Assembly (NCBI RefSeq): GCF_006715785.1
Contig: NZ_VFNX01000001.1
Span: 4,382,001 to 4,446,000, forward strand
Direction: 5' to 3'
Origin: Streptomyces puniciscabiei
GTDB lineage: Bacteria > Actinomycetota > Actinomycetes > Streptomycetales > Streptomycetaceae
DNA: 64,000 nt
Each line of letters starts with the position of its first letter. The stretch's first letter is position 1. A model generated the notes under the pieces. That model was not told where the DNA came from and did not search any database. It saw only the letters and a program-made list of their open reading frames with translations. Positions 1 to 64,000 of the stretch are shown here, in pieces. The position numbers and the translations under genes are program-made.

Positions 1-1
1 C

Positions 2-544
2 GCGCCGCCGCAGTACGCGCCGCCGCAGTACGCGGCTCCCCAGTACGCACCGCAGCCGGGCGGTCCCCAGGCCGAGGCGGTGTCCCGCTCGACGGGTGCC
101 GCGCAGGCCGCCGCTCCGCAGCCGTACGCCCCGCCGGTGATGCAGGCCCCTCCGCCTCCGCAGGCGCCGCCGCAGGTGCACGCCGCCAGCGCCAGCGCCA
201 CGGCCTCCTCGGGAGGCGTCGCGCAGGCCTCCGGCCCGTCGTACGCCGCGCCGCAGGCCGCCGCGCCCCAGCAGTCGGCCCCGCAGGTCGTGCCGCAGGT
301 CAGCCCGCAGTCGGCGCCCGAGGTCATGCCGCGGGTCGCGCCGCAGGTGGCCGTGCCCCAGACCTTCGGCGCCACGGAGGCCCCGCCGCATGTCGCCCCC
401 CAGGTGAACCCGCAGGTGAACCCTCAGGTGAACCCGCTCGTCAACCCGCTGGTCGCGCCGGACGAACCGCAGGTGGCCCCGCTCGGCCTCGGACAGGTAG
501 CGGCGCCTCCCGTCGGCCAGCTGGGCCTTCCCCGAATCGGCTGA
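2..544 (+). CDS. Proline/glutamine/alanine-rich protein, C-terminal part
   Basis: The reading frame is open from the window edge, so the N-terminus is missing. What remains is low complexity: PQYAPPQYAAPQYAP-type tandem units, then PQVAPQVNPQVNPLVNP-type units near the end. No catalytic motif is visible. Such tails occur in streptomycete secreted or surface proteins, and a small secreted protein follows 83 bases later on the same strand. Function is unknown; a cell-surface or spacer role is only an inference. Confidence 0.6.
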   Translation, partial: APPQYAPPQYAAPQYAPQPGGPQAEAVSRSTGAAQAAAPQPYAPPVMQAPPPPQAPPQVHAASASATASSGGVAQASGPSYAAPQAAAPQQSAPQVVPQVSPQSAPEVMPRVAPQVAVPQTFGATEAPPHVAPQVNPQVNPQVNPLVNPLVAPDEPQVAPLGLGQVAAPPVGQLGLPRIG

Positions 545-627
545 TCGCGCGCAGCGATGTCCGCCGTCCCCACTCGATCTGCCACTCGTGACGCGCAGAT
601 CGCATTCGCTCGACCAACGGAGAAGTA

Positions 628-909
628 ATGCGCAAGTTCCACAAGGCCGTCCTCGTGGGTGCTGCCGTCCTCGGCAGTGTCGGTTCGCTCGGCCTCAACA
701 CCGCCTTCGCCCACGGTGAGCCGGGCCATGACGACCTCGACGTCACCCAGGGCATCGAGTGCCGCTCGCACGACATGAACATCGATGTGCTCGGCAGCGT
801 CGGCGCCGTCAACGGCCTGGCGGGCAACCTGCTGAACGGCGAGGGCAACCCGGGCGCGCAGGAGACCCACCTCGGTTCGGACATGGGGTGCAACAGCAAG
901 GCGCTCTGA
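628..909 (+). CDS. Small secreted protein (93 aa)
   Basis: Residues 1-28 form a clear signal peptide (basic RKFHK, hydrophobic core, AFA cleavage motif), leaving a mature protein of about 65 residues with two cysteines (CRSHDM and MGCNSK) that could form a disulfide. The start is supported by GGAG seven bases upstream. It resembles small exported streptomycete proteins of unknown role. It is too short for, and lacks, the chaplin or rodlin repeat patterns I know. It is followed by a strong hairpin terminator. Confidence 0.75.
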   Translation: MRKFHKAVLVGAAVLGSVGSLGLNTAFAHGEPGHDDLDVTQGIECRSHDMNIDVLGSVGAVNGLAGNLLNGEGNPGAQETHLGSDMGCNSKAL

Positions 910-934
910 CCGGCCGCGCCGCACGCTCATGGAC

Positions 935-976
935 AGCGCCGGACCACTCCCACGACCGCGGGGAGGGTCCGGCGCT
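935..976 (+). terminator. Hairpin terminator after the small secreted protein
   Basis: A perfect 11-bp inverted repeat (935-945 with 966-976) flanks a further C/G-rich inner stem and is followed by a T-rich stretch. It lies 25 bases after the stop at 909. Confidence 0.7.
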
Positions 977-983
977 CTTCTGT

Positions 984-1017
984 GTGCCGCCGTATCGCCG
1001 TGCCGCCGTATCGCCGT
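984..1017. repeat. Tandem 16-bp direct repeat, two copies
   Basis: The unit GTGCCGCCGTATCGCC occurs at 984-999 and again directly at 1000-1015. It is intergenic and no function is apparent. Confidence 0.6.
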
Positions 1018-1042
1018 CCGGCGTCCGTCACTGGCCGTAGGC

Positions 1043-1204
1043 CTACCGCAGCATCATGCGCTGCCGCTCCGGGGTGTGCTCGGCGAACAGCTGGTCCAGC
1101 CGCGCGTCGGTCTGCTCGCCGGGACCCTGCGTCAGCAAGGCGACGGCCGCCGCCGCCAGTTTCCGTGGTGTGTTGACCAGATCGGTCAAGGTCCTGCATG
1201 TCAA
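1043..1204 (-). pseudogene. Short helical ORF or gene remnant
   Basis: The minus frame encodes a protein-like tail of about 48 residues (LVNTPRKLAAAA, ARLDQLFAEHTPERQRMM) with high-GC3 codon use. Only TTG starts (1202-1204 or 1187-1189) exist and neither has a ribosome site. A well-placed GGAG precedes an ATG in another frame that stops after four codons, so this may be a frameshifted gene. The family is not recognised. Confidence 0.3.
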
Positions 1205-1248
1205 GGTCGTGCCATGGTCTGTCAGTTCTCCGGTCTAGGGTCGCCCGC

Positions 1249-1902
1249 ATGGCCGAGCCCTCTTTTCTGACCGCCGTCCGCGAGTCGTACGACACGGTCG
1301 CCGCCGATTACGTCGAACGCGTCCCCCCTCCAGCCGCGCTGGACCCGCTGTCCCGCGCGATGCTGGCGGGGTTCGCCGAACTCGTGCGGACGGCCGGTAC
1401 GGGGCCGGTCGCGGACCTGGGATGCGGCCCCGGCCGCGTGACGGCGCACCTGGCCGGCCTGGGAGTATCCGCCTTCGGCGTCGATCTGTCACCGCAGATG
1501 ATCGGGCTGGCCCGGCACGCCTATCCGAACCTGCGGTTCACCACGGGCTCGATGACCGCGCTGGAGATGGGGGACGACGAGCTCGGCGGCATCCTGGCCT
1601 GGTACTCCACCCACCACACGCCCCCGCAGTGGCTGCCGACGGTGTTCGCCGAGTTCCACCGCACGCTCGCGCCCGGCGGCTACCTGCTCTGGGGAGACTA
1701 TGTCGGCGACGAACGGCTGCGGCCGACCCAGGGCTACGGCCATCCCGTGTCCTACGAGTCGTATCTCCTGCCCCTGAACCGCGTGATCGGCCTGCTGGAG
1801 CAGGCCGGACTCGTCGTCACCGCGAGGCTCGAGCAGGAGCCTGGCGGACGGGTGAACAGACCGCACGCCTGCCTGCTGGCCCGCAAGCCCGAAAAGCCCT
1901 GA
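1249..1902 (+). CDS. Class I SAM-dependent methyltransferase
   Basis: This 217-residue protein has a Rossmann methyltransferase fold: motif I VADLGCGPGR (about residues 54-63), the acidic-loop motif GVDLSPQM (77-84) and the APGGYLLWGDY strand. It should transfer a methyl group from S-adenosylmethionine to an unknown, probably small-molecule, substrate in the cytoplasm. The ATG at 1249 is chosen because homologues of this Methyltransf_11/25 type begin just before the RESYDTVAADY helix; the frame is open further upstream. It stands alone and converges on the dehydrogenase gene. A weak hairpin lies just after the stop. Confidence 0.85.
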   Translation: MAEPSFLTAVRESYDTVAADYVERVPPPAALDPLSRAMLAGFAELVRTAGTGPVADLGCGPGRVTAHLAGLGVSAFGVDLSPQMIGLARHAYPNLRFTTGSMTALEMGDDELGGILAWYSTHHTPPQWLPTVFAEFHRTLAPGGYLLWGDYVGDERLRPTQGYGHPVSYESYLLPLNRVIGLLEQAGLVVTARLEQEPGGRVNRPHACLLARKPEKP

Positions 1903-2040
1903 CGGGGCTCGTCTGCGAGCCGCTCTGAGCAGCCGGTGATGGAGAGGGGGGGGCTGTGATGGACAGGGCCGCAGTTGTACGGGGCTCAGCAACCGGCGTC
2001 CGCGCCGTACACCTCCCGGGCACGTGTCACGGGGCGGGGC

Positions 2041-3000
2041 TCAAGGCAGGAGCCGTATCGGAGACCCGGCCAGGTACCCCTGGATGTCCTCCACCGCCTG
2101 GCGGTAATACGTCGTGTAGTTGGCGTGCGACACGTAACCGAGGTGGGGGGTTGCGAGGAGCCGGGGAGCGGTGCGCATCGGGTGGTCGGCGGGCAGCGGC
2201 TCGATGTCGAAGACGTCCACGCCGGCACCCGCGATCCGGCCCCCGTGCAGCGCGGCCAGCAGGGCGTCCTGGTCGACGACGCTCGCGCGGGACGTGTTGA
2301 TCAGGTAGGCGGTCGGTTTCATCAGGGCGAGTTCGGCGGCGCCGACGAGTCCCCGGGTGCTCCCGCCTGCCGCGACGTGGACGGAGACGAAGTCGCTGTC
2401 CGCGAGCAACTCCTCCTTGGAGGCGGCCGGTTCGACGCCGGCCTCCTCCGCGCGCTCCTTGGTGAGGCCCGGGGTCCAGGCACCTACCCGCATGCCGAAG
2501 GCCAGCCCGACCCTGGCCACCCGGCTGCCGATCCGGCCGAGTCCGAGCAGGCCCAGCCGGCGGCCGTGCAGGTCGGCGCCGACGGTGGACTGCCAGGGGC
2601 CGTTGGTGCGCAGCGCGGTGCTCTCCTCGACGATCCCGCGGGCCAGACCGAGCAGCAGCGCCCAGGTCATCTCGACCGGCGGAGTGCCCGAACTGGCCGT
2701 ACCGCACACGGTGACGCCCCGCGCCTCGGCAGCGGCGTAGTCGATCACGGTGTTGCGCATGCCGGAGGCGACGAGCAGCTTCAGCCGGGGCAGGCGGCGT
2801 AGCAGGGAGCCCGGGAAGGGGACGCGTTCGCGCAGCGTGACGACGATGTCGTAGTCCGCGAGCGCTGCGGCGAGGGCGTCCTCGCCGTCCAGGTGCTCCC
2901 GCAGCGGTACGACCTCCACCTCGTCCTCGATCACCGACCAGTCGGCCAACTCGGTGGCCACACCCTGGAAGTCGTCCAGCACCGCACAGCGAAGTCGCAC
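2041..3000 (-). CDS. D-2-hydroxyacid dehydrogenase (NAD-binding)
   Basis: The 319-residue protein matches the D-isomer-specific 2-hydroxyacid dehydrogenase family (phosphoglycerate, glyoxylate or D-lactate type), which interconverts 2-oxoacids and D-2-hydroxyacids with NAD(P)H. The nucleotide-binding GLGRIG is at 153-158. The catalytic Arg, Glu and His of the family correspond to R238 (NTSRAS), E267 (DIEPLP) and H286 (ATPHLG). The GTG start at 2998-3000 has AGGAG seven bases upstream. A Thr at the dinucleotide-loop exit (AWTPGLT) does not settle NAD versus NADP. Substrate cannot be inferred. Confidence 0.9.
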   Translation of the reverse strand: MRLRCAVLDDFQGVATELADWSVIEDEVEVVPLREHLDGEDALAAALADYDIVVTLRERVPFPGSLLRRLPRLKLLVASGMRNTVIDYAAAEARGVTVCGTASSGTPPVEMTWALLLGLARGIVEESTALRTNGPWQSTVGADLHGRRLGLLGLGRIGSRVARVGLAFGMRVGAWTPGLTKERAEEAGVEPAASKEELLADSDFVSVHVAAGGSTRGLVGAAELALMKPTAYLINTSRASVVDQDALLAALHGGRIAGAGVDVFDIEPLPADHPMRTAPRLLATPHLGYVSHANYTTYYRQAVEDIQGYLAGSPIRLLP

Positions 3001-3395
3001 GTCGTCTCTCCTCCGGACATCTGTCGCCCTCCCCGGACGGAACAAGTGTCCATCCCTGCTTCGAGGAACTGACACGCGGGCCGGTGAGCCCCTGATCTTC
3101 ACGCGGGCCGCTCCTGCCGGACCGGCATGCTCCCGGCGACTCCCTGCGCGAGGCGGCGACGCAACCGCTGTCGCGGCTGCCGGCGGCGGGCGAGCCGTCA
3201 TGGTCGGCGGATTCCCGCGAGGCGCCGACCTCGCGGGCGGTGCGGTGCTGGACCTCATGGGTGAGGACGCGCGGACCGAGACTCACGGTACCCGCTGGCG
3301 CCCATCAGACCGAATCCGGATCCTGACTTACCGTTCTTGGGGGAAGGCTGCCCAGCCGGAGGCCTCAACCGTCTTCGACTCCGGACCTTATGGCT
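3001..3395. other. Intergenic region without a supported gene
   Basis: These 395 bases lie between the dehydrogenase start and the 3' end of the TIR/TPR gene. Short open frames exist on both strands, but none has a ribosome site or a recognisable protein. No strong hairpin was seen. Confidence 0.5.
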
Positions 3396-6300
3396 TCAGC
3401 GGGACTTCCGCCGCGTTCGTCGCTGCCCTGCTTTGCGGGATGCAAGCAACTTTTGTGCTTCGTGTCGCTTACCTGCGGCTGTTAGTGCGGTGGCGAGGCT
3501 CGCGGTGACCCGCTGGGTGAATTCGTGATCATCGCCCAACGTTTGGCGGCTGCGAGTGCGTGTTTCCTTGAGTAGTCGCACTGCCTCCGCGTGCTCCCCG
3601 AGGCTGTTCAGGGTGTAGGCGAGGTTGCTTGCGGAGGTGAGGGTGCTGGGGTGGTCCTCGCCGAGGATGCGGCGTCGTCGCTCAAGCGTGTCGGTGTGCA
3701 TGCGGCGGGCTTCCGTGTGCTCGCCGAGGCTGCCCAGGGTGGAGGCGAGGTTGTTTGCGGAGGTGAGGGTGTCGGGGTGGTTTTCGCCGAGGACGCGGCG
3801 TCGTCGCGCAAGCGTGTCGGTGTGCATGCGGCGGGCCTCCGTGTACTCCCCGAGCCTGCCCAGGGTGGAGGCGACGTTGTTTGCGGAGTTGAGGGTGTCG
3901 GGGTGGTCCTCGCCCAGGACGCGGTGTCGTCGCTCAAGCGTGTCGGTGTGCATGCGGCGGGCTTCCGTGTGCTCCCCGAGGCTGTTCAGGGTGTAGGCGA
4001 GGTTGTTTGCGGATTGGAGGGTCTCGGGGTGGTCCTCGCCCAGGACGCGGCGTCGTCGCGCAAGCGTGTCGGTGTGCATGCGGCGGGCCTCTGCGTGCTC
4101 CCCGAGGCTGTCCAGGGTGGAGGCGAGGTTGTTTGCGGAGGTGAGGGTGTCGGGGTGGTCCTCGCCCAGGACGCGGCGTCGTCGCGCAAGCGTGTCGGTG
4201 TGCATGCGGCGGGCTTCCGTGTGCTCCCCGAGGCTGTCCAGGGTGGAGGCGAGGTTGTTTGCGGAGGTGAGGGTGTCGGGGTGGTCTTCACCGAGGATGC
4301 GGCGTCGTCGCGCAAGCGTGTCGGTGTGCATGCGGCGGGCTTCCGTGTGCTCCCCGAGGCCGTTCAGGGTGTGGGCGAGGTTGTTTGCGGAGATGAGGGT
4401 GTCGGGGTGGTCTTCACCGAGGATGCGGCGTCGTCGCGCAAGCGTGTCGGTGTGCATGCGGCGGGCCTCTGCGTGCTCCCCGAGGCTGTTCAGGGTGGAG
4501 GCGAGATTGTTTGCGGAGTTGAGGGTGTCGGGGTGGTCCTCGCCCAGGACTTGGCGGCGTTTCTCGAACGTTTCCTCGTTAACGCGGCGGCCCTCAGAGT
4601 GCTTGCCGAAGTCGACGGCGGCGTGGCCCAGGGTTTCGGCGACAGCGAGAGTGTCGGGGTGATCCGCCCCCGAGATCGCGGTCCAAGTGGAGTGGACATT
4701 GATGGTCAGGTCGCGGGCTGCCCGTGCTTGTCCGCTATGGACGAGGTAGCGAGCGGCCTTGAGGAAAGCCTGGCGCAGTGGGGGCCGGTGCATGGTGATG
4801 GGCGGGTGCGCGGTGAGGTGGGAGGTGAGGGCGGCCCATTCAGGCCAGGCAGCCGGGGTAACGGGATTGCCGGGATTGACGGCGGCCAGGAGGTTGGTGG
4901 CGTCGTCCTGTGCCGCGGTGGCGTCGGCTGGAGTGGCGTGGTCGCGGACGATGGCTTGGGTGAGCCGATGGATTTGGAAGGTTTCGTGGTCGACGCGGGC
5001 CAGGCCGTAGCGGTTCAAAGGCTGAAGGGCGGACCACGGCCAAAGGACGTCCTCTGTATCGACCGTGAGGGTGGAAAGCTGGTCGCCGACAGCTTCCAGC
5101 CAACTGGTGGGGATGGGGTCGGGGCCCAGGAATGCGGCGATCCGAAGCAGCGCAACGGCGCCCGGATGGTCGGCTGTCAAGCGGGAGATCGCGATGTCCA
5201 CCGTGGCCGCCAGGGGGGTGGGGTAGCCGGGGGGAATGCCCTTGGCCATCAGCTTGGCGGTCTTGTCCGCGAGCAGGCGGCGGTAGCGGATCGGCGGCAC
5301 GCCGCTGGTGATGACGCCGGCGGCCTGGGCGAGGGCGAGGGGGAGGTCGCCAAGGTCGTTTGCGAGGGCGTCGGCATGTTCTGGGTCGATGCCGGGAATG
5401 CGGGCGCTGAAGTAGGCCAAGGAGTCGGCGCGAGGAAAGACGTCCAGGTCATGGCTGCGGACGACGTTGCGCCATTCGGGGTTGCGTGAGGTGATCAGGA
5501 CATGACCGGGCCCGGCGGGAAGCAGCGTCTCGAAGTCGCCGGGGTCGTCGGCGTTGTCCAGGATGATCAACCAGCGATCCTGGGTACGCAGGTGCTCCAG
5601 CAGCGTGCGGGTGTTGCGTTCGGCGCCGCCATTGGAGCTGGCGATTCCGAGCCGCGTAGCCAACTCGGTGTACTGTATGTGGATTTGATCGGTCTGCTCG
5701 GCGTCGATCCACCACACGATGTCGTACTGGCTTGCGAAACGATGGGCGTACTCGAGCGCGACCTGTGTCTTGCCGATACCGCCCAGCCCACGCAGGGCCT
5801 GCACCACGGCACGTTGGCTTCCGAGTAGTTCCTCGCGCATTTCGGCGATCAGGTTCTCGCGGCCTGTGAAATGCAGGTTGCGGCTCGGCACGCTCCAGAC
5901 CCGCGGCTGGCCTGCAACGGCAGGCATCCGGGGGCGCCGATCAGGAGAACCAGCGTGAGAAGTGCCTGCCGGTGCGGGGGCGTGTGCGCCGCCAGGGAAA
6001 ACCGGCGGTGCCCCCGGGCCGGTAGGGCCGTTCACTGCGGCCAACAAGGCGGCGATCGCAGCCGGTTCGTCCAGGCCGTGCAGATCCTTGCGGATCACGG
6101 CGGCCAGGATGTCGGGGATATCGGTGTCAGCCAGGGGCTCGATCGTCAACGGGATGAGTCGCCCCCGGTCACCCATGACCGATGTCCACTCCTGATGGGT
6201 CCACCGAGTGCGATGGAAGTAGTGGTTGGAAAACAGCGCCACAACTACGGTCGCACGCTGCATGGCGTCGGTCATCCGTTCGATGAAGTTGTCACCGGTA

Positions 6301-6416
6301 CGCCAATCCCACACGTCCAGCTCTACATGGTGGCCGGCGTCCCTCAAGTGCCATGCCGCCCACTCCGCCCAGGCTCGGTCCGGGCCGGCGTAACTGACGA
6401 ACACTGACTCGGTCAC
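3396..6416 (-). CDS. TIR / NB-ARC STAND NTPase / TPR protein
   Basis: A 1006-residue three-part protein. Residues 1-125 are a TIR domain beginning SVFVSYAGPDRAWAEW, with the putative catalytic glutamate E76 in RWTHQEW. A proline-rich linker follows. Residues about 175-480 are an NB-ARC/STAND ATPase with P-loop GLGGIGKT (210-217), Walker B RWLIILDNAD and the GDLPLAL motif. Residues about 570-1000 are TPR repeats, eight of them nearly identical 42-residue units. TIR domains of this type cleave NAD+ or signal, and TIR-STAND-TPR proteins act as sensors in bacterial immunity or development. The immune role here is inference. The GTG start has a GGGGGGAA site five bases upstream. Confidence 0.85.
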   Translation of the reverse strand: MTESVFVSYAGPDRAWAEWAAWHLRDAGHHVELDVWDWRTGDNFIERMTDAMQRATVVVALFSNHYFHRTRWTHQEWTSVMGDRGRLIPLTIEPLADTDIPDILAAVIRKDLHGLDEPAAIAALLAAVNGPTGPGAPPVFPGGAHAPAPAGTSHAGSPDRRPRMPAVAGQPRVWSVPSRNLHFTGRENLIAEMREELLGSQRAVVQALRGLGGIGKTQVALEYAHRFASQYDIVWWIDAEQTDQIHIQYTELATRLGIASSNGGAERNTRTLLEHLRTQDRWLIILDNADDPGDFETLLPAGPGHVLITSRNPEWRNVVRSHDLDVFPRADSLAYFSARIPGIDPEHADALANDLGDLPLALAQAAGVITSGVPPIRYRRLLADKTAKLMAKGIPPGYPTPLAATVDIAISRLTADHPGAVALLRIAAFLGPDPIPTSWLEAVGDQLSTLTVDTEDVLWPWSALQPLNRYGLARVDHETFQIHRLTQAIVRDHATPADATAAQDDATNLLAAVNPGNPVTPAAWPEWAALTSHLTAHPPITMHRPPLRQAFLKAARYLVHSGQARAARDLTINVHSTWTAISGADHPDTLAVAETLGHAAVDFGKHSEGRRVNEETFEKRRQVLGEDHPDTLNSANNLASTLNSLGEHAEARRMHTDTLARRRRILGEDHPDTLISANNLAHTLNGLGEHTEARRMHTDTLARRRRILGEDHPDTLTSANNLASTLDSLGEHTEARRMHTDTLARRRRVLGEDHPDTLTSANNLASTLDSLGEHAEARRMHTDTLARRRRVLGEDHPETLQSANNLAYTLNSLGEHTEARRMHTDTLERRHRVLGEDHPDTLNSANNVASTLGRLGEYTEARRMHTDTLARRRRVLGENHPDTLTSANNLASTLGSLGEHTEARRMHTDTLERRRRILGEDHPSTLTSASNLAYTLNSLGEHAEAVRLLKETRTRSRQTLGDDHEFTQRVTASLATALTAAGKRHEAQKLLASRKAGQRRTRRKSR
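3640..4555 (-). repeat. Tandem 126-bp repeats encoding 42-residue TPR units
   Basis: About eight near-identical 126-bp units lie inside the TIR/TPR gene. One 18-base stretch (TCGGTGTGCATGCGGCGG) recurs at exact 126-base spacing seven times, from about 3690 to 4446. The units differ mainly at a few codons on the helix surfaces, as expected for recent duplication or gene conversion. Confidence 0.9.
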
Positions 6417-6570
6417 TGACTTCCCCCCAATACGCTAGCCTGCACGCCCGCCAGGGACACCGCATCCATGATCCTGCGGGTACGGTGGAAGCAGGGCGCG
6501 AATCGTCAAAACGGCACTTGTCAAGGCATGAGCGCGGGGGGCGAATGGTGCGGGCACCGAAAGCGTCAGC

Positions 6571-6790
6571 GTGAAGCTCAACCTGCGTGGGGTGGGGATT
6601 GCCGGGACGTGGGAGCCGAACGACGCCGAACGACGGGCTGCCCGGGAACCCTGTACGTCGAGTTGGTGACCCGTGTCCCGGGCGTGCCGCTGCGAGCCGA
6701 CGAAGGGCCACTGCGCGACGGTATTCGTCCCCTGCTCGCTTCCACGAACGCGCGGCATTCTCACCGAGTACGCCGAAGTTGGTCGAGAGG
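6571..6790 (+). pseudogene. Decayed conserved streptomycete hypothetical gene
   Basis: From a GTG at 6571 the frame reads VKLNLRGVGIAGTWEPNDAE, the start of a hypothetical family I recall from many Streptomyces. The sequence then shifts frame near 6650 (LYVELVTRVPGVPLR continues in the next frame) and jumps to a C-terminal trace (ILTEYAEVGREEL) in the third frame. Most of the middle of the usual protein is missing. It is read divergently from the TIR/TPR gene, starting 154 bases away. Confidence 0.5.
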
Positions 6791-6825
6791 AACTCCCTTC
6801 CCATCTCGATTTGGAAGGCACCCGG

Positions 6826-7273
6826 AGAAGGTCGGCCAGCTCCTGCGGGCCATCGACACGCGCCTCGACGGCAAGCAAGCGGCGGCCTGGTCCCGGAAGC
6901 GCAACCACCGGATCCTCAACGTCGCCATGAAGTACGCGATGCGCCGGCGCACTGCGGCCCACGCCCCGAGGAAGCCGTAGCCCTGCGGGTGGAGGACGTG
7001 ACCCTGCCCGAGCCCGACGCCGACGGCCAGTGGTGCGAGCTGCCGGGCCATCCGGCCCTGACGCGCATCCTCCGGCAGCACATCGAGGACGAACAGCTCC
7101 AGCCAGGTGATCTGCTGTTACAAGGCGAGTCGGGCGGCATCCTCGCCGGATCCGTCATCCGTCGGACGTGGCGCTGCGCCCGTAAGACCGACCTACCAGT
7201 CGTCTACGAGACGTGCGCCTGCCTCTGCCACTCGGCGTCCGACCGGTCCACGCTCGTGGAGGCGCAGCGGTGA
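6826..7273 (+). pseudogene. Tyrosine-type integrase remnant, copy 1
   Basis: Two frames carry pieces of an actinomycete phage-type integrase. At 6826-6978 there is a core-binding helical segment (LLRAIDTRLDGKQAAAW, RKRNHRILNVAMKYAM). At about 6960-7200 there is the start of the catalytic domain (RPEEAVALRVEDVTLPEPD, ILRQHIEDEQLQPGDLLLQG, ILAGSVIRRTWR). A frameshift and internal deletion join them near 6950. The HxxR and catalytic tyrosine parts are absent, so it cannot be active. A second copy lies at 12635-13108. Confidence 0.65.
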
Positions 7274-7494
7274 GCGGCTGGACACCCGGCGCTGCGCTGG
7301 TATCCACCATCGAGGTCACCGCGACCACCGTGCAGCGTGGCGACGTCATCCAACTCGGTGGCCAGGCCTGCCGGGTGGCAGACCTCTTCCAACTCCGTCA
7401 AGGCGCCAAGCAACTCCTCTTCGAGTCGGGTGAGCTGCTGACCATACACACGCGATCCCGGCTCACCGCCGTTCGCGTGCTGAGAAGGCGGTGA
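7270..7494 (+). CDS. Small conserved protein upstream of GntR regulator
   Basis: A 74-residue protein from a GTG at 7270. It contains a small beta-rich core (TTVQRGDVIQLGGQACRV, LLFESGELLTI) resembling a KOW/SH3-like barrel. Its TGA overlaps the GTG of the downstream GntR-type regulator (GTGA), so the two would be translationally coupled. Such small-protein plus GntR pairs are common in streptomycete integrative elements. Function is not known. It appears intact although its neighbours are decayed. Confidence 0.5.
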   Translation: MSGWTPGAALVSTIEVTATTVQRGDVIQLGGQACRVADLFQLRQGAKQLLFESGELLTIHTRSRLTAVRVLRRR

Positions 7495-8030
7495 CCCGGA
7501 CCGCGCCATCACGCCACCACGACATCGCCGAAGATCTCCGGCGCCAGATCACAACCGGCCGCATCAAACCCGGCGAACGCCTGCCGTCCGAGGCCGGCCT
7601 CGCCGACCGATACAAGGTCAGCACGGTGACACTGCGCAGCGCCCTCACAGTCCTCCAGGGCGAAGGCCTGGTCGAGAAGATCCACGGCAAGGGCAACTTC
7701 GTTCGTCGCCCACCCCGCAAGATCGTGTACGTCGGCGGATGGGGGACGCTCGACCCGTGGACCGCCGCTGACGCGGCCCTGCGTGTCACCGTTCACACCA
7801 ACCTTGTCCAGGCAAACGGGCATCTGACGACCTTGCTGAAGGTGCCGACGGGCAGCCCTCTTGCCGAGTTCTCCTGCGTCAGCCACGAGGGGGAGTCACC
7901 GCACCGGACTGGCCCGCATCTATATCCCGCGCGACGTGGCGCCGACCGGTGTGCTGGACGACGACTCCTGGTGGCGGGAGACGGCCACGCGATTCGCCGT
8001 CCTGGGCTCGCCGCCGGGGAAGACCTCTTC
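7491..8030 (+). pseudogene. GntR-family regulator with UTRA domain, frameshifted and truncated
   Basis: The GTG at 7491 opens a normal GntR winged helix (IAEDLRRQITTGRIKPGERL, PSEAGLADRYKVSTVTLRSA) followed by the start of a UTRA effector domain (LLKVPTGSPLAEFSCVSHEG). Near 7900 the frame breaks. The sequence continues in another frame as RTGLARIYIPRDVAPTGVLD and ends by about 8030, so the C-terminal third is missing. GntR proteins of this kind (KorSA-like) repress transfer or excision genes of pSAM2-type elements; that is family knowledge, not shown here. Confidence 0.7.
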
Positions 8031-8565
8031 GTCCCGAACTATCGGCCGGACGGCCGTTGTGGTCCAGGACGCTGGTCATGGGGACTTCGAAGGTCTATGT
8101 CGGTCGGCTGCGGTCGCGGTGGTTGCTGTACTCCGCTGCTGTACCGCAACGGGCGGCCAGCAGGGTTGACCTCGCTGATGACAGTGAGCGTCAGTCCGGT
8201 GCTTCGCGGCGGCGTCGATCTCGGCGATCAGGGCCTCGATGCCATCGGCAGGGAACAGGAAGCAGCTGTCCTGCTCGCTGCCGTGGGCGCCTCCCGACGG
8301 TCGGCCCCGCTCGTCCCCTGCGCGCCGCGGGCTGCTCGGCCGAGGCAGAAACCGTCGCGTCGTAGCTCCATCTCAGCAACGACTCCAAGGAGCTTGGGGA
8401 CGTCATTGCGCAGGCCATTGCGTCCGGTAAGGGCCTCTGCGGCCAGAGGGGCGGGAATGAACAGGATCCCGGCCCGATTCCTGTATTGTGCGCCTGGCCG
8501 GAGAGCGCCGGCCCAATTCCGGTGAGCCGGCGTTCTCCAGCGTGCGCATCAGGTGGCTGCTGGCC
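8031..8565. other. Decayed intergenic stretch with coding traces
   Basis: No intact gene is visible. The minus strand at about 8195-8280 reads CFLFPADGIEALIAEIDAAA, which looks like a protein remnant. The plus strand at about 8376-8430 reads NDSKELGDVIAQAIASGKGL, also protein-like. Neither has a start or a continuation, consistent with debris of an integrated element. Confidence 0.35.
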
Positions 8566-9294
8566 TCAGTCCTCGCCGAATCCGCCACCCTCGCCGAATC
8601 CGCCACCCCCGCCGAATCCGCCACCCTCGCCGAATGCGCCGCCCTCGCCAATCCCGTGGCGGCAGATGACGCGGAAGCTGGCGACGACTCCGTTCTTGAC
8701 CTTCACGCCGCCCTCCATCTCCTCGTTGTGCTCACCATTCTCGTTGTGCTCACCCTTCTCGTGGTGCTCGCCGTTCTCGTGGTGCTCGCCGTTCTCGTGG
8801 TGCTCTCGCTCCTCGCAGTTCCCGTTCTCGTGCTCGTGCTCGTCATCGTCCTTGAACCTCGGGCAGACGCCGTTGGCGGAGCTGAAGGGGCCGACGGTGG
8901 CGACGGGGGCGCCATTGTCGCAGACGGCCCCGCGGAAGACCTCGACCACGTTGCGGCTGTCGTTGCGGATGTTGAGGGTCTTGGCACCCAGGCCGCTGAC
9001 GACGGTGATGCAGCCGTCGGGGCGGCCGGAGAATTCGCGCTCGTTGAAGAAGACCCTGCCCTCGAAATGGCGGCGGGGCCCCCCTCCTTCTCTCCCTTCG
9101 TTGCCCTTGCCCTCGTTGCCCTTGCCCTCGTTGGTGTTGGGAGTGCTGGGACCGCCGGACGGTGCTGCCGTGACCGCCGGGGCGGCCTGGGGAACCGGCG
9201 CCGAGGCGGCCGAGGCGTAGGTGATACCAGTCGCGGTCATGGCCGCGGCGGCCGCGACGGCCGTGGCGATCTTGCGGGAACGGATCGTGAACAT
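8566..9294 (-). CDS. Secreted protein with His/Glu/Asn-rich and Gly-rich repeats
   Basis: A 242-residue protein with a signal peptide (residues 1-30; RSRKIATAVAAAAAMTAT, cleavage near ASAASA). A globular middle with conserved-looking cysteines follows (GCITVVSGLGAKTLNIRND, AVCDNGAPVATVGPF). Next comes an acidic, histidine-rich repeat of ENGEHH type (about residues 153-200), then a short core with a cysteine (FRVICRHG) and a glycine/phenylalanine-rich tail (GEGGGFGE). The ATG at 9292-9294 has GAGGAG ten bases upstream. Histidine-rich acidic tracts often bind metal ions, so extracellular metal binding is a reasonable guess. The family is not recognised. Confidence 0.75.
   Translation of the reverse strand: MFTIRSRKIATAVAAAAAMTATGITYASAASAPVPQAAPAVTAAPSGGPSTPNTNEGKGNEGKGNEGREGGGPRRHFEGRVFFNEREFSGRPDGCITVVSGLGAKTLNIRNDSRNVVEVFRGAVCDNGAPVATVGPFSSANGVCPRFKDDDEHEHENGNCEEREHHENGEHHENGEHHEKGEHNENGEHNEEMEGGVKVKNGVVASFRVICRHGIGEGGAFGEGGGFGGGGGFGEGGGFGED
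8571..8648. repeat. 18-bp tandem repeat coding the Gly/Phe-rich tail
   Basis: Four imperfect copies of an 18-bp unit (core CTCGCCGAATCCGCCAC) encode repeated GEGGGF-like residues at the C-terminus of the secreted protein. A second 18-bp repeat (about 8728-8805) encodes the ENGEHH units. Confidence 0.7.
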
Positions 9295-9973
9295 ATCGCT
9301 TGCTCTCCTCTGAGACTGGGACAGGAGCGCCCGCTGTGGCAGCCGGTGCGTGATTGAACGTACTAACACCCCTTATCGCTGTCATATCGAGCAAATCGGG
9401 ATCCCGGCTTTGTGGGGCTGAATCGGGTACGCGGAGACCCTCGAGGTCACTCAGGGACAGAGTTGGTGGGCCATCAAGTGCGCTGTAAACGCAAGCAGTT
9501 GGACAGCAATTAGTTCTTGCGGGTGATCTTCTAACGTCTAGTCACCCGCGATGCTGGTGGGGTGCCGGGAATTGTCGGCGAGTCGCTGCTTGACATACGG
9601 CCTGTCGCACGTTCAAAGGAAGCCACGTGAACGGGGGCTGTCCGACGAACGTAGCCGCACGCAGCAGGATTCACCCAGGCCGGACGGTGACCAATGCCAG
9701 CGGGTGCGGTCTACCCGCCGCGTCCAGAGAATCAAAGGGCGTGACGAGACCTGTCTTCTTGCCCTGGGTCTTGCCGGGGATCTTGGGGAGCTGGGTTTTT
9801 GCTGGTCGGGGGTGGTGGGCTCGTGCGCCTAGTGGTCGTCGTTGGTCGTCATTGGCCGCTGTTGAGCAGCCTCGGACGGCCCAGGGACGGCCCGGCGTGG
9901 CAGGTCCGGGACGTGCGCAATCCCCAGGTGGGTTGCCGCCGAGCCGGTCTACTTTCAGCTAGAAACCGGTCGG
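9295..9973. other. Intergenic region without a supported gene
   Basis: The left part holds the upstream region of the secreted-protein gene. The rest has only weak open frames with poor protein character. The TTGGTCGTCATTGGCC-like stretch near 9843 resembles sequence I recall near streptomycete element ends, but this is weak. Confidence 0.4.
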
Positions 9974-10300
9974 CTATCTCTCGTGCTCGGGAAGGATGAG
10001 ACCGGTCAGCTTGTACCGACCCGAGACCTCGTCCGCTTGCTGCTGGATACGGTTGCGCAGCTGTGCCAGGGCCTCATTGAACCGTCTGTCGGAGCCTGGT
10101 CCGAAGCGCTCCCCGCTGGGTCCGCCGGCCTCGATGAAGTCCGTGAAGCCCTCACGCATGGCACGAAGCCACATGCGCAGGTCGCCCCCTGGCTTCTCCA
10201 ACTGGCCAAGTTGCTCGGAGAGCTGCGCCCTGCACTCGGCGGCCGACGCAAGGCATGCCGCCGCCTCGATCTGCGGGCGTGCGCGGCCGATCGTCAGCAC
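9974..10300 (-). CDS. Hypothetical helical protein, possibly truncated
   Basis: From a GTG at 10298-10300 the frame gives 108 residues of helical protein (IEAAACLASAAECRAQLSEQ, WLRAMREGFTDFIEAGGP, FNEALAQLRNRIQQQADEV). It resembles a streptomycete hypothetical family with an AMR..F...GGP segment that is often found near GntR regulators in integrated elements. The frame continues further upstream, but those residues overlap the GntR relic and look non-coding. It may be a 5'-truncated remnant. Confidence 0.4.
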   Translation of the reverse strand: MLTIGRARPQIEAAACLASAAECRAQLSEQLGQLEKPGGDLRMWLRAMREGFTDFIEAGGPSGERFGPGSDRRFNEALAQLRNRIQQQADEVSGRYKLTGLILPEHER

Positions 10301-10359
10301 ACGCTTGTCGCAAGGAAATCCAAGACCTTCTGCGCGATACCGGGGCGGAGGTGAAGCTG

Positions 10360-10500
10360 CCCCGCGAGTCACCGTTCGCACCACTCGACCCAGGTAAACG
10401 GGCGGCCGACGGCTTTGCTGAAGGTGCCGACAGGCAGTCCTCTCGCCGCGTTCCTCTGCATCAGCCATGAGGGACAGTCGCCGCGCGGACTGGCGCACCG
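10360..10500 (+). pseudogene. GntR/UTRA regulator remnant, copy 2
   Basis: This stretch is clearly related at DNA level to 7771-7900 in the first GntR relic, sharing the segment that encodes LLKVPTGSPLA and SHEG. It contains a frameshift and stop and lacks the DNA-binding domain. It indicates a second decayed copy of the same type of element. Confidence 0.6.
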
Positions 10501-10951
10501 CCGACAGCTGTCCGGGAGACGGTATGTGCCCGCCCACCGACACCGGACGAAGCATCGGCCCCCAGGATCCGTTCTGACGGGGCAGTCTTTGCGATCGCAC
10601 GCGTCGCGACGGACTCCACCGGGTGAGTTGTCGAGGCCGCCCTTCCGGCCTTTCCAGGCGATCGCAGCGACGCTGTCCTCACCACCCACCAAGCGCGGTC
10701 ACCACCTGGCGGTGAGCGGTCCTCATCGCTTCTGAAGGGGGCGGCTGCGTTTGGCGGTTACGGCCTGCTCAGTGCGGCCGGAGACCGTGGGCTTCGGCCG
10801 TTGTCGGTCGGCGTCGGGTGACCTGGGACCGCTCAGGACGCCGCCACTGGCGCGCCAGGGAGGTGCCACCTGCCGCAGGCGGCAACGACGCCCAGTGCGA
10901 GCGGGGCCCCTGGTGATCGCCGGCGCATGCGGGGCGGCCCCTCCCGACACG
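10501..10951. other. Intergenic stretch, no gene seen
   Basis: The 451 bases between the GntR relic and the hydrolase terminator show no protein-like frame with a ribosome site on either strand. Confidence 0.4.
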
Positions 10952-10988
10952 CCGAAGGGCGGATCCGCGAACGGGACCCGCCCTTCGG
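10952..10988 (-). terminator. Hairpin terminator of the secreted hydrolase gene
   Basis: A perfect 11-bp inverted repeat (10952-10962 with 10978-10988, 15-base loop) sits 32 bases after the hydrolase stop. Confidence 0.7.
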
Positions 10989-11019
10989 ACGACCGGTCAG
11001 CTGTACGGTCGACAGCCGG

Positions 11020-12369
11020 TCAGCGGACGAACGAGATCTCTGGATAGCTCTTGGACGGTCCGTCCAGCAGGGTGCTGTGCTTGCCGCGCAGCTCCTGGTC
11101 GAAGAAAGCGGCGAGGTAGGCGGACTGGACCTTGACCGCTCGGTCGGGATCGATCGTGCCGAACTGCTGCTGCAGCTGGGCCTGGGAGAGCCCGAGCAGG
11201 CCCGCCTCCTGCGGCACCATCCACTCGTTGTCGCTGAACGACAGGTGCGCCGCGCCGTGGAGCTGGATGTCGACCCGATACCCCTTCAGATGCGACCACA
11301 GCGTGCGCCACGACCCGTCGTTGTTGCGGTTGTGGGTGCCGGAGCTGAAGAGCATGAAGGGGCGGTCCAGGTCCTTGCTCGGCGCCGTCCCGAAGAACTG
11401 GCCGTCCAGGTCGGCGCCGGCGGCGATGCGGTGGTCGAGCTGCATGGACGTGTCGACCGCGGCGCCGCCCAGCGACCAGCCGAACATCCCGATGCGGGAC
11501 ATGTCCACGGCCGTCGACAGCCCGGTGGGGAGCGTGGGGTGGCCGGGGTCCGGGTTGCCGCCCTTGCTGATCGTGCCGAGCTGGTTGATGACGAACCGGA
11601 TGTCGGCCGCGCGTACCTTGAGCGTGTCGGAGGAGTGGGCGCCCGCCGGCATCGTGTTGACCTCGAGCCGGTTGCCGGGGAACTGCACCTCGTTGGCGTC
11701 GTGGGTGTGGTCGACGGTGACGACGAGGTAGCCGCGGCTGGCGAGATCCTGGGCGAGCGCGGTGCCCATCGCGCGGTCCGAGTGCAGCCCGGTCGAGTAC
11801 AGCAGGACGGGCAGCTTGCCGAGCTTGGTGTTCACCGGGGCGAGGACATGGCCCGCGGTCCTCGGCAGGGTCACCTGCTGCGGCGACAGTCCTCGTGTGG
11901 CGAGGAAGTGGGCGCCGGAGATCGACGGCATCCACGGCGCCTGGTAGTGCCCGGACGTGGCGGTGGCCGGATACCAGAGCGACACCATCACCTCGCGAGG
12001 CGTGTTGCCGGGGACGTACGGATCCGTACGGGACTTGTCGATGAGGTGCAGGCCGACCATGCCCACGCTGTACGGCCCGGTCGGCGCGGGCATGTTGAGC
12101 TGCAGACCGGATGTGTCCGTGCGGCCGGACGCGAGGGCATCGCGGTGGACGGCCTTGTGGTCCAGCGGCGCCTCGTCGTTCTCGGGCGCCCAGGGCGTCT
12201 TCGGGTCGGTCTGGTCGGGCGAGAACCCGGTGGCCGCAGGCTTGTCGGACGTCTTCCCGGCGGCCATCGCCGGTGTCATCCCGGCACCGAGCGCCACGGC
12301 CAGCGCACCCGCCGTACCGACCGCTCTGGCGAGCCCTCTGCGACGGTGGCGCGGGCGGCGGTGTTTCAT
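11020..12369 (-). CDS. Secreted alpha/beta hydrolase (PAF-acetylhydrolase/lipase-like)
   Basis: A 449-residue exported protein. Residues 1-36 form a long basic signal peptide (HRRRGLARAVGTAGALAVAL, cleavage near AMA). The RRRG run makes Tat export possible but not certain. The catalytic region has the nucleophile elbow GWSLGG and a likely catalytic His near HGAAHLSFSD. The segments LLYSTGLHSDR and YLVVTVDHTHDANEVQFPG match the platelet-activating-factor acetylhydrolase-like lipase family. It would hydrolyse ester bonds outside the cell. The ATG at 12367-12369 has AAGGGGG upstream. The gene is monocistronic with its own terminator. Confidence 0.85.
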   Translation of the reverse strand: MKHRRPRHRRRGLARAVGTAGALAVALGAGMTPAMAAGKTSDKPAATGFSPDQTDPKTPWAPENDEAPLDHKAVHRDALASGRTDTSGLQLNMPAPTGPYSVGMVGLHLIDKSRTDPYVPGNTPREVMVSLWYPATATSGHYQAPWMPSISGAHFLATRGLSPQQVTLPRTAGHVLAPVNTKLGKLPVLLYSTGLHSDRAMGTALAQDLASRGYLVVTVDHTHDANEVQFPGNRLEVNTMPAGAHSSDTLKVRAADIRFVINQLGTISKGGNPDPGHPTLPTGLSTAVDMSRIGMFGWSLGGAAVDTSMQLDHRIAAGADLDGQFFGTAPSKDLDRPFMLFSSGTHNRNNDGSWRTLWSHLKGYRVDIQLHGAAHLSFSDNEWMVPQEAGLLGLSQAQLQQQFGTIDPDRAVKVQSAYLAAFFDQELRGKHSTLLDGPSKSYPEISFVR

Positions 12370-12634
12370 GGAACCCCCTTGTTGGTTCAGCGATCGCAGA
12401 ACAGGCGATCGAAATGCCGCACACCGTACCGCTGCAGCGGCCGATGTGCTGCGCGGAGATCCATGCCGCCGGCAGCGCCTCCCAGCCGTTTTGCGAATGC
12501 GACTTCCCAAGCGCCCCAGCGGACAGTGGTGCACTGACACATACGCGTCCCGTCGAGTCTCTGCTCAGCGAGGAGCGGTTGCCCTCGCAGTGCCATAGAG
12601 CGCCCTCGACAGCCGACACCAGGACCACGAACGC

Positions 12635-13108
12635 CGTGGACAAGCGGGCCGTGCCCAATGCCGAGCAGCCGGCGGCAATCCTGGACTGGATACGGCGCCG
12701 TGCCGCGCGGTGGCAAGCGGCTCCACGCCTCCTTCGCCACGCGGTACTGCTGCGGCCCCCGCCCGGAGGAAACCGTAGCCATGCGCGTGGAGGACGCGGC
12801 CCCGCCCGAGCCCGACGCCGACGTCCAGTGGTGCGATGTGCTGATCCGCACGGCGACTCCAGCCAGGTGGTCTGCTGTTCCACGGCGATTCGGATGGCAT
12901 CCTTGCCGGCTCCGTCATCCGTCGGGCGTGGCGCGGTGCACGTAACGAGTCGCCCACCGGGCGGCGGACGGGCAGCTGCCGTACCTCGGACGGCGACTGG
13001 AAGCTGCGGGAGACCTCCCTGAGGCGGAGGTGCCGGGCGTTGGCTGATCTTCCTCGGGTCGAGAACTTCGACACGTATTCGACACGGCCACCCGCGAAAA
13101 CCCGGTGA
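12635..13108 (+). pseudogene. Tyrosine-type integrase remnant, copy 2, next to tRNA-Arg
   Basis: Pieces of an integrase in several frames: DKRAVPNAEQ then AILDWIR, RGGKRLHASFATRYCCGPRP, PEETVAMRVEDAAPPEPDAD, ILAGSVIRRAWRGAR, and the end FDTYSTRPPAKTR with a stop at 13106-13108. The middle of the catalytic domain, with HxxR and the tyrosine, is missing. It reads towards the tRNA gene 120 bases away, the usual order int then att in pSAM2-like elements. The PEE(T/A)V(A/M)RVED segment is shared with copy 1. Confidence 0.65.
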
Positions 13109-13118
13109 CAGCCGGACA

Positions 13119-13160
13119 GCCCCGGAGTCTGCCCTTGATCATCAAGAGGGCGTCCGGGGC
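13119..13160 (+). terminator. Hairpin after the integrase remnant
   Basis: GCCCCGGA (13119-13126) pairs with TCCGGGGC (13153-13160), with an inner CCCTTGATCATCAAGAGGG hairpin. Its position after the integrase stop suggests the old terminator of that gene. Confidence 0.5.
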
Positions 13161-13198
13161 TTCGTCGTGATCAGTGACACCCACCCTGACCAGCAAAA

Positions 13199-13220
13199 AG
13201 CCCTCCCAGACGGGAGGGCT
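13199..13220 (-). terminator. Rho-independent terminator of tRNA-Arg
   Basis: A perfect 9-bp stem (13199-13207 with 13212-13220) with a 4-base loop is followed on the minus strand by a TTTTT run. It lies immediately 3' of the tRNA. Confidence 0.8.
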
Positions 13221-13228
13221 GACACGTG

Positions 13229-13301
13229 CGCCCCCGGCAGGACTCGAACCTGCGGCCAAGCGCTTAGAAGGCACGTGCTCTATCCACTGAGCTACGGGGG
13301 C
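13229..13301 (-). tRNA. tRNA-Arg (anticodon UCU)
   Basis: The minus strand folds into a 73-base cloverleaf: acceptor GCCCCCG with CGGGGGC, D-arm GCTC/GAGC, anticodon loop CTTCTAA (anticodon UCU, reading AGA), T-arm GCAGG TTCGAGT CCTGC, discriminator G, and no encoded CCA. The anticodon stem CGTGC/GCGCT has one C-U mismatch at the top pair and one G-U pair. The 3' half of such tRNA genes is a common integration site, and an integrase remnant lies just downstream. Confidence 0.9.
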
Positions 13302-13510
13302 TGACCTGCGCAAACGCAGTCTTCCGGGCGCTCGTCCCAGGTACCTGTGGGACCTATGTGGGATCAGCAGATCCCTGGGATCCGTGGGACGCTGGCGCGC
13401 CCACGTGGCCCGGAGGTAGCTTCTCACACCATCTTCACAGGCCCGAAGCCTCTCGCGGAAACATTCCGGTACCGCCCGACGTTCCCGATCTTCGAACCGA
13501 GGAGGGGAAG

Positions 13511-14401
13511 GTGTCGGGCCTGAAGCTGTTCCACACGATAAACGGCGGCGTGGCCGAGGTCACGCCGCGTCTTGCTGAGGTCGAGGCGGATGTCCAGGAC
13601 CTCATCGAGGCGCACATGGAGACGATGCTAGGGGTGCGGTTCCTGGCGAGCGAGTACGTCATCGACTGTGTTGACGGCGGGCGGATCGACTCGCTGGGCC
13701 TGGACGAGAACAACGCGCCCGTGGTCGTGGAGTACAAGCGTTCGACTGACGCGGGCGTGATCAACCAGGGCCTGTACTACATGTCGTGGCTCATGGCCCA
13801 CAAGGACGCCTTCCGGAACCTGGTCCGCGACCGGCTCGGGGCCCCGGCCGCGTCCCAGATCCTGTGGAGCGCACCCCGGCTGATCTGCATCGCCGGCGAC
13901 TTCACCCGCTACGACGCCCACGCCGTGCGCGAGCACCGGCGCAGCATCGACCTGGTCCGCTACCGCTTCTTCGGCAACGACCACATCGGGCTTGAGACCG
14001 TGGCCTCCGTCACCGGGCACTCGGCCACGACCAAGCGGGTCCGCCGGCGGGCGGCCGGGCTGCCGCCGGCCCGCTCGCAGGGCGGTGCCCTGGCGGAGCT
14101 TGCCGAGGCGGCCGACGAGGTGCTGCTCGGTCTCGGGGACGGCATCACCCGGGTCCAGCGCAAGCAGTACGCGGCGTACCAGCGGCTGCGGAACTTCGCG
14201 TGTGTCTGCCCGCCGCAGCAGACCAAGCTCCTCGTCTACCTCAAGGCCGACCCGAAGAAGGTCGACCTCATCCCCGGCTTCACCCGGGATGTGACGGGGC
14301 TTGGTCACCACGGCACGGGCGACCTGGAGGTGCAGCTGCGTACGGAGCGGGACCTGGAGCGCGCCCAGGAGCTGTTCCGCCTCAGCTACGCCGCAGCGTA
14401 G
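13511..14401 (+). CDS. DUF5655-like protein with PD-(D/E)xK nuclease core
   Basis: A 296-residue protein starting at GTG 13511, with GAGGAGGGG a few bases upstream. The N-terminal half contains D60 (GGRIDSLGLD) followed by E74 and K76 (VVVEYKRS), the D...ExK pattern of restriction-type nucleases such as NucS and the DUF91/DUF5655 group. The C-terminal half (FACVCPPQQTKLLVYLKADP) matches the DUF5655 region. It is intact and lies beyond the tRNA, next to the defence-like cluster. A DNA-repair or DNA-cleavage role is inferred from the fold. Confidence 0.75.
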   Translation: MSGLKLFHTINGGVAEVTPRLAEVEADVQDLIEAHMETMLGVRFLASEYVIDCVDGGRIDSLGLDENNAPVVVEYKRSTDAGVINQGLYYMSWLMAHKDAFRNLVRDRLGAPAASQILWSAPRLICIAGDFTRYDAHAVREHRRSIDLVRYRFFGNDHIGLETVASVTGHSATTKRVRRRAAGLPPARSQGGALAELAEAADEVLLGLGDGITRVQRKQYAAYQRLRNFACVCPPQQTKLLVYLKADPKKVDLIPGFTRDVTGLGHHGTGDLEVQLRTERDLERAQELFRLSYAAA

Positions 14402-14505
14402 ATGGCGTGCCGGATTTGCAGGGCGCGGGTGAGGGTGTGCAGTTGTGGTCTGGGGCCGTACGGATGCCTTTCGACGTGCCGGTCAGGTAATGGCGGTGGA
14501 CTAAC

Positions 14506-14565
14506 AATCATCCGGAGGATCGAGCGTTTGGCCAACCGCCGAGCTGCGGCTATATTCCGGCCGCG
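14506..14565. promoter_or_regulatory. Conserved regulatory block, copy A
   Basis: On the plus strand TTGGCC (14528-14533) is followed after exactly 17 bases by TATATT (14551-14556), a good -35/-10 pair. The spacer holds GCCGAGCTGCGGC, a palindrome-like motif. In the opposite direction the self-complementary TTGGCCAA gives a second -35 with GATGAT 17 bases on. The same block recurs at 34680-34742 and 55395-55456. Here no complete gene lies directly downstream in either direction, so this copy may be a remnant. Confidence 0.6.
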
Positions 14566-14725
14566 TCTCCTGGGCAGTACCGCCGCGGTGGTCACGCCCC
14601 AGAGGCTGCGTTGCGCCCCTTTGCGGGTCAAGACTGGCCGGCCTATAGGCGGGGCCCGCCTTGCCCGCCTGGCTCTGGACGCCTTGGTGGTGGCGAGCAC
14701 CGGGGTCGCGTGCAGTTCGGATGGT

Positions 14726-14920
14726 TCAGCGGCGGTGGTAGGGAAGGTCGTCCTGGCGCAGGGCGAGGTACGTCTCCGGGGTGGCGGCTTCGAGGAGCCC
14801 GCTGTCCGGGTCGAGGGTGAGCGGGGGCTCCTGGCCGCTGGGCAGGAGGTCGCTCCACTGGCGTGCGTCGCCTTGTTCGTAGGCGTGGCGTAGGAGCGGC
14901 TCCTCGCGCCTTGAGTTGAG
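14726..14920 (-). pseudogene. C-terminal gene fragment
   Basis: The minus frame ending at 14726 reads as convincing protein (EPLLRHAYEQGDARQWSDLL, PLTLDPDSGLLEAATPETY, LALRQDDLPYHRR) but has no start codon and no upstream continuation past about 14920. I do not recognise the family. Together with regulatory copy A it looks like debris of element DNA. Confidence 0.4.
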
Positions 14921-14955
14921 TCGCCTCGCGTCAACCCGGCCTTCGGCCGGGGGCC

Positions 14956-15816
14956 TCACAGGATGGGCAGAGCGGCGGCGTCGCGCACTGTGATGTGGAG
15001 GGCGTGCAGCGGCTGGGTCCGGGTGGGGCGGACCACCTCCAAAGACTGCGCTCCGTCGCGGAGGCGGTAGGTAAGCTGGTTGAAGTCGTACCAGCCGAGG
15101 TTGATCCACAGTGCTCCTGCGCCGTAGTCGCGTCGGGTCGGGTCGAGGGCTCGGCCTTGGACCCAGACGGATTTCGCGGCGATGCTTGCTTCTTCGACGT
15201 AGTGCACGGCGGCGGCAGCGGCCCTGCGCAGCGGGCTGTCCGTCTTCCAGCGCCTGGCCAGGGCGGTTGCCGCGGCCGGGCTGGAGGGATCGCCGTCCGG
15301 CAGTTCGATGCGGTGGATCTCGATCGCGCCGGCGTCGAGCAGGTCGATGAGCCGGGCGCGTACGGGCAGGGGAATCCATCGGTCGAGCCCGTCGAACTGC
15401 TCGATCATCGCGTCGCGCGGTGCCCGGCCGGCGTTGGGGTCGGCCTTGATGGCGTGCAGCCGGTCCAGGGCGGCGGCGGGTGTGTCACCGCGCTTCCACA
15501 ACAGTTGCGGCTCGCTGCCCGGCGGGAGTTGGTCGTTCTGGTTGAACTGGAACTGGATTCCTCGCCTATTGCCCTTGAGTGCGCGCTTCATGTCCGCCAT
15601 GGGGTCACGCCCGTACATCAGGGCGCTGACGACGTCTTCGGCGAAGTCGGTGTCGGTGCGGTGCACCACGGACACGTCCAGGTCGCCTGGCTCCAGCGCA
15701 CCCCGGGCATAGGAGCCGAAGACGTAGACCTCGTCCACGAGATCCAGAGGGCGCCGACCCTGTTCCAGGTTGCCGAGCATCTCCTGGAGCAGCTCGGTGG
15801 CGCGCTGACGTTTCAC
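14956..15816 (-). CDS. Nucleotidyltransferase-fold protein
   Basis: A 286-residue protein from a GTG at 15814-15816 with AAGGAG seven bases upstream. It has the nucleotidyltransferase signature GSYARG (34-39) followed by the metal-binding D45-L-D47. It would transfer a nucleotide to a protein, RNA or small molecule. The C-terminal 180 residues (SLEVVRPTRTQPLHALHITV) are unrecognised. It lies on the same strand as, and 404 bases downstream of, the HNH/ATPase defence-like pair. Standalone or toxin-antitoxin-type NTases are frequent in such islands, but functional linkage is not shown. Confidence 0.75.
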   Translation of the reverse strand: MKRQRATELLQEMLGNLEQGRRPLDLVDEVYVFGSYARGALEPGDLDVSVVHRTDTDFAEDVVSALMYGRDPMADMKRALKGNRRGIQFQFNQNDQLPPGSEPQLLWKRGDTPAAALDRLHAIKADPNAGRAPRDAMIEQFDGLDRWIPLPVRARLIDLLDAGAIEIHRIELPDGDPSSPAAATALARRWKTDSPLRRAAAAAVHYVEEASIAAKSVWVQGRALDPTRRDYGAGALWINLGWYDFNQLTYRLRDGAQSLEVVRPTRTQPLHALHITVRDAAALPIL

Positions 15817-15949
15817 CTGAACTCCTTGCTGTTCTTCGGCCCCGCCCTGGAACTGTAGGGGCTGGCGTGCTCCGGGTAACAGCTCCCATAGGCGAGCACG
15901 AGAAGCGGCAGCCTGCCCGGAGGGGGTCAGACGGGCGGCCGTCCCCGCA

Positions 15950-16153
15950 CCGGGTCGACGGGCAGGTGCCTTTCGGCGAGGGCCTTGGTCACGGTCTTGT
16001 GCCGTCGCCTTCGGCATGGACGTGGCTCCGGCGCGGGTGGAGGCGCTGTGGTTGAAGGCGAAACGCCTGGTCGCACGGGGCTGGCTGGCCGAGCCGGCAG
16101 CGGGCCGGTTCACGCCTGCCCGCGGTGTGGCCTCGCCAGGCGGTGGGTCATAA
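15950..16153 (+). pseudogene. Small frameshifted remnant
   Basis: The plus strand reads MDVAPARVEALWLKAKRLVA, then GWLAEPAAGRFTPARGVA and a stop at about 16151-16153. This resembles a small regulatory or transposase-associated protein tail I recall from Streptomyces. Upstream, matching residues (GEGLGHGLVPS) sit in another frame, so it is broken. It fills the gap between the HNH and nucleotidyltransferase genes. Confidence 0.35.
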
Positions 16154-16219
16154 GCCCGATCATCGACCAGTCGGAGTAACGCTCAGCTCCGGTTCGCTGC
16201 TGCGCTACGGCGGGATGGC

Positions 16220-17074
16220 CTAGAGGTGCGGTGGTGCGGCTTCCTTCCAGCCACCGTTGATGTACCAGGTTTCGGCGGCCAGTGCTCGGTACAGGGCGCT
16301 CTCCCAGCTGTTCGGGTTCGTCTTCGTCCAGCCCTCGGCGCTTCTGGCGAGGTGATCCGCGATGCCGTTGCGGGGTCGGCCGGTGAACATGTGGAAGAGG
16401 GTGGAGAGGTGGTTTGCGACCTGTAGGCGGTAGCGTCCGTCGAGGTCCAACACGCGCAGGTGGGTTTCGAGCCGGGCGACGAGCGTCGGGTCCCAGTCGA
16501 CAGGTGCGCTGACGTAGAACCGTGCTGTCATCGGCTTCGAGCCGGTCTTCTTGACGAGGCGGGCGGCCAGCCAAGGAACATGGAAGAGATCGTCGTAGTA
16601 GGGGTGGAGGGTCTGGTCTTCCGCGGTGGCAGGCGAGTGCTCGCCCTTGCCGGTGTTGCAGTCCCGGCAGGCGGGCACGAGATTGACCGGTACGACCGCT
16701 AGCAGCGGGTACTTGGCCTGGGGCAGCTGGTGGTCGATGGTCGATACCTTGCCGATCCCGCACAGTGGGCAGAGTTCTTTGGCGGCGTCCTTGATGGCGT
16801 CGTAGATGTCGCGGCCGGGAACATCCTCCTTGGCCATGCGGTCCTTGTAGACCTTGCGCAGCGCCTTGCGGTCCGCTTGGTCGGCGGGTTGGGCGGCCAG
16901 GTCTTTGAGGCTGTGCAGTGCCTGGTTCTTCGCCGCCGCCTCGTACTGGTCGCCGGCGCAGACGACCGGCTCTTCGAAGGTCTCCAAGCGCTTCTTGGCT
17001 GTCGGCCGGGCGTTGCTGATGCAGGTGAGGTACGTGGCGCGGGTGTCGAAGGCCGGCGGGTCCAGGTGGCGCAT
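16220..17074 (-). CDS. HNH endonuclease, PtuB-like
   Basis: A 284-residue protein with a four-cysteine zinc-ribbon HNH core: C102-x2-C105, then D114-H115, N131 in PVNLVPACRDCN, and C136-x2-C139-N140. This is the metal-dependent DNA-cutting core of the HNH superfamily. Its ATG overlaps the stop of the upstream AAA ATPase (TGATG), implying translation coupling and probably a complex. An AAA ATPase followed by an HNH nuclease is the layout of the Septu antiphage system (PtuA then PtuB) and of related retron Ec78-type effectors. No reverse transcriptase is visible nearby. The Septu assignment rests on layout and motifs only. Confidence 0.8.
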   Translation of the reverse strand: MRHLDPPAFDTRATYLTCISNARPTAKKRLETFEEPVVCAGDQYEAAAKNQALHSLKDLAAQPADQADRKALRKVYKDRMAKEDVPGRDIYDAIKDAAKELCPLCGIGKVSTIDHQLPQAKYPLLAVVPVNLVPACRDCNTGKGEHSPATAEDQTLHPYYDDLFHVPWLAARLVKKTGSKPMTARFYVSAPVDWDPTLVARLETHLRVLDLDGRYRLQVANHLSTLFHMFTGRPRNGIADHLARSAEGWTKTNPNSWESALYRALAAETWYINGGWKEAAPPHL

Positions 17075-18645
17075 CAGTGCTCCTCCCCGATCTCGCCGTC
17101 CGGTTCGTCGCGCATGCTGATCAGGGCGCTCAGGACGAGCCGGGCCTCGCCGCCGAGTCGATGCCCGAAGCGGTCGAGCACGGCCTCGTAGGAGTAGTTC
17201 TCCTCGACCAGGCGGCGCAGCTCGCGCAGGAAGCCTGCCTCGGCGACCTCCAGGCCGAAGACCTCGTGAGTGAGCAGGCCGACGTTTTCGCCGTAGGTCT
17301 CGATCCGGGGACGGTCGGCACCGAGGTGCTGGCCGTAGCGGTGGAGCTTCCACACGCAGTGGGCGGGGATCTCCTGTAGCACGACGGGAGCGTGCGTGGC
17401 GACGATCGCCAGCCCGTTGCGGTCGGATAGCAGATCGGACAGGGCGCGCATGAAGGCGGCCAGCAACGGTGGGTGCAGGTGGGCCTCGGGCTCGTCGATG
17501 ATCACCAGGGTGCGTTCGTCGACATGCTCGACCAGCCGGGTCATGGTCAGCAGCACGATCTTGTGGCCGGAGCTGAGGCCGCGAAACAGCATCCGCGCCT
17601 TCTTCCCGCGGACGACCGGGCTGGCCGTGTGCTCGAAGTCCTCCAGCCATCCCTCTTCCAGGAAGCCGCTGCCGGCGTAGTCAAGGGTGCGCAGCGCGCG
17701 GATCCAGCGTTCTGCACGTTCGCGGGTCAGACACGCCTCGATGCTCTCGCGGAAGTCCCGGCGCAGCGCGTAGGGCGTCTTGAACTTCGGCGAGCGTGCG
17801 CCGGGCACGCGCAGGCCCACGTAGGAGGCGGTGAACATCTCGTCGCCCTCGACGAGGGGGAACTCGTCGAAGGCACTGAAGGAGACGGCGACGAGGTTGC
17901 CGAACGAGCGCCCTTCACGTCCGAACTCGATCACCTGGCCGAGCCGGGCGGGCTGGGGCTCGGCGGCGGCGACCGCCCGGGCGAGGTGGGAAAGGAGGTA
18001 CGACTTCCCGACGCCGTTGCGACCGGTGAGAGCGTGGACGTTGCTGGGAGGCTGGGAGTCGGGCACGACGCGGAACCGCAGGCGCGGGGGTTCGATGCCG
18101 CGGGGGGCAGGGGGCTCGTAGGTGATGTCGAACAAGTCTCTGCGCGCGCCACCGCGGGCGATGCGACGCAACTGCCCTCGGACGGTGGCCAGTTTTACGA
18201 ACCGGACCAAGGACCTCCGCGTCACGTCGTGCTGCATGGCGGTGTGGAAGCTGTCCTCGCTGTACGCCATGTCGTGCAGGGCTTCCAGCACCTCTTCGCG
18301 GTGCCCGCCGGGTATCTGCCGGAGCCGCTCGTAGTAACCGTCATCCTGCCCGAGGGAGAAGAAGCGGCGGTCCAGCTGGCTGAACCGCGCCGGCAGGGGC
18401 ACGACGCACACGTCGTCCCCGTCCATCGAGATGTGACCGTCCATCGAGATGTGGCCGATCTTCACGGTGCCGATCTCCCAGGGACGGCCGTCAACGAGAA
18501 GGATGAGTCTGAACGTGGTGCGGTATCCGGAGTCATCCCAGGGGTCGCGCACCAGCAGGGCGTCGGCGTTCTCCACTCGGTCTGTGAAGAAGTGGGCGTC
18601 ATCGACCACTGCGAACTCCACGTTGCTGTCTCCCGCCCTTGCCAC
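17074..18645 (-). CDS. AAA/ABC-type ATPase, PtuA-like
   Basis: A protein of about 523 residues. It has P-loop GRNGVGKS (208-215), an ABC-type signature LSSGHK (357-362), Walker B TLVIIDEPEAHLHP (379-392) and a switch His in ATHAP (416-420). This is the SMC/OLD-like ATPase class used by Septu PtuA, retron Ec78 and Gabija-type systems. No TOPRIM domain is evident. The start is uncertain: GTG 18643-18645 has AAGGA four bases upstream, and GTG 18619-18621 has GGGAGA seven bases upstream. Residues 64-76 duplicate a GHISMD unit, coded by an 18-bp direct repeat. It is followed in overlap by the HNH gene. Confidence 0.8.
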   Translation of the reverse strand: MARAGDSNVEFAVVDDAHFFTDRVENADALLVRDPWDDSGYRTTFRLILLVDGRPWEIGTVKIGHISMDGHISMDGDDVCVVPLPARFSQLDRRFFSLGQDDGYYERLRQIPGGHREEVLEALHDMAYSEDSFHTAMQHDVTRRSLVRFVKLATVRGQLRRIARGGARRDLFDITYEPPAPRGIEPPRLRFRVVPDSQPPSNVHALTGRNGVGKSYLLSHLARAVAAAEPQPARLGQVIEFGREGRSFGNLVAVSFSAFDEFPLVEGDEMFTASYVGLRVPGARSPKFKTPYALRRDFRESIEACLTRERAERWIRALRTLDYAGSGFLEEGWLEDFEHTASPVVRGKKARMLFRGLSSGHKIVLLTMTRLVEHVDERTLVIIDEPEAHLHPPLLAAFMRALSDLLSDRNGLAIVATHAPVVLQEIPAHCVWKLHRYGQHLGADRPRIETYGENVGLLTHEVFGLEVAEAGFLRELRRLVEENYSYEAVLDRFGHRLGGEARLVLSALISMRDEPDGEIGEEH

Positions 18646-18940
18646 CTGTTCCTTCGACCAGCTGATCCTAGGAGGGCCACGGGTTGACTGTTCGGGCAGG
18701 GAGTGCGGGCATGCGGCGATACGCATGCCGTCGGCTGCGCTGGCGCGCCCCGCACGGGCGCCGTGCCCATGCAACTTACGGTCCACACCACCTTGTCGCC
18801 AACGGGGATGCGTACGTCCCGCACTGCGGGGTTGCCTGAGACTCGCACCGCGTGAAGGGCCTGCTCCAACGTGGCGGAGGGCAGGACACTGCGGGTGAGC
18901 GGTTCGCCAGTCGTGGCCTCGCGCCTCGGACGCGAACCGG
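18646..18940. other. Gap between the defence-like pair and the conjugative array
   Basis: No complete gene is supported. A minus-strand stretch (about 18780-18870) reads LEQALHAVRVSGNPAVRDVR then IPVGDKVVWTV, which is protein-like but lacks a convincing start or end. It may be a relic at the element boundary. Confidence 0.35.
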
Positions 18941-20314
18941 TCAGCGGGTGCGGCTGGTCTGCGGTGAGGCCGGTGCGGGGGGGACGGTGGTGGGCGTGGT
19001 GGTGAGCTTGGCGGTGTGTTTCGGTTTCGTGGGGCTGTGCCGTCGGGTGCCGGTGCCGTGGGCGAGGTCCTCGGTGAGGTGGGCCAGCAGCGTGGCGGAG
19101 GTGTAGGGGGAGGCGTTAATCTCCCAGGTGGGGCGGTCGATGGTGGGGCCGGCCCACAGGGTCCAGGTGGCGAGGGTGCTGTGGGGATGTTGGGCGGCGA
19201 AGGCGTCGAACTGGACGCCGGCGTCACCTTGGGGTGTTTCCCAGCGAATCCAGCGTCCGTTCACGGTGTGCTTCCAGCCGGCGTCGGTCAGCGCGCGGGT
19301 TGCTGCGGCAACCGTCGTCTCGGTGACGGGGCTGCCGATGGCGGTGTCCCAGGCGTCACCCTCGGCGAGACGCGTCAGCAGGGTCTCGAGGACGGGGGCC
19401 GGCGTGGCGCCGGTTGCCGTAAGGTGCCACATCCGGTCGGAGACGGGACTCTCGTAGGCGGCGATGGTCCATGCCCTCTCGCGGGGATCGGCTTCGTGGA
19501 CGCGTTCGATGCGCAGGGTCTGTGATTCGTGGATGGCGTGGGTGGTGTCGTCGCCGAAGGTGCGCCACTTCTCCCAGTCGTCGTGCACGGCCAGGAACTG
19601 ATGGAGGATGGCGTCGTGGTCGCCGGGATCCGCGGCGTAGGAGGGAACCGTCTCCGACCGCTGGACGGGCGGCTCTGGCTCGGCTGCGGCCGGCGCACGC
19701 AGGGCGGTGAGGGCTTCGGCCGTCTGGCGTTCGGTGTCGGTCGTGGGCGCGGGGCCGGGTCGCAGGGTGTCGCCGTGGAGGCGTTCGAAGGCGGCGATGG
19801 CCTGGGCGGGCGAGCCGTAGACGTCGGCGACCTGCCGCAGGTGATTCTCGCCGTGGAGGTACACGCTCTTGCTGCCGTCGCGGTAGGTGCCGACGGCGAC
19901 GGTGGTGCCGCTGTCGTCGGCGTGGGCGTGGATGACGAGGCGGCCGTGGCGGATGTCGTCGTAGATCTTCTGGGCTTCGTTGGAGACCTCTCGCATCTCC
20001 TCGCGGGTGAGCCAGGGCAGCGGGTAGTTGGCCCATGTCCATTCCGCGGCGATGGCTTCACGCAACTGGGGTGTGATCTCCGTGGTGATGCCCTCGGCGG
20101 CCAGTGCCTGGGCGGCCTTTTCCGCCCAGTACGGCTCCTCGTGGTCGATGCGGGCGAGGACCAGGGTGCGGTCGTCGACAGGTTCGAATCCGCGGGCGGC
20201 CAGGAGAGCGTGGGCCGTGCGGTGCCGGGTGCCGGTGAGGGTCGCGGCCACCGCACTGGAGTGGCTGGGGTGGGTGTCGAGGCGCACGTGTGCGTCGATG
20301 GCGGGGTCCGTCAA
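18941..20314 (-). CDS. Conserved conjugative-element protein (457 aa)
   Basis: Begins at TTG 20312-20314 with GAGGAA six bases upstream. The N-terminal half has a segment resembling conserved hypothetical proteins of Streptomyces elements (LLAARGFEPVDDRTLVLARI, WAEKAAQALAAEGI). The C-terminal part repeats an aspect of DUF317-type proteins (WKHTVNGRWIRWETPQGDAG, WTLWAGPTIDRPTWEINAS, TSATLLAHLTEDL). It is the last gene of the leftward array. Function is unknown; a regulatory or partner role in the element is only a guess. Confidence 0.65.
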   Translation of the reverse strand: MTDPAIDAHVRLDTHPSHSSAVAATLTGTRHRTAHALLAARGFEPVDDRTLVLARIDHEEPYWAEKAAQALAAEGITTEITPQLREAIAAEWTWANYPLPWLTREEMREVSNEAQKIYDDIRHGRLVIHAHADDSGTTVAVGTYRDGSKSVYLHGENHLRQVADVYGSPAQAIAAFERLHGDTLRPGPAPTTDTERQTAEALTALRAPAAAEPEPPVQRSETVPSYAADPGDHDAILHQFLAVHDDWEKWRTFGDDTTHAIHESQTLRIERVHEADPRERAWTIAAYESPVSDRMWHLTATGATPAPVLETLLTRLAEGDAWDTAIGSPVTETTVAAATRALTDAGWKHTVNGRWIRWETPQGDAGVQFDAFAAQHPHSTLATWTLWAGPTIDRPTWEINASPYTSATLLAHLTEDLAHGTGTRRHSPTKPKHTAKLTTTPTTVPPAPASPQTSRTR

Positions 20315-20376
20315 GGAGTGTTCCTCGTGTCGGCCTGTGGCCGGACCATAGGGGCCCGACCACAGGCGGTTCGGTG

Positions 20377-21501
20377 TCAGCGGGAGACGCGTGCAGCGGA
20401 CGGGGCCGCTGTCCGGGGAGGGCCCGCCCGCGGGGGCGTCGCCGCGGCCCCGGTCTGGCGGGGCTTGGCGGCCGGTGCCGGGGCGGTGGCGTGAGTCCAG
20501 CGGGTGCGCAAGGCGGTGAGGTCGGCCAGGGCGCGGCGGCTGCCGGTGATCAGCTGGTGGGGGGTGTTGGCGGGGTCCTCGGTGTAGGCGGTGATCCGCG
20601 CGGCGACGGTGCGGGCGCGGGCGAGCAGGGCTCGTTGCAGGACCTTCTCGCCCCAGTACTCGGGTGAGCCGACGGGCGTGGAGACGAGGGTCATCAGGTC
20701 GTCGGGGGTGATGCCGTCGGCGAGGAGGCCGCGGTGCTGGGCCTCCCACAGCACGGTGATCGGATCGACAGGGTCACCACGGTGGACCAGTGAGGTCAGG
20801 CACTGCCACAGGGCGCCGTGCAGCGGCAGCGCGAAGTCCTCGGCTTGCAGCCACCGCATGGTCTTCAGTTCTGCTGGGTGCGCGGTGGCGGTCGCGAGGA
20901 GGAGCCGTTCCTCGTCCACGGCTTCCTCGCCGCTGTCCCGCGGCGGTGCTGCCGGCAGCGGGGTGCGTGGAAGCGAGCCGGGGTGCGGGGCGAACTGCCC
21001 GGAGAGATCCTCCAAAAGCCGTCCGAGCACATCGGCCTGAGCCAGCGTGGCGGCGGCCGGGTCCGGCAGGGTGGCATCGGTCGCGGTCCAGGCCAGGCGT
21101 TCGGCGTGCATGCGCAGCATCCGGCGGGCGTGATCGGCCCGGATCATCCGTGCGTACGCCGGTGCGTGCTGGGGCCGGGGGCAGACCTGGATGAGGGTGT
21201 GGAGGTAGGAGGCGGTCAGACCGGGTGCTTCGGGGCGGGCGGCTTCCATGACGGTGTTCAGCCATGCCACCTCGGTGCGGTGGGCCTCGGGGTCGGGTGG
21301 CGGCACGCTGCGCATGGCCGAGAGGAGGGCGCCCTGGGTGTGGTTGCTGAAGTGGTCGGCTTGAAGGGGGCCGATGTCGGCGAGCCGGTGGGGTTCGAGC
21401 AGGAGGGCGCCGAGCAGGGACTGCTCGGCGTAGTGCACGGCCGGGTTCGGCGGCAGGTCGTCGAAGTCGTCGTCCTCGTACGGGTCGGTGGGGCGGGGCA
21501 T
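20377..21501 (-). CDS. DnaB-helicase N-terminal-domain protein, duplicated domain
   Basis: A 374-residue protein whose ATG overlaps the stop of the cytosine methyltransferase (TGATG). Two helical segments resemble the N-terminal domain of replicative helicase DnaB: residues about 20-130 (HYAEQSLLGALLLEPHRLAD, MHAERLAW) and about 185-290 (EERLLLATATAHPAELKTMR, GITPDDLMTLVSTPV). The RecA-like motor domain with its P-loop is absent. This suggests a helicase-loading or helicase-interacting accessory factor for element replication, rather than a helicase. Such proteins are common in streptomycete elements. Confidence 0.7.
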   Translation of the reverse strand: MPRPTDPYEDDDFDDLPPNPAVHYAEQSLLGALLLEPHRLADIGPLQADHFSNHTQGALLSAMRSVPPPDPEAHRTEVAWLNTVMEAARPEAPGLTASYLHTLIQVCPRPQHAPAYARMIRADHARRMLRMHAERLAWTATDATLPDPAAATLAQADVLGRLLEDLSGQFAPHPGSLPRTPLPAAPPRDSGEEAVDEERLLLATATAHPAELKTMRWLQAEDFALPLHGALWQCLTSLVHRGDPVDPITVLWEAQHRGLLADGITPDDLMTLVSTPVGSPEYWGEKVLQRALLARARTVAARITAYTEDPANTPHQLITGSRRALADLTALRTRWTHATAPAPAAKPRQTGAAATPPRAGPPRTAAPSAARVSR

Positions 21502-22766
21502 CAAGCGGCCAGGGTGAAGTCGTCGGGGGTGAGGGTCTTGCCCAGGTGCGGGGCGAGCAGGTGGGCGGCGAGCCGGGGCGGGACGGCGTTGCCGATCTGG
21601 CTGAAGACTTGGCCCTTGTTGCCCTGCCAGGGGTAGTCGGCGGGGAAGGTCTGCAGGATGCCGGCTTCCTGGGCGGTGATCCGGATGGACTCCGGAACCG
21701 GACGCTCCTCGCCCTCACCACCGGATGCCGGTTCGGCGACCCACACGCATTCGTTGGCCCGGTGCCCGAAGAACAAGGTGCCGGCGGGCTCGTCTACGCC
21801 GCGCACCGTCGCGTTCGCCTGATTGTTGCTGCGCAACGACCACGACCAGCCGTGCGTCCCGGCGCCGAACGCCGGGGCCGACGCATCGGCGAGCCGGTTC
21901 TCCCGGATCCCTTCATCGTCAGCCCAACCCGCAATCTCAGCAGGCGACTTCAGCACCATCGGTACGGTGTGCGGTTTCCAAGTACCGCGGTCGCGAGCGC
22001 TGGCGAGGGACTTGCGTGACCCCGAGGGGAAGGGCTCGGGACCGCCGCCGGGCCCGCCGCCGGCGCACACGGTGGGCACGGGACGGTCGGTAGCGCCCCA
22101 GCCGAGGGCCTCAGCCATGGATACCCACCGAGAGCGGCCCGGCCCGAACAGCGTTTCCGGTTCGGCGACGTCCGCATGCGTGGGCGGCGGAGGCGCGGCG
22201 GTGCGCGTACGGGAGGCCAGCAGGATCGCCCGCCGCCTCGTCTGTGGCACGCCGTAGTCGGCGGCATTCAAGATCCCGGTCCACACCGAGAAGCCCCAGC
22301 CCCGCAGCACGGCTGCGTACTGGCGCCACAGGGGCAACACGTCCGGGACTTCCTCCATCGCCACCCATTCCGGCTCGCCGACGCCGTGGAGGGCATGCAG
22401 GTAGCGCATCGGCTCGGCCGCGAGCAGGGAGCGCTCGTCGCGACACGAGGTCAGCAGCCTGGCGCGAGTGTCGCGGCCTTGGGCGAGGTCGGCGACGGCC
22501 TGGTGGACCAGCGGCTGGTCGATGAGCCCGAGGCGCTTGCCGGCCCGCGACCACGCCTGACAAGGTGGTGACGCAATTAGCCCCGAAGTCTTCCCCACAA
22601 AAGGCCAGACCGGATACAGGGCTACGTCGGTGCGGATCGTCAGCTGGCCTGCCGCGGCGCGGGTTTTGCAGGCCCACTCGTCCCATTCCAGGCCCACGTC
22701 CCGAAATCCCAGCATGGTCAGCGCCGAACTCCAGCCGCCTGGGCCGCTGAATAGGTCAATTATCAC
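21501..22766 (-). CDS. DNA (cytosine-5) methyltransferase
   Basis: A 421-residue enzyme with the ordered C5-methyltransferase motifs: I DLFSGPGGWS (4-13), IV SPPCQAWS with catalytic Cys, VI MEEV, VIII QTRRR, and X QIGNAVPPRLAAH near the C-terminus. It transfers methyl from SAM to C5 of cytosine in a specific DNA site. No restriction endonuclease is adjacent, so it looks like an orphan that may protect or mark the element. Its GTG overlaps the stop of the upstream PAPS-reductase-like gene (GTGA) and its stop overlaps the next gene, making a coupled trio. Confidence 0.9.
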   Translation of the reverse strand: MIIDLFSGPGGWSSALTMLGFRDVGLEWDEWACKTRAAAGQLTIRTDVALYPVWPFVGKTSGLIASPPCQAWSRAGKRLGLIDQPLVHQAVADLAQGRDTRARLLTSCRDERSLLAAEPMRYLHALHGVGEPEWVAMEEVPDVLPLWRQYAAVLRGWGFSVWTGILNAADYGVPQTRRRAILLASRTRTAAPPPPTHADVAEPETLFGPGRSRWVSMAEALGWGATDRPVPTVCAGGGPGGGPEPFPSGSRKSLASARDRGTWKPHTVPMVLKSPAEIAGWADDEGIRENRLADASAPAFGAGTHGWSWSLRSNNQANATVRGVDEPAGTLFFGHRANECVWVAEPASGGEGEERPVPESIRITAQEAGILQTFPADYPWQGNKGQVFSQIGNAVPPRLAAHLLAPHLGKTLTPDDFTLAA

Positions 22767-23698
22767 GAAGCCAGCCCGAAGTCATCCTTTGTGGGCATTA
22801 CTTCGGAGCCGCGGCACGTCCATGGAGAGCATCCGTCGGTGACACCCTGCTCCAGCTCCTCGGTGTCCGGGGAGTCGGTGCTGAGTTCGTGCTGGAGGGC
22901 GGCCCATTCGGCGGCGGTGACGTGGTCGATCGGAGCCTGGTCGAGAGGGACGCGGGAGCGGTGCAGGAATGCCTCGCCCAGCAGCCGGTTGCCGGTCGCG
23001 TTGGCGCGGGCATTGCCCTTGCGGATCGCCGCGTCGAAAGCCACCACATCCGCCCACTCCGACGGAGAGTTGTCCCTGATGCTGCGCCACTGGGCGTTTC
23101 CGTGGAAAGGGCATCCGAGGCAGCTTGATTTCGGGGTGTCGGCCAGTCCCAGTGAGGTCAGGTAACGGACGCAGTCGGCTCGTGACCAGCCCAAATCGAT
23201 CAGCGGGTGGCGGTTGCGCATGTACTTGACGTCGGCGTCCTTGGCCCGGTGGAATTCGTCGGTGGAGATGCCGACCCACTGCTCGACGAAAATCTCCTTC
23301 GGGATGCGGGCAGGATACGGGTAGCCCAGGAGTTCACGGACCTTCTTTTTGATTGGCTTGATTTTATATTCGCCTGTGCATTGCCGTCGGGTCATCCCTG
23401 GCTTGCCATCCTGGTTGAGGATGTAGAGCGGCATGGAAGCGAATCTGTGATCTGGGTCGAGTGCGTCGTCGCGAATGTTTCCGGAAGTGACGCGCAAGAT
23501 GGGGATGCCTGCCGGTTCGGCTATCTCCTTTTCCAGGCGTTCGAGGTGGTCATAAACGACCCTGGGTTCCCAGCCTGTGTCGGCGAAAATGGCGTAGTCG
23601 ACTTTCGGGAGTATGCCCTCGGCGGACAGGGCAAGCATCGCGCTAGATTGGACGCCGGCGCCTAGAGAAATTGATTTGAATGCGGGGGTTGCGGAAAT
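22763..23698 (-). CDS. PAPS-reductase-like adenine nucleotide alpha-hydrolase
   Basis: About 311 residues. The N-terminus carries the PP-loop-like SISLGAGVQSSAML, with the fold of phosphoadenosine-phosphosulfate reductases and DndC-type proteins (YAIFADTGWEP, TRRQCTGEYKIKP). Cysteines at SSCLGCPFHG and GCSPWTC could bind a metal cluster. Similar phage and plasmid proteins sit beside DNA methyltransferases and are of unproven role; sulfur transfer or DNA modification is inference. No ATG/GTG/TTG start fits after the upstream gene. ATT at 23696-23698 has AAGGA six bases upstream and is the best candidate. Confidence 0.75.
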   Translation of the reverse strand: MSATPAFKSISLGAGVQSSAMLALSAEGILPKVDYAIFADTGWEPRVVYDHLERLEKEIAEPAGIPILRVTSGNIRDDALDPDHRFASMPLYILNQDGKPGMTRRQCTGEYKIKPIKKKVRELLGYPYPARIPKEIFVEQWVGISTDEFHRAKDADVKYMRNRHPLIDLGWSRADCVRYLTSLGLADTPKSSCLGCPFHGNAQWRSIRDNSPSEWADVVAFDAAIRKGNARANATGNRLLGEAFLHRSRVPLDQAPIDHVTAAEWAALQHELSTDSPDTEELEQGVTDGCSPWTCRGSEVMPTKDDFGLAS

Positions 23699-23745
23699 CG
23701 TGGGTCCTTGCGTGAACGAGGGTGCAGACCGGCGCGGGGTGGAGG

Positions 23746-24279
23746 TCAGCGCCGGGCGGGGGCGGTGGCCGGCGCGGCGGGCGGCGCCGGGGGTAGTGCC
23801 GGTGGGGAAGCCGGGCGGCCGGCGAAGGCGGGGCTCGCCTGGTCCAGACCGTCGGCGAGCTGCTGGGCGGCGGTCTTGGCTGACTTCAGCCAGTCGAAGA
23901 CATCGGCGGGGAGCTTCTGCCAGTGGGCGTGGTACTGGGCCCACTGGAGGATCTCGGCCGCGTTGCGCAGCTGCTCGGCGAGCTGGGCGAGAACGGCGGC
24001 CTGCTGGTCGCCGGTCTGTGCGGTGTGGGTGGACTGGAGGAGTTCGTCCAGCGCGGTCGGCAGTGGATCGGGGTCAGCGGGTAGGCCGTAGAGCCGGGCG
24101 TGCAGCGACTGCGCGAAGCTCGTGACGGGTCCTCCGCGGGAGCGGTGACCGAACTCGGCTGCGGCTTGGGGGCGGACCCTGAAGCTGACGATCACGTCGC
24201 GAGGTGGGCAGTTGGGATGGATTTGGTCGGCGAGGGCGCGGGCGAGGTCGTGTGCTGTCGGAGTGTCGGAAGAGGTCAT
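23746..24279 (-). CDS. Hypothetical protein (177 aa)
   Basis: ATG at 24277-24279. The protein is largely helical with a tryptophan-rich centre (AEILQWAQYHAHWQKLPADV, FDWLKSAKTAAQQLADGL) and a proline/alanine-rich tail. An N-terminal segment (DVIVSFRVRPQAAAEFGHRS) looks beta-rich. No known motif is recognised. It lies in the leftward array directly before the PAPS-reductase-like gene. Confidence 0.6.
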   Translation of the reverse strand: MTSSDTPTAHDLARALADQIHPNCPPRDVIVSFRVRPQAAAEFGHRSRGGPVTSFAQSLHARLYGLPADPDPLPTALDELLQSTHTAQTGDQQAAVLAQLAEQLRNAAEILQWAQYHAHWQKLPADVFDWLKSAKTAAQQLADGLDQASPAFAGRPASPPALPPAPPAAPATAPARR

Positions 24280-24384
24280 GGCTCCAGGAAGGGAAGCGTC
24301 AGCGCGGGGCGGTGGCGCGGATGTTGTCGCCGGTGGTGCGGGCGGGCGCGTGGGGGCGAGGGCTTGGGCGGGCCCGCCGGGTGG

Positions 24385-24984
24385 TCAGAGGGTGTGCCGG
24401 TGCCGCTGAGGTGCGGGCGGCGGTGTCGGCGTGGTGGCCTGGGTGCGGCCCCGCGTGGTGGTGATGGCTTCGGGCGTGGGCAGGCCGAGTCGGATTTCGC
24501 TGGGGAGGCCGAGGGACCACAGGTGTGTCTCAGCGCGGGCGACGATGCCGACGCTTTCGCGTTCGCCGAGTTCGTAAGGGAGGGTGTAGCCCGCGGCGGT
24601 CGGGGTGAACCCGTGCTGTTCGAGCACGCCGCGTGCGTCCTGGGTGTGGGCGGTCGCGGTGATGTGGCCGTCGGAGAGGTCGAAGTGGACGGTCGGCTTG
24701 GGCGCCGGGCCGGACTCGTGGTAGCGGGTGGTCCAGCTGAGGTCGACGAAGTCCATGGTGTGGGCAAGTAGTTGGTGAAGGGCCTCGCCGGTCCGGTTGT
24801 GCGCCTCTTCGCGGGACGTGCTGGGCGGGAGGAGGTACAGGGTGCGGCCCTGATGCTCACGGGCGGTGAAGCCGCTGGTGGTCAGGATGCGGTGGGCCGA
24901 TCGGATCGGCTGGTTGACGACGACGAAGGTGTGTCCGTCGTCGGTGGAGCCGACGAAGACGGCGTGGTGATCGGTGAAGGCCAT
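24385..24984 (-). CDS. Hypothetical protein (199 aa)
   Basis: ATG at 24982-24984. It appears to contain two related halves, each with an HxxL.TxGFT pattern (HRILTTSGFTAREHQGRTLY and GVLEQHGFTPTAAGYTLPY), suggesting an internal duplication. The C-terminus is Thr/Pro-rich. Function is unknown. It is read in the leftward array after the coupling-protein gene, separated from it by a long hairpin. Confidence 0.6.
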   Translation of the reverse strand: MAFTDHHAVFVGSTDDGHTFVVVNQPIRSAHRILTTSGFTAREHQGRTLYLLPPSTSREEAHNRTGEALHQLLAHTMDFVDLSWTTRYHESGPAPKPTVHFDLSDGHITATAHTQDARGVLEQHGFTPTAAGYTLPYELGERESVGIVARAETHLWSLGLPSEIRLGLPTPEAITTTRGRTQATTPTPPPAPQRHRHTL

Positions 24985-25033
24985 GGCGGTTTGAGGTCCG
25001 TGGGAAATTCGGCGGGGTGAGGGGGCCGGGCGT

Positions 25034-25114
25034 CGCAAGGGCGCCTGAGTGAGCCGTGCCGCATGCCGGCATGACGCGGTGCCGACGGGGGACGGCAGCC
25101 CTGGCGCCCTTGCG
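25034..25114 (-). terminator. Long inverted repeat downstream of the coupling-protein gene
   Basis: A perfect 12-bp inverted repeat (25034-25045 with 25103-25114) encloses 57 bases that include the palindrome CATGCCGGCATG. It begins 26 bases past the VirD4-like stop, so it is likely a terminator or RNA-processing site. Confidence 0.55.
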
Positions 25115-25139
25115 AAGCGCCGGGTGTGTGAGGTGGGGG

Positions 25140-26948
25140 TTACGCGGTGATGCCGAAGTCGTCCTGCTTCGGTGCGGGTGCGGCCTTGGCGACGGCCCGG
25201 GCGGTGATGGCCTTGGAGGCGCGGCCGGAGGCGGCGGACAGTTCGTCGGCGCCGGGTTCGAGGTACCAGGGGCGCAGGTCGAGCATGGCGGCGCGCATGC
25301 CGGTGGCGAAGCACAGCGCGGTGCCCTTGGGCAGGGCGCGGATGGCGTCGGCCGGCATGATCCGTTCCTGGCGCATGCTGACGCTGGTGGAGGTGCCGGA
25401 GTCCGAGGTGGAGGTGGACTTGGTCTCCACGTCGTGGTCACCGATCAGCCGGGAGAGCTTGTCGGCGAAGTCAGGGTCGTCGATGCCGGAGCCGATGACC
25501 TTGATGGTGGAGGCGGACCACATGGCGTCCATGCCAGCATCCCCCCAGACCTTCTGGCCCTGGCGGTAGGACTGCAGGATGGTGATCGGGATGATGCCGC
25601 GGGATCCGAGGTGGGAGTACAGGTCCGGCAGGTCCGAGATCTTGCACACGTTGGCGGCCTCGTCGAGGATCGCGAGCATCGGCGGGTCGAGACGTCCGCC
25701 GGCGCGTTCGGCCTGAGCGGTCGCGGCCCGCATCACCGAGTCCGCGCATGCCGCGATCAGCGCGCTCGCGCCACCACCGCCGTCCTTCGACAGCAGGTAG
25801 AGGGTGTCGCGGGACGTGACGAACTCGGACGGCCGGAACTCGGGCACGTCCTTCTGCGGGGTGACCCAGGCGGCGATCTCGGAGTTCAGGAGCGCGGCGG
25901 CGTACTGGCGGGCGGTCTCAAAGATGCCGTCGCGGGTCTCGGGCGGGCCTTCGACCGTGCCCTTGAGCTGTGCGGCGACGGCGGTGAACTGGTGGTCGCG
26001 CAGGATGTCCAGCGGCGTGCGGTCGGCGGGGAAGGCCAGCCACTGCATGACATCGGTGATCGGCCGTTCGTCCAGGGCCGCGGCCAGGAACAGTTGGGAG
26101 AGGATGTTGGATCCGGCCTTGGACCAGAAGTCTCCCTGCTGGGAGGCGTCGACGGAGGCGGCGAGGAAGTGCCCGGCGAGCCGGCCGGCGCCTTCGAGGG
26201 TCTTGGCGTCAGCAAGCGGGTTCCACCACATCTCCCGCTTCGCGTGGGCGATTTGCTGCGGGTCCATCGACCAGGTCCGGCCGACCTTGGCTCGCGCTTC
26301 GAGGGTGGCGGTGTAAGCGTCGCCGGCGGCCTTGTTGGAGGTCAGCAGGACCGGGCCGGGGGCACCCAGGATGGAGGGGATGGCCAGGCTGGTGGTCTTG
26401 CCGGAACGGGGCGCCATGATGGCGACCGCTACGTCCTCGTAGCCCATGCGGACTTCGCGGCGGGTGCCCTGGATGTTGCCGAGCAGGATGCCGGTGTCGG
26501 CCGCCTGGATGGTCTTGGCGTCCTTCAGGCTCGGGCGCAGGGAGCGGGCCTTGGCGGTGATGGCTTTGGCGAGCAGGGGCTCGATGTCCTTGGGCTTCGC
26601 CATCCCGGCGACCTTCTTCTTCCGCCCGCCGCTGCCGCCGTGGTGCTGTGACCAGAGCACGGCGCCGACGACGCCCAGGGCGATCAGGACCGCGCCGGGG
26701 ACGATGCGTGCACCGACCAGCAGCGCCGTATCCCCCAGGTGGGGCCAGAGACGGTTGGGGTGGAGGAGGGCTTCGACGGGCTGGTACGGGGCCCAGGGGC
26801 CGGAGTCGGTGAGCCATGCGGTGGTGTTGCCGCCGAGCCAGGCGAGGTTGGCGAGCGGGACGGCGATGGCCATGGCGCCGAGCAGGACGCGGAAGGCTAT
26901 GTCGTAGCCGTCGGTGCTGCTGCCGGAGGGGGCGGGGGTGTTGGGCAA
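25140..26948 (-). CDS. VirD4/TraG-type conjugative coupling ATPase
   Basis: A 602-residue protein with two N-terminal membrane segments (about residues 18-40 and 74-100). The cytoplasmic ATPase follows: Walker A APRSGKTTS (179-187), Walker B PMLAILDEAANV, and typical coupling-protein segments (FWSKAGSNILSQLFLAAALD, LQSYRQGQKVWG). It would link the relaxosome to a type IV secretion channel during conjugation. The start TTG 26946-26948 is the most upstream candidate in the frame and has no strong ribosome site. Together with the VirB4-like, SCO6880 and TrbL-like genes it defines a single-stranded-DNA-type transfer system, unlike the TraB/FtsK system of small streptomycete plasmids. Confidence 0.85.
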   Translation of the reverse strand: MPNTPAPSGSSTDGYDIAFRVLLGAMAIAVPLANLAWLGGNTTAWLTDSGPWAPYQPVEALLHPNRLWPHLGDTALLVGARIVPGAVLIALGVVGAVLWSQHHGGSGGRKKKVAGMAKPKDIEPLLAKAITAKARSLRPSLKDAKTIQAADTGILLGNIQGTRREVRMGYEDVAVAIMAPRSGKTTSLAIPSILGAPGPVLLTSNKAAGDAYTATLEARAKVGRTWSMDPQQIAHAKREMWWNPLADAKTLEGAGRLAGHFLAASVDASQQGDFWSKAGSNILSQLFLAAALDERPITDVMQWLAFPADRTPLDILRDHQFTAVAAQLKGTVEGPPETRDGIFETARQYAAALLNSEIAAWVTPQKDVPEFRPSEFVTSRDTLYLLSKDGGGGASALIAACADSVMRAATAQAERAGGRLDPPMLAILDEAANVCKISDLPDLYSHLGSRGIIPITILQSYRQGQKVWGDAGMDAMWSASTIKVIGSGIDDPDFADKLSRLIGDHDVETKSTSTSDSGTSTSVSMRQERIMPADAIRALPKGTALCFATGMRAAMLDLRPWYLEPGADELSAASGRASKAITARAVAKAAPAPKQDDFGITA

Positions 26949-26984
26949 GAGGGCGCTTCCAGGGGGTGGTCGGGAGGGCGACGG

Positions 26985-27740
26985 TCAGCGGGTGCGGCGG
27001 GGGGCCGGCACGCGCGGTGGCTTCGGGACGGGCGTGTTCGAGGCGGCGTCCGTTCGCCGGGCGGCCAGGGCCGCGATGCGCTGCTCCAGTGCGAAGGCGA
27101 TGTCCCCGACCGGCAGCTGCACGGTGCGCGTGAGCGCGTGGTCGCGGGCGAGTGCGGGGACGCGGCCGGGAGAGCGGCGCACCGGTGTCGGGTCGGCGAG
27201 GGCCTGTGCGAAGGCGGCGACCAGGTGCTGCGGTGTGGTGTTGCTGAGGTAAGCCCGCCAGATGAGGCCGCCCTCGTCCTGGTCGAGGCGGGCGTCGGCG
27301 AACCACGGGCCGTCCTCGCCCACGTGCTCGAGGGCGGCGATACGGTCGGGCGAGGCCAGGCTCTCGCCGGCGGTGTGCCACCCCGCCCGCCGCAGCACGT
27401 CGTAGGGCTCGGGCCCGGAGGCCGGCGGTGTGGGGGCGGTCAGGGCGTCGGTGAGGGCGGCGATGATCTCGACCGGGGTGCGGGCGTCGAAGGTCGCCGA
27501 CCAGGCCGGCTGGTCGCCGGAGCGGGCGTGGCGCACGGTCCACCACGGCTCGTCCGGGTCGGGATCGATGTGCAGGGTGGCCTGCTGGTCTGGGCTGGTG
27601 AGGATGACGCGGGGCATCAGCGGGTCGTGCCCGTAGCTCCAGCCGCAGGCGCGGTGCAGCGGGACGGTGACCCAGGCGGGGTCGCCGCCGCCGGCGAGGT
27701 AGCGGGGGGAGATGAGCGCCTGCTCGATGGTCTCGTGCAC
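26985..27740 (-). CDS. DUF317 protein (251 aa)
   Basis: GTG at 27738-27740 with a GGAGGTGAG site that overlaps the stop of the upstream gene. Two DUF317 units are visible. Both contain the domain's landmarks: YLAGGGDPAWV, LTSPDQQATL, EPWWTVRH, then TPVEIIAALTDAL, and again ALEHVGEDGPWFADA, TTPQHLVAAFAQALADPTPV. The tail is Pro/Arg-rich. DUF317 proteins are abundant in Streptomyces mobile elements and of unknown function. A strong upstream link (shared stop and ribosome site) ties it to the preceding gene. Confidence 0.75.
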   Translation of the reverse strand: MHETIEQALISPRYLAGGGDPAWVTVPLHRACGWSYGHDPLMPRVILTSPDQQATLHIDPDPDEPWWTVRHARSGDQPAWSATFDARTPVEIIAALTDALTAPTPPASGPEPYDVLRRAGWHTAGESLASPDRIAALEHVGEDGPWFADARLDQDEGGLIWRAYLSNTTPQHLVAAFAQALADPTPVRRSPGRVPALARDHALTRTVQLPVGDIAFALEQRIAALAARRTDAASNTPVPKPPRVPAPRRTR

Positions 27741-27745
27741 GCGCC

Positions 27746-28342
27746 TCACCTCCGTACCGGGCCGCTGCGGCCGGTCGAGCGGACGGAGGTCGCGGTCGGC
27801 GGTGGGGCCAGGGGCGAGGGGGCGTGCCGGGCGGCGGCGTTGATGTCGCCAAGGACGTGGCCGTGGGTGGCCCAGTCGTCGAGGTAGCTCCAGCACTCGG
27901 CGTGATGTTCGGCGAGGGCGTCGTCGAAGGCCGCAGTACCGGGCCGGGCGTGAAGCGGAAGGCTGTCGCGGGTCTGCTCCCACTGGTCGTGCAGCGCGTC
28001 GAGGTGGTCGAGGGCGGCGTGCAGGACGCCCAGCTGCCAGGCCCAGCGGTTCTGTACGGCGTGGGCGGGCAGGTGTGCGAGCTGCGTCTCGGCCGTGGCG
28101 AGCAGGTGACGGGCGCCGGGGCGGACGGTTTCGAACGCGGCGGCGGTGTCGGCGTCGCGCTGGCTGGCGCGCAGGCCGTAGGCGGTCTCGTCGTGGGGCC
28201 AGCCGTCGGGGTCGGTGTGCTCGTCGGAGTAGGCGTCCCAGGAGTCGAGGATCTTCTTGCTGTCGTCGAGGAAGCCGTCGAGGTGGTGCAGGACGTCGCG
28301 GTGAGCGGTGGGTTCGAGGGTGATGGTGCGGTCCTTACTCAG
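27746..28342 (-). CDS. Hypothetical helical protein with probable CTG start
   Basis: A fully open minus frame of 198 residues with strong coding character (HRDVLHHLDGFLDDSKKILD, HLLATAETQLAHLPAHAV, LGVLHAALDHLDALHDQWEQ) and no ATG/GTG/TTG near its beginning. The CTG at 28340-28342 overlaps the stop of the upstream DUF317 gene as CTGA, mirroring the GTGA/ATGA couplings in this array. The stop TGA lies in the ribosome site of the next gene. The helical protein fills what would otherwise be a 600-base hole between two coupled genes. Function is unknown. Confidence 0.7.
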   Translation of the reverse strand: MSKDRTITLEPTAHRDVLHHLDGFLDDSKKILDSWDAYSDEHTDPDGWPHDETAYGLRASQRDADTAAAFETVRPGARHLLATAETQLAHLPAHAVQNRWAWQLGVLHAALDHLDALHDQWEQTRDSLPLHARPGTAAFDDALAEHHAECWSYLDDWATHGHVLGDINAAARHAPSPLAPPPTATSVRSTGRSGPVRR

Positions 28343-29160
28343 CGGTGCGCGGTCGCACGGGTGGTGCTGGTCTTCGCCGGGGCTGCCGTGGTTTTCGGCT
28401 GCCGGCGGCGGGCGGCGCGCGCCTGGGCGCGCAAGGCGTCGAGCCGGGCGGTGTGCGCTGCGACGACCTGCTGCGGCGTGAGGGGGCTCGGCTGTTGCAC
28501 GACGCTGTAGTGGGCGGTGCGGTCGTACATGCCGCGCTGGAGGGGGGCTGGGTCGGCGAGCGCGGTGACGAAGGCGTTGACCAGGTGAGCGGGGGTGCGG
28601 CTGTCGAACCAGGCGTGCCAGATCCGCGGGCCCCTCGGGGTGCCGTATCCCGGCTCGCAGGTTTCCACGTTCCAGCGCGCCGGTTCACAATCCCCCAGAT
28701 CGCGCCGCAGCAGCAGTTCTACGTGGCACATCCCGTCCGGTGAGCGCGCCGCGTGGGTGTCCAGCTGCCAGCCTGCTGACTCCAATACCTGGAAGGGGCT
28801 GGGCTGTTCGCGGGGTGGTGGGGTGATGAGGGCGTCGGTGAGGCTGCCGAGGAGTTCGGCGGGCACGAGTTCGCCGAACTCCGCGTACCAGCCGGGCTCG
28901 GTGCCGGTGGGTTCGGCCCGCAGCCGCCACCAGGCGGAGGTGGCGGACTGCGGGTCGAACTGGAGGCTGTGCCGGTGGTCGGGGCTGCGAAGGACGATCT
29001 CGGGGCTGAGCGGGTCGGAGGTGTGGGTCCAGCCAGCTGCGGCCAGGCCGTGGGTGACGTGGCGGCCGTCTCCGGGGCCGGCCAGGTGGCGGGGGCCGGT
29101 GTCGAAGGGGATTCGCCAGGCGTGGGTTTCGGCGAAGGCGGCGAGCTGCCGTTCGCTCAC
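28339..29160 (-). CDS. DUF317 protein (273 aa)
   Basis: GTG at 29158-29160 overlaps the upstream stop (GTGA). The DUF317 pattern occurs twice: HLAGPGDGRHV, RSPDHRHSLQFDP, SAWWRLRAEP, ELLGSLTDALITPPP, then LESAGWQLDTHAARSPDGM and TPAHLVNAFVTALADPAPL. A basic coiled tail follows (LDALRAQARAARRRQPKT). It is probably DNA- or protein-binding within the element, but this is unproven. Its stop is overlapped by the CTG-started gene. Confidence 0.75.
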   Translation of the reverse strand: MSERQLAAFAETHAWRIPFDTGPRHLAGPGDGRHVTHGLAAAGWTHTSDPLSPEIVLRSPDHRHSLQFDPQSATSAWWRLRAEPTGTEPGWYAEFGELVPAELLGSLTDALITPPPREQPSPFQVLESAGWQLDTHAARSPDGMCHVELLLRRDLGDCEPARWNVETCEPGYGTPRGPRIWHAWFDSRTPAHLVNAFVTALADPAPLQRGMYDRTAHYSVVQQPSPLTPQQVVAAHTARLDALRAQARAARRRQPKTTAAPAKTSTTRATAHR

Positions 29161-29513
29161 CGGCACCGGCAGCACCCCGGGGCGGTCGTCGGGGTCTTCG
29201 CAGACAGGTTGCGCAGGTCGTCGAGGACGTAGTGGAGGGTGTGCTGGTCGCTCTGCTCCCATGCCGCAGAGCGCAACTCGGAGACCAGCAGGGCGGCTTC
29301 GGCCGTGTGCGGGATGCCGGGGTGGTTCTGCACGGCGCGGGCGAGGGCACGCAGGGTGTCGCCGAGCTGGACGGGGATGCCGGTGTACTCGTCCAGCAGC
29401 GGCTCGACGAGCGCGAGGGCCTCGTCGAGGTCGGCGCCCTCGCGCAGATATTCGGTCAGGTCGCAGAGCGTTTCGGTGGCGGTGCGGATGGTGTCCGGGG
29501 TGAGTGCGGGCAC
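29157..29513 (-). CDS. Small helical protein (118 aa)
   Basis: GTG at 29511-29513 with GAGGAG four bases upstream. The protein is acidic and helical (LCDLTEYLREGADLDEALAL, LGDTLRALARAVQNHPG, HTLHYVLDDLRNLSAK) and ends CCRCR. It is coupled to the DUF317 gene downstream by a GTGA overlap. Function is unknown. Confidence 0.6.
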   Translation of the reverse strand: MPALTPDTIRTATETLCDLTEYLREGADLDEALALVEPLLDEYTGIPVQLGDTLRALARAVQNHPGIPHTAEAALLVSELRSAAWEQSDQHTLHYVLDDLRNLSAKTPTTAPGCCRCR

Positions 29514-29542
29514 AGGACTCCTCGGTGGCGGGATGGTGGGGT

Positions 29543-30346
29543 TCAGCGGCGGGCGCGGGCGCCGCCGGCGTGGGCATACGGACGGGCGGTGGTGCGGGGA
29601 CGGTTGCCGCGGACGGAGTTGCGGGCCCAGGTAGCGGCGCGGGCGGCGGTGATCCGGGTCTGCTGCCAGGCGCTGAGCTGGGAGGGCAAGACGGAGACGG
29701 AGGTGGTGCGAATCTGTGCGCTGTGCGGGACGCGTCCGCGCGGGCGCATCACCGGCTCGGGACTGGCCAGGGCGGCGGAGAAGGCTTGCACGAGGTGCAT
29801 CGGGGTGGTGGCGCTGAAACTCGCGGTCCACCCGTTGCCTTGCTGGTCCCGTGCTCCGGACCACCACATCGCGCTGCCGCGTCCGTCCTGGTGGAACTGC
29901 ATCCACGCCGATCCGTCCGGGCTGGTCGCGGTGTAGTGCCCCGCGTTGGGTTGAGTGCTCCAGTGCTGGTCCTGGAGCGGTTCCCACACGTTGGGGGCGT
30001 GGGCGGAGCGGGGGCGGGTGAGAGCGTCGGTCAGCCCGGCGACGATCTCCACCGGCGTCTGCCGGCCGAGCGTCGCCCACCACTCCTCCTGCTGCCCGGT
30101 CGCCTTGCCGTGGATGGTCCACCCGCCCGGCTGGATATAGGGGTCGTAGCTGATGCGAACGGCGCGGTCGGGGCTCTCCATGAGCAGCGGACCGCCCGGC
30201 TTGGAGGCATCACGCCAGCCGGAGGCGCGCAGGAACTCTGAGACGTGGCGCAGGTCGCCGCCGCCGGCGAGGGCGCGGGGCTCGACGAGGTAATGCTGTT
30301 CGGCTTGCTCGCCCGGGCCCCAGCCCTGCCACTGCTTCCTGCTCAT
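29543..30346 (-). CDS. DUF317 protein (267 aa)
   Basis: ATG at 30344-30346, overlapping the upstream stop as ATGA. It has two DUF317 units (LAGGGDLRHVSEFLRASGW, MESPDRAVRISYDPYIQPGG, TPVEIVAGLTDALTRP; then YTATSPDGSAWMQFHQDG, TPMHLVQAFSAALASPEPV) and a basic C-terminal tail. It is the closest in layout to the DUF317 proteins at 26985 and 28339, so these are paralogues within one operon. Confidence 0.75.
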   Translation of the reverse strand: MSRKQWQGWGPGEQAEQHYLVEPRALAGGGDLRHVSEFLRASGWRDASKPGGPLLMESPDRAVRISYDPYIQPGGWTIHGKATGQQEEWWATLGRQTPVEIVAGLTDALTRPRSAHAPNVWEPLQDQHWSTQPNAGHYTATSPDGSAWMQFHQDGRGSAMWWSGARDQQGNGWTASFSATTPMHLVQAFSAALASPEPVMRPRGRVPHSAQIRTTSVSVLPSQLSAWQQTRITAARAATWARNSVRGNRPRTTARPYAHAGGARARR

Positions 30347-30726
30347 CGGCGCCGCCGGATGACGAGCGGGGCGGGCTGTGGCGGCTGCGCAGTCCCGACG
30401 CCGGTGAGGGTGCTGACCTGGTGCAGGTGGTCGTGGTGTTCGTCCAGGTCCCCGCCGATGGCGTCGAGTTCATTGGCGGCGCGCCCGAGGGCGAGCCACA
30501 CCTCCGGCGGCAGCGCGCCGCGCTCGGCTTGGACCTTGGCGAACACGCTGCTGGTGGCGACCAGGCGGGTGACGCCGCCGAGGACTCCGTCTTCGGCGTC
30601 CACCACGCGGGCGATGACCTGCGTGGCCTGATGCGGGGGGAGGTGTGCGAGGTGGTCGGCGAGCTGGCCGAGCTGACGGGTGATCTCATCAGCCAGGCGC
30701 AGCGGGTACGAGATGGGGTCGGGCAT
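30343..30726 (-). CDS. Small helical protein (127 aa)
   Basis: ATG at 30724-30726 with AGGAGG six bases upstream, so this is probably the first gene of a sub-operon. The helical protein (DEITRQLGQLADHLAHLPPH, EVWLALGRAANELDAIGGDL, DEHHDHLHQVSTLTG) has no recognised motif. It resembles small partner-type proteins found throughout such elements. It is coupled by ATGA to the DUF317 gene. Confidence 0.6.
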   Translation of the reverse strand: MPDPISYPLRLADEITRQLGQLADHLAHLPPHQATQVIARVVDAEDGVLGGVTRLVATSSVFAKVQAERGALPPEVWLALGRAANELDAIGGDLDEHHDHLHQVSTLTGVGTAQPPQPAPLVIRRRR

Positions 30727-31082
30727 GCTCCTCCTGGGCAGGGGGTTGGGGATCAGCGGTGGTGGCCGGTGCGCCCGGCATCGCCGGGGAGCGCCTCGGG
30801 GCGTGCGCCAGCCAGAGGGTGCGGGCCAGTGGGTATGCAGGTGCGCAGGTAGGGGCGGAACAGCGCTGTCGCGAGGCGTGGGGTGAGATGCCGACGGATC
30901 GGTGGTGGAGTATGGGGTGTTACAGGGTTCTCCGGTCGGGGATGCGGGCGGGCGGCCCCGGCCCGGGTGCCGGGGCCGCCGATCGGTGCTACCGGCCGCG
31001 CCGGACGGCAGGGCGGGCATTGATGCTGCCGACGCCGGCCATTGGCTGCGCTACGGGGCGGTTGCGCGCGAGGAGGATCTCC
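30727..31082. other. Intergenic region with a strong hairpin
   Basis: These 356 bases hold no supported gene. A terminator-like hairpin lies at 30952-30979. A stretch at 30888-30945 loosely resembles the three-copy regulatory block but lacks its TTGGCCAA core, so it is not counted. Confidence 0.45.
30952..30979 (-). terminator. GC-rich hairpin terminator
   Basis: A perfect 11-bp stem (30952-30962 with 30969-30979) and 6-base loop lie about 100 bases past the stop of the 31083-31835 gene, before the start of the next sub-operon. Confidence 0.65.
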
Positions 31083-31835
31083 TCATCGGCCCCTGATAGC
31101 CGACGCGCGAGCCGGGGCCGGCGGCGGCGCAGGCGGTGTCGCGGTGGGCGCGATCCGGCCGGAAGGGTGCTGCAGCGCGGTGGCGATGCCGCAGGCGTCG
31201 AGCTGCCAGCCTGCCGCGCGTACGGCCCGGGCCTGCACCGCTGTGTCGTCGCCGCTGAGCCGGTATATGCCCGTCTGCAGGTCGTGGACGAAGCCGTTGG
31301 CGGCCAGCACGGCGGCGGCCATTTCGCCGGCGGGAGCGGCGGCGAGGCTGCCGTCGGACTGCCAGGTCAAAACGACGCGGTCCGGCTGCGAGGGCTGGAC
31401 GTCGGCGCGGGCGTTATGGCGGGCCTGGGCGAGGGCTGCGTCGTAGCGAGCCAGCAGGTCGCCGGCGACCAGCTCGGCGCTGTGGAACGGATCATCGCTC
31501 ACGGCGATGCCGTTGGGTTCACGGATGCCGCGGTACGCCTCGTCGGGGAGGCTGGCAGGGGCGATGGCGGCGATGAGGAATCCGTCGCGCTTGTCGTGCC
31601 GGTCGAGTACGGCAAGCTGAGCACCGTCCGTGCGGGTCAGGACGGCTGCCTCGCGGAGGGGATGCTGGGCGAGGGACTCGGCGACGAGGTCCATGTCCCA
31701 GATGCGGTCGGCCAGTTCGGCGAGATCGTCCTTGTGCGCGGTGGGGTGGTGGGTGCTGGTCCAGGTGTCGGGGAGTTCGCCGGCGAGGACGTCGGCGAAC
31801 GAGGCGAGGCGCCCGGAATCTTCGTGGTCGTGCAA
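31083..31835 (-). CDS. Conserved element protein, paralogue of 40809-41585
   Basis: A 250-residue protein from TTG 31833-31835 with AAGGA five bases upstream. It shares with the 40809-41585 gene a common order of segments: SFADVLAGELPDTWTSTHH, LADRIWDMDLVAESL, LAVLDRHDKRDGFLIAAIAP, REPNGIAVSDDP, and a C-terminal helix with an NGFVHDLQTGIYRL turn. The family is common in streptomycete elements and has no known function. It ends in a Pro/Ala-rich tail. Confidence 0.65.
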   Translation of the reverse strand: MHDHEDSGRLASFADVLAGELPDTWTSTHHPTAHKDDLAELADRIWDMDLVAESLAQHPLREAAVLTRTDGAQLAVLDRHDKRDGFLIAAIAPASLPDEAYRGIREPNGIAVSDDPFHSAELVAGDLLARYDAALAQARHNARADVQPSQPDRVVLTWQSDGSLAAAPAGEMAAAVLAANGFVHDLQTGIYRLSGDDTAVQARAVRAAGWQLDACGIATALQHPSGRIAPTATPPAPPPAPARASAIRGR

Positions 31836-31863
31836 TGGTGTCCTTGAACGAGGTGGGGCGGGG

Positions 31864-32286
31864 TCAGCGGCGCACCCGCGAGGCCACGGGCGGCGGGGGC
31901 GCGACGGGAGCGGAGCGCGGCGGCGGTGGGCAGGCGCACACGGCGGACCGTTCACGCTCGTGGGCGGGGACCTGTTCGCTGCAGGTGCTGCGGCCGTGGT
32001 GCGGGGCGTGCCGGTCGGCGAGCGCGTCGCGGGTGTGGGCGAGGTCGGTACGGATGACGTGCAGCCGTTCGTCGGCGAGGTAGCGCAGGCGCCGGGCGAT
32101 GTGCGCATCGGCCGCATCACCGAGGCCGTCGTGGAACTCGGCCGTGGCGGTGAGGATCTGGTCGATGGCGGCGAGGATGCCGTCGTGGGAGGCGGTCAGC
32201 TCGGTGAGTGCGCCGGCGGCCTCGTCGGTGGTGGTGGCCTGGCGGATGCGCTCGGCGAGCTGGGCGACCGCAGCGCCGAGGGGCAG
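31864..32286 (-). CDS. Hypothetical helical protein, start uncertain
   Basis: The frame is strongly coding (GAAVAQLAERIRQATTTDEA, ASHDGILAAIDQILTATAEF, RYLADERLHVIRTDLAHTRD) and ends in a Cys/Pro-rich tail. No ATG/GTG/TTG occurs between the upstream stop and the coding region. CTG at 32284-32286 is the first usable near-cognate start but lacks a ribosome site; the frame is open to at least 32340. Function is unknown. Confidence 0.5.
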   Translation of the reverse strand: MPLGAAVAQLAERIRQATTTDEAAGALTELTASHDGILAAIDQILTATAEFHDGLGDAADAHIARRLRYLADERLHVIRTDLAHTRDALADRHAPHHGRSTCSEQVPAHERERSAVCACPPPPRSAPVAPPPPVASRVRR

Positions 32287-32326
32287 GTCGCGGGGCCGGG
32301 CGGCGGTCGGTGTCGAAGCCGAGGTC

Positions 32327-32563
32327 TCAGTCGACGTGGTAGCCGACGGCCCGAAGCCGGGCCACGGCCTCAGCCGCCAGCTGCCTCTCGTCGTCCTCGT
32401 CAAGGCCGGTGGGAGCGCGGTGGTAGGACTCGTGGACGCGGACCACGGGGATGAAGCCCGCGCGCTGCAGGACGCTGTGAGCCTCGGCATCTCCGCCGCG
32501 GGCGAGGACCTCCTCAGAGTGCGGGTCCCGGTGGATGGTCAGGAACCGGTCGGCAAGGGGCAA
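32327..32563 (-). CDS. Small protein (78 aa)
   Basis: TTG at 32561-32563 with AGGAGA ten bases upstream. The sequence (RFLTIHRDPHSEEVLARGGD, HSVLQRAGFIPVVRVHESYH, ERQLAAEAVARLRAVGYHV) is of the small DUF317-neighbour type that pairs with the element's relaxase-like protein. No function is assigned. Confidence 0.55.
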   Translation of the reverse strand: MPLADRFLTIHRDPHSEEVLARGGDAEAHSVLQRAGFIPVVRVHESYHRAPTGLDEDDERQLAAEAVARLRAVGYHVD

Positions 32564-32577
32564 AGGGAACGTTTCTC

Positions 32578-33417
32578 CTACGGTGATCGTCGTGCGGTGG
32601 CCCGGGCAGCGGCCGGTGCCGGAGTGGCAGTGCGCGGGCGGGGCGCGGTGGTGAGGTGGGCGGCCGTGGCGTCGAGGTCCTGCTGGATGCCGTGGAGGCG
32701 GTAGGCGATCAGCTCCAGGCGGTGGGCCGCGTCGGCTCCGGCGCCGCCGGGGTGGCGGGCGATGCGGTGGGCGGTGTGTTCGACCAGGCCCCGTACGGCG
32801 GCCAGCGGGCCGGAATGCTCATCGGCGAGCTGGGTGAGGACTTCCGCGAGCTGGGCCGAGGCCGTCGGCACCGATCGGGCCTGGGGTGCGGGAGCGATCA
32901 GGTGCAGGTCCTGCTCGATGCGGCGAGCCTCGTGCGCGAGACGTCGCCCAAGGTCAGCGGGCTGCTGCTGCCAAGAGCCGTCGAGCCTGATCAGGTTGGC
33001 GATCACATCGAGGCGCCCGGGTTTGCCCTGCACCGCGATCCAGTGGCAGCCGCCTGTGTCGCCGGGCCTCTCGACGCCGGCGGCACGGGCCAGACGGCGG
33101 GCGGCCTCGGCCCACTCCGCAGCGGCCAGGTCACGGTCGTCGGGATGGAGCCGCACAACGAGGTGGAAGATCGCCCGCCGGTCCCCGCGCGGGCTGGTGG
33201 CGAACGGGTGCTCCAGCAGCGGGTCTTCGAGATGCTCGGCCCACTGGGCCGCAGTCCACGTCGCCTGCTCGTCCTCCAGGGTGTAGGAGTCCAGGCCCGG
33301 CCAGTAAGCGACGACGGAGTGCTCCGGCAGACCCCCCTCGATCGGCACATCCCGTCCCAACGCCTCACTGAGCGGATCGTGCGGGGCGTTGGTCCGCTCG
33401 TTGACGCGTGGGATCAC
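32578..33417 (-). CDS. Relaxase-like protein lacking the HxH motif
   Basis: A 279-residue protein from a GTG that overlaps the upstream stop (GTGA). Its start MIPRVNERT and its middle (HLVVRLHPDDRDLAAAEWAE, GCHWIAVQGKPGRLDVIAN, LIRLDGSW) follow the layout of actinobacterial MobA/VirD2-type relaxases, which read MIP..., a H..-R--PED---T--QW segment, and WVAVRH--DHVHI-AT---DG. Where those enzymes carry the metal-binding HxH, this one has GRLDV. It is therefore probably not a nicking enzyme but a DNA-binding or relaxosome accessory homologue. The comparison is from memory of the family. Confidence 0.55.
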   Translation of the reverse strand: MIPRVNERTNAPHDPLSEALGRDVPIEGGLPEHSVVAYWPGLDSYTLEDEQATWTAAQWAEHLEDPLLEHPFATSPRGDRRAIFHLVVRLHPDDRDLAAAEWAEAARRLARAAGVERPGDTGGCHWIAVQGKPGRLDVIANLIRLDGSWQQQPADLGRRLAHEARRIEQDLHLIAPAPQARSVPTASAQLAEVLTQLADEHSGPLAAVRGLVEHTAHRIARHPGGAGADAAHRLELIAYRLHGIQQDLDATAAHLTTAPRPRTATPAPAAARATARRSP

Positions 33418-34208
33418 GCCGGTGTACCTCCTGCTGCCGGGGCCAGTTGGTGCTCGTGGTGGTGGTGCAGGTCGTGGGCTGCGGCGATCAGGGAGCGTTC
33501 GCGTACCAGGTCGGCGTGGACCGCGGTGTCGCCCGGTGGCAGAAGGTCCAGGGCCTTGTCGATCGTGGCGAGCCCGTCGTCGTATCGGCCGAGGCGGCGC
33601 AGTGCGCCGGCCCTGCGGAAGAGCACGATCGGGCCCTGCCCGGCCTCGAAGGGCGGCCGACTGCTCAGGGCGAGGAGCCGTTCGGCTCCATGGTCAAGGT
33701 GCTGGCCGAGCCACAGGCCGTGGAGGAGGACGTGCACGGTCTTGGCGTGGTCCCCGGCCTCGGCCAGGACCTCGTCCATCACCACCAGGCCGTCGGGGCG
33801 GGACTGGCCCAGCAGCGCGAAGGCGTACAGGGCCCGGCTGTAGCAGTCCAGCGTCTCCCGGGCAGTCTGCGGGAGCTGTTCGACGAAGGCTTGGAGGGTG
33901 GGGCAGCGGAAGTCGTAGCGCAGGGCGCTCAGATATAGGTGCCACACGGTGCGGTCGGGCACCGGATCCGCCCCGGTCGCAATGACCTGGACCGGGTTCA
34001 GCAGGCTCAAGACGCTGTGTCCGCTGGTGCGAGCCGTCCAGGCGGCATCCGCGCAGACCTCGGCCGACTCCCGCCAGTCCGCGTCGAGTTCGCGCAAGTC
34101 CGCTGCCAGGCGGGACGGCCAGAACGGGTCCGCTGGGTTCGCGGTGGCCCGGGCTCGGGCGCGTAGGAGGGCGAGGGCACGGCCGGGACGGCGCCGGGGC
34201 AGGCTCAC
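33414..34208 (-). CDS. TPR-like conserved protein (264 aa)
   Basis: GTG at 34206-34208 overlaps the upstream stop. The protein is helical, with likely TPR-type repeats toward the C-terminus (LFRRAGALRRLGRYDDGLAT, IDKALDLLPPGDTAV) and an ending with a histidine cluster (HDLHHHHEHQL). The N-terminal part (VSLPRRRPGRALALLRARAR, WPSRLAADLRELDADW) matches a hypothetical family commonly located next to relaxase-like genes in streptomycete elements. It is coupled to the relaxase-like gene downstream and may act with it. Confidence 0.6.
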   Translation of the reverse strand: MSLPRRRPGRALALLRARARATANPADPFWPSRLAADLRELDADWRESAEVCADAAWTARTSGHSVLSLLNPVQVIATGADPVPDRTVWHLYLSALRYDFRCPTLQAFVEQLPQTARETLDCYSRALYAFALLGQSRPDGLVVMDEVLAEAGDHAKTVHVLLHGLWLGQHLDHGAERLLALSSRPPFEAGQGPIVLFRRAGALRRLGRYDDGLATIDKALDLLPPGDTAVHADLVRERSLIAAAHDLHHHHEHQLAPAAGGTPA

Positions 34209-34642
34209 CTGCCGCCTCGCGCGTCGGCGATGTGCACGAGCTGGTTCAGGGCCGTGGTGGTGTACCAGCCGCAGTCGATCAGCGCGTCGTTCCCGCCGTA
34301 CTTCGGCAGGAGATAGTCCTCCATGGCGCGCAGGTAGATCAGGCAGTCCGGGCAGGGGCGCTTGAGGTGCACGAGGTAGCGGGGGTGAGCGGTGGTGAAC
34401 GTCTGCGCCCCGCCGGTGGGGTCGCGCAGCCGCCATCCGTCTTCGTCGGTCGGGGTGTGCCAGGACGGGGCGACCACGCGTACCGCATCACCCCACAGTT
34501 CCCCGCCGGCCACGCCCTTGATGACGACGACCTGGTCGCCTGCCTGGAAGTGGGCGTGAGTGATGTCCCGGTCGGGGGTGAGCGGGTCGGGTATCGGTGA
34601 GAACGCCGGGATGGCAGGAGGAGTCCAAGAGGGCGGGATCAT
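34205..34642 (-). CDS. Conserved small element protein with CxxC (145 aa)
   Basis: ATG at 34640-34642, first gene of the unit that leads into the TPR-like and relaxase-like genes. It has a KOW/SH3-like stretch (FQAGDQVVVIKGVAGGELWG, DAVRVVAPSWHTPTDEDGW), a CPDC motif that could bind metal, and a short helix (LRAMEDYLLPKYGGNDALID). Regulatory block B lies 38-100 bases upstream, so it is a likely promoter-proximal gene. Function is unknown. Confidence 0.6.
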   Translation of the reverse strand: MIPPSWTPPAIPAFSPIPDPLTPDRDITHAHFQAGDQVVVIKGVAGGELWGDAVRVVAPSWHTPTDEDGWRLRDPTGGAQTFTTAHPRYLVHLKRPCPDCLIYLRAMEDYLLPKYGGNDALIDCGWYTTTALNQLVHIADARGGR

Positions 34643-34679
34643 GCGGTCCTCTCCACGCGGATCGGGTGGCGGTGGGAGC

Positions 34680-34742
34680 AACAATCGTCCGGAGAATCGA
34701 GCGGTTGGCCAACCGCCGATCGTCGGGTATGGTCCGTCGCCG
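34680..34742. promoter_or_regulatory. Conserved regulatory block, copy B
   Basis: TTGGCC (34705-34710) plus 17 bases plus TATGGT (34728-34733) on the plus strand, with GCCGATCGTCGGG between them. On the minus strand TTGGCC is followed 17 bases on by GACGAT, pointing at the gene 34205-34642. It sits in the 100-base gap between the end of the 34743-35240 gene and the start of the 34205-34642 gene. Confidence 0.65.
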
Positions 34743-35240
34743 TCAGCGGAACGGGTTCTCCGTCCCTCGGTCCTGCTCGGTGGCGGCGTCGAGAAGTTCC
34801 AGCAGGTCAGCGCCCTGCGCATCCCTCTGGTCGATCCACCATCCGGCCCTGGTGACCGAGCGGGCCTTCTCCTCCAGCTCCGCCCAGTCCGCCTCGTCCC
34901 ACGTGCCCTCGATGACCAGGGCGGTGTGCGCGGCGGTCATCAGCTGGTGACGGGACCGCTCTCCCCAGTCCAGGGCCCGCTCCGGGCCCTCCAGCGGCGG
35001 CATGTCGAAGCGCTCGGCCCATTCCTTCGCGGCCTGCTGCTCCTCGGCGCGCTTGGCGGCCAGCCACTGCTCCTTGGAGGCGGTGTCGCCGTCGCGTGCC
35101 GCCTTCCAGCACGTCGTGCAGTCCTTGCCTTCGAGCCAGCGAGCGAATCCGGCGCGCCGGTCTGCGGGGCGGTCGGACAGGTCATGGACGACCTCGTGGC
35201 CGCAAGCGTGTGTGACATTCCACTGCGTACGGACGGCCAT
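34743..35240 (-). CDS. Small zinc-finger-like protein (165 aa)
   Basis: ATG at 35238-35240 with AAGGAG upstream. The N-terminus HACGHEVVHDL and DCTTCW give a CxH...CxxC zinc-binding arrangement. A charged coiled-coil follows (EQWLAAKRAEEQQAAKEWAE) and a Trp-rich region (TWDEADWAELEEKAR). Such proteins are frequent in Streptomyces elements; DNA or RNA binding is plausible. It ends at regulatory block B. Confidence 0.6.
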   Translation of the reverse strand: MAVRTQWNVTHACGHEVVHDLSDRPADRRAGFARWLEGKDCTTCWKAARDGDTASKEQWLAAKRAEEQQAAKEWAERFDMPPLEGPERALDWGERSRHQLMTAAHTALVIEGTWDEADWAELEEKARSVTRAGWWIDQRDAQGADLLELLDAATEQDRGTENPFR

Positions 35241-35540
35241 AGATGATTTCTCCTTGAAGTCGGTTGGTAGTGGGCGCGGTGACAGGCGCGGCCAGGGGTG
35301 CGGCACGGCCCTGCGGGGACAGGACAGGCGCACGCCGGTGGTTCGGGGTGTTCACCGGCGTCGGCACGGTGAATGCCGGTGTCATCGGCCTGGCGAGTGC
35401 CGGTAATGGCCAGGGGCGCCGCGGACGAGATGGCAAGAGGGGCGGATCTGCCCGGCACCGCGCTGGAGATGCGGCGCGGTGCCGGGGCCGTCGAGGCGGT
35501 CAGGTCCGACTGCCGCCGCCCGGACGGGAAGAGGGGTGCG
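35241..35540. other. Intergenic region with hairpin and possible leader ORF
   Basis: A minus-strand frame from an ATG near 35383-35385 (MTPAFTVPTPVNTPNHR) runs 67 codons into the downstream gene in another frame, without a ribosome site. It may be a leader or chance. A long hairpin lies at 35450-35488. Confidence 0.35.
35450..35488 (-). terminator. Long GC hairpin terminator
   Basis: GCCCGGCACCGCGC (35450-35463) pairs with GCGCGGTGCCGGGGC (35474-35488) apart from one extra G, with a 10-base loop. It lies about 50 bases past the stop of the 35541 gene. Confidence 0.7.
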
Positions 35541-36707
35541 CTACGTGTGGTGTGCGGGGGCCGTGGTGCGGGGAGGCGGCGGCGGGAGTGTGGTGTCCAG
35601 GGCGGGGCGCGGGCGGATCCGCGGCGGCGTCGGGGTGCGGTGCGGTGGCAGGACGGCGACGGTGGCGCCGAGGTCCTCGGCTGCGTCCTTGACCTCGCGG
35701 GTGAGGAAGTCCAGTTGCCGGCCGAGGGCATCGAGGCGGGCGGCGATCTGCCGACCCTGCACGGTCTCCAACGCGGCGGCGAAATGACCGGCGGTGTGGA
35801 GGAGTTCCTGGAGGCGGACCATCGGGCCTGCGTCGTAGCCGTGCTGGGTGGCGGTGAGCAGTGTCTCGGAGACGTCGCCGGCGGAGCGGGCTTCGGTGAT
35901 GTCCTGGAGCAGCTCGTGCAGGGGCACTTCGGGTGCGGGTTCCGGGCGGTTGAACCGCGAGGTGTCCGGCCGCAGGACTCCGGGTGGGACGCGGCGGGGC
36001 AGCGCCCGTTCGGCGGCGTACTCGTCGCTGTAGTGCCCGATGACTTGCCAGCCGGGCGCATCGGGGTCGCCGGTGAGGGCGATGACGGTCGAGGTGTCGT
36101 CCTCGACCAGGTAGGCGAGTGTGATACGTCGGCCGTCGGCGGCGTACCACGACTCGATCAGGTCCAACTCGCCCCGCCGCTGCGCGGCCTGGGCCTGGTG
36201 TGTCCACCTCTGTGCTTCTTCGGCGGTCAGGCCGGATCCGGTTTCGGGCCGGTGGTGCTGGTCGGCGAGGTCGGCGGCGAGTGAGCCGTGGTCCGCCCAG
36301 ACGGCGAGGTGGGGCCACAGGGCCTGGTGCTGCTCGCGCTCGGCGGCGGAGCCGGGGGCGGCGGGGCGGCCGAGGATGCGGGTGATCTCGGCGTGGGAGG
36401 CGGCGAGGGAGTCGAGCAGGGCTCGCCATGCGGTGGTGTGCCGGGCGGGCGGCAGTTCGTCGAGGGTGCTGTGGGCTGCCTCCAGCAGTCCGGCGGCGTG
36501 CGGGGCGAGGTGCGTGGTGTATGCCTCGGCGGCTGCGGCGTTGCGGCGGGCGCGGGCGGCTGCCGCGGCGTGGTAGTGGACGGTGCGTCCGTAGCGGTCC
36601 TGGGTGGTGTCCAGCGCGGTCTGGGTCTCGCGGTCGATGACGGCCATCCGCAGCCGGAAGCCACGCGCACACTCCGCGAGTTCGCGGGCCGTGAGGGTGT
36701 GGTTGAT
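35541..36707 (-). CDS. Helical conserved protein (~388 aa), probable ATC start
   Basis: The protein is largely helical and Ala/Arg-rich (HYHAAAAARARRNAAAAEAY, THLAPHAAGLLEAAHSTLDE, MVRLQELLHTAGHFAAALE), with a beta-like middle (RRITLAYLVEDDTSTVIAL, WQVIGHYSDEYAAERALP). An ATG at 36645-36647 has no ribosome site. Twenty codons further upstream, in continuous coding sequence, an ATC at 36705-36707 follows AGGAG by five bases, and is taken as the start. Using the ATG instead gives 368 residues. Function is unknown. Confidence 0.55.
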   Translation of the reverse strand: MNHTLTARELAECARGFRLRMAVIDRETQTALDTTQDRYGRTVHYHAAAAARARRNAAAAEAYTTHLAPHAAGLLEAAHSTLDELPPARHTTAWRALLDSLAASHAEITRILGRPAAPGSAAEREQHQALWPHLAVWADHGSLAADLADQHHRPETGSGLTAEEAQRWTHQAQAAQRRGELDLIESWYAADGRRITLAYLVEDDTSTVIALTGDPDAPGWQVIGHYSDEYAAERALPRRVPPGVLRPDTSRFNRPEPAPEVPLHELLQDITEARSAGDVSETLLTATQHGYDAGPMVRLQELLHTAGHFAAALETVQGRQIAARLDALGRQLDFLTREVKDAAEDLGATVAVLPPHRTPTPPRIRPRPALDTTLPPPPPRTTAPAHHT

Positions 36708-36731
36708 CGCTTCTCCTGATGGTCGGGAAGG

Positions 36732-37070
36732 TCAGCGTTGGGCACGGCGCCCGGGCGGGGCCTGCGCGGTCATGACCGGCGGGCGTGCCGGTGCCGGCGG
36801 TGCGGCCTGCTCAGGGGTGTCGGCGCGCAGGTCGGGGTCGAGGTCCACCGCATAGCGGGCCGCGGTGAGCATCTGTGCCGCCCACGTCGCGTGCTCGTTC
36901 TCCCAGTCGCGCCCCATGTCGAACGGGAGCCGGATCCAGTAGCCGCGCAGCGCCGGCTGGAACAGGAAGTGTGCTCGGCGCAGGATGTCTGCGGCCAGAG
37001 GGTCCAACGGGCCTTCCACCTCGACCTCGCTGCCCTGCCCGCGGAGGATGCGGATCGGCTCGGCGGTCAT
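36732..37070 (-). CDS. Small protein (112 aa)
   Basis: ATG at 37068-37070, overlapping the upstream stop (ATGA). It contains ADILRRAHFLFQPALRGYWI and WENEHATWAAQMLTAARYAV, a motif seen in several element proteins in which a short beta-hairpin precedes a helix. It has a Pro/Ala-rich tail. Function is unknown. Confidence 0.6.
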   Translation of the reverse strand: MTAEPIRILRGQGSEVEVEGPLDPLAADILRRAHFLFQPALRGYWIRLPFDMGRDWENEHATWAAQMLTAARYAVDLDPDLRADTPEQAAPPAPARPPVMTAQAPPGRRAQR

Positions 37071-37534
37071 CGGGAGCGTCCGGTGGCGGAAGCGGTCAGG
37101 TGGACGGTGGGAGCGTAGGCGGGCTTGGGCGGGATCGGCCGGGACGAGGGCGGGGAGGTGGTCAGTGCCGGGCCGCGTTGCGGGGAGCGTCCGGCGGCGG
37201 CCCGCGCGATGCGGTTACGCCGCTCGGTGTGCTCGGGGACGGCCATGGGGTTGTGGCGCGGGCCGGGGGTGATGACGGGGTCGAGCAGGTAGTCGGCGTG
37301 CACGGCATACCCGTGGCGGCGCAGGTCGTGGACGGCCTGGCGGGTGCGTCGCATGCCGTCACGCTCGGGCTCGGTGAGCCGGTACATGCCGGGCCGTTCC
37401 GGGACCGGCTCGAACTGCTCGCGGGTGAGGAACCAGTGGGCCAAGTTGGCGGGCATCGCCGGGGTGGCGGTGGCGACGAAGCCGTGGTGCGGATGGGTAC
37501 CGAAGGCGAAGTAGGCGTCAGGGGGCAGAGGCAA
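37067..37534 (-). CDS. Hypothetical protein (155 aa)
   Basis: TTG at 37532-37534; AAGGG upstream. The N-terminal half (DAYFAFGTHPHHGFVATATP, LAHWFLTREQFEPVPERPGM, YRLTEPERDGMRRTRQAVHD) looks like a small folded domain of the kind seen in neighbouring proteins. The C-terminus is Pro-rich. It is coupled to the following gene. Function is unknown. Confidence 0.6.
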   Translation of the reverse strand: MPLPPDAYFAFGTHPHHGFVATATPAMPANLAHWFLTREQFEPVPERPGMYRLTEPERDGMRRTRQAVHDLRRHGYAVHADYLLDPVITPGPRHNPMAVPEHTERRNRIARAAAGRSPQRGPALTTSPPSSRPIPPKPAYAPTVHLTASATGRSR

Positions 37535-37562
37535 TGGGTGAGCCCTTTCGGTAGAGCGGCGG

Positions 37563-38675
37563 TCACCGGTGGGGTGCGGGCCAGCCCGGCGGGAGGGCGC
37601 GGGCCGGCGCCGAGACGGCCAGGGCGGAGCGTGCGTGCGGGGTCGCTGCCCGGGCCTGGCGGAGGAACGGCTCGCTGTGGGTGAGCCAGGTGGTGATGGC
37701 CGGCCACGTCCGGAGGTTGCGTTCCGGGCGGGCGAGCGGGCTGCCGAAGGCCAGCTCCTCGCGCACGGCCTCGGCCTTACCGAGGGCGTCGGCCAGCTGC
37801 GTCAGGGCCTCGGTGTCCTCGGGCCACGGGGTGGCGGTGGGGCGGCAGCGGTCCAGCAGCGCGGGAGCGTGGTCCACGACGGTCAGGAAGTCCCGCCAGG
37901 CGCTGTCCAGGAACTGTGCGGTCGTGGCGCCCAGCGCGTCGATATCCAGCGGTGTGGCGTCGCTGTAGCGGCCGGAGGCGACCATCGCGGCCCAGTTGTC
38001 GTGCTCGGTGCGGATGCGGTCGAGGGCGCCGACGACGGTGGTGATCCGGCGGGCGTGGACGGCGCGGTCGTAGGCGGGCAGGTACCGGTCGGTGATCTCC
38101 CTCGCGGCGCGGCCGGGGAAGGGCGGCAGGACGATGCTGCGCGGGGCGTGCGGATCGCCGTACCCTTCCCCGAACGGCTCCGGGGCGAAAGCGCCGACAA
38201 GGTAGTGGAGTTGGTGGCCGGGGCGCTCGATGAGTAGCAGGGTGGTGCCCGATGCCGCATCGGTGAGGGTGGCGGCGTAGGGGATCCGGTCGGTCTGCAC
38301 GGCGCGGCCGAGTTCGCCGCTGTCCCACAGATACGGCACGAGATCCTCCTGCCACACGGGGTGGCAGTACAGCTCGACCTGGGTGTCCCACTGGCCGGAC
38401 AGGACGCGGGCGATGTCCCGGGCGGCGTCTCCGATGAAGCGCCGGCTGCTGGCCGTCACCGTGACGCCGTGCGCCTCGGCCGAGCGGACCAGGCCGGCCA
38501 CGGTGGCGCGGGAGGCGTCCGGATCCCCAGCCTGCAGGCGGTACACACCGGCGTCGCCTCGCTGGAATCCTGATGCCTCCAGTGCGATGCCCGCGGCCTC
38601 GTACTTCGTACCGGACGGCATGGCGAGGATGCCGGCATCCCGGCTGTAGGCGAGGATGATCTGCGCATCAGCCAC
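37563..38675 (-). CDS. Conserved element protein (370 aa)
   Basis: GTG at 38673-38675, overlapping the glycosyltransferase gene by eight bases. N-terminal residues (VADAQIILAYSRDAGILAMP, YEAAGIALEASGFQRGDAGV, YRLQAGD) resemble the small alpha/beta unit shared by several proteins of this array. The middle (LPPFPGRAAREITDRYLPAY) and C-terminal helical part (ALTQLADALGKAEAVREELA) are unrecognised. It is likely a scaffold or regulatory component of the element. Confidence 0.6.
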   Translation of the reverse strand: MADAQIILAYSRDAGILAMPSGTKYEAAGIALEASGFQRGDAGVYRLQAGDPDASRATVAGLVRSAEAHGVTVTASSRRFIGDAARDIARVLSGQWDTQVELYCHPVWQEDLVPYLWDSGELGRAVQTDRIPYAATLTDAASGTTLLLIERPGHQLHYLVGAFAPEPFGEGYGDPHAPRSIVLPPFPGRAAREITDRYLPAYDRAVHARRITTVVGALDRIRTEHDNWAAMVASGRYSDATPLDIDALGATTAQFLDSAWRDFLTVVDHAPALLDRCRPTATPWPEDTEALTQLADALGKAEAVREELAFGSPLARPERNLRTWPAITTWLTHSEPFLRQARAATPHARSALAVSAPARALPPGWPAPHR

Positions 38676-39429
38676 GGCCGTGCACCTGGCGGTTGAGGGC
38701 GGCCCGCAGGGCGCGGCCGTAATGCCAGGCATGCTCGCGGGCGGCCGGCTCGAGCTGGCCATATCCGGGCTGGGACGTCATCTGGCCTGCGTATTTTCGA
38801 TATCTGTACACCGCCTGGGGCAGCAGGATCCCGGGAGCGAGGCTGGTGACGCCAACGGCCGCGCAGTAGTCCTCCCCCTGGACGAGGCCGCCCATCGGGG
38901 CGGCCCGCACCAGCTCGGTGCGCGCGAGGATCGTGGTCGGCCCGATCGGGATGGTGTGCGCCGGCGAGCGCCAGTACGTCCACACATCCCCTGCTTCGTG
39001 CCGACCGGGCGGCGTCGGGCAGCGCCACAGCGTGGTCGACCCGTCTGAGTGGAGGTCCTCGCTCCAACCGGCGCACCAGCCAACCCCGGTCGACTCCAGC
39101 GCAGTCAGCCGCGCGGCCATGGCGTCGGTGGTGAACTCGTCATCATCGTCAGCCCAGTTGACGTACTCGGTGCGCACCTCGTTCAGGCCAAGATTGCGGG
39201 CACAGGCGGCTCCCACCGCGCGGGGCAGCACGAGGGTGCGGACGCGGGGGTCTGCCGCGAGCGGCTGAGGCAGTCGGGCGGGGTCGGCGCCGTCGATCGT
39301 GACAACAGCCTCCCAGGGGACGCCCTGGCGTTGCAGGCTGGCGTGCATCGCGGCCAGGTACTGCAGGCGGTCGGACCGGAGCTGGGTGGCGATGACGACC
39401 GTGATCTTAGGGCGGGTGTGCTGAGACAG
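38668..39429 (-). CDS. GT2-type glycosyltransferase, probable CTG start
   Basis: A family 2 (GT-A fold) glycosyltransferase of about 253 residues: ITVVIATQLRSDRLQYLAAM at the N-terminus, the nucleotide-sugar region VVTIDGADPARLPQ, AACARNLGLNEVRT, and metal-binding NWADDDDEF. The acceptor-side region has VQGEDYCAAVGVT. It would move a sugar from a nucleotide donor to an unknown acceptor. Its presence in a conjugative operon is odd. The best start is CTG 39427-39429, with GGAGA a few bases upstream; an ATG/GTG/TTG start would lie much further upstream inside another gene. Confidence 0.75.
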   Translation of the reverse strand: MSQHTRPKITVVIATQLRSDRLQYLAAMHASLQRQGVPWEAVVTIDGADPARLPQPLAADPRVRTLVLPRAVGAACARNLGLNEVRTEYVNWADDDDEFTTDAMAARLTALESTGVGWCAGWSEDLHSDGSTTLWRCPTPPGRHEAGDVWTYWRSPAHTIPIGPTTILARTELVRAAPMGGLVQGEDYCAAVGVTSLAPGILLPQAVYRYRKYAGQMTSQPGYGQLEPAAREHAWHYGRALRAALNRQVHGRG

Positions 39430-39470
39430 GGAGTTCTCCAGGGCGGGGGCGAGGACCGGGCGGAGCGGGG

Positions 39471-40055
39471 CTAGCGGCGGGCGCTGGACCGGGTCGTGGA
39501 GGCGGGCGCGGCTGCCGGCTTGGCGGGCGCGGCGTTGGGTTGAGTGGCGCGGAGCGGGACGGTGGCGGGGATGGGCCGGCCGGGCTTCCACCGCGCGTAG
39601 CTGTCGCTGAAGCGGGCGCGGGGATCGGTGGTCCAGTCCACGACGGGGCCGCGGTCTTCCTCGGGCAGGGGGATGACTTCTATGCCGTGCGGGTGCAGGA
39701 CATAGCCCCAGTCCAAGCCGCCCGTCGTGGCCTGCGTGACGAGTTCACGCTCGGCCGGCGTGCCGTCCGCGTTGATGACGTTGGTGAACTTGCGGCTGGG
39801 GTACTGCATGCCGCCGGTCAGGGCCTGGCGCAGGGCGTCGGGAGCGCCGTCGAGCAGGTCCGTGCCGAGTTCGGACCAGCCGTAGTCCACGTCGTCGATG
39901 AGGTGGCGGGCCATGGCCTCGACGTCTCCGGCGAAGCGGTGCTGGTAGGCGGCCAGCAGCAGGGGGAGCCGGTTGCTGGGATAGCCGTCGTAGTGGACGT
40001 ACATGCCGGCGTAGCCGGTTTTGGTAGGACGGGCGATGAAGGATCGGGTCGACAG
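39471..40055 (-). CDS. Conserved protein with probable CTG start (194 aa)
   Basis: The frame beginning at CTG 40053-40055 gives LSTRSFIARPTKTGYAGMYV, which matches the start I recall for this streptomycete family (STRSFIARP...GIYVH.DGYP). GGAG lies seven bases upstream. The ATG at 40002-40004 would drop this conserved N-terminus. Later segments are HRFAGDVEAMARHLIDDVDY and LDWGYVLHPHGIEVIPLPEE. Its function is unknown. It sits just upstream of the glycosyltransferase. Confidence 0.7.
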   Translation of the reverse strand: MSTRSFIARPTKTGYAGMYVHYDGYPSNRLPLLLAAYQHRFAGDVEAMARHLIDDVDYGWSELGTDLLDGAPDALRQALTGGMQYPSRKFTNVINADGTPAERELVTQATTGGLDWGYVLHPHGIEVIPLPEEDRGPVVDWTTDPRARFSDSYARWKPGRPIPATVPLRATQPNAAPAKPAAAPASTTRSSARR

Positions 40056-40081
40056 AAGAGGTCTCCGGAAGTGTTGGCGGG

Positions 40082-40621
40082 CTACCGGCTGTGCGTCGGG
40101 CCGGCGGGAGGGGTGCCGGGCGAGGCCGGGGGAAGGCCGGGCCCAGTCGGCCTGTGGGGCGGGGTCGGCGGGGTCGGTGCCGGGTCGTATGCGGCGCGCA
40201 GGGCCGCCAGGTCCGCCTGGTCGGCGATGGCCAGCACGGACAGGCTGCGGCTGGCCGCTGCCATGAGCATCTTGGGCGGGGACCCCGGTTCCGCACCGCG
40301 GTTCTGGCCGCGCCAGCGGGCGGCGGCCACCAGGTAGTCGCTCACCGCCTGGAGCACCGGTTCGGCCGCGTCCAGCAGGTGTCGGGTGATCGCACTGGCC
40401 TGCGCTGGTGTCTCGGCGGCGGCGAGAGCATCGAGGTAGGGGCGAAGGTCGGGGCTCGGCAGGTCCTGCTTGGGCAGCGGGTGCTGGGCCAGGAACGGCT
40501 CGGCGTCCCGCTTCGCCCAGCGCAGCAGGTCGTCTCGGGTGGCGATGCCGTAGCGGGCGGCGGTGATCTGGTCGGCATCGCGGCCGACGTTGTCGTACAG
40601 CTCGAAGTCGGGGTGCTGCAT
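40082..40621 (-). CDS. Hypothetical helical protein (179 aa)
   Basis: ATG at 40619-40621 with AAGGAG upstream. Helical, with the pattern RYGIATRDDLLRWAKRDAEP, LDALAAAETPAQASAITRHL and MLMAAASRSLSVLAIADQAD, and a long Pro-rich tail. No known motif. It starts a sub-operon after a hairpin terminator. Confidence 0.6.
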   Translation of the reverse strand: MQHPDFELYDNVGRDADQITAARYGIATRDDLLRWAKRDAEPFLAQHPLPKQDLPSPDLRPYLDALAAAETPAQASAITRHLLDAAEPVLQAVSDYLVAAARWRGQNRGAEPGSPPKMLMAAASRSLSVLAIADQADLAALRAAYDPAPTPPTPPHRPTGPGLPPASPGTPPAGPTHSR

Positions 40622-40650
40622 CGGGGTGGGGCTCCTTGAAGCGGCGGGGC

Positions 40651-40701
40651 GCCCGGATACGGCTGCCGCGGTGCAGGTGCGGCGAACAGCCGTATCCGGG
40701 C
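40651..40701 (-). terminator. 15-bp inverted repeat between element genes
   Basis: GCCCGGATACGGCTG (40651-40665) pairs perfectly with 40687-40701, with a 21-base loop. It lies after the stop of the 40809 gene and before the start of the 40082 gene. It could act as a terminator or as an operator. Confidence 0.65.
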
Positions 40702-40808
40702 AGGCGCGCGGTAGTTGAAGACGCGGCGTTCCGGTTATGCCGAGCCAGGTGCGGCCGTTTTCCCCAGGTTGTGGAAGAGGGAAGGGGCGGGTGCGGCCGG
40801 CGGTCGGC

Positions 40809-41585
40809 TTACCGGTGTCGGCCGGGCGCGAAGGCGCTGGTCGGTGCGGGGACGGCCGGGCCAGGGGAGGTGGTGGTGGGTGCGGTGATGTGGCGGAGGT
40901 TCACGCCGATGCCGCGGTGGGCGAGCTGGTGTACCAGGGCCTGCACGCGCATAGCGCGGCCGTCCTCGCCGTATGCGGCGGGCAGCAGGAACGCGGCCTG
41001 GTGGGGGTGGTACTGGAAGCCGAGGGTGTACAGCGTCGTGCGGGCGTCCTCGGGGACGTGTGCGTACGGCGTGCCGAGGGCGCCGTCCTCATACCAGGTC
41101 AGGGTGACCACGCGTGCCACCGGCGGCGGTCCGGGCCGGTGCGCAGGCTCCGGCTGGCGGGCCGCGTTGTGACGTACGAAGGCCAGCGCGTACCGGTAGC
41201 GGGGTAGGACCCGGCGGATGACCGCGGCGGCAGCGCGGGCCGGATCACTGGTGACCTTGATTCCGTTCGGTTCGGCCACACCGTCGTAGTGGTGTGGCTT
41301 GACGCCGTCCTCGGGTGCGAGGGGGGCGACGAGGAACTGGTGGCGGTGCAGCGGTCGGTCGATGACGCACAACTGCTGGTCGTCCGGACCGGTCAGCGTG
41401 CAGTGGTGGCCGAGGACGAATTCGCTGACGGCCCACTGGACATGTCCGCAGTCCCAGACGCGGTCGCTGAGGGGGAACTGGTCCTTGTATTGGGTGTGTT
41501 GGTGGTACTGGCTGGTCCATTCGCCGGGCAGGCGCGAGGCGAGCGCGTCGGCGAAGGAAGCCAGGTCGGTGCGGTAGGCGTTCAT
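40809..41585 (-). CDS. Conserved element protein, paralogue of 31083-31835
   Basis: ATG at 41583-41585. The 258 residues follow the order seen in the 31083-31835 protein: SFADALASRLPGEWTSQYHQ, YKDQFPLSDRVWDCGHVQWA, LCVIDRPLHRHQFLVAPLAP, EPNGIKVTSDPARAAAAVIR, RYRYALAFVRHNAARQPEPA, then a second unit. The match indicates a duplicated gene family in the array. Function is unknown. Confidence 0.65.
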   Translation of the reverse strand: MNAYRTDLASFADALASRLPGEWTSQYHQHTQYKDQFPLSDRVWDCGHVQWAVSEFVLGHHCTLTGPDDQQLCVIDRPLHRHQFLVAPLAPEDGVKPHHYDGVAEPNGIKVTSDPARAAAAVIRRVLPRYRYALAFVRHNAARQPEPAHRPGPPPVARVVTLTWYEDGALGTPYAHVPEDARTTLYTLGFQYHPHQAAFLLPAAYGEDGRAMRVQALVHQLAHRGIGVNLRHITAPTTTSPGPAVPAPTSAFAPGRHR

Positions 41586-41629
41586 GTGCTCCAAGGGGGG
41601 CCGCCGGGGCGATGGCGTGAGTTGTGGGC

Positions 41630-41944
41630 TCAGAACGGGAGGCGAAGGGCGCGGGTGGTGCGTGGCGGGCCCGGCGGGAGGCCCGGGATGCAGCCATAGG
41701 CGGGCGTTGAGTGGCAAGGCGCGGTGGCCGGGTCGGGCTGGGCTGTCGACGGCTCCCCCTCATGCGACCGGCGGTCGCCGTCGGCGTACTCCCAGGTGAA
41801 CTCGTACTCGTCGTACGAGTCGATCACGCCCGTTTCCAGCCGGGCTTCGCGGTCCGCGACTTGGGCCAGCAGCTCGTCCTCCTCTTCCTGACACTGGAGC
41901 CATTCGGCCCATTCGGCGTCCGTCAGGTTCGGTGGGCGCTGCAT
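41630..41944 (-). CDS. Small acidic protein (104 aa)
   Basis: ATG at 41942-41944 with AAGGAGA upstream. The N-terminal half is acidic and helical (AEWAEWLQCQEEEDELLAQV, DSYDEYEFTWEYADGDR); the tail is Pro-rich. Function is unknown. Confidence 0.6.
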   Translation of the reverse strand: MQRPPNLTDAEWAEWLQCQEEEDELLAQVADREARLETGVIDSYDEYEFTWEYADGDRRSHEGEPSTAQPDPATAPCHSTPAYGCIPGLPPGPPRTTRALRLPF

Positions 41945-42106
41945 CGGGTGGATTTCTCCTTGCAGAAGGCAGGACGGTTGATGCCTTCAGCTCGTCGGCT
42001 ACGGGTTCGGCTCGGATTTCGTGCCGGTGGTGTGAGGAACTGGCGGGGAATGCCTGAAGGTTCGTGTGTCCGTTGTCGGCCAGGACGGATGTCGTAACCC
42101 GTGTGG

Positions 42107-42613
42107 TCACGGTCCGAGGAGGCCGGCCTGATCGGCGCTGTCTTCCTCATAGCCGAAGACCGCACGCTCCAGGTCTTCGAGGTAGACGATGTCGGTATGG
42201 GCGCGGAAGGCGTCGAGGACTTCGTCCGCGTAGTCCTGGACCTCGTTGTCCGCGAGGTCGACGCGCGCCCGGTTCTTCCTCGACAGCCGGCGCCACTCCA
42301 CGATGTCGGAGTCGGTGGCGCGGGCCATCCATACCCAGATTCCGTTGCCCAGCTTGATGACGTACTGGGGATGGAAGAGCCGGTTGGTCCGCCTGCGGCG
42401 TGGATTGCGCTGCTCGCCGAACCCGGTGACGAGGCTCTGGGCGAGCTTGTCCAGGGCGGCGGACTTGATGTGCGGGTCGAGGTCCTCGCGTGCGAGCTGC
42501 TCGCGCACCGCATCGGTGAGGTGGCGTTTGTGGAATCGGCCGGTGGCGTCGGTCAGAGCAACCGCGCTCTGCTCGACGATCTGCTGCAGGCGGAGGTCAG
42601 CGGCGCTCGTCAC
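42107..42613 (-). CDS. Basic protein coupled to parB-like gene (168 aa)
   Basis: GTG at 42611-42613 overlaps the stop of the ParB-like gene (GTGA). The protein mixes helix and a basic stretch (GFGEQRNPRRRRTNRLFHPQ) that could touch DNA, followed by YVIKLGNGIWVWMARATDSD and NEVQDYADEVLDAFRAHTDI. Coupling suggests a partner of the ParB-like protein. No ParA is seen in the window. Confidence 0.6.
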   Translation of the reverse strand: MTSAADLRLQQIVEQSAVALTDATGRFHKRHLTDAVREQLAREDLDPHIKSAALDKLAQSLVTGFGEQRNPRRRRTNRLFHPQYVIKLGNGIWVWMARATDSDIVEWRRLSRKNRARVDLADNEVQDYADEVLDAFRAHTDIVYLEDLERAVFGYEEDSADQAGLLGP

Positions 42614-43455
42614 GGCAGGTCACGCTCCTGCCAGACCTGGTCCATCTCGGCCAGCGCCGTCATGGCGTGCGCGATGGTCTCACGGGTGATTGGCGCGCCG
42701 CTGGCGAACGCAGGGTCGTACCGGCTGAACGTCCGGGTACCGCGGGCCTGGGCGAGCGGCGGGACCACCTCGTCCAGCAGCCTGGTGGCCACGCGGCGCT
42801 GGCGCTTGTCCTCCACAACGCGCTCGGTGCGCTCCGCCCATGCGCCGGCGAGCGTCAGGTGGCCCTCGACGACCCGGTCGGCCAGCTCGGGGTCCTCTTC
42901 CCGCAGTCGGGCGAGCTGCACCTCGGCGGAGTTGGCCTTGGCCTTGTTCTCCCGAGCGATGGCATACGCCTCGTCCAGGCCCATGGCGCCGCTGATGACC
43001 GCCTCCACGAGGTCCGCGGCGTGCTGGAGCACCACGTTGGCCTGGCTGATCCGTCCCAGGGAGAGGCCGGTCTGCTCAGAAACTGAACGTGTGGAGTGCT
43101 CAGAGTCTGAGCACGGCTGGTGTTCAGATTCTGAACGGGCCTTGGCGGAGATCATCGCCGCCTGCCCCTTGGTGATGTTGCGGCGACGGAGGTTCACCGA
43201 AAGGACGTAGCCGCGGGGGTCGTTTCCCTCGTAGGTCGTGAACCTTGGTTCCACGGCGGCGATTTCGCATGCAGCGAGCCTGCCGCGTCCGTCGAGGAGA
43301 CGACCCTGGGGGTCGAGAACAAGGGGATGCAGCAAGCCGCGTTCTTGGATGTCGTCGGCGAGAGCACGCAGCTCGTCCTCGTCGAGCTGGGGAAAGAGTT
43401 CGGTGATGGGATGGGTTTCTATTGCGGGCTCCTGATGGGTAAAGGGAGGCTTCAA
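42610..43455 (-). CDS. ParB/Srx-fold DNA-binding protein
   Basis: A 281-residue protein with a ParB-type N-terminal domain (ELFPQLDEDELRALADDIQE, LDPQGRLLDGRGRLAACEIA, GYVLSVNLRRRNITKGQAAM) and a helix-turn-helix-like part (VSEQTGLSLGRISQANVVLQ, GAMGLDEAYAIARENKAKAN). ParB-like proteins bind centromere-like sites for plasmid segregation or act as regulators. TTG 43453-43455 overlaps the upstream stop (TTGA) and is taken as the start, though ATA eleven codons later has a better-placed CAGGAG. Its coding DNA holds a triple palindromic repeat at 43074-43136. Confidence 0.75.
   Translation of the reverse strand: MKPPFTHQEPAIETHPITELFPQLDEDELRALADDIQERGLLHPLVLDPQGRLLDGRGRLAACEIAAVEPRFTTYEGNDPRGYVLSVNLRRRNITKGQAAMISAKARSESEHQPCSDSEHSTRSVSEQTGLSLGRISQANVVLQHAADLVEAVISGAMGLDEAYAIARENKAKANSAEVQLARLREEDPELADRVVEGHLTLAGAWAERTERVVEDKRQRRVATRLLDEVVPPLAQARGTRTFSRYDPAFASGAPITRETIAHAMTALAEMDQVWQERDLP
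43074..43136. repeat. Three 24-bp-spaced palindromes inside parB-like gene
   Basis: Sites at 43074-43088, 43098-43112 and 43122-43136 fit G(C/T)TCAGANNCTGA(A/G)C. They are 24 bases apart and each is near-palindromic; site 2 extends to a 19-base palindrome. They encode an 8-residue repeat (SESEHQPC, SDSEHSTR, SVSEQTGL). Such regular palindromic spacing is typical of protein-binding iterons or operator arrays. Confidence 0.7.
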
Positions 43456-44966
43456 TGCATCCGTGCGTCGGTGTCGAACAGCGATCGCTCGTGGGGATGC
43501 AAAAGATGTTGAACGATGAATGATCTTCCGGCGACCTTCCACAGTCCGCGGCCCCTGTTGAGGTGGGCGATGGCATCGGTCTCTACGGAGGTCAGGCCCA
43601 AGAGCGCGGCTGCTGCGTGGAGTTGGTCGGTTTCCTGCCGGTAGATGATGCGGGTGGAGCAGTCGGCCAGGAGGCCCTCGGCCAGGGCGCGTCCGCGGGA
43701 TCCGGCGTCGCCGGCGGTGAGCAGGTCGGACAGGCGGTGGATGACCATCAGGTTCGCGATGCCCAGGCCACGGCTCAGCTTCCACTGGGACTGCATGCGC
43801 TGCAGCAGGCCGGGGTGGCGCATCAGGCGCCAGGCTTCGTCGTAGACGATCCACCGTCTGCCGCCGCGGGGGTCGGTGAGGGCGGATTCCATCCAGGCGG
43901 AGGCGCAGGTCATGGCGAGAACGAGGGCGGTGTCGTCGCCGGAGCCGCCCAGGCGGGACAGGTCGATGGTGAGCATCGGGCTGTTGGGGTCGAACGCCAC
44001 GGTGCTGGGCGCGTCGAACATGCCGGCGAGGTCGCCGTGGACCATGCGGCGCAGGGCGTGAGCGAGGTCGCGAGCGGCATCTCCCAGGTGCCCGGACATG
44101 CTGCCGCCGGCGGTGTCGAGGGCGGCGGGGTTGTTGAGGGTGGCGGCGATGTCGCCGAGCAGCGGGGTGCGGCCGGTGGCGGCGGCGTGGGTGACGACGG
44201 CGTCGAGGGCGACGTCGAGCGCGGTGTGCTCCATCGGCATCAGGTCCCGTCCGAGCACGGTACGGGCCAAGGAGCCGAGCAGCAGCAGGCGGCGCTTGCG
44301 GATCTCGCCCGCCCAGTCCGTCTCGGAGACGCTGTGGGGGCGGGGGGCGGCGTCCAGGGGGTTGAGCTTGCCGGGCAGGCCGGGCCCGAGGGCGATGGAG
44401 GTGCCGCCGAGCGCGGTCGCCACCGGGGTCCATTCGCCCTTCGGGTCGCAGGGGACGTAGACGCGGTATCCGAAGGCGACCGACCGCAGGGCGAAGGACT
44501 TCGCGAGCGCGGACTTGCCCTGCCCGATGACGCCGGCGAGCAGGACGTTGGGATTGGTGAAGCCCTCGACCTTGCCGTACAGGGCGAAGGGGTCGAAGCA
44601 GAAGGAGGCTTCGGCGTGGACGTCGCGGCCGATGTAGATGCCCTCGGCGCCGAGTCCGCCTTCGGCGAGGAAGGGGTATGCGCCGGAGGCGGTGGCGGTG
44701 GTCATGCGGTGGGCGGGCAGCCGCAGCTTGTTGCCGCGGGCGGAGGCCGGCCCGGGGCGCCCGGCAACGGGGTAGACCGGGGCGGGGCTTTCCTGCTCGG
44801 CGGGTTCCTGGCCGGCCGGGTGGGCGGCGGCCTGGGCGCGGGCCTTGGCTTCGGCTTCGGCGAGCTGGCGACGGGCGGCCTTGCGGGCGGCGCGGTCGGT
44901 GCCGTGCGGGGTGAACAGGGGGGAGGCCGAGGCGCGGCGGGCGCGGCGGGCGGGCCGGTGGTTCAT
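43452..44966 (-). CDS. VirB4-like conjugative ATPase
   Basis: A 504-residue protein from ATG 44964-44966. A basic, Ala-rich N-terminal arm leads to a RecA-like ATPase: Walker A GVIGQGKSALAKS, Walker B RWIVYDEAWRLM, and sensor segments MLTIDLSRLGGSGDD and IYRQETDQLHAAAALLGLT. It fits the VirB4/TraC-type motor that energises type IV secretion. It lacks the long N-terminal domain of full-length VirB4, which the upstream SCO6880-type protein may supply (split architecture; inference). It overlaps the ParB-like gene. Confidence 0.8.
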   Translation of the reverse strand: MNHRPARRARRASASPLFTPHGTDRAARKAARRQLAEAEAKARAQAAAHPAGQEPAEQESPAPVYPVAGRPGPASARGNKLRLPAHRMTTATASGAYPFLAEGGLGAEGIYIGRDVHAEASFCFDPFALYGKVEGFTNPNVLLAGVIGQGKSALAKSFALRSVAFGYRVYVPCDPKGEWTPVATALGGTSIALGPGLPGKLNPLDAAPRPHSVSETDWAGEIRKRRLLLLGSLARTVLGRDLMPMEHTALDVALDAVVTHAAATGRTPLLGDIAATLNNPAALDTAGGSMSGHLGDAARDLAHALRRMVHGDLAGMFDAPSTVAFDPNSPMLTIDLSRLGGSGDDTALVLAMTCASAWMESALTDPRGGRRWIVYDEAWRLMRHPGLLQRMQSQWKLSRGLGIANLMVIHRLSDLLTAGDAGSRGRALAEGLLADCSTRIIYRQETDQLHAAAALLGLTSVETDAIAHLNRGRGLWKVAGRSFIVQHLLHPHERSLFDTDARMH

Positions 44967-44994
44967 CGGGGGCGCTCGATTCGGCGGGTGGTGC

Positions 44995-45450
44995 TCATCG
45001 CGCGCACGAGGTGGTGTGCGGTGCGCGGTGCAGGTCGGTGGGGGTGGTCTTGCGGCGGACGATGTGCCCGGCGGCGAGATGGCGCTGGCAGATGGTGAGG
45101 AAGGGAGGCCCTTCGGAAAGCTGCTCCGGGCGGCACTCGGCGGGGTCCGTGGACGCGGCCGGCAGAAGGTGGAAGGCCGCGTGGATGTCGGTGGTGGCCT
45201 GCCACAGCCCGGTGCGTGCTGCGGCAAGGTGCCGGCCGGCTGCGGGATGCGGGGGCCGTGCCGCCTCGGCCAGCTGGTCGAGGAGCCGGTGCAGTTCTGT
45301 GAGGTGGGCGTGGAGGGTGTCGAGGTGCGTCCGGTCCGGCGGATGCGCAGGCTCGGGGCGGCTGAGGGCGCGGGTGTGATGGCGGATGCCCGCGGTGGCA
45401 GCACGCAGGTAGGGGTGCGAGTCGGGCTCGCTGGGACGGATCTGGGTCAA
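44995..45450 (-). CDS. Hypothetical helical protein (151 aa)
   Basis: TTG 45448-45450 overlaps the upstream stop (TTGA). It is His/Leu-rich and helical (LDTLHAHLTELHRLLDQLAE, AAGRHLAAARTGLWQATTDI). A possible leucine-zipper spacing exists, but no named motif. Function is unknown; it lies between the SCO6880 and VirB4-like genes. Confidence 0.55.
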   Translation of the reverse strand: MTQIRPSEPDSHPYLRAATAGIRHHTRALSRPEPAHPPDRTHLDTLHAHLTELHRLLDQLAEAARPPHPAAGRHLAAARTGLWQATTDIHAAFHLLPAASTDPAECRPEQLSEGPPFLTICQRHLAAGHIVRRKTTPTDLHRAPHTTSCAR

Positions 45451-46061
45451 TGGGAGGTCCTTGCCGCCGGGGAGGCGGGAGCGGGGGCCAGAGGCGAGCT
45501 GGTTACGGGAACGGAGAGGCGGGCGCGTGATGTTCGGGTGACGCCGCTCGCAGGCACCGCAGCGGCTTCTTGCTCGTCGCGCAGGTCCACGTATGCGCCG
45601 CGCGTCGGGAGGCCGGGATGGCTCTGCTCCGGTAGGTAGATGATGTCCGCGCCCTGACCGTCAGGGGTCCCGGCGTCAGCCAGGTACCACTCATGCCAGC
45701 TGGGAAGGCCGGCCAGGATGCGGGCGGCGTCGTCGAGGTTCATGGCGTTGACGACGAAACTTGTGGGGGCTTCGCCTGCGTGCCGCTCATGACCGGCAAA
45801 CGTCAGAGTGAAAGGGCGGGGCGCCGGCGGGCCGAGGAGATGGGCGAGGCGGTCGCGTACGGTGTCGAGGTGGTCACTGGCCTCGATCGCCGTGGTGATA
45901 CGGGCGTCGTCGTATTCACGCAGCTTCTCCTCGATCACCTCCCCGTCGGTGTCACGGTACTGGTCGAGGACGGCGCGGTGGCGGGCGGCCAGTTCCTCGC
46001 AGGAGGTCAGCAGGGCCTGCAGTTCGCGCAGGAGACCGTCGGGGTCGTTGATCGGTGTCAG
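45447..46061 (-). CDS. Hypothetical protein (204 aa), probable CTG start
   Basis: CTG at 46059-46061 has GGGAG five bases upstream. The only other start in the frame (46122-46124) would lie inside the SCO6880 gene. It has a helical N-terminal half (GLLRELQALLTSCEELAARH, YDDARITTAIEASDHLDTVR) and a second half with LDDAARILAGLPSWHEWYLA and GADIIYLPEQSHPG. Its stop is overlapped by the next gene's TTG. Function is unknown. Confidence 0.6.
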   Translation of the reverse strand: MTPINDPDGLLRELQALLTSCEELAARHRAVLDQYRDTDGEVIEEKLREYDDARITTAIEASDHLDTVRDRLAHLLGPPAPRPFTLTFAGHERHAGEAPTSFVVNAMNLDDAARILAGLPSWHEWYLADAGTPDGQGADIIYLPEQSHPGLPTRGAYVDLRDEQEAAAVPASGVTRTSRARLSVPVTSSPLAPAPASPAARTSH

Positions 46062-46077
46062 TGCGGCTCCCTGGGGC

Positions 46078-47550
46078 TTAGAGGGTGGTGCGGGCGAGGG
46101 GGAGTGCCGCGGCGGCGAAGGCATCGGGCTGCTGGAAGTTCAGACGCCGCAGGTCGACCTGGGCGGTGACGGCGGCGGTCTCGATCTGGGCGCAGGCCGC
46201 GTCGAGCAGGGCGTCGGTCTCGGCGGAGACGGTGAGCAGGCCGGTCAGGGCGACGTCGGCGTGGCCGGCGATGAGCTGGCGTTCACGGGTCTTGACGTCG
46301 GCGTATTCGATGGAGTCGGCTTCGTTGTCGACCTGGCCGCGGCGGGCGCGTTCGTTGGCGTCGGCGATGATGGCGGCCTTCTTGCGCTGCACGTCGCGCA
46401 GCGCCGACTCGAGCCCCTGGGGGACGTAGATGAGGGACAGGCTGCGGCGGACGCCGGCGGTGAACATCAGCCCGTGCAGGAAGCCGGGGCTGGTTTCGGT
46501 GCGGGGCCAGTTCTCGATCCAGTAGGTGGCGTGCCGGGCGGTGTCCGTGATCACCCGGTCGTACTCCTCGACCTGGACGACGGGGCCGGCGGCGGCCGGG
46601 TCGGCCTCGGCCCGGCCGGATTCCGACCACTGCTGCAGGCTGGAGAGTGCTTTCGGGTCGTAGGCGGTGCGGACGACCGCGGCGACCTCCCGCGCGGTGA
46701 GCCAGCCGGTGACCATCAGTCCGGCGCTGCGGGCGGCCTGCGCGACGGAGGCGGTGGTCTGCTCCATCACCGTGAACGCGCCGGGCAGTCCGCCGCCGGC
46801 CTGGCTGATGAGCCGCTTGGCGGCCTTCATGTCCAACGAGATGGCCAGGTATGCCTCGTGCGGGGCGGCGGCCGGCCCTGCGGAGGCGACGAGTTCGGAG
46901 TAGACCTGTCCGGCCACGGGGGTTTCGGGGCGGCCCTGCTGGGCCCAGTGCCGGGCGAGGGTGTCGCCGGAGTCGGGCACGGTGCGCTCCAGGACCTGCA
47001 CGGTGGCCACATGCCCGGTGCGGGCAATGCCCGCGAGCGCGCGGCCCCAGCCGTTGACGTTGTGGTTCTGGGTGGCGGGGTCCAGCAGGGCGAAGGCGCG
47101 GGAGGAGACGCGGGCGACGGCGGTGAGGGTCTGGCGGTGCGGGTCGTGCACCGCGGCGGCCCCGCCTGCCGAATCGCCGGGGGTGACCACGCGCAGGGAG
47201 GCGGTGGTGCCGGGCAGGTGGAGCAGGCCGTCCTGCCTCGGGCGGGAGACCGGCCGGGCAAGCCACAGTCTCTGGCCGGTGCGCCGGCGGTGGGCGTAGC
47301 GGGCGACGATCGGGGCCCAGTCGATCAGGGAGCGGCCGTGGCGGCGGATCGCGACCAGGGCGGCGACCGCCGCCCACAGCGGAGTCAGGGCGATGGCGCC
47401 GACCAGGCCGGTGCTCATCACCGTCACCAGCAACAGCGCCAACGCGCTGGACACCAGCGTGAGCTGGGGCAGGGACAAGCCCAGAAGGATGCCGCGCCGG
47501 GATCGGTGGGGGAATTTGACCGTGAGGGGGACAACGGAGAGATCAGACAT
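46078..47550 (-). CDS. SCO6880-family type IV secretion protein
   Basis: A 491-residue protein from ATG 47548-47550. The start MSDLSVVPLTVKFPHRSRRG and the two-helix membrane hairpin that follows (LTLVSSALALLLVTVMSTGL, WAAVAALVAIRR) match the SCO6880 family, a fixed partner of actinomycete VirB4 and TrbL-like genes. The remaining soluble region (QTLTAVARVSSRAFALLDPA, SELVASAG, YLAISLDMKAAKRLISQAGG) corresponds to the N-terminal part of VirB4-type proteins. It likely anchors the ATPase to the membrane channel. Confidence 0.75.
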   Translation of the reverse strand: MSDLSVVPLTVKFPHRSRRGILLGLSLPQLTLVSSALALLLVTVMSTGLVGAIALTPLWAAVAALVAIRRHGRSLIDWAPIVARYAHRRRTGQRLWLARPVSRPRQDGLLHLPGTTASLRVVTPGDSAGGAAAVHDPHRQTLTAVARVSSRAFALLDPATQNHNVNGWGRALAGIARTGHVATVQVLERTVPDSGDTLARHWAQQGRPETPVAGQVYSELVASAGPAAAPHEAYLAISLDMKAAKRLISQAGGGLPGAFTVMEQTTASVAQAARSAGLMVTGWLTAREVAAVVRTAYDPKALSSLQQWSESGRAEADPAAAGPVVQVEEYDRVITDTARHATYWIENWPRTETSPGFLHGLMFTAGVRRSLSLIYVPQGLESALRDVQRKKAAIIADANERARRGQVDNEADSIEYADVKTRERQLIAGHADVALTGLLTVSAETDALLDAACAQIETAAVTAQVDLRRLNFQQPDAFAAAALPLARTTL

Positions 47551-47576
47551 GAGTGCTGTTCCGGGAGGAGGCGCGC

Positions 47577-47613
47577 GGGGCGGGACGCACCGGATGGTGG
47601 TGCGTCCCGCCCC
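47577..47613 (-). terminator. Strong 15-bp hairpin after the TrbL-like gene
   Basis: Perfect 15-bp stem (47577-47591 with 47599-47613) and 7-base loop, located 21 bases past the TrbL-like stop and before the SCO6880 start. It may end or attenuate transcription within the transfer operon. Confidence 0.75.
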
Positions 47614-47633
47614 CGGCCTCAACGGGCGAAGGG

Positions 47634-49004
47634 TCAGATGCCGGTGGGCGGCGGAGACGGCGGTGCTGCGGGCCCGGTGGCCGAACCGCCCTGGGCCGGA
47701 GCCGGCGGTGCGCCTTGCGGCGGGGGCGTGCCCACGCCGGTCGGCGGAACCGACATGAATCCGCCGCCCTGGCCGGACGGTGATCCCGGGCCGCCGGAGC
47801 CGGGGCTGCCGCCGACCTGGCCGCTGGTGTCATCGCTCGGCCGCATCGGCGGGGGCTGGACGGCCTTCTCCAGACCGTTCTTGACCCCCTCGCCGCCAGA
47901 GGACTCGCCCGAGCTGCTGCTGGACTTGCTGCTGTCCTGACCGGGGCCCTTGCTGGTGGGGGCGATGTCGCCGGGGAAGCCGCCGGGCACCGCGTCGGGG
48001 CCCTGCGGGGCGGCGCCTGCTCCGGCTGCCGCGCCGCCGGTTCCGGCGGTGGCTGCTGCCGCTGCGGCCTTGCGTCCGGCGCGTTCGGCGTGCTGGCGGG
48101 CCATCTGGGCGCCGGCGCCGCCGGCACGGTGGATGTCCTCGCCGTTGGTGCCCTCAGAGGCCCAGTGCACGAACTTGAACGTCGCGTACGGGCACAACAG
48201 GATCAAGACCATGATCACGATGCCGGACATGACGTCCGCGAGCGCGGCTAGGCCGTCCTTGGAGTCCGTTTTACCCATGGCGGTGATGCCGAGCACGAAG
48301 ATGATCGTCATCAGCAGTTTGCTGATCACCAGGGTGGCGGTGGCCTCGATCCAGCCCCTGCGCCACCGGCGGGCGACCTCCCAGCCGCCACCGGCGCCGG
48401 CGAACACGGCGAGGGTGACCAGGACGAGGATGCCGACCTTGCGGACCATCATCACGCACCAGTACAAGAACGCACCCACTGCGGCGCCGAGTCCGGCGAA
48501 GACCGCGACCAGCCAGCCCAGTCCGGACAGGGCACCGATCTGGCTGACCAGGACGATGCGGCGCACAGCGGATTCGATGGACAGGTGCGCGGAGGAGAAC
48601 AGGCCGTCGGAGAGCGCGTCGACCACTTCGATGGCGACGGTGGTGCCTGCGATGGCACAGAAGGCGAACAGGACGCCGGACATGGTGCCGGTGAATGCCT
48701 GGGTGAGGGCTTGTCCGTCACGCCTGACGGCGGCTCTGATGAGCTGGGCGCAGAAGGTGCCGACCAGGATGATCAGGCCGATCGGCAGCAACATTTCGTA
48801 GTTGTCGCGGAACCAGGCGGCGTTCAGGTCCACCTTGGTGGTGGCGTTGACGGCCTTGGCGGCCAGGTCGGCTGCGGCGGCGGCGAGTTCACCGGCGCTC
48901 TTGGCCATCCAGTTGCCGATTGCCTTGCCGGGGTCGGAGGCGAAGTCGACCGCGTCGCCGACGGCGCACAGTTTGTCCGCGAGGGGGAGGTCGCAGAAGC
49001 CCAA
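47634..49004 (-). CDS. TrbL/VirB6-like polytopic conjugation protein
   Basis: A 456-residue membrane protein from TTG 49002-49004. It has a periplasmic-type N-terminal part (FCDLPLADKLCAVGDAVDFA, with two Cys) and about six to seven hydrophobic segments between residues 70 and 290 (PIGLIILVGTFCAQLI, MSGVLFAFCAIAGTTVAIEV, GWLVAVFAGLGAAVGAFL, LVLVTLAVFAGAG, LMTIIFVLGITAMG, IVIMVLILLCPYATF). A long Pro/Gly/Ser-rich cytoplasmic tail follows. It matches the SCO6881-type TrbL/VirB6 family, forming the inner-membrane platform of the DNA-transfer channel. The ribosome site is GGAGG eleven bases upstream. Confidence 0.8.
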   Translation of the reverse strand: MGFCDLPLADKLCAVGDAVDFASDPGKAIGNWMAKSAGELAAAAADLAAKAVNATTKVDLNAAWFRDNYEMLLPIGLIILVGTFCAQLIRAAVRRDGQALTQAFTGTMSGVLFAFCAIAGTTVAIEVVDALSDGLFSSAHLSIESAVRRIVLVSQIGALSGLGWLVAVFAGLGAAVGAFLYWCVMMVRKVGILVLVTLAVFAGAGGGWEVARRWRRGWIEATATLVISKLLMTIIFVLGITAMGKTDSKDGLAALADVMSGIVIMVLILLCPYATFKFVHWASEGTNGEDIHRAGGAGAQMARQHAERAGRKAAAAAATAGTGGAAAGAGAAPQGPDAVPGGFPGDIAPTSKGPGQDSSKSSSSSGESSGGEGVKNGLEKAVQPPPMRPSDDTSGQVGGSPGSGGPGSPSGQGGGFMSVPPTGVGTPPPQGAPPAPAQGGSATGPAAPPSPPPTGI

Positions 49005-49039
49005 GGGGAGGTGGCCCTCCTTTCAGACGGGGGTCGGGG

Positions 49040-49729
49040 TCAGGGCGCGACGCTGGGGGCGATGGCGACCAGGGAGCAGTCGTGGGAGGGCCGGCACTGC
49101 ACGGCCAGGGTCACGGCGCGGTCTTCGGCGCCGCTGCCGCCCTTCTTCCAGGCGATCTGCTGCGTGCCGGTGGCGGTGACGTAGTAGATGTACGCCTCGG
49201 TGATCGCCGAGGGGTCATCGGCCAGGGCCTGCTTGAAGGCGCTCGGGTAGTGCGTGTCGGTGACCTTGGCCCTGGCGTGCTGGGCGTTGTCGCGCATGCG
49301 CGACCACAGCACCGGGTCCGGGACCTGCCCGGTGACCGAGGACCAGTCGGCGTACTTGGTCTCGGTGGTCATCCACGCGTTCATGCCGGCCAGTTCCTGG
49401 TCGCGGCTGGTGGTACGGGTGTCGTAGGACCACAGCATCAGCGCGGCGGCCTTGGCGTAGGCGAGGGGATCACTGATCCGCGGCGGCTTGGGCACCGACC
49501 CGGTGCCCGACGACGTCGCCGTCGGTGTGGGATCCGCAGAGGGCGCAGTGCTGTCCGTCACGGACGGCGCGGTGCTGCCTTCGTGGCGGGCTCCGCCGTT
49601 GCCGGTGAACCATGCGGCGATGCCGGCGACGGCGAGCAGCGCGGTGATGACCACGGCGATGATCAGGATGCGGCGCTTGGCCGACCACGTGGCGCCGTAG
49701 GCCGACAGTGAGGTGAAGGGGTTCGGCAT
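49040..49729 (-). CDS. Membrane-anchored conjugation protein, VirB8-like
   Basis: A 229-residue protein with one membrane helix (residues 19-40, RRILIIAVVITALLAVAGIA) and an extracytoplasmic domain behind a Thr/Ser/Pro linker. The outer domain (SDPLAYAKAAALMLWSYDTR, NAWMTTETKYADWSSVTGQV, YPSAFKQALADDPSAI, EAYIYYVTATGTQQI) has the NTF2-like length and layout of VirB8/TraH-type channel proteins of Gram-positive conjugation systems. Cys residues near the end may pair. The family assignment is tentative. Confidence 0.65.
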   Translation of the reverse strand: MPNPFTSLSAYGATWSAKRRILIIAVVITALLAVAGIAAWFTGNGGARHEGSTAPSVTDSTAPSADPTPTATSSGTGSVPKPPRISDPLAYAKAAALMLWSYDTRTTSRDQELAGMNAWMTTETKYADWSSVTGQVPDPVLWSRMRDNAQHARAKVTDTHYPSAFKQALADDPSAITEAYIYYVTATGTQQIAWKKGGSGAEDRAVTLAVQCRPSHDCSLVAIAPSVAP

Positions 49730-50038
49730 TTAGTGGACCTGCGATCCCAGGGCGGAGAAGAAGGCGACGATGCCGTTGGCGGCGCCCAGGCCCAGGGCGG
49801 CGCCGGCGGCGACGACGGCGCCCTTCTTGCCGTTGGCTTCGGCCTGGTGGCCGCCGGTGTGGTGGCCCCAGGCCCACACACCCAGGGAGACGGCCAGGGC
49901 GCCGACCACGGCCACGATGCCGAAGAGGTTGATGCTGCTGACGACGTCCTTCAGGACGGACAGGCCCGGCAGGCCGCCTTCCTTGGGGCTGACGCCAGGG
50001 TCGAAAGCGAGAGAGACAGCACGGTCTGCGAAGGACAT
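49730..50038 (-). CDS. Small two-helix membrane protein (DUF6112/VirB2-like)
   Basis: A 102-residue protein from ATG 50036-50038 with two hydrophobic helices (NLFGIVAVVGALAVSLGVWA; GAVVAAGAALGLGAANGIVA) around a basic loop. Size, topology and place right after the cell-wall hydrolase and before the VirB8-like gene match the DUF6112 pilin-like family of actinomycete transfer systems. It is probably a channel subunit. Confidence 0.7.
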   Translation of the reverse strand: MSFADRAVSLAFDPGVSPKEGGLPGLSVLKDVVSSINLFGIVAVVGALAVSLGVWAWGHHTGGHQAEANGKKGAVVAAGAALGLGAANGIVAFFSALGSQVH

Positions 50039-50141
50039 GGGTATGGCGGAACTCCTTGCATGCCAAGGGCCGGATGTCGGCCTGGCGAAGGGCGGGAGAA
50101 GGAAGGAAGGGGCGCGCGGAGCGCGAGAGGGGCCAGCCGGT

Positions 50142-50168
50142 CCCGCCCGGCTCGGGTGGCCGGGCGGG
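50142..50168 (-). terminator. Hairpin after the NlpC/P60 gene
   Basis: CCCGCCCGGC (50142-50151) pairs perfectly with 50159-50168, with a 7-base loop. It is 13 bases past the stop at 50181. Confidence 0.65.
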
Positions 50169-50180
50169 GCGCGCGGCGGG

Positions 50181-51311
50181 TCAGGAGACGATGCGGCGGG
50201 CGGCCAGGACGTCCCAGTCCGCGAGCGGAGTGATCCGGACGGGCTTGGAGGTCCGCGGCGCCTCGATGACGAGCCCCGCGCCGATGTACATGCCGACGTG
50301 TTCGGGCACGGCCGCGGTCCCCCGGGTGAACAGCAGGTCGCCCGGCTTCAGTTCCGACGGCGAAACGGCCTTGCCTTCCTTGACCTGTGTGTACGTGGTG
50401 CGGCTGAGCTGGACGCCGGCGTGGGCGTACGCCTGCTGCATCAGGGAGCTGCAGTCGCAGCGGCCCATCGGGTCGGGGCCGTGCGGGTTGGTGCAGTCAC
50501 CGCCCCACTGGTACAGGGTGCCGAGCTGGTGCATGGCCCAGTCGATGGCGGTGCGGGCCTTCGGCGGGGCGTCCTTGGGGATGGTGTAGCCCTTGGGCAC
50601 GGAGCCCTCGGGGATGGTGCCCCACTGGGAACCGTCCTGGCCCGGGGTGCAGCCGGTGGAAGCCGTCTGCGCGGTGCTGGTCGTGTTCTTGGTCGTGTTG
50701 GATTTGCCCTTGCCCGGCAGGGTTTTGACGGTGGCTTTCTGCAGGGCCCGGGCGAGCGGCTCCCACTGCGCGTACGCATCAGGAAGACCGGACGCCTGGA
50801 CGGCCTGGGCGGCCTGGGTGACGGTCATCTGCTGCCAGCCGTGGACCTCAAGCAGCGCCTTGTAGAACTTGGTTGAGGCGTAGACGGGGTCGCGGATCTG
50901 CTCGGGTGTGCCCCAGCCCTGGCTGGGCCGCTGCTGGAACAGGCCGAGCGAGTCGCGGTCGCCGTAGTTGAGGTTGCGCAGGCGGGATTCCTGCATGGCG
51001 GTGGCAAGCGCGATGACCTGGCCCTGGGCGGGCACGCCGAGCGAGATGCCGGTGGCGACGATGGTCTTGGCGTTGGGGATCTGCTCGTTGGGCAGCTCCA
51101 GGCCCTCGACGTGGACGTCCTTGGCGGAGCCCTTGCCGCCGAGGATGGCCGCCACCTGTTTGGCGACGGCGGCGGTGTCGATGGATGTGCCGGTGCTGTT
51201 GCAGGAGGCGGTCTGGCCGGCGTCGCTTGCCGCCGCGGCCATGGCGGCGGTGCCGGCGAGAAGGAACGGGGAGAGGACGACGACGCCGATGCCGGCGGCG
51301 AGCGCCTTCAA
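50181..51311 (-). CDS. Secreted NlpC/P60 peptidoglycan hydrolase with transglycosylase-like domain
   Basis: A 376-residue exported protein: signal peptide (residues 1-28), a lytic-transglycosylase-like domain (IALATAMQESRLRNLNYGDR, SLGLFQQRPSQGWGTPEQI), a Thr/Ser linker, and a C-terminal NlpC/P60 domain with catalytic Cys in GRCDCSSLMQQAYA and His in VPEHVGMYIG. It would cut cell wall to let the conjugation channel pass. TTG 51309-51311 overlaps the stop of a 20-codon leader (TTGA). It is the first large gene of the leftward array. Confidence 0.85.
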   Translation of the reverse strand: MKALAAGIGVVVLSPFLLAGTAAMAAAASDAGQTASCNSTGTSIDTAAVAKQVAAILGGKGSAKDVHVEGLELPNEQIPNAKTIVATGISLGVPAQGQVIALATAMQESRLRNLNYGDRDSLGLFQQRPSQGWGTPEQIRDPVYASTKFYKALLEVHGWQQMTVTQAAQAVQASGLPDAYAQWEPLARALQKATVKTLPGKGKSNTTKNTTSTAQTASTGCTPGQDGSQWGTIPEGSVPKGYTIPKDAPPKARTAIDWAMHQLGTLYQWGGDCTNPHGPDPMGRCDCSSLMQQAYAHAGVQLSRTTYTQVKEGKAVSPSELKPGDLLFTRGTAAVPEHVGMYIGAGLVIEAPRTSKPVRITPLADWDVLAARRIVS

Positions 51312-51370
51312 CCGCGGCAGCCCGGCCGCAGGTCAGCGTTTTCGGGCAGGGGCGGGTGGCGAGAGGTCAT
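51308..51370 (-). CDS. 20-residue leader peptide coupled to the NlpC/P60 gene
   Basis: ATG 51368-51370 with GAAGGA seven bases upstream encodes MTSRHPPLPENADLRPGCRG. Its TGA overlaps the TTG of the NlpC/P60 gene (TTGA), while the TTG itself lacks its own ribosome site. Translation of the hydrolase would thus depend on this leader. Confidence 0.5.
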   Translation of the reverse strand: MTSRHPPLPENADLRPGCRG

Positions 51371-51593
51371 GAAGCAGTCCTTCGGGCGCAAGGTCCGTCC
51401 GCCGCGTGCGCAAGGCGTGGTGGAAAGGGGCCGCGGCGGCCGGGGTGGGCGATCTGGTCAGGCCGGTCCGCAGCGAGTTGCCGCTCGCATGGCGGACCAG
51501 TGGTGGGTCAGGTGTGCCGGGGCAAAGGGGGAACCTCCGCGGGGCAAAGGATGGGAGTGGGCCAGCGGCGGTGTGTGCGCCGGGCGGTTCTAA

Positions 51594-51700
51594 AACACTA
51601 GGCCCAGATTGGCGGTCGACCAAAAAGTGGGCGTGAGGGGTCGGAATTCGACCCCTCACGCTCGCACTTCTTGGTCGGCGGCCGATTCGCCTCTACAGTT
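51594..51700. promoter_or_regulatory. Divergent promoter pair around a long palindrome
   Basis: Rightward: TTGGTC (51671-51676), 17 bases, TACAGT (51694-51699). Leftward: TTGGTC (complement of 51618-51623), 17 bases, TAGTGT (complement of 51595-51600). Between them is a perfect 13-bp inverted repeat (51631-51643 with 51649-51661, loop GAATT), extended by weaker pairing to both -35 boxes. This would drive the transfer array leftward and the methyltransferase array rightward, with the palindrome as a shared operator. Confidence 0.75.
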
Positions 51701-51834
51701 TTGGGACTCCCCTCGCCCTCCCCGGTGTGTGGCCCTGGGCTTCTTCATGCCCACGTTCTTTCGGCCCACCGGCTTCTCACGTGCGCGACGGGTTATTCAT
51801 CTCGGCCTGTTCCCACCCGAATCGGGGTTTCTCT

Positions 51835-52590
51835 TTGCCTTTTTCCCTGCACCAGGGCGATGCCCTCAGCGTCCTTGCCGGTCTGCCGGACGACTGCGTC
51901 GATTCCGTGATCACCGACCCGCCCTACAACTCGGGCGGGCGCACGGCGAAGGAGCGCACCTCGCGCAGCGCGAAGCAGAAGTACACCTCTGCCGACGCCA
52001 AGCACACCCTGCCTGACTTCACCGGCGAGAACATGGACCAGCGCTCTTACGGGTTCTGGCTCACCCAGATCATGACCGAAGCACACCGGCTCACGAAGAC
52101 CGGGGGCACCGCGCTGCTGTTCACCGACTGGCGCCAGCTGCCGGTCACCACCGACGCGATCCAGGCGGCTGGCTGGCTGTGGCGGGGCGTGCTGGCCTGG
52201 CACAAGCCCCAGGCGCGGCCCCAGAAGGGCCGCTTCACCCAGAACTGCGAGTTCATTGTCTGGGCGTCGAAGGGCGCGATCGACGGCTCGGCCAATCCCG
52301 TCTATCTGCCCGGCCTGTACTCCGCCTCGCAGCCGTCAGGCGCCCAGCGCCAGCACATCACCCAGAAGCCGGTCGAGGTGATGCGCGAGCTGGTCAAGAT
52401 CGCACCGCCTGGCGGCACGGTGCTCGATTTCTGCGCCGGTTCCGGCTCCACCGGCGTCGCCGCTCTGCTGGAGGGGCGGGACTTCATCGGCGTGGAGAAG
52501 ACCAAGCACTACGCCTCGATCGCGGCCGACCGGCTCACGAAGACCGTCCGCGAGACCCTCACCCAGAACGATGTGGGCCTGACGGTCTGA
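51835..52590 (+). CDS. N4-cytosine/N6-adenine DNA methyltransferase
   Basis: About 251 residues with catalytic motif IV DPPYNSGG (28-35) and SAM-binding motif I VLDFCAGSGSTGVA plus RDFIGVE near the C-terminus, in the order of beta-class enzymes. It would methylate an exocyclic amino group in a specific DNA site. It is the first gene of the rightward array, 136 bases after the promoter -10. TTG 51835-51837 fits the family start (SLHQGDALSVLAGLPDD); GTG codons at 51781 or 51727 are alternatives. No restriction enzyme is nearby. Confidence 0.85.
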   Translation: MPFSLHQGDALSVLAGLPDDCVDSVITDPPYNSGGRTAKERTSRSAKQKYTSADAKHTLPDFTGENMDQRSYGFWLTQIMTEAHRLTKTGGTALLFTDWRQLPVTTDAIQAAGWLWRGVLAWHKPQARPQKGRFTQNCEFIVWASKGAIDGSANPVYLPGLYSASQPSGAQRQHITQKPVEVMRELVKIAPPGGTVLDFCAGSGSTGVAALLEGRDFIGVEKTKHYASIAADRLTKTVRETLTQNDVGLTV

Positions 52591-52744
52591 CACGCCAACC
52601 GCCACTCTCCTACCGGCACTTGGAGAGGGCTACGCGCCTGCGCGCTGCACCCTGGTGCGTGGGTGAAATCCCGTCTGCGGTTCTGCCTGCCTGCTTCGTT
52701 CGCGTCACGCCCTTCCTTCCCCCAGTCCTTCCAGGAGGCCAGAT

Positions 52745-53404
52745 TTGCCTGAATCCGTAGAACCGCCAGCCGAGGCAGAGATGGATCCGGTTCGCGTGCC
52801 GGACGCTCACCTTGAGGGAATCGAGGCGAGCGTGCGCCGGCTGATGGAACAGTCGGCGCAGCAGGCCCGGCAGCTCGACCACCTCGCCTCCGCGCCGCCC
52901 CCCGGTCCCTCGCCATTCGCCGCGTTCGGCATGCCGGGGCTCGGCGGCCCGCCCCCGGCGGCAGCGCCACCGGAGCCGCGTCCGATCCTGGAGCTGGAGG
53001 GCGAGGAGTACGAGGACGAACTCGACGCACTGTCCGACTGGGTCGACGACTTCCTCCTGCCGGTCTACGGCGCGGAGGTCACCACGGCTGCGCCGTGGTG
53101 TCTGCAGTGGCAGGAGCACGACGACGTCGTGGCCTGGCTCCACGCCCTGTGGCTGGCCTACCAGCAGCACAAGGACGCCGAAGCGGGCCTCAGCGGCCTG
53201 TTCGTGTGGCACCGGGACTTCCTCACCCACGCCGTCGCGGCGATCCGCGCGCCCGGCGGGCCGCTGTCGGCCTGCATGACCTCTCCGGACCGCCCCGCGC
53301 ACCGGCTGCTGCCCGGCCCGCCGCCCTCGGCCCGCACCGAGAAGGCGAACGCGGCCGAGTCGGCCTCGTCCGGTCCTGGTACGGCTGGCGAGCCGGCGTC
53401 ATGA
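52745..53404 (+). CDS. DUF4913 protein (219 aa)
   Basis: TTG 52745 with AGGAGG nine bases upstream. The central domain (LSDWVDDFLLPVYGAEVTTA, APWCLQWQEHDDVVAWLHAL, LFVWHRDFLTHAVAAI, GPLSACM) matches DUF4913, a domain common in actinomycete elements and of unknown function. An N-terminal helix precedes it and the tail is Ala/Ser-rich. It overlaps the RelE-like gene (ATGA). Confidence 0.75.
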   Translation: MPESVEPPAEAEMDPVRVPDAHLEGIEASVRRLMEQSAQQARQLDHLASAPPPGPSPFAAFGMPGLGGPPPAAAPPEPRPILELEGEEYEDELDALSDWVDDFLLPVYGAEVTTAAPWCLQWQEHDDVVAWLHALWLAYQQHKDAEAGLSGLFVWHRDFLTHAVAAIRAPGGPLSACMTSPDRPAHRLLPGPPPSARTEKANAAESASSGPGTAGEPAS

Positions 53405-53880
53405 GCACCGGGCAGCCGGCCTTCGGCCTCAGCTTCGACCCCCGCGCGCTGAGTGACCTGCTCCAGGCGCCCGGCGACATCCGCGACCTGACCCTTGCCT
53501 ACCTGCAGGAGGTGGTCAACGCCCAGCGGTTCGGGCTTCGGCTGACGGGGGATTTGGAGGGCTACCGCAAGCTGTTCGTGGATTCCCGCAAGGAGTGGCG
53601 CGTCGTCTACGGCGTGCGCCCGGCACCCGAGACGTCCGCGCACCGCCAGGAGATCCACGTCATCGCGGTCAGGCCCCGCGCCGGCAACGACGTCTACGAC
53701 ACCGTCGGGCGCCGTCTGGGGATGGCCCGCCGCCCGCTCAGCGCCCGCACCCACGCAGCCCGCGCCCGCTCCCCGCAGCTGACGACCCGCACGGCGGTGC
53801 CCAGGCCGATCCCGCTGCCCTCCGCCATGCCCGGCCTGCCCCGCCCGGCACAGAGCCCCTCCCGCTATCAGGCCCGCTGA
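53401..53880 (+). CDS. RelE/ParE-like protein (159 aa)
   Basis: ATG overlaps the upstream stop. The first 100 residues follow the RelE/ParE toxin fold (LLQAPGDIRDLTLAYLQEVV, LTGDLEGYRKLFVDSRKEWR, VVYGVR, IHVIAVRPRAGNDVYDTVGR). RelE-type toxins cut mRNA on ribosomes, ParE types poison gyrase. No small antitoxin gene adjoins; the partner would have to be DUF4913 or the protein encoded next. A basic Pro-rich tail follows. It could instead be a tamed RelE-fold protein. Confidence 0.6.
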   Translation: MSTGQPAFGLSFDPRALSDLLQAPGDIRDLTLAYLQEVVNAQRFGLRLTGDLEGYRKLFVDSRKEWRVVYGVRPAPETSAHRQEIHVIAVRPRAGNDVYDTVGRRLGMARRPLSARTHAARARSPQLTTRTAVPRPIPLPSAMPGLPRPAQSPSRYQAR

Positions 53881-53898
53881 CTTCAAGGAGGCACGTCT

Positions 53899-54600
53899 AT
53901 GCCCCCTGACCCCGCGCCGGCACCCGCCCGGCGTGCGGTGTCCCCGCTCGATGAGCGCATCGAAGCCGTCACCGGCCACGACGTCGACACCCTGTGGGCG
54001 TACCGGGACCGCGGCGTCCTCGACGAGGTACACACCCGCCTGGTCGATTTGCACCGCGAACTTGCCCAGGCCGAAACCGGCGTCATCTTCCACCGGACCC
54101 TCCTGCACCGCCTGGCCAGCGGCGAGTTCCCCGTCGACAGCGCGCTGTTCGCCCGGATCGACCGCACCGTGGACCAGCTTCAGCAGGCCGCCGCTCAGCG
54201 CGATGCCGCCGCGCGACGGGTACTCGCCGCCCTGGAGCCCATCGAAGCCGCCGCCCGCACCCAGCCGGTGGGGCGCGCAGCCCCGATATCGGCTGCCGAC
54301 CAGGCGGTGCTGCTCGCCATCGCCGGCGGCGCCAAGCTCTACCAGCATCTGCTGACGGGGCGGATGTCGGTGGCCACCGCCTCCGGCACCCGCATCCCCT
54401 ACGCCGAGCTGCAGCGGCTCGAATCCGCCGGCCTCCTGTGCCGGGACACCGGCCATCCCGTCCACGCCGGCCAGCCGGTCGCCCTCACCGACACCGGCCG
54501 CGCCGCCCTGGTCGCCGCCCGCCGCCCCAAGACGACCCAGGCGCCGAAGGCGGCGGCCCGGCCGGGCGCATGGCCGTCCACCCCCGCACACCGGCGCTGA
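53899..54600 (+). CDS. Helical protein with C-terminal wHTH-like part (233 aa)
   Basis: ATG 53899 with AAGGAGG nine bases upstream. Its first 120 residues belong to a helical family shared with three later genes of the array (LDERIEAVTGHDVDTLWAYR, LAQAETGVIFHRTLLHRLAS, QRDAAARRVLAALEPIE). The C-terminus adds a winged-helix-like domain (AELQRLESAGLLCRDTGHPV, VALTDTGRAALVAAR). A DNA-binding regulator is plausible. Confidence 0.6.
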   Translation: MPPDPAPAPARRAVSPLDERIEAVTGHDVDTLWAYRDRGVLDEVHTRLVDLHRELAQAETGVIFHRTLLHRLASGEFPVDSALFARIDRTVDQLQQAAAQRDAAARRVLAALEPIEAAARTQPVGRAAPISAADQAVLLAIAGGAKLYQHLLTGRMSVATASGTRIPYAELQRLESAGLLCRDTGHPVHAGQPVALTDTGRAALVAARRPKTTQAPKAAARPGAWPSTPAHRR

Positions 54601-54629
54601 CCCGCGCCCACTCCCCAACGAAAGGCGCT

Positions 54630-55379
54630 ATGCCCTCGAACGAACCGGCCCCTGCAACCCCTGGGCGCATGCCTGAACTCGACGTCCGGCTCGACGGCTT
54701 CACCGCTGACGAGGAGACCTCCGACGCCTTCTTCCACAAGGTCGGATGGATAGAGCATGAACTCGTTCCGCTGGCCGAGCACCACACAGCCGACGGCGCC
54801 CATAGCTTCTACGTCCTGCACGACCCCACGGCCACCTGGGACCACCCCGGTCTGTCGCAGTACGCCGCCTTGCATATCCACCGGGACATGCAGGCGCGGA
54901 CGTTCCATTTTGAGCACGCCGTGCTTCCGCTGCCGGCGATGGCGCAGTCCTGGCTCATCCACCGCGGCTGCCCTGCCGACTCCATCGCGCTCGCTGCAGG
55001 GATGCGCCCGGCTCCGGCGGATGAGGTGACGAGGGCACTGGAGCGGCGTCTGGCCGGAGACGGCGACCACTACGCCCTTGGGTACAGGTACACCAGCGAC
55101 GACCCCGACGACATGGTGATCCTCGTCGCCCTGCGCGCCCTCGATGAGCGTGCTGCCTCCTCGTTCCGGGTCGTGGTCGAGGAGTTGGACACCGACGCGT
55201 GGACCTACACCCTGCGCGAAGGGGGCTTCGCCACGGCCGCAGATGCTCTCCAGTGGTGCGACGACCGGCTCAGCGGCGAGGCCGGCCCCCTGGCGCCGGT
55301 GCGGCCTGTGGCGTCATCCACCCGCTCTGCTGCCGTGCCGAAGAGCGCCATTTTGCGCCCGCCGAGCCGGGCGCGCTAA
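54630..55379 (+). CDS. Conserved element protein (249 aa)
   Basis: ATG 54630 with GAAAGG a few bases upstream. It has a folded region (VGWIEHELVPLAEHHTADGA, SFYVLHDPTATWDHPGLSQY, QSWLIHRGCPADSIALAAGM) of a family I cannot name. Regulatory block C lies just after its stop. Function is unknown. Confidence 0.6.
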   Translation: MPSNEPAPATPGRMPELDVRLDGFTADEETSDAFFHKVGWIEHELVPLAEHHTADGAHSFYVLHDPTATWDHPGLSQYAALHIHRDMQARTFHFEHAVLPLPAMAQSWLIHRGCPADSIALAAGMRPAPADEVTRALERRLAGDGDHYALGYRYTSDDPDDMVILVALRALDERAASSFRVVVEELDTDAWTYTLREGGFATAADALQWCDDRLSGEAGPLAPVRPVASSTRSAAVPKSAILRPPSRAR

Positions 55380-55394
55380 AGCGTCAACGCCGAC

Positions 55395-55456
55395 CGGGGC
55401 GGCGGAATATAGCCGACGATCGGCGGTTGGCCAAAAGCACGTTTCTCCGGATTCTT
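55395..55456. promoter_or_regulatory. Conserved regulatory block, copy C
   Basis: Plus direction: TTGGCC (55427-55432), 17 bases, GATTCT (55450-55455), pointing at the SH3 gene. Minus direction: TTGGCC (55429-55434), 17 bases, TATATT (55406-55411). The palindrome GCCGACGATCGGC lies upstream of the plus promoter. Sequence identity to copies A and B is high over about 50 bases. Confidence 0.65.
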
Positions 55457-55531
55457 ATACGGCCGCCGGGACAGCAACCCCGGCTGGTCTCTCCACACAT
55501 TTCCCTGTCCTTCTACGGAGGTTTCTTCCGC

Positions 55532-55879
55532 ATGCGCTCTACCCGAATTGCGATATCCGCTGCGATGCTCGGCGCGCTCGCGCTGCCGATAGTCGCGGCG
55601 ACTACGGCCACGGCCGCTCCGGCGTCCGCTCCGAGCCGCGTTTCGGCCTCCCGGCCGTGCGACCGGCCCGGTCCGTGGGTCATCGGCACTCAGGCCGTGA
55701 CCATTCGCTCCAAGGCATCCGCCAAGTCCACCGCCGTCGGCGTGCTCTACCGGGGCCAGAAGTTCACCGTCCACAAGAGCAGCGGTGGCTGGCACTACAT
55801 CACCGACAAGTCCACCGGCGTGACGGGCTGGGTGTCCGGCACCTACGTCTACCGCACCGTCTATATGTGCCTCGACTGA
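55532..55879 (+). CDS. Small secreted bacterial SH3-domain protein (115 aa)
   Basis: ATG 55532 with GGAGG ten bases upstream. A signal peptide (residues 1-30, ending ATAAPA) precedes an SH3b domain (VIGTQAVTIRSKASAKSTAV, GVLYRGQKFTVHKSSGGWHY, GVTGWVSGTYVY). Two cysteines (RPCDRP, YMCLD) could form a disulfide. SH3b domains bind cell-wall peptides, so a cell-wall-attached role is likely. It is directly downstream of regulatory block C. Confidence 0.75.
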   Translation: MRSTRIAISAAMLGALALPIVAATTATAAPASAPSRVSASRPCDRPGPWVIGTQAVTIRSKASAKSTAVGVLYRGQKFTVHKSSGGWHYITDKSTGVTGWVSGTYVYRTVYMCLD

Positions 55880-55992
55880 CAGGCGCGTACCAGCAACACG
55901 CGGTTGCAGCCGCGGAGTTCACCGCTCGTTCGTGAAAACCCCTTCCCCCAAGAACAACCGGGCCGTTGTGCCTGGCGGAGAGGAGTTCTCCT

Positions 55993-56460
55993 GTGTCCGA
56001 CGGCATGGAGGATGTCGTGGGCGTCCTCACCGAGCAGATCGAGGCGCGGTTCGCCATGAGCATGGCCGAGTTGAAGGCCGCGGTCGCCGTGGCGCCGGCC
56101 GCCAACGCCGAGGCCACCGGCGTCGTGAAGTGGCATGGCCTTCTCGTGGAATCCCAGGCGGCGCTCGAACGTGCCGAAGACGCTCTGCTCGCTGCGCTGG
56201 AGACCCAGCCCAGCGAGGTCGACGACCCGACGATGGACCTCGCCCACCGCGTCAACGCGGCCGTCGCCGCGCGGGACGGGCGTGCCATGGTCGTGCGCTG
56301 GCTCCTCGACCCCGCTGCCCCAGGGAAGCAGGGGCTTGCCGCTGAACGGCTCGCCCGCTTCAGCCGCGGTGCTCGCACAGGCCCGGCGGTGCCAACCAGC
56401 GCGCCGGTCCGGCCCGCGACGGCCCCGGCACCGGCAGCACGAGGAGGGGTCCTGCGGTGA
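55993..56460 (+). CDS. Helical paralogue 1 of a four-gene family (155 aa)
   Basis: GTG 55993 with GGAGAGGAG upstream. Helical throughout (LTEQIEARFAMSMAELKAAV, SQAALERAEDALLAALETQP, HRVNAAVAARDGRAMVVRWL). The pattern of an AE helix, a spacer and an A.RD helix is shared with 53899, 56457 and 56923. Function is unknown; it is coupled to the next gene (GTGA). Confidence 0.6.
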   Translation: MSDGMEDVVGVLTEQIEARFAMSMAELKAAVAVAPAANAEATGVVKWHGLLVESQAALERAEDALLAALETQPSEVDDPTMDLAHRVNAAVAARDGRAMVVRWLLDPAAPGKQGLAAERLARFSRGARTGPAVPTSAPVRPATAPAPAARGGVLR

Positions 56461-56909
56461 GTGTGCGCCACAAGCCCAGCAGCCTCGACGGCCGACTTGA
56501 GGAGATCTTCGACGCTCCGGTAGCCGAGCTGTACGAGAGGGCGATCGATCCGGACGCCTCGGCTGCCGTGACCCGTGCCATGGAGCTGCGTTCGTTCCTC
56601 GCCCTGGCCGAGGAACAGGTGGCCCGGGTCCGCGACCGCGTGCACGAGGCGATGTCGGCCGACCGCGACATGGACGAGCTGTCCGCCGAACAGCTGCGGA
56701 TGGACGCGCAGTGGCTGGACGCGGCGCTCGATGCCCGCGACGGCTACCGGGCCGCGCTCGATGACCTGCTGCGCACCATGCCGCCTCCCGCCCAGCAGCC
56801 GCGGCCCGTCCGCATGACACAGCAGACCCTCACCACCACCCTGCCGCCTTCCAGCCCGGCCGCCCCGGCACCGCAGCGTGCCGGGGCGGCCAGGGCCCGC
56901 CGACCGTGA
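56457..56909 (+). CDS. Helical paralogue 2 (150 aa)
   Basis: GTG 56457 overlaps the upstream stop. It shows the family pattern LDGRLEEIFDAPVAELYERA, FLALAEEQVARVRDRVHEAM, LDAALDARDGYRAALDDLLR. A Pro-rich tail follows. No motif is recognised. Confidence 0.6.
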   Translation: MSVRHKPSSLDGRLEEIFDAPVAELYERAIDPDASAAVTRAMELRSFLALAEEQVARVRDRVHEAMSADRDMDELSAEQLRMDAQWLDAALDARDGYRAALDDLLRTMPPPAQQPRPVRMTQQTLTTTLPPSSPAAPAPQRAGAARARRP

Positions 56910-56922
56910 AAGCCTCCGCCGA

Positions 56923-57333
56923 TTGCCCCGCCTTATCTCCACCGAGATAGCCGGACGGATCGAGGAACTGTACGGCGCCCCGCTCGCCGTCCTCGAAGCC
57001 CACGCCCAAGGCCAGCCGCCCGGCATGCTTGCCGCCCTCCTCGCCGGCCACCACGACCTCGCCTTCGCCGAGCAGAGCATCACCTTCCACCGCGAGCGCC
57101 TCGCCCAACTCATTCATCCTGAACGGCAGATCGGCGCTCACGAGGTGTCGCACCTCCTCGAATGCGCCCGTCGGCTCGCCGAAGCGGTCGCCGTACGCGA
57201 CGTCCAGGCCAAGACCGTCTCCGCCGTCCTGGGCAGCCTGGCCCCCGCCGACCGGCCCGAACCGTCGTCGGCCCCCGCAACGGCTCTGCCCGCTCCTCCC
57301 GCCCGGGCCACGAGCGCCGCTCCCACCCGCTGA
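56923..57333 (+). CDS. Helical paralogue 3 (136 aa)
   Basis: TTG 56923 is the likely start; an ATG at 56878 would overlap the previous gene by 32 bases. It carries the family segments TEIAGRIEELYGAPLAVLEA, LAFAEQSITFHRERLAQLIH, LLECARRLAEAVAVRDVQAK. Three such genes in a row, plus the related N-terminal half at 53899, indicate tandem duplication. Confidence 0.6.
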   Translation: MPRLISTEIAGRIEELYGAPLAVLEAHAQGQPPGMLAALLAGHHDLAFAEQSITFHRERLAQLIHPERQIGAHEVSHLLECARRLAEAVAVRDVQAKTVSAVLGSLAPADRPEPSSAPATALPAPPARATSAAPTR

Positions 57334-57373
57334 CCTTCGGGCAACCCTCTTACCTCACCCAGGAGTTCCAGCC

Positions 57374-58225
57374 TTGTCCCTCACCGCTCTGCCCCCTGAC
57401 ACCGGCGCCGACATCGCCCGGGTCACCGAGGCACTCGCCATGATCACCCCGCGTTGGAACGTGCGGATCCTGCTGGCGCTGGCCGGTCGGCCGCTGCGCT
57501 ACAGCGAGATCGCGGGCAAGATCTCCTGGCTGCAGAACGGCCAGCTTCATCCGAAGCTGCGGACGTTGTGCGATGACGGCCTCGTTGAGCGCACCGAGCA
57601 CAGCCCACGGCACGTCACGTACGGCCACACCGATCGCGCAGCCGCGCTGCTGCCGGTTCTGCCGATGATCGCCACCTGGGCCGAGGAGCACCTGGAGCAG
57701 CCGGAGAAGCCGCTGTCGGCCATCGAGCAGATCGAGGACAGCCTCTCCCTCCTGACCCGCCGGCACGCCGCCGCGATCTTGTGGGTGCTCAAGTCCCGAG
57801 GCGAGGCCAGCGGCCGTTCCCTGGCCCGGATCGTCATGCCCGACAGCGACTGGACCAACATCTATCCCCCGCTGCGGCAGCTGGTTGCCGACGGCCTGGT
57901 CGATACCGATGGCATCGGTCAGCCCTACCGCTTGTCCGCGGCAGGGGAGGGCTTGGGGCCCGTGTTCGGGGCTTTGTCCGCGTGGTCGGCGGGAGAGTCC
58001 CTTGCGCAGGCCGCCCATCACCCGGTGTGGGGCCGAGCCGGCAATGCGCCGGCTCCGCGCACCTGGGTCAGCCACCCCTCCCGGCTGCCCGCCCCGCCGG
58101 CAGCGCCGGCGCCGGTCAGGACCGGCCCGCCCGCACCTCCGGCGTGGCAGCACCGTGCATTGTTCTCCCACGCCCCCGCCGCACGCCCGGCGACGGCCGT
58201 CCTGGCGGGAGGTCCGCGCCGATGA
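57374..58225 (+). CDS. HxlR-type regulator with two winged-helix domains (283 aa)
   Basis: TTG 57374 with AGGAG eight bases upstream. Residues about 20-105 form a HxlR winged helix (ITPRWNVRILLALAGRPLRY, LHPKLRTLCDDGLVERTEHS, VTYGHTDRAAALLPVLPMI). Residues about 120-205 form a second (LLTRRHAAAILWVLKSRGEA, YPPLRQLVADGLVDTDGIGQ). Tandem HxlR proteins are usual for streptomycete regulators. It probably controls the following transporter genes, coupled to the next gene by ATGA. Confidence 0.75.
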   Translation: MSLTALPPDTGADIARVTEALAMITPRWNVRILLALAGRPLRYSEIAGKISWLQNGQLHPKLRTLCDDGLVERTEHSPRHVTYGHTDRAAALLPVLPMIATWAEEHLEQPEKPLSAIEQIEDSLSLLTRRHAAAILWVLKSRGEASGRSLARIVMPDSDWTNIYPPLRQLVADGLVDTDGIGQPYRLSAAGEGLGPVFGALSAWSAGESLAQAAHHPVWGRAGNAPAPRTWVSHPSRLPAPPAAPAPVRTGPPAPPAWQHRALFSHAPAARPATAVLAGGPRR

Positions 58226-58707
58226 GCACCTCCTTCTCCACGGCTGATGTCCGGCGCTTCTGCGCGCAGTTGTCCTCGCCGGGCCTGGTCCGCCTGATCA
58301 CCGAGATCGACGACAACGGGCCCATCCCGCCGCGCGGACTGGCGCGCACCCTTGCCGATCTCACCGAGCACCATCTTCGGCAGGCCACCGACGTCGCCCG
58401 CGCCTTCGGCCTTGTCCGTATCCGGCCCGGCGCCGGGCTGGCCCTGACCACATCTGGCGCGGAGCTGGCCGACGTCTACGACGCGATCGCCCGCTGGGCC
58501 CGGCGCCACGCCTACCCGGAGCCGGTCGCGGACTTCACCGGCCGCATCCAGCACACCCTCGCCCTCCTGGCCGACACCCCGGCGGCCGACCACTTGCTCA
58601 GTGACCAGGCGCTTGCTGACCTTGCCGGGCCGCGCGACCTGCTGGGCCAGTGGCTGCACGACCACGCGCAGGCCGCCCGGCTCGCCGAGCACGAGCTTGC
58701 CGCGTGA
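58222..58707 (+). CDS. wHTH-like regulator (161 aa)
   Basis: ATG overlaps the upstream stop. The N-terminal 80 residues fit a winged-helix DNA-binding domain (GLVRLITEIDDNGPIPPRGL, LTEHHLRQATDVARAFGLVR, GAGLALTTSGAELADVYDAI); the rest is helical. It may act with the HxlR protein on the same operon. Its stop overlaps the MFS gene. Confidence 0.65.
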   Translation: MSTSFSTADVRRFCAQLSSPGLVRLITEIDDNGPIPPRGLARTLADLTEHHLRQATDVARAFGLVRIRPGAGLALTTSGAELADVYDAIARWARRHAYPEPVADFTGRIQHTLALLADTPAADHLLSDQALADLAGPRDLLGQWLHDHAQAARLAEHELAA

Positions 58708-59936
58708 GGGCGCGCACCGCCCCCCGGCACGCACGCCGCCCTTCCTTGCTGCGTGGCGTCTACCTGCCGCGCACGGCTGATGGTGCCGCGTTCGCGATGA
58801 CCACCTACGGCATCCCCCTGCTGGTGCTGGCCACCACCGGGTCGGCGGCGCTGACGGGCCTGGCGTTCACGCTGGAGTGGGTGCCCAGGCTCGCCGCGTT
58901 CACGGTGGCCGGCACGCTCGTCGACCGCCACGGAACCGGGCGCGTCTTCCGCGCCGCCTGCGTCATCCGCGCCCTGGTCGTCCTTGCCGCAGCCGTCGTC
59001 TTGACGGTGGCCGGCGCCGCGACGACGGCGGCGACGACCACGGTGATGGCGCTCTCCGCGGTGACGGGCGTTGCCACCGAGTTCAGTTACGTCGCGGCCG
59101 AGACCGCCGGCGGCCAGGCGAGCCGGGTGGCCCGTACCGGGGCGCACCGGGTGCAGTCCGTCCTGCTGGGGATCGACCAGAGCGCGATGCTCGCCGGGCC
59201 CCTGGTCTCCGGCCTGCTGCTGCAGCACGGCGGCCCGGCCGCGATGCTCACCACGCTCGCCGGCTTCTCCCTCCTGGCCGCCGTGCTCAGCCCCCGCGAA
59301 CGGGCCGTCCCGCGCGGCGACGCCACCAGGGAGCAGTCGGCGAGCGGGCTGCGGACGGGCTGGGCCACGCTGCGCTCGCTGCCCGCCCTTGCCTGGCTGG
59401 TCGGCGGCCTTCTCGTCTCCAACACGGCCGTGGCCCTGCTCCAGGCGGCCATGCCGGTGATCGTGGTCACCAAGCTGGGGCGCTCCAGCGCGGACGCCGG
59501 AGCGGTCTGGTCCGCGGCGGCTGTCGCCTCCCTGCTCGCCATCACCGCCGCACGGCGGGCGATCGACCGCTGGGGCCTGTGGCCGGTCGGCGCGGCATCC
59601 GCCGCCGTGGCCGCCGCAGCAACCCTCGCCCTCTCCCAGGCCGACACCTACCGCGCGTACCTGCTGCTGGTGGCCGCGCTGATGGCCGGCGAAGGGGGCC
59701 TGACGGTCGTCCTGCGCACCCTGCGCTCCCACCTCATTCCGCCCGAGGTGTTCGGCAGCACCCTGGCAGTGACGATCCTGCTGCTCCTGCTGCCCTTCCC
59801 CGCCGCTGGCCTGCTCGTCGCCGCCGTGCCGCCCGCCCAGCTCGGGCCCATCATCACCGCCGTCGCCCTCCTGCAGGCCCTCGGTCTGACGGCCGCCTTC
59901 GCCCGGCTGCGCAACCTGCCCGCACTTCCCGCCTGA
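58704..59936 (+). CDS. MFS transporter (410 aa)
   Basis: GTG overlaps the upstream stop (GTGA). About twelve hydrophobic segments are spread over the protein (AMTTYGIPLLVLATTGSAAL, VVLAAAVVLTVAGAATTAAT, GPLVSGLLLQ, LAWLVGGLLVSNTAVALLQA, VAVSILLLLLPFPAAGLLVA-like). The MFS loop-2 motif appears as AGTLVDRHGTGR. It likely exports a small molecule. Regulators just upstream suggest inducible efflux. Confidence 0.8.
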   Translation: MRARTAPRHARRPSLLRGVYLPRTADGAAFAMTTYGIPLLVLATTGSAALTGLAFTLEWVPRLAAFTVAGTLVDRHGTGRVFRAACVIRALVVLAAAVVLTVAGAATTAATTTVMALSAVTGVATEFSYVAAETAGGQASRVARTGAHRVQSVLLGIDQSAMLAGPLVSGLLLQHGGPAAMLTTLAGFSLLAAVLSPRERAVPRGDATREQSASGLRTGWATLRSLPALAWLVGGLLVSNTAVALLQAAMPVIVVTKLGRSSADAGAVWSAAAVASLLAITAARRAIDRWGLWPVGAASAAVAAAATLALSQADTYRAYLLLVAALMAGEGGLTVVLRTLRSHLIPPEVFGSTLAVTILLLLLPFPAAGLLVAAVPPAQLGPIITAVALLQALGLTAAFARLRNLPALPA

Positions 59937-59968
59937 CCTCCCGGCTTGAGAGAGGAGCCCCTGCGCTC

Positions 59969-60289
59969 ATGTCCACCCTCACGCAGGACAACCTGCCCGG
60001 CCTCGCCCTCCCGTACCGGGAGGGGCCCACGATCAGTGAGCAGTTCCACGCCTTCGACTCCCAACACCCGTGGGTCTACCGGGAGCTGGAGTGGCTCGTC
60101 GTCCAGCGCCTTGCGGCCGGGGCGAAGCGGGTCGGGATGAAGGCACTGTTCGAGGTCCTGCGCTGGCGCCACCCGCACGCAGTGAAGGGCCTGAACAACA
60201 ACTACACGGCCCTGTACGCCCGCAGGCTGCTCGCCGAGCACCCGGAGTGGTCCTCCGCGATAGAGGTCCGCCGCCGTCGCAGCCCGTGA
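59969..60289 (+). CDS. Small phage/element-type conserved protein (106 aa)
   Basis: ATG 59969 with AGAGGAG upstream. The segment FHAFDSQHPWVYRELEWLVV, then AKRVGMKALFEVLRWRHPHA and NNNYTALYARRLLAEHP matches a small conserved family found in phages and mobile elements. No function is known to me. Here it separates two efflux genes. Confidence 0.6.
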   Translation: MSTLTQDNLPGLALPYREGPTISEQFHAFDSQHPWVYRELEWLVVQRLAAGAKRVGMKALFEVLRWRHPHAVKGLNNNYTALYARRLLAEHPEWSSAIEVRRRRSP

Positions 60290-60340
60290 ACCACTCCACC
60301 CCTCGCCCATCTGTGACTTGATTTCTTGAGGAGCACCTTC

Positions 60341-61594
60341 TTGTCCGACCGTCCCGTCGTTCTGGCCGTTGCCGCGGCCGACATGGAAGCCGAGGCGTAT
60401 CGCGGCTATTGCCTGGAAAGCGTTGCTGCCGTCTACGACGTCGTCCTGATCACCGGTGAGGAGCCGTCGTGGGAGGTGCCGTACATCCGGGACTGCATGG
60501 TCGTACCCGACCCGACCGACCAGGCGGCGCTGCTGGCCGCGGGCCGCACCCTGGCTGAGCGCTACGACCTGGCCGGGGTATTCACCTGGACCGAGTGGTA
60601 CCTCGTCCCGGTCGCCCGCCTCGCACGCCAGCTCGGCCTGCCCACCACCGCGCCGGAGGCGATGCAGGCGTGCCGCAACAAGGCCACCGCCAGGACCCTG
60701 TTCGCCCGCCATGGGGTTCCCTCGGCCGCCTCGGTGAGCGTGCGTACCCACCTAGAGGCTGAGGCGGCGGCCGAGCGGATCGGCTACCCGGTCGTGCTCA
60801 AACCGGCCAGCCATGCGGCCAGCATCGGCGTGATCCGCGTCGACACCCCCGAGCAGCTCGCCGCGGCATACGCGTTCGCGGCCCGGGCGGCCGGACGGGG
60901 GCTGGAGAGCACGAGCGTGCTGGTCGAGGAGTACCTCGACGGGCCGGAGGTCTCGGTCGAATGCGTCACCTACCGGGGCCAGACCACGGTCGTTGCCGTC
61001 ACCCGCAAGACCGTCAGCGCACCGCCTTTCTTCGAGGAGCTGGCGCACTCGGTCGACGCCGCCGACCCGCTCCTCGATGTGGTCGCCCCCGCTGCGCAGG
61101 CCGCGATCCTCGCGCTCGGGATCACCGATGGCGTCAGCCACGTCGAGATGCGCCTCGTCGATGGCCGTCCCCGGCTGGTGGAGGTCAACGGCCGCATCGC
61201 CGGCGACATGATCGGCCACCTGGTCCGCCTCGCCACCGGCATCGACCTGCCGCGCGCCGCCGCCGACATTGCCTGCGACCGCGCCCCCGACCTCAACCCC
61301 ACCAGGTCCTCGGCCGCCGCGATCCACCTGCTCTACCCCGAGACCTCCGGCACCCTCACCGAGCTGCACATGGATGGTGCCCGCCCGCCGTGGCTGGACA
61401 AGCTCCACTTCCAGCACCACCCCGGCGACCAGCTCCTGTTGCCCGCGGACGGCGGGGACATGTTCACCGCCCGGATCGGCTACCTGATCACCACCGGGCC
61501 CACTGGCGATCTGGCACGCGCCCGCGCCGAGCAGGCAGCCCGCTCCCTCACCGTCCAGCTCACCCCCGCCGCCGAAGTGGGGTCGGCCGCGTGA
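60341..61594 (+). CDS. ATP-grasp carboxylate-amine ligase (417 aa)
   Basis: TTG 60341 with GAGGAG seven bases upstream. The fold shows N-terminal EPSWEVPYIRDCMVVPDP, ATP-binding YPVVLKPASHAASIGVIRV, the VEEYLDGPEVSVECV strand, and metal-binding VEVNGRIAGDMIGHL. It resembles L-amino-acid ligases and related ATP-grasp enzymes, which join a carboxylate to an amine through an acyl-phosphate. Substrates cannot be told. With the flanking MFS and HAD genes it may make a small peptide-like product. Confidence 0.85.
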   Translation: MSDRPVVLAVAAADMEAEAYRGYCLESVAAVYDVVLITGEEPSWEVPYIRDCMVVPDPTDQAALLAAGRTLAERYDLAGVFTWTEWYLVPVARLARQLGLPTTAPEAMQACRNKATARTLFARHGVPSAASVSVRTHLEAEAAAERIGYPVVLKPASHAASIGVIRVDTPEQLAAAYAFAARAAGRGLESTSVLVEEYLDGPEVSVECVTYRGQTTVVAVTRKTVSAPPFFEELAHSVDAADPLLDVVAPAAQAAILALGITDGVSHVEMRLVDGRPRLVEVNGRIAGDMIGHLVRLATGIDLPRAAADIACDRAPDLNPTRSSAAAIHLLYPETSGTLTELHMDGARPPWLDKLHFQHHPGDQLLLPADGGDMFTARIGYLITTGPTGDLARARAEQAARSLTVQLTPAAEVGSAA

Positions 61595-62733
61595 GGCGGA
61601 CACCCGCGGCCGTGCGGACCAGCCGTCGCCTGCTGACCGGGTATTTCGCTGGTCTCGGTGTGGTGATGGCGGTGTGGGGCGCCCGGATGCCGGCCGTCCA
61701 GCAGACAGCCCACCTGAGCACCGCAGATCTGGCGCTGGTGCTGCTGACCGCCGCGCTCGGCATGGTCACCGGCCTGCAGACCGGCGGCTGGCTGGCCCGG
61801 CCGCACCGTCTTCCTGCCCTGCTGACCACCGGCGCCGTCGCTCTGGCCGGGTGCCTGGCCCTGCTGGGCCAGTGCCGCACCCTGCCCTCGCTGCTGGTGG
61901 CGGCATGGGCCTTCGGGACCGCCCACGGGGTGGCGGACGTGGCCGCCAACTCCGCGGCGGTGCGCTGCCAGAACGCCGCCGGCCGGCCGATCATGTCCGG
62001 CCTGCATGCCGCCTACTCCCTCGGCGCGCTCGGCGGTGCCGCCCTGGCCGCCGCCACCGCCCACACTCCGCACCGAGTCCTCTTCCTCACCACCGGCTTG
62101 TCCCTCGCCGGCCTTGCCCTTGCCGTAACACCGGTCACCCGCTCTCTCAGCGGAACCGACCGGCCTCCGGCGCCAGCAGGCGCTCAACCGAGGCTCTCGG
62201 CAAGGACGTTGGTGCTGCTCGGTGCTCTGGCCGCCGCGAGCCTGCTGGGCGAGGGGGCGGCAGCCGACTGGGCCGCGGTCCACCTGCACAGCCTGGGCGC
62301 CCCTGCGGCCGTGAGCGCTGCCGCGTTCGCCCTCTACAGCGCGGCCATGGCCGCCGGACGCCTGGCTGGCGACCGCCTCACCCAAGCCTTCAGCGCTCCC
62401 ACCATCGTCCGTGCCGGCGCGCTTCTGGCGGCGGCCGGGCTGGCCACCGGCGTCCTGGCCGCCACGGTGCCGCTGGCACTGGCCGGCTGGACGGCCTTGG
62501 GCCTTGGTCTGTCCATCACCGTCCCGTGCCTGATCACCGCAGCCGGTGTTGGGGGCCCCAGAGCCGTGGCCACGGTCGCCGTCATCGGCTACCTCGGCCT
62601 GCTCGCCGGGCCCGCCCTCATCGGCGCCCTCGCGAGCCTCACCACTCTGCCCACCGCGCTGCTGCTGCCCGCCCTGCTCGCAGCCGCCGTCGCCGCCCTT
62701 TCCCACCGAGCCCTGGAGCACCCCACCCCTTGA
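61591..62733 (+). CDS. MFS transporter (380 aa)
   Basis: GTG overlaps the ATP-grasp stop (GTGA). About twelve hydrophobic segments (LLTGYFAGLGVVMAVWGARM, LVLLTAALGMVTGLQTGGWL, GLHAAYSLGALGGAALAAAT, IVRAGALLAAAGLATGVLAA, VAVIGYLGLLAGPALIGALA) in a short MFS frame. Its coupling to the ligase points to export of the ligase product, an inference. Confidence 0.8.
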   Translation: MRRTPAAVRTSRRLLTGYFAGLGVVMAVWGARMPAVQQTAHLSTADLALVLLTAALGMVTGLQTGGWLARPHRLPALLTTGAVALAGCLALLGQCRTLPSLLVAAWAFGTAHGVADVAANSAAVRCQNAAGRPIMSGLHAAYSLGALGGAALAAATAHTPHRVLFLTTGLSLAGLALAVTPVTRSLSGTDRPPAPAGAQPRLSARTLVLLGALAAASLLGEGAAADWAAVHLHSLGAPAAVSAAAFALYSAAMAAGRLAGDRLTQAFSAPTIVRAGALLAAAGLATGVLAATVPLALAGWTALGLGLSITVPCLITAAGVGGPRAVATVAVIGYLGLLAGPALIGALASLTTLPTALLLPALLAAAVAALSHRALEHPTP

Positions 62734-63359
62734 ACCCGAACACCGCGCACCCCGGCCTTGATGCCGTGATCTTCGACTACAACGGCGTCATCGGCGTGCA
62801 GCCCACGACCGGCCAGTGGTGTCACCTCGCCCGCACCGCGGCCTGGCCCGAGGAGGACCTCACCGCCTTCCAGACCGCCTTCTGGAGTGCCCGAGAGCCC
62901 TACGACGCCGGCCAGCTGAGCGACCTGGCGTACTGGGCCCGTGTCCTCGGCCACCATCCCGGCCCGCGGCTGCTGCGCGAACTGCGCGCCGCCGACACCG
63001 CCATGTGGACCACCACCGACGACCACGTCGTTGATGTCCTGCGCCGCGCCCACCAGGCAGGACTGCCGATGGTGTTGCTGTCCAACGCGCCCCGCCACCT
63101 CAGCGACGTCCTCGACACCCACCCCTGGCGCCGCCTGATGACCCAGGCCCTGTACTCGGCCCGGCTCGAGGTGTGCAAACCCGATCCGGCCGCCTATCTG
63201 CACGCCCTGGCCGCCAGCGGTGGTGTCGACCCGCAGCGCGTGCTGTTCGTCGATGACCGGGCGGACAACTGCCGCGCCGCCCGCAGTCTGGGGCTGCAAA
63301 CGCTGCACTACACGGGCCGGCCCAACGACCTCCAAGCAGCACTGTTCCCCACGGGCTGA
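62730..63359 (+). CDS. HAD-superfamily hydrolase (209 aa)
   Basis: TTG overlaps the MFS stop (TTGA). It has HAD motif I VIFDYNGVIG, in which the second Asp of DxD is Asn, motif II LLSNAPR, Lys in VCKPDP, and motif IV FVDDRADNC. It belongs to the HAD-IA/epoxide-hydrolase-phosphatase-like group, where the second position varies. It may dephosphorylate a pathway intermediate. Confidence 0.8.
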   Translation: MNPNTAHPGLDAVIFDYNGVIGVQPTTGQWCHLARTAAWPEEDLTAFQTAFWSAREPYDAGQLSDLAYWARVLGHHPGPRLLRELRAADTAMWTTTDDHVVDVLRRAHQAGLPMVLLSNAPRHLSDVLDTHPWRRLMTQALYSARLEVCKPDPAAYLHALAASGGVDPQRVLFVDDRADNCRAARSLGLQTLHYTGRPNDLQAALFPTG

Positions 63360-63392
63360 ACCACCCCGCAACCCCTACCTCTCAGGAGTCGA

Positions 63393-64000
63393 GTGCCACC
63401 TCACGACGACTTTCGCACCATCGACGGGGACGTCTATGTCTCCCCGCGCTATCTCGCCGGCACGACCGGGTGTGGCGACCCCGCCCTGGCCCCGCTGTTC
63501 GCCCTCGGCTGGCACCTGGAGAATGACGACCTCGGCAACGCCTATGTGAACGCGCCCGATGGCCGGGTCCGCCTCGGCTACCTCCCCGAAGGCGAGGACG
63601 ACGGTCTGTGGCGCATCAACGCCTACAAGGACCCCTTCGGTCCGCCAGCGTGGGGAGTGTGCTTCAGCGACTCCTGTCCGACGGAGTTCGTCCAAGCCTT
63701 CACCACGGTCCTCGCCGACGCGTACGCACAGGGCCCGGACGCCTATCTCGCGACGTCGGACCCGCGCAGCGCCGACCGCGACCCATTCCTCGCCGTGGTC
63801 CCCCTCATCAACCGCGGCTGGCAGATCGACCGCCCCCGCTGGGGAGTGTTCGCGATCCAGTCGCCCGACGGGCTCGCCGGGCTGGAGTTCACCACCGGAC
63901 GCCTCGACCCGGAAGCCGAGCTGACCACCCGCGACGCCCGCTGGCAGCTGTGGGCCGGCACCTCCATCGACCGTCCCGCCTGGTACGCCACCGCCAGCAC
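63393..64000 (+). CDS. DUF317 protein, 3' end beyond window
   Basis: GTG 63393 with AGGAG six bases upstream; the frame stays open to the window edge. DUF317 landmarks are present: VYVSPRYLAGTTGCGDPALA, LGWHLENDDLGNAYVNAPDG, VRLGYLPEGED, CFSDSCPTEFVQAFTTVLAD, then GWQIDRPRWGVFAIQSPDGL. It shows that the rightward array, like the leftward one, carries DUF317 genes. Confidence 0.75.
   Translation, partial: MPPHDDFRTIDGDVYVSPRYLAGTTGCGDPALAPLFALGWHLENDDLGNAYVNAPDGRVRLGYLPEGEDDGLWRINAYKDPFGPPAWGVCFSDSCPTEFVQAFTTVLADAYAQGPDAYLATSDPRSADRDPFLAVVPLINRGWQIDRPRWGVFAIQSPDGLAGLEFTTGRLDPEAELTTRDARWQLWAGTSIDRPAWYATAS

Follow-up and report, generated by a model that had tools for sequence, protein, structure and literature searches.

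A conserved divergent promoter region of a Streptomyces integrative conjugative element family and its relation to likely satellite elements

Introduction

The mobilizable island SGI1 times its own excision and transfer by the master activator AcaCD of its helper, an IncC plasmid, according to the accessible parts of two reports (PMC5058578, PMC4605294). Judged from those parts, this is the nearest parallel to the locus described here, which lies in a 64-kb stretch of Streptomyces puniciscabiei DNA (the window, 64,000 nucleotides in all): here too, helper and satellite share control sequences. However, the hosts are Streptomyces, the site lies in the divergent promoter of an integrative conjugative element (ICE), the regulator is a candidate only, and helper and satellite often reside in separate genomes. 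The FtsK/TraB-type AICEs of the pSAM2 kind, whose repressor is KorSA, are likewise integrated conjugative elements of Streptomyces, but the transfer genes of the present element are of the type IV secretion system (T4SS) type.

The actinobacterial T4SS-type ICEs and the S. coelicolor cluster SCO6871-6884 have in common with this element an SCO6880/SCO6881-type cluster and VirB4- and VirD4-like proteins, as described in the available sections of PMC3218068 and PMC2782261. In S. coelicolor, SCO6878, SCO6880 and SCO6881 belong to a 14-gene cluster that those sections describe as probably co-transcribed (PMC2782261). In contrast to the locus presented here, no promoter, operator or satellite is named for such ICEs in the same sections (PMC3218068, PMC2782261), and the available portions of the literature on T4SS-type ICEs of Streptomyces state nothing about the control of their transfer genes. 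A protein of the pIJ101 stability region that reads a conserved short palindrome likewise belongs to a Streptomyces conjugative element; however, pIJ101 is a rolling-circle plasmid, and the likeness, taken from the accessible part of the report, is one of description (PMC4170104). The promoter and palindrome considered below are not mentioned in the accessible parts of PMC9513070, PMC10711302, PMC3218068, PMC2782261 and PMC11389934, and no report of a shared regulator or promoter of this kind in Streptomyces was found in the portions of the open-licence literature that could be consulted.

The divergent promoter and its flanking genes

A preliminary description of this DNA proposed two outward promoters around a long palindrome. 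Read in both directions from position 51646, the two promoters of the form TTGGTC, 17 nt, TAnnnT are found directly in the sequence. The left promoter (51595..51623, minus strand) has its -35 box TTGGTC at 51618-51623 and, after 17 nt, its -10 box TAGTGT at 51595-51600, and is kept in 41 aligned rows; the right promoter (51671..51699, plus strand) has TTGGTC at 51671-51676 and, again after 17 nt, TACAGT at 51694-51699. Between them, as proposed, lies a perfect 13-nt inverted repeat around GAATT (51631..51661; arms 51631-51643 and 51649-51661, 5-nt spacer), with a conserved, covarying core at 51635-51657.

The box pattern with TTTT behind it has two matches in the 64 kb at no more than one mismatch, both at the centre (0.00 expected from 100 shuffles), and the palindrome pattern has a single match in the window at up to three mismatches (0.00 expected from shuffles). 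This arrangement of boxes and palindrome is not produced by chance. The promoter region is unique in its own 9.15-Mb assembly at E <= 0.001, the second match being the other strand of the same place. The boxes appear promoter-like by consensus only, TTGGTC agreeing with the standard -35 box in nothing but TTG, and the transcription starts are presumed from them.

The left promoter would read into a T4SS operon, and the right one into an operon for a methyltransferase and for regulatory and maintenance functions. On the left, a 20-residue leader ORF (MTSRHPPLPENADLRPGCRG, MTSRYPPxPE...; 51308..51370, minus strand) ends in a TGA that overlaps the TTG start of the NlpC/P60 endopeptidase gene (50181..51311, minus strand; Pfam PF00877), the first large gene of the transfer operon. 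A leader ORF of such kind is present in 35 of 41 loci, and the overlap suggests translational coupling of the transfer operon. Further along the same strand are a DUF6112 protein (49730..50038), matched in 40 of 40 relatives, an SCO6881-family protein (47634..49004; NCBIfam NF047967, 591.7 bits, cut-off 325), an SCO6880-family protein of the T4SS ATPase region (46078..47622; NF042935, 426.9 bits, cut-off 60), a VirB4-like transfer ATPase (43452..45404; NF045971, E 3.1e-20, 72 bits, below the curated cut-off of 325), a candidate relaxase (32578..33417), and a TraG/VirD4-like coupling protein (25140..26948; PF12696 and PF02534, both above cut-off). The candidate relaxase has no Pfam hit of its own and is 35% identical over 141 residues to the PF03432 relaxase of a mobilizable element, L175, discussed below. 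As regards the marks of a T4SS-type ICE, VirB4-type and SCO6880/6881-type genes are present, the VirB4-like model scoring below its cut-off, and so is a coupling protein; among the ORFs scanned with Pfam there was no FtsK-type hit, and no integrase appeared among the ORFs scanned. One tRNA-Arg gene lies in the window, at 13228-13301. Away from the conjugation genes, a TIR / NB-ARC / TPR protein at 3396-6416 (minus strand) is a possible defence protein.

On the right, the N6/N4 DNA methyltransferase (51835..52590, plus strand; PF01555, E 1e-31), whose TTG start at 51835 is proposed from conservation, is followed by a DUF4913 protein (52745..53404, plus strand) found in a scan of the right-side ORFs, several proteins without a named family, an HxlR-type regulator, a small winged-helix-turn-helix (wHTH)-like protein, an MFS exporter and an ATP-grasp ligase. 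The methyltransferase leader (51800-51850, plus strand) has a conserved hairpin-like CCCGAATCGGGG stretch immediately 5' of the TTG start. The exporter and the ligase, encoded after the two regulators at 58650-61594 (plus strand), recur in 38 and 33 of 40 relatives, respectively, and are possibly concerned with small-molecule cargo or a small-molecule signal. The layout first proposed, with transfer genes to the left and an array of methyltransferases to the right, thus stands as a transfer operon on the left and a methyltransferase operon on the right; the array does not, as there is one methyltransferase among the right-side ORFs scanned, and a C5 methyltransferase is located on the left.

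Conservation in close relatives

Among 392 same-genus genomes, 103 have a match to a 111-bp query at E <= 0.1, and 43, its own genome included, have a near-full-length one (E <= 2e-10), at 45 places in all. The presence is patchy, and two genomes have two places each. There are 44 such places apart from the window, and 18-20 kb of sequence was fetched around 40 of them; these 40 relatives and the window form the aligned set (n = 41). Because the relatives were picked by promoter similarity, conservation of the promoter is partly by choice, whereas synteny is free of that bias: in 40 of 40, the NlpC and SCO6880 secretion genes lie to the left and point leftward, and the methyltransferase gene lies to the right and points rightward.

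Within the aligned rows, all 41 left promoters and 40 of the 41 right ones keep the spacing of 17 between the boxes. An exact TTGGTC is seen in 39 of the 41 left promoters (a 40th has an insertion in its row) and in 34 of the 41 right ones; the right -10 box is TACAGT in 39 of 41, and the left one TACTGT in 34 of 41. Ungapped pairwise identity is about 0.81-0.85 at the boxes versus 0.37-0.41 further out in the leaders, the latter values being lowered by indels, and parts of both leaders are also conserved once gaps are allowed. The divergent promoter is a real and conserved feature. Some loci vary: the gap from promoter to first gene on the left is longer in L039, L043 and L037 (a partial match), the right gap is longer in L055, where it is partly masked by N, and the sequence just behind the left -10 box of L043 is unlike all others.

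The left-promoter pattern in named genomes gave 64 stretches, which by their record titles comprise 63 from Streptomyces and one from Kitasatospora aureofaciens, and a covariance model at E <= 0.01 matched 41 of the 391 genomes searched within the order, the matches listed belonging to one of ten genera. The plasmid collection yielded no relative of the promoter, the one match being of 31 bases in Cupriavidus, and the phage collection yielded none.

Symmetry of the palindrome

The palindrome, whose absence from close relatives had been named beforehand as a test of the proposal, is present in them. Its length is another matter: the perfect 13-nt arms hold in the window, but conservation across relatives extends to only about 10 bp per arm. 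One outer pair of the window palindrome (columns 48 and 76) forms in only 4 of 36 rows with letters. Over 14 tested pairs in 39 distinct aligned rows, 33 double-changed cells were counted against 13.9 in shuffled rows and 6-11 with a slid partner, the shuffle controls ignoring the relatedness of the sequences. The covariation is carried by the eleven innermost pairs, while the outermost three seldom pair. In 40 of 41 rows the arms agree at no fewer than 7 of 10 positions, two kinds of half-site, GGTGCCGG and GGGGTCGG, are dominant, and two-fold symmetry extends over the whole stretch spanned by the boxes, 79.6% of cells pairing over 55 pairs.

Such covariation is as expected of a two-fold protein site on DNA, and the palindrome would be the site of a regulator acting in trans. 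An RNA hairpin was considered and rejected in favour of two-fold DNA symmetry, because the palindrome lies upstream of both promoters and is thus absent from their transcripts.

The sister clade

Eighteen more distant hits of the covariance model were also fetched. Seventeen of these have both arms of the element in the same arrangement, and L158 is without the right arm. The palindrome is recognizable at 8-10 of 10 positions in L171-L174 and as a decayed relative in L157 and L158. The other 12 (L159-L170) are without this palindrome, their best arms matching at 5-7 of 10 and being of other sequence, and yet the divergent arrangement is kept. Most of the 12 also lack TTGGTC but retain TAnnnT boxes and, on either side, an inverted AACCGGGGATC-like stretch. 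Because these 12 relatives keep the layout without the palindrome, the divergent layout is older or more constrained than the palindrome, and for the same reason a central palindromic switch cannot be general. Of the proposal that a single regulator at the centre switches both arrays, the conserved divergent promoter pair with its two-fold site therefore survives, and the palindromic switch as a general feature of the family does not, being absent in L159-L170.

Likely satellite elements with shared control sequences

A search of the own genome for the motif in the promoter spacer led to L175, a locus 1.6 Mb away that has genes for a NikA/MobC-like protein and for a MobA/VirD2-type relaxase. 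The L175 proteins compared with the window ORFs have no match except the relaxase. The L175 promoter, TTGGTCAACCGCCGATCGTGCCCTACCGTTTT, starts about 270 nt upstream of a replication-like gene, which is named from its reading and has no Pfam hit. At up to three mismatches, this promoter pattern occurs in 42 of 199 genomes, compared with none for the reversed control. Thirty promoter-pattern loci were fetched, of which 13 are ICEs and 17 have the replication-like gene of L175, and all 30 are an ICE or a satellite.

The replication-like gene taken alone is found at E <= 1e-30 in 65 of 199 genomes, and 30 of these loci were fetched. In 18 of the 19 closest relatives read, the left promoter precedes the gene, at 23-27 of 27 positions. 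In the nineteenth, L225, which is 71% identical in this gene, the promoter is not kept (18 of 27), and among 11 loci more distant than L225, one (L234) reaches 23 of 27. Each of the 18 loci that keep the promoter (L175 and L327-L343) gave a relaxase match and no T4SS match within the 16.6-19.5 kb read, and so did the L225 region (L344).

A second family was reached through the palindrome. The preliminary description had suggested a search for it in other streptomycete elements, and it was indeed found upstream of relaxase operons. With an A/T centre and one mismatch, it occurs in 80 of 295 genomes, versus 7 for the reversed control. From the palindrome matches listed, 15 regions not at ICE centres were picked by hand, so that the reading covered a minority of the 80 genomes. 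In eight of the 15, the palindrome is followed after 48-49 bp by a promoter, TTCGGCAACCGG..., and by a relaxase gene, with a MobC match in six of the eight. In L280, the palindrome stands ahead of a replication-like gene of the first family, a relaxase gene being present as well. L267 has two copies of the palindrome and no query matches; L269, L271 and L274 have no match to the queries, and theirs are probably chance palindromes.

The TTCGGC promoter pattern of this second family occurs in 28 of 295 genomes at 29 loci, namely 10 sister ICEs and 19 second-family satellites. In 16 of these 19 the palindrome lies at -67/-68, its arms agreeing at no fewer than 7 of 9 positions, and three have one arm changed. 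Satellites and sister ICEs have one and the same promoter consensus, and for 7 of 19 satellite promoters there is an identical one among 11 sister promoters. This closeness is partly built in, the groups having been gathered with promoter patterns; the comparison of the eight satellites found by palindrome with the sister ICEs found by the model is free of that bias. The left promoter of several sister ICEs that are without the palindrome is the promoter of satellites that have it. Overall, 26 of 26 satellites read at 15-20 kb (18 of the first and 8 of the second family) have a relaxase match, and the ICE T4SS queries have no match in them within the 15-20 kb read. At the level of sequence, a control sequence shared by helper and satellite is well supported, and it suggests that the satellites respond to the same control signal as the ICE transfer genes.

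These elements also bear on whether the palindrome is instead a DNA-processing site, that is, an origin or iteron for replication or transfer that the promoters merely flank. Rows of GGTGCCGGAAACCGGCA-type repeats would fit this: they are seen in L268 and at 9240-9375 of L270, where the row lies inside the apparent replication-like gene of a mobilizable element. However, a scan of the window and of the left halves of eight ICEs gave no cluster of identical palindromes apart from one low-complexity overlap, the scan being one for identical 7-nt arms within 400 bases, which diverged repeats could escape. The internal palindromic repeats in the replication-like regions of L175 (7943-8096), L280 (10345-10516) and L272 (10110-10184), which are possibly internal origins, differ from the promoter palindrome, and the sister clade lives without it. 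We consider a DNA-processing role very improbable.

Co-residence of satellites and ICEs

Of 18 genomes with second-family satellites, 7 also contain a main-clade ICE, against 2.2 expected (P 0.003, uncorrected for phylogeny), and none a sister ICE, against 0.9 expected. For first-family satellites there is no enrichment (3 of 24 versus 2.3 expected). The genome lists behind these counts are incomplete: sister ICEs are included as far as the promoter and model searches extended, and some satellite-like hits, for example in G012 and G117, are left out. Co-residence is weak, and the satellites often live without this ICE.

The latter fact would be accommodated by a host-encoded factor, a chromosomal regulator or sigma factor exploited by many mobile elements, for which no link between helper and satellite is needed; the lack of ICE resemblance among the L175 proteins compared, the relaxase excepted, fits such a factor too. 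However, six of the nine matches of the motif in the own genome (at up to one mismatch) lie in the window or in L175, and the loci fetched by promoter pattern are without exception an ICE or a satellite. A host factor seems to us unlikely, if worth keeping in view. The other three matches are a spacer-motif site of ambiguous context at G000:C1:4531277 (L176, about 9794) and two weak ones. Because the same sequences serve elements with different genes, their reader is most likely trans-acting, and L175 seems not to bring the regulator itself, since its compared proteins have no relative in the ICE except the relaxase. One trans-acting regulator whose site is shared by helper and satellite elements would be the simplest reading.

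Secondary sites and the position of the palindrome

The motif TTGGYCRACCGNCNAT-7-TA occurs five times in the window at up to two mismatches (0.03 expected), namely at the two central promoters and at three other sites: TTGGCCAACCGCCGAGCTGCGGCTA (14528..14552, plus strand), TTGGCCAACCGCCGATCGTCGGGTA (34705..34729, plus strand) and TTGGCCAACCGCCGATCGTCGGCTA (55410..55434, minus strand, antisense to the preceding gene). In the 58 relatives, covered for about 10 kb on each side, 44 matches lie outside the centre, and 44 of 44 are in the right arm on the minus strand; of these, 42, each in a different locus (39 of 40 close and 3 of 18 distant relatives), fall 3.0-4.6 kb from the centre. By GC phase, the gene adjoining this right-arm site has its coding sequence on the plus strand, and a promoter-like reading of the site would thus be antisense. 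In most relatives, but not in the window, the site forms an inverted repeat, TCGCCGGTT-N5-AACCGGCGA, over the -35 box. A longer form of the motif is found in 26 of 61 genomes and not in the reversed control. Of 59 listed secondary sites, 35 have an ICE promoter, a satellite promoter or the replication-like gene no more than 65 kb away, and 24 have none of these at that distance. The plasmid and phage collections gave one 34-base match to a secondary site, in a Streptomyces plasmid record. The half-site GGTCAACCGSCGAT in the spacer between the -35 and -10 boxes, which becomes a full inverted repeat at the secondary sites, is probably a second protein site.

The distance between palindrome and promoter differs among the elements. 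Its centre lies 58-60 bp from the presumed left start and 57-60 bp from the presumed right start in the 41 ICE sequences, and 93-94 bp from the presumed start in 16 second-family satellites; the gap between 57-60 and 93-94 bp amounts to about 3.2-3.4 turns and is no exact helical multiple. Activators usually act at such an upstream distance from the start point, and a site between -35 and -10 is the classical position of a repressor. Because its centre is 57-60 or 93-94 bp from the presumed starts, the palindrome is more likely an upstream activator site than a roadblock.

The half-sites inside the promoter spacers and the inverted repeats over the -35 box at the secondary sites of most relatives would instead suit a repressor operator, at which a dimer encoded by the ICE binds the palindrome and the spacer half-sites and silences both operons while the element is integrated, the satellites staying silent until the same signal relieves the repression. 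However, the palindrome is upstream of both -35 boxes, at an activator-type distance, and in the second-family satellites it lies some 33-37 bp further upstream still. Repression of this kind is in our judgement rather doubtful.

The candidate regulator

The preliminary description named an HxlR or a ParB-like protein as the possible regulator; the HxlR-type protein is real and conserved, and no ParB-like domain was found in the ORFs scanned with Pfam. This protein (57374..58225, plus strand; 283 residues) is a tandem winged-helix protein with a PF01638 match of 63.2 bits (cut-off 20.8, E 2e-17), and it is matched in 39 of 40 close and 15 of 18 distant relatives (54 of 58). A single-domain HxlR protein usually has about 110-130 residues; in view of its 283 residues and its second winged-helix-like unit, the present protein is called HxlR-type, not plain HxlR. 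The second domain has only a weak HTH_20 match, and a predicted model shows two winged-helix-like units at low confidence (pLDDT 52.5, pTM 0.49); the 11 PDB matches, of 107-168 residues, cover the first domain only. Among 8000 scored candidates, 351 are homologues at E <= 1e-10, and of the 120 listed, those with organism names are from Streptomyces or Streptoverticillium.

We take the HxlR-type protein as the leading candidate, its role being a guess that ties it to the palindrome by co-location. The window protein resembles those beside GGTGCC palindromes, while its own palindrome is GGGGTC. The idea that the recognition helix tracks the type of palindrome was rejected: the difference in the second domain of the sister clade goes with phylogeny, and the window does not conform to the pattern. 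The second, small wHTH-like protein (58219..58707, plus strand) is CggR_N-like below cut-off, many of its homologues are named 'regulator' or 'hypothetical protein' in their sources, and its profile gave E 0.28 and worse against iron-dependent repressors.

Concluding remarks

The region may be the central divergent control region of a family of Streptomyces ICEs, at which a regulator bound to the palindrome and acting in trans would switch the two ICE operons and the satellite operon together; we give this reading an even chance. A wider proposal is that Streptomyces harbours a helper-satellite network that has gone undescribed, with at least two mobilizable families, in which, upon arrival or induction of the ICE, its regulator, perhaps the tandem HxlR-type protein in the form of a single-chain pseudo-dimer, would rouse the satellites already resident. 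This we put forward tentatively, as a possibility with less in its favour.

A short sequence marks both the transfer operon of the helper and the replication and relaxase genes of its likely satellites, which gives a testable handle on who mobilizes whom. Streptomyces is the main antibiotic-producing genus, and the shared sequence can serve as a search key for more satellites in it.
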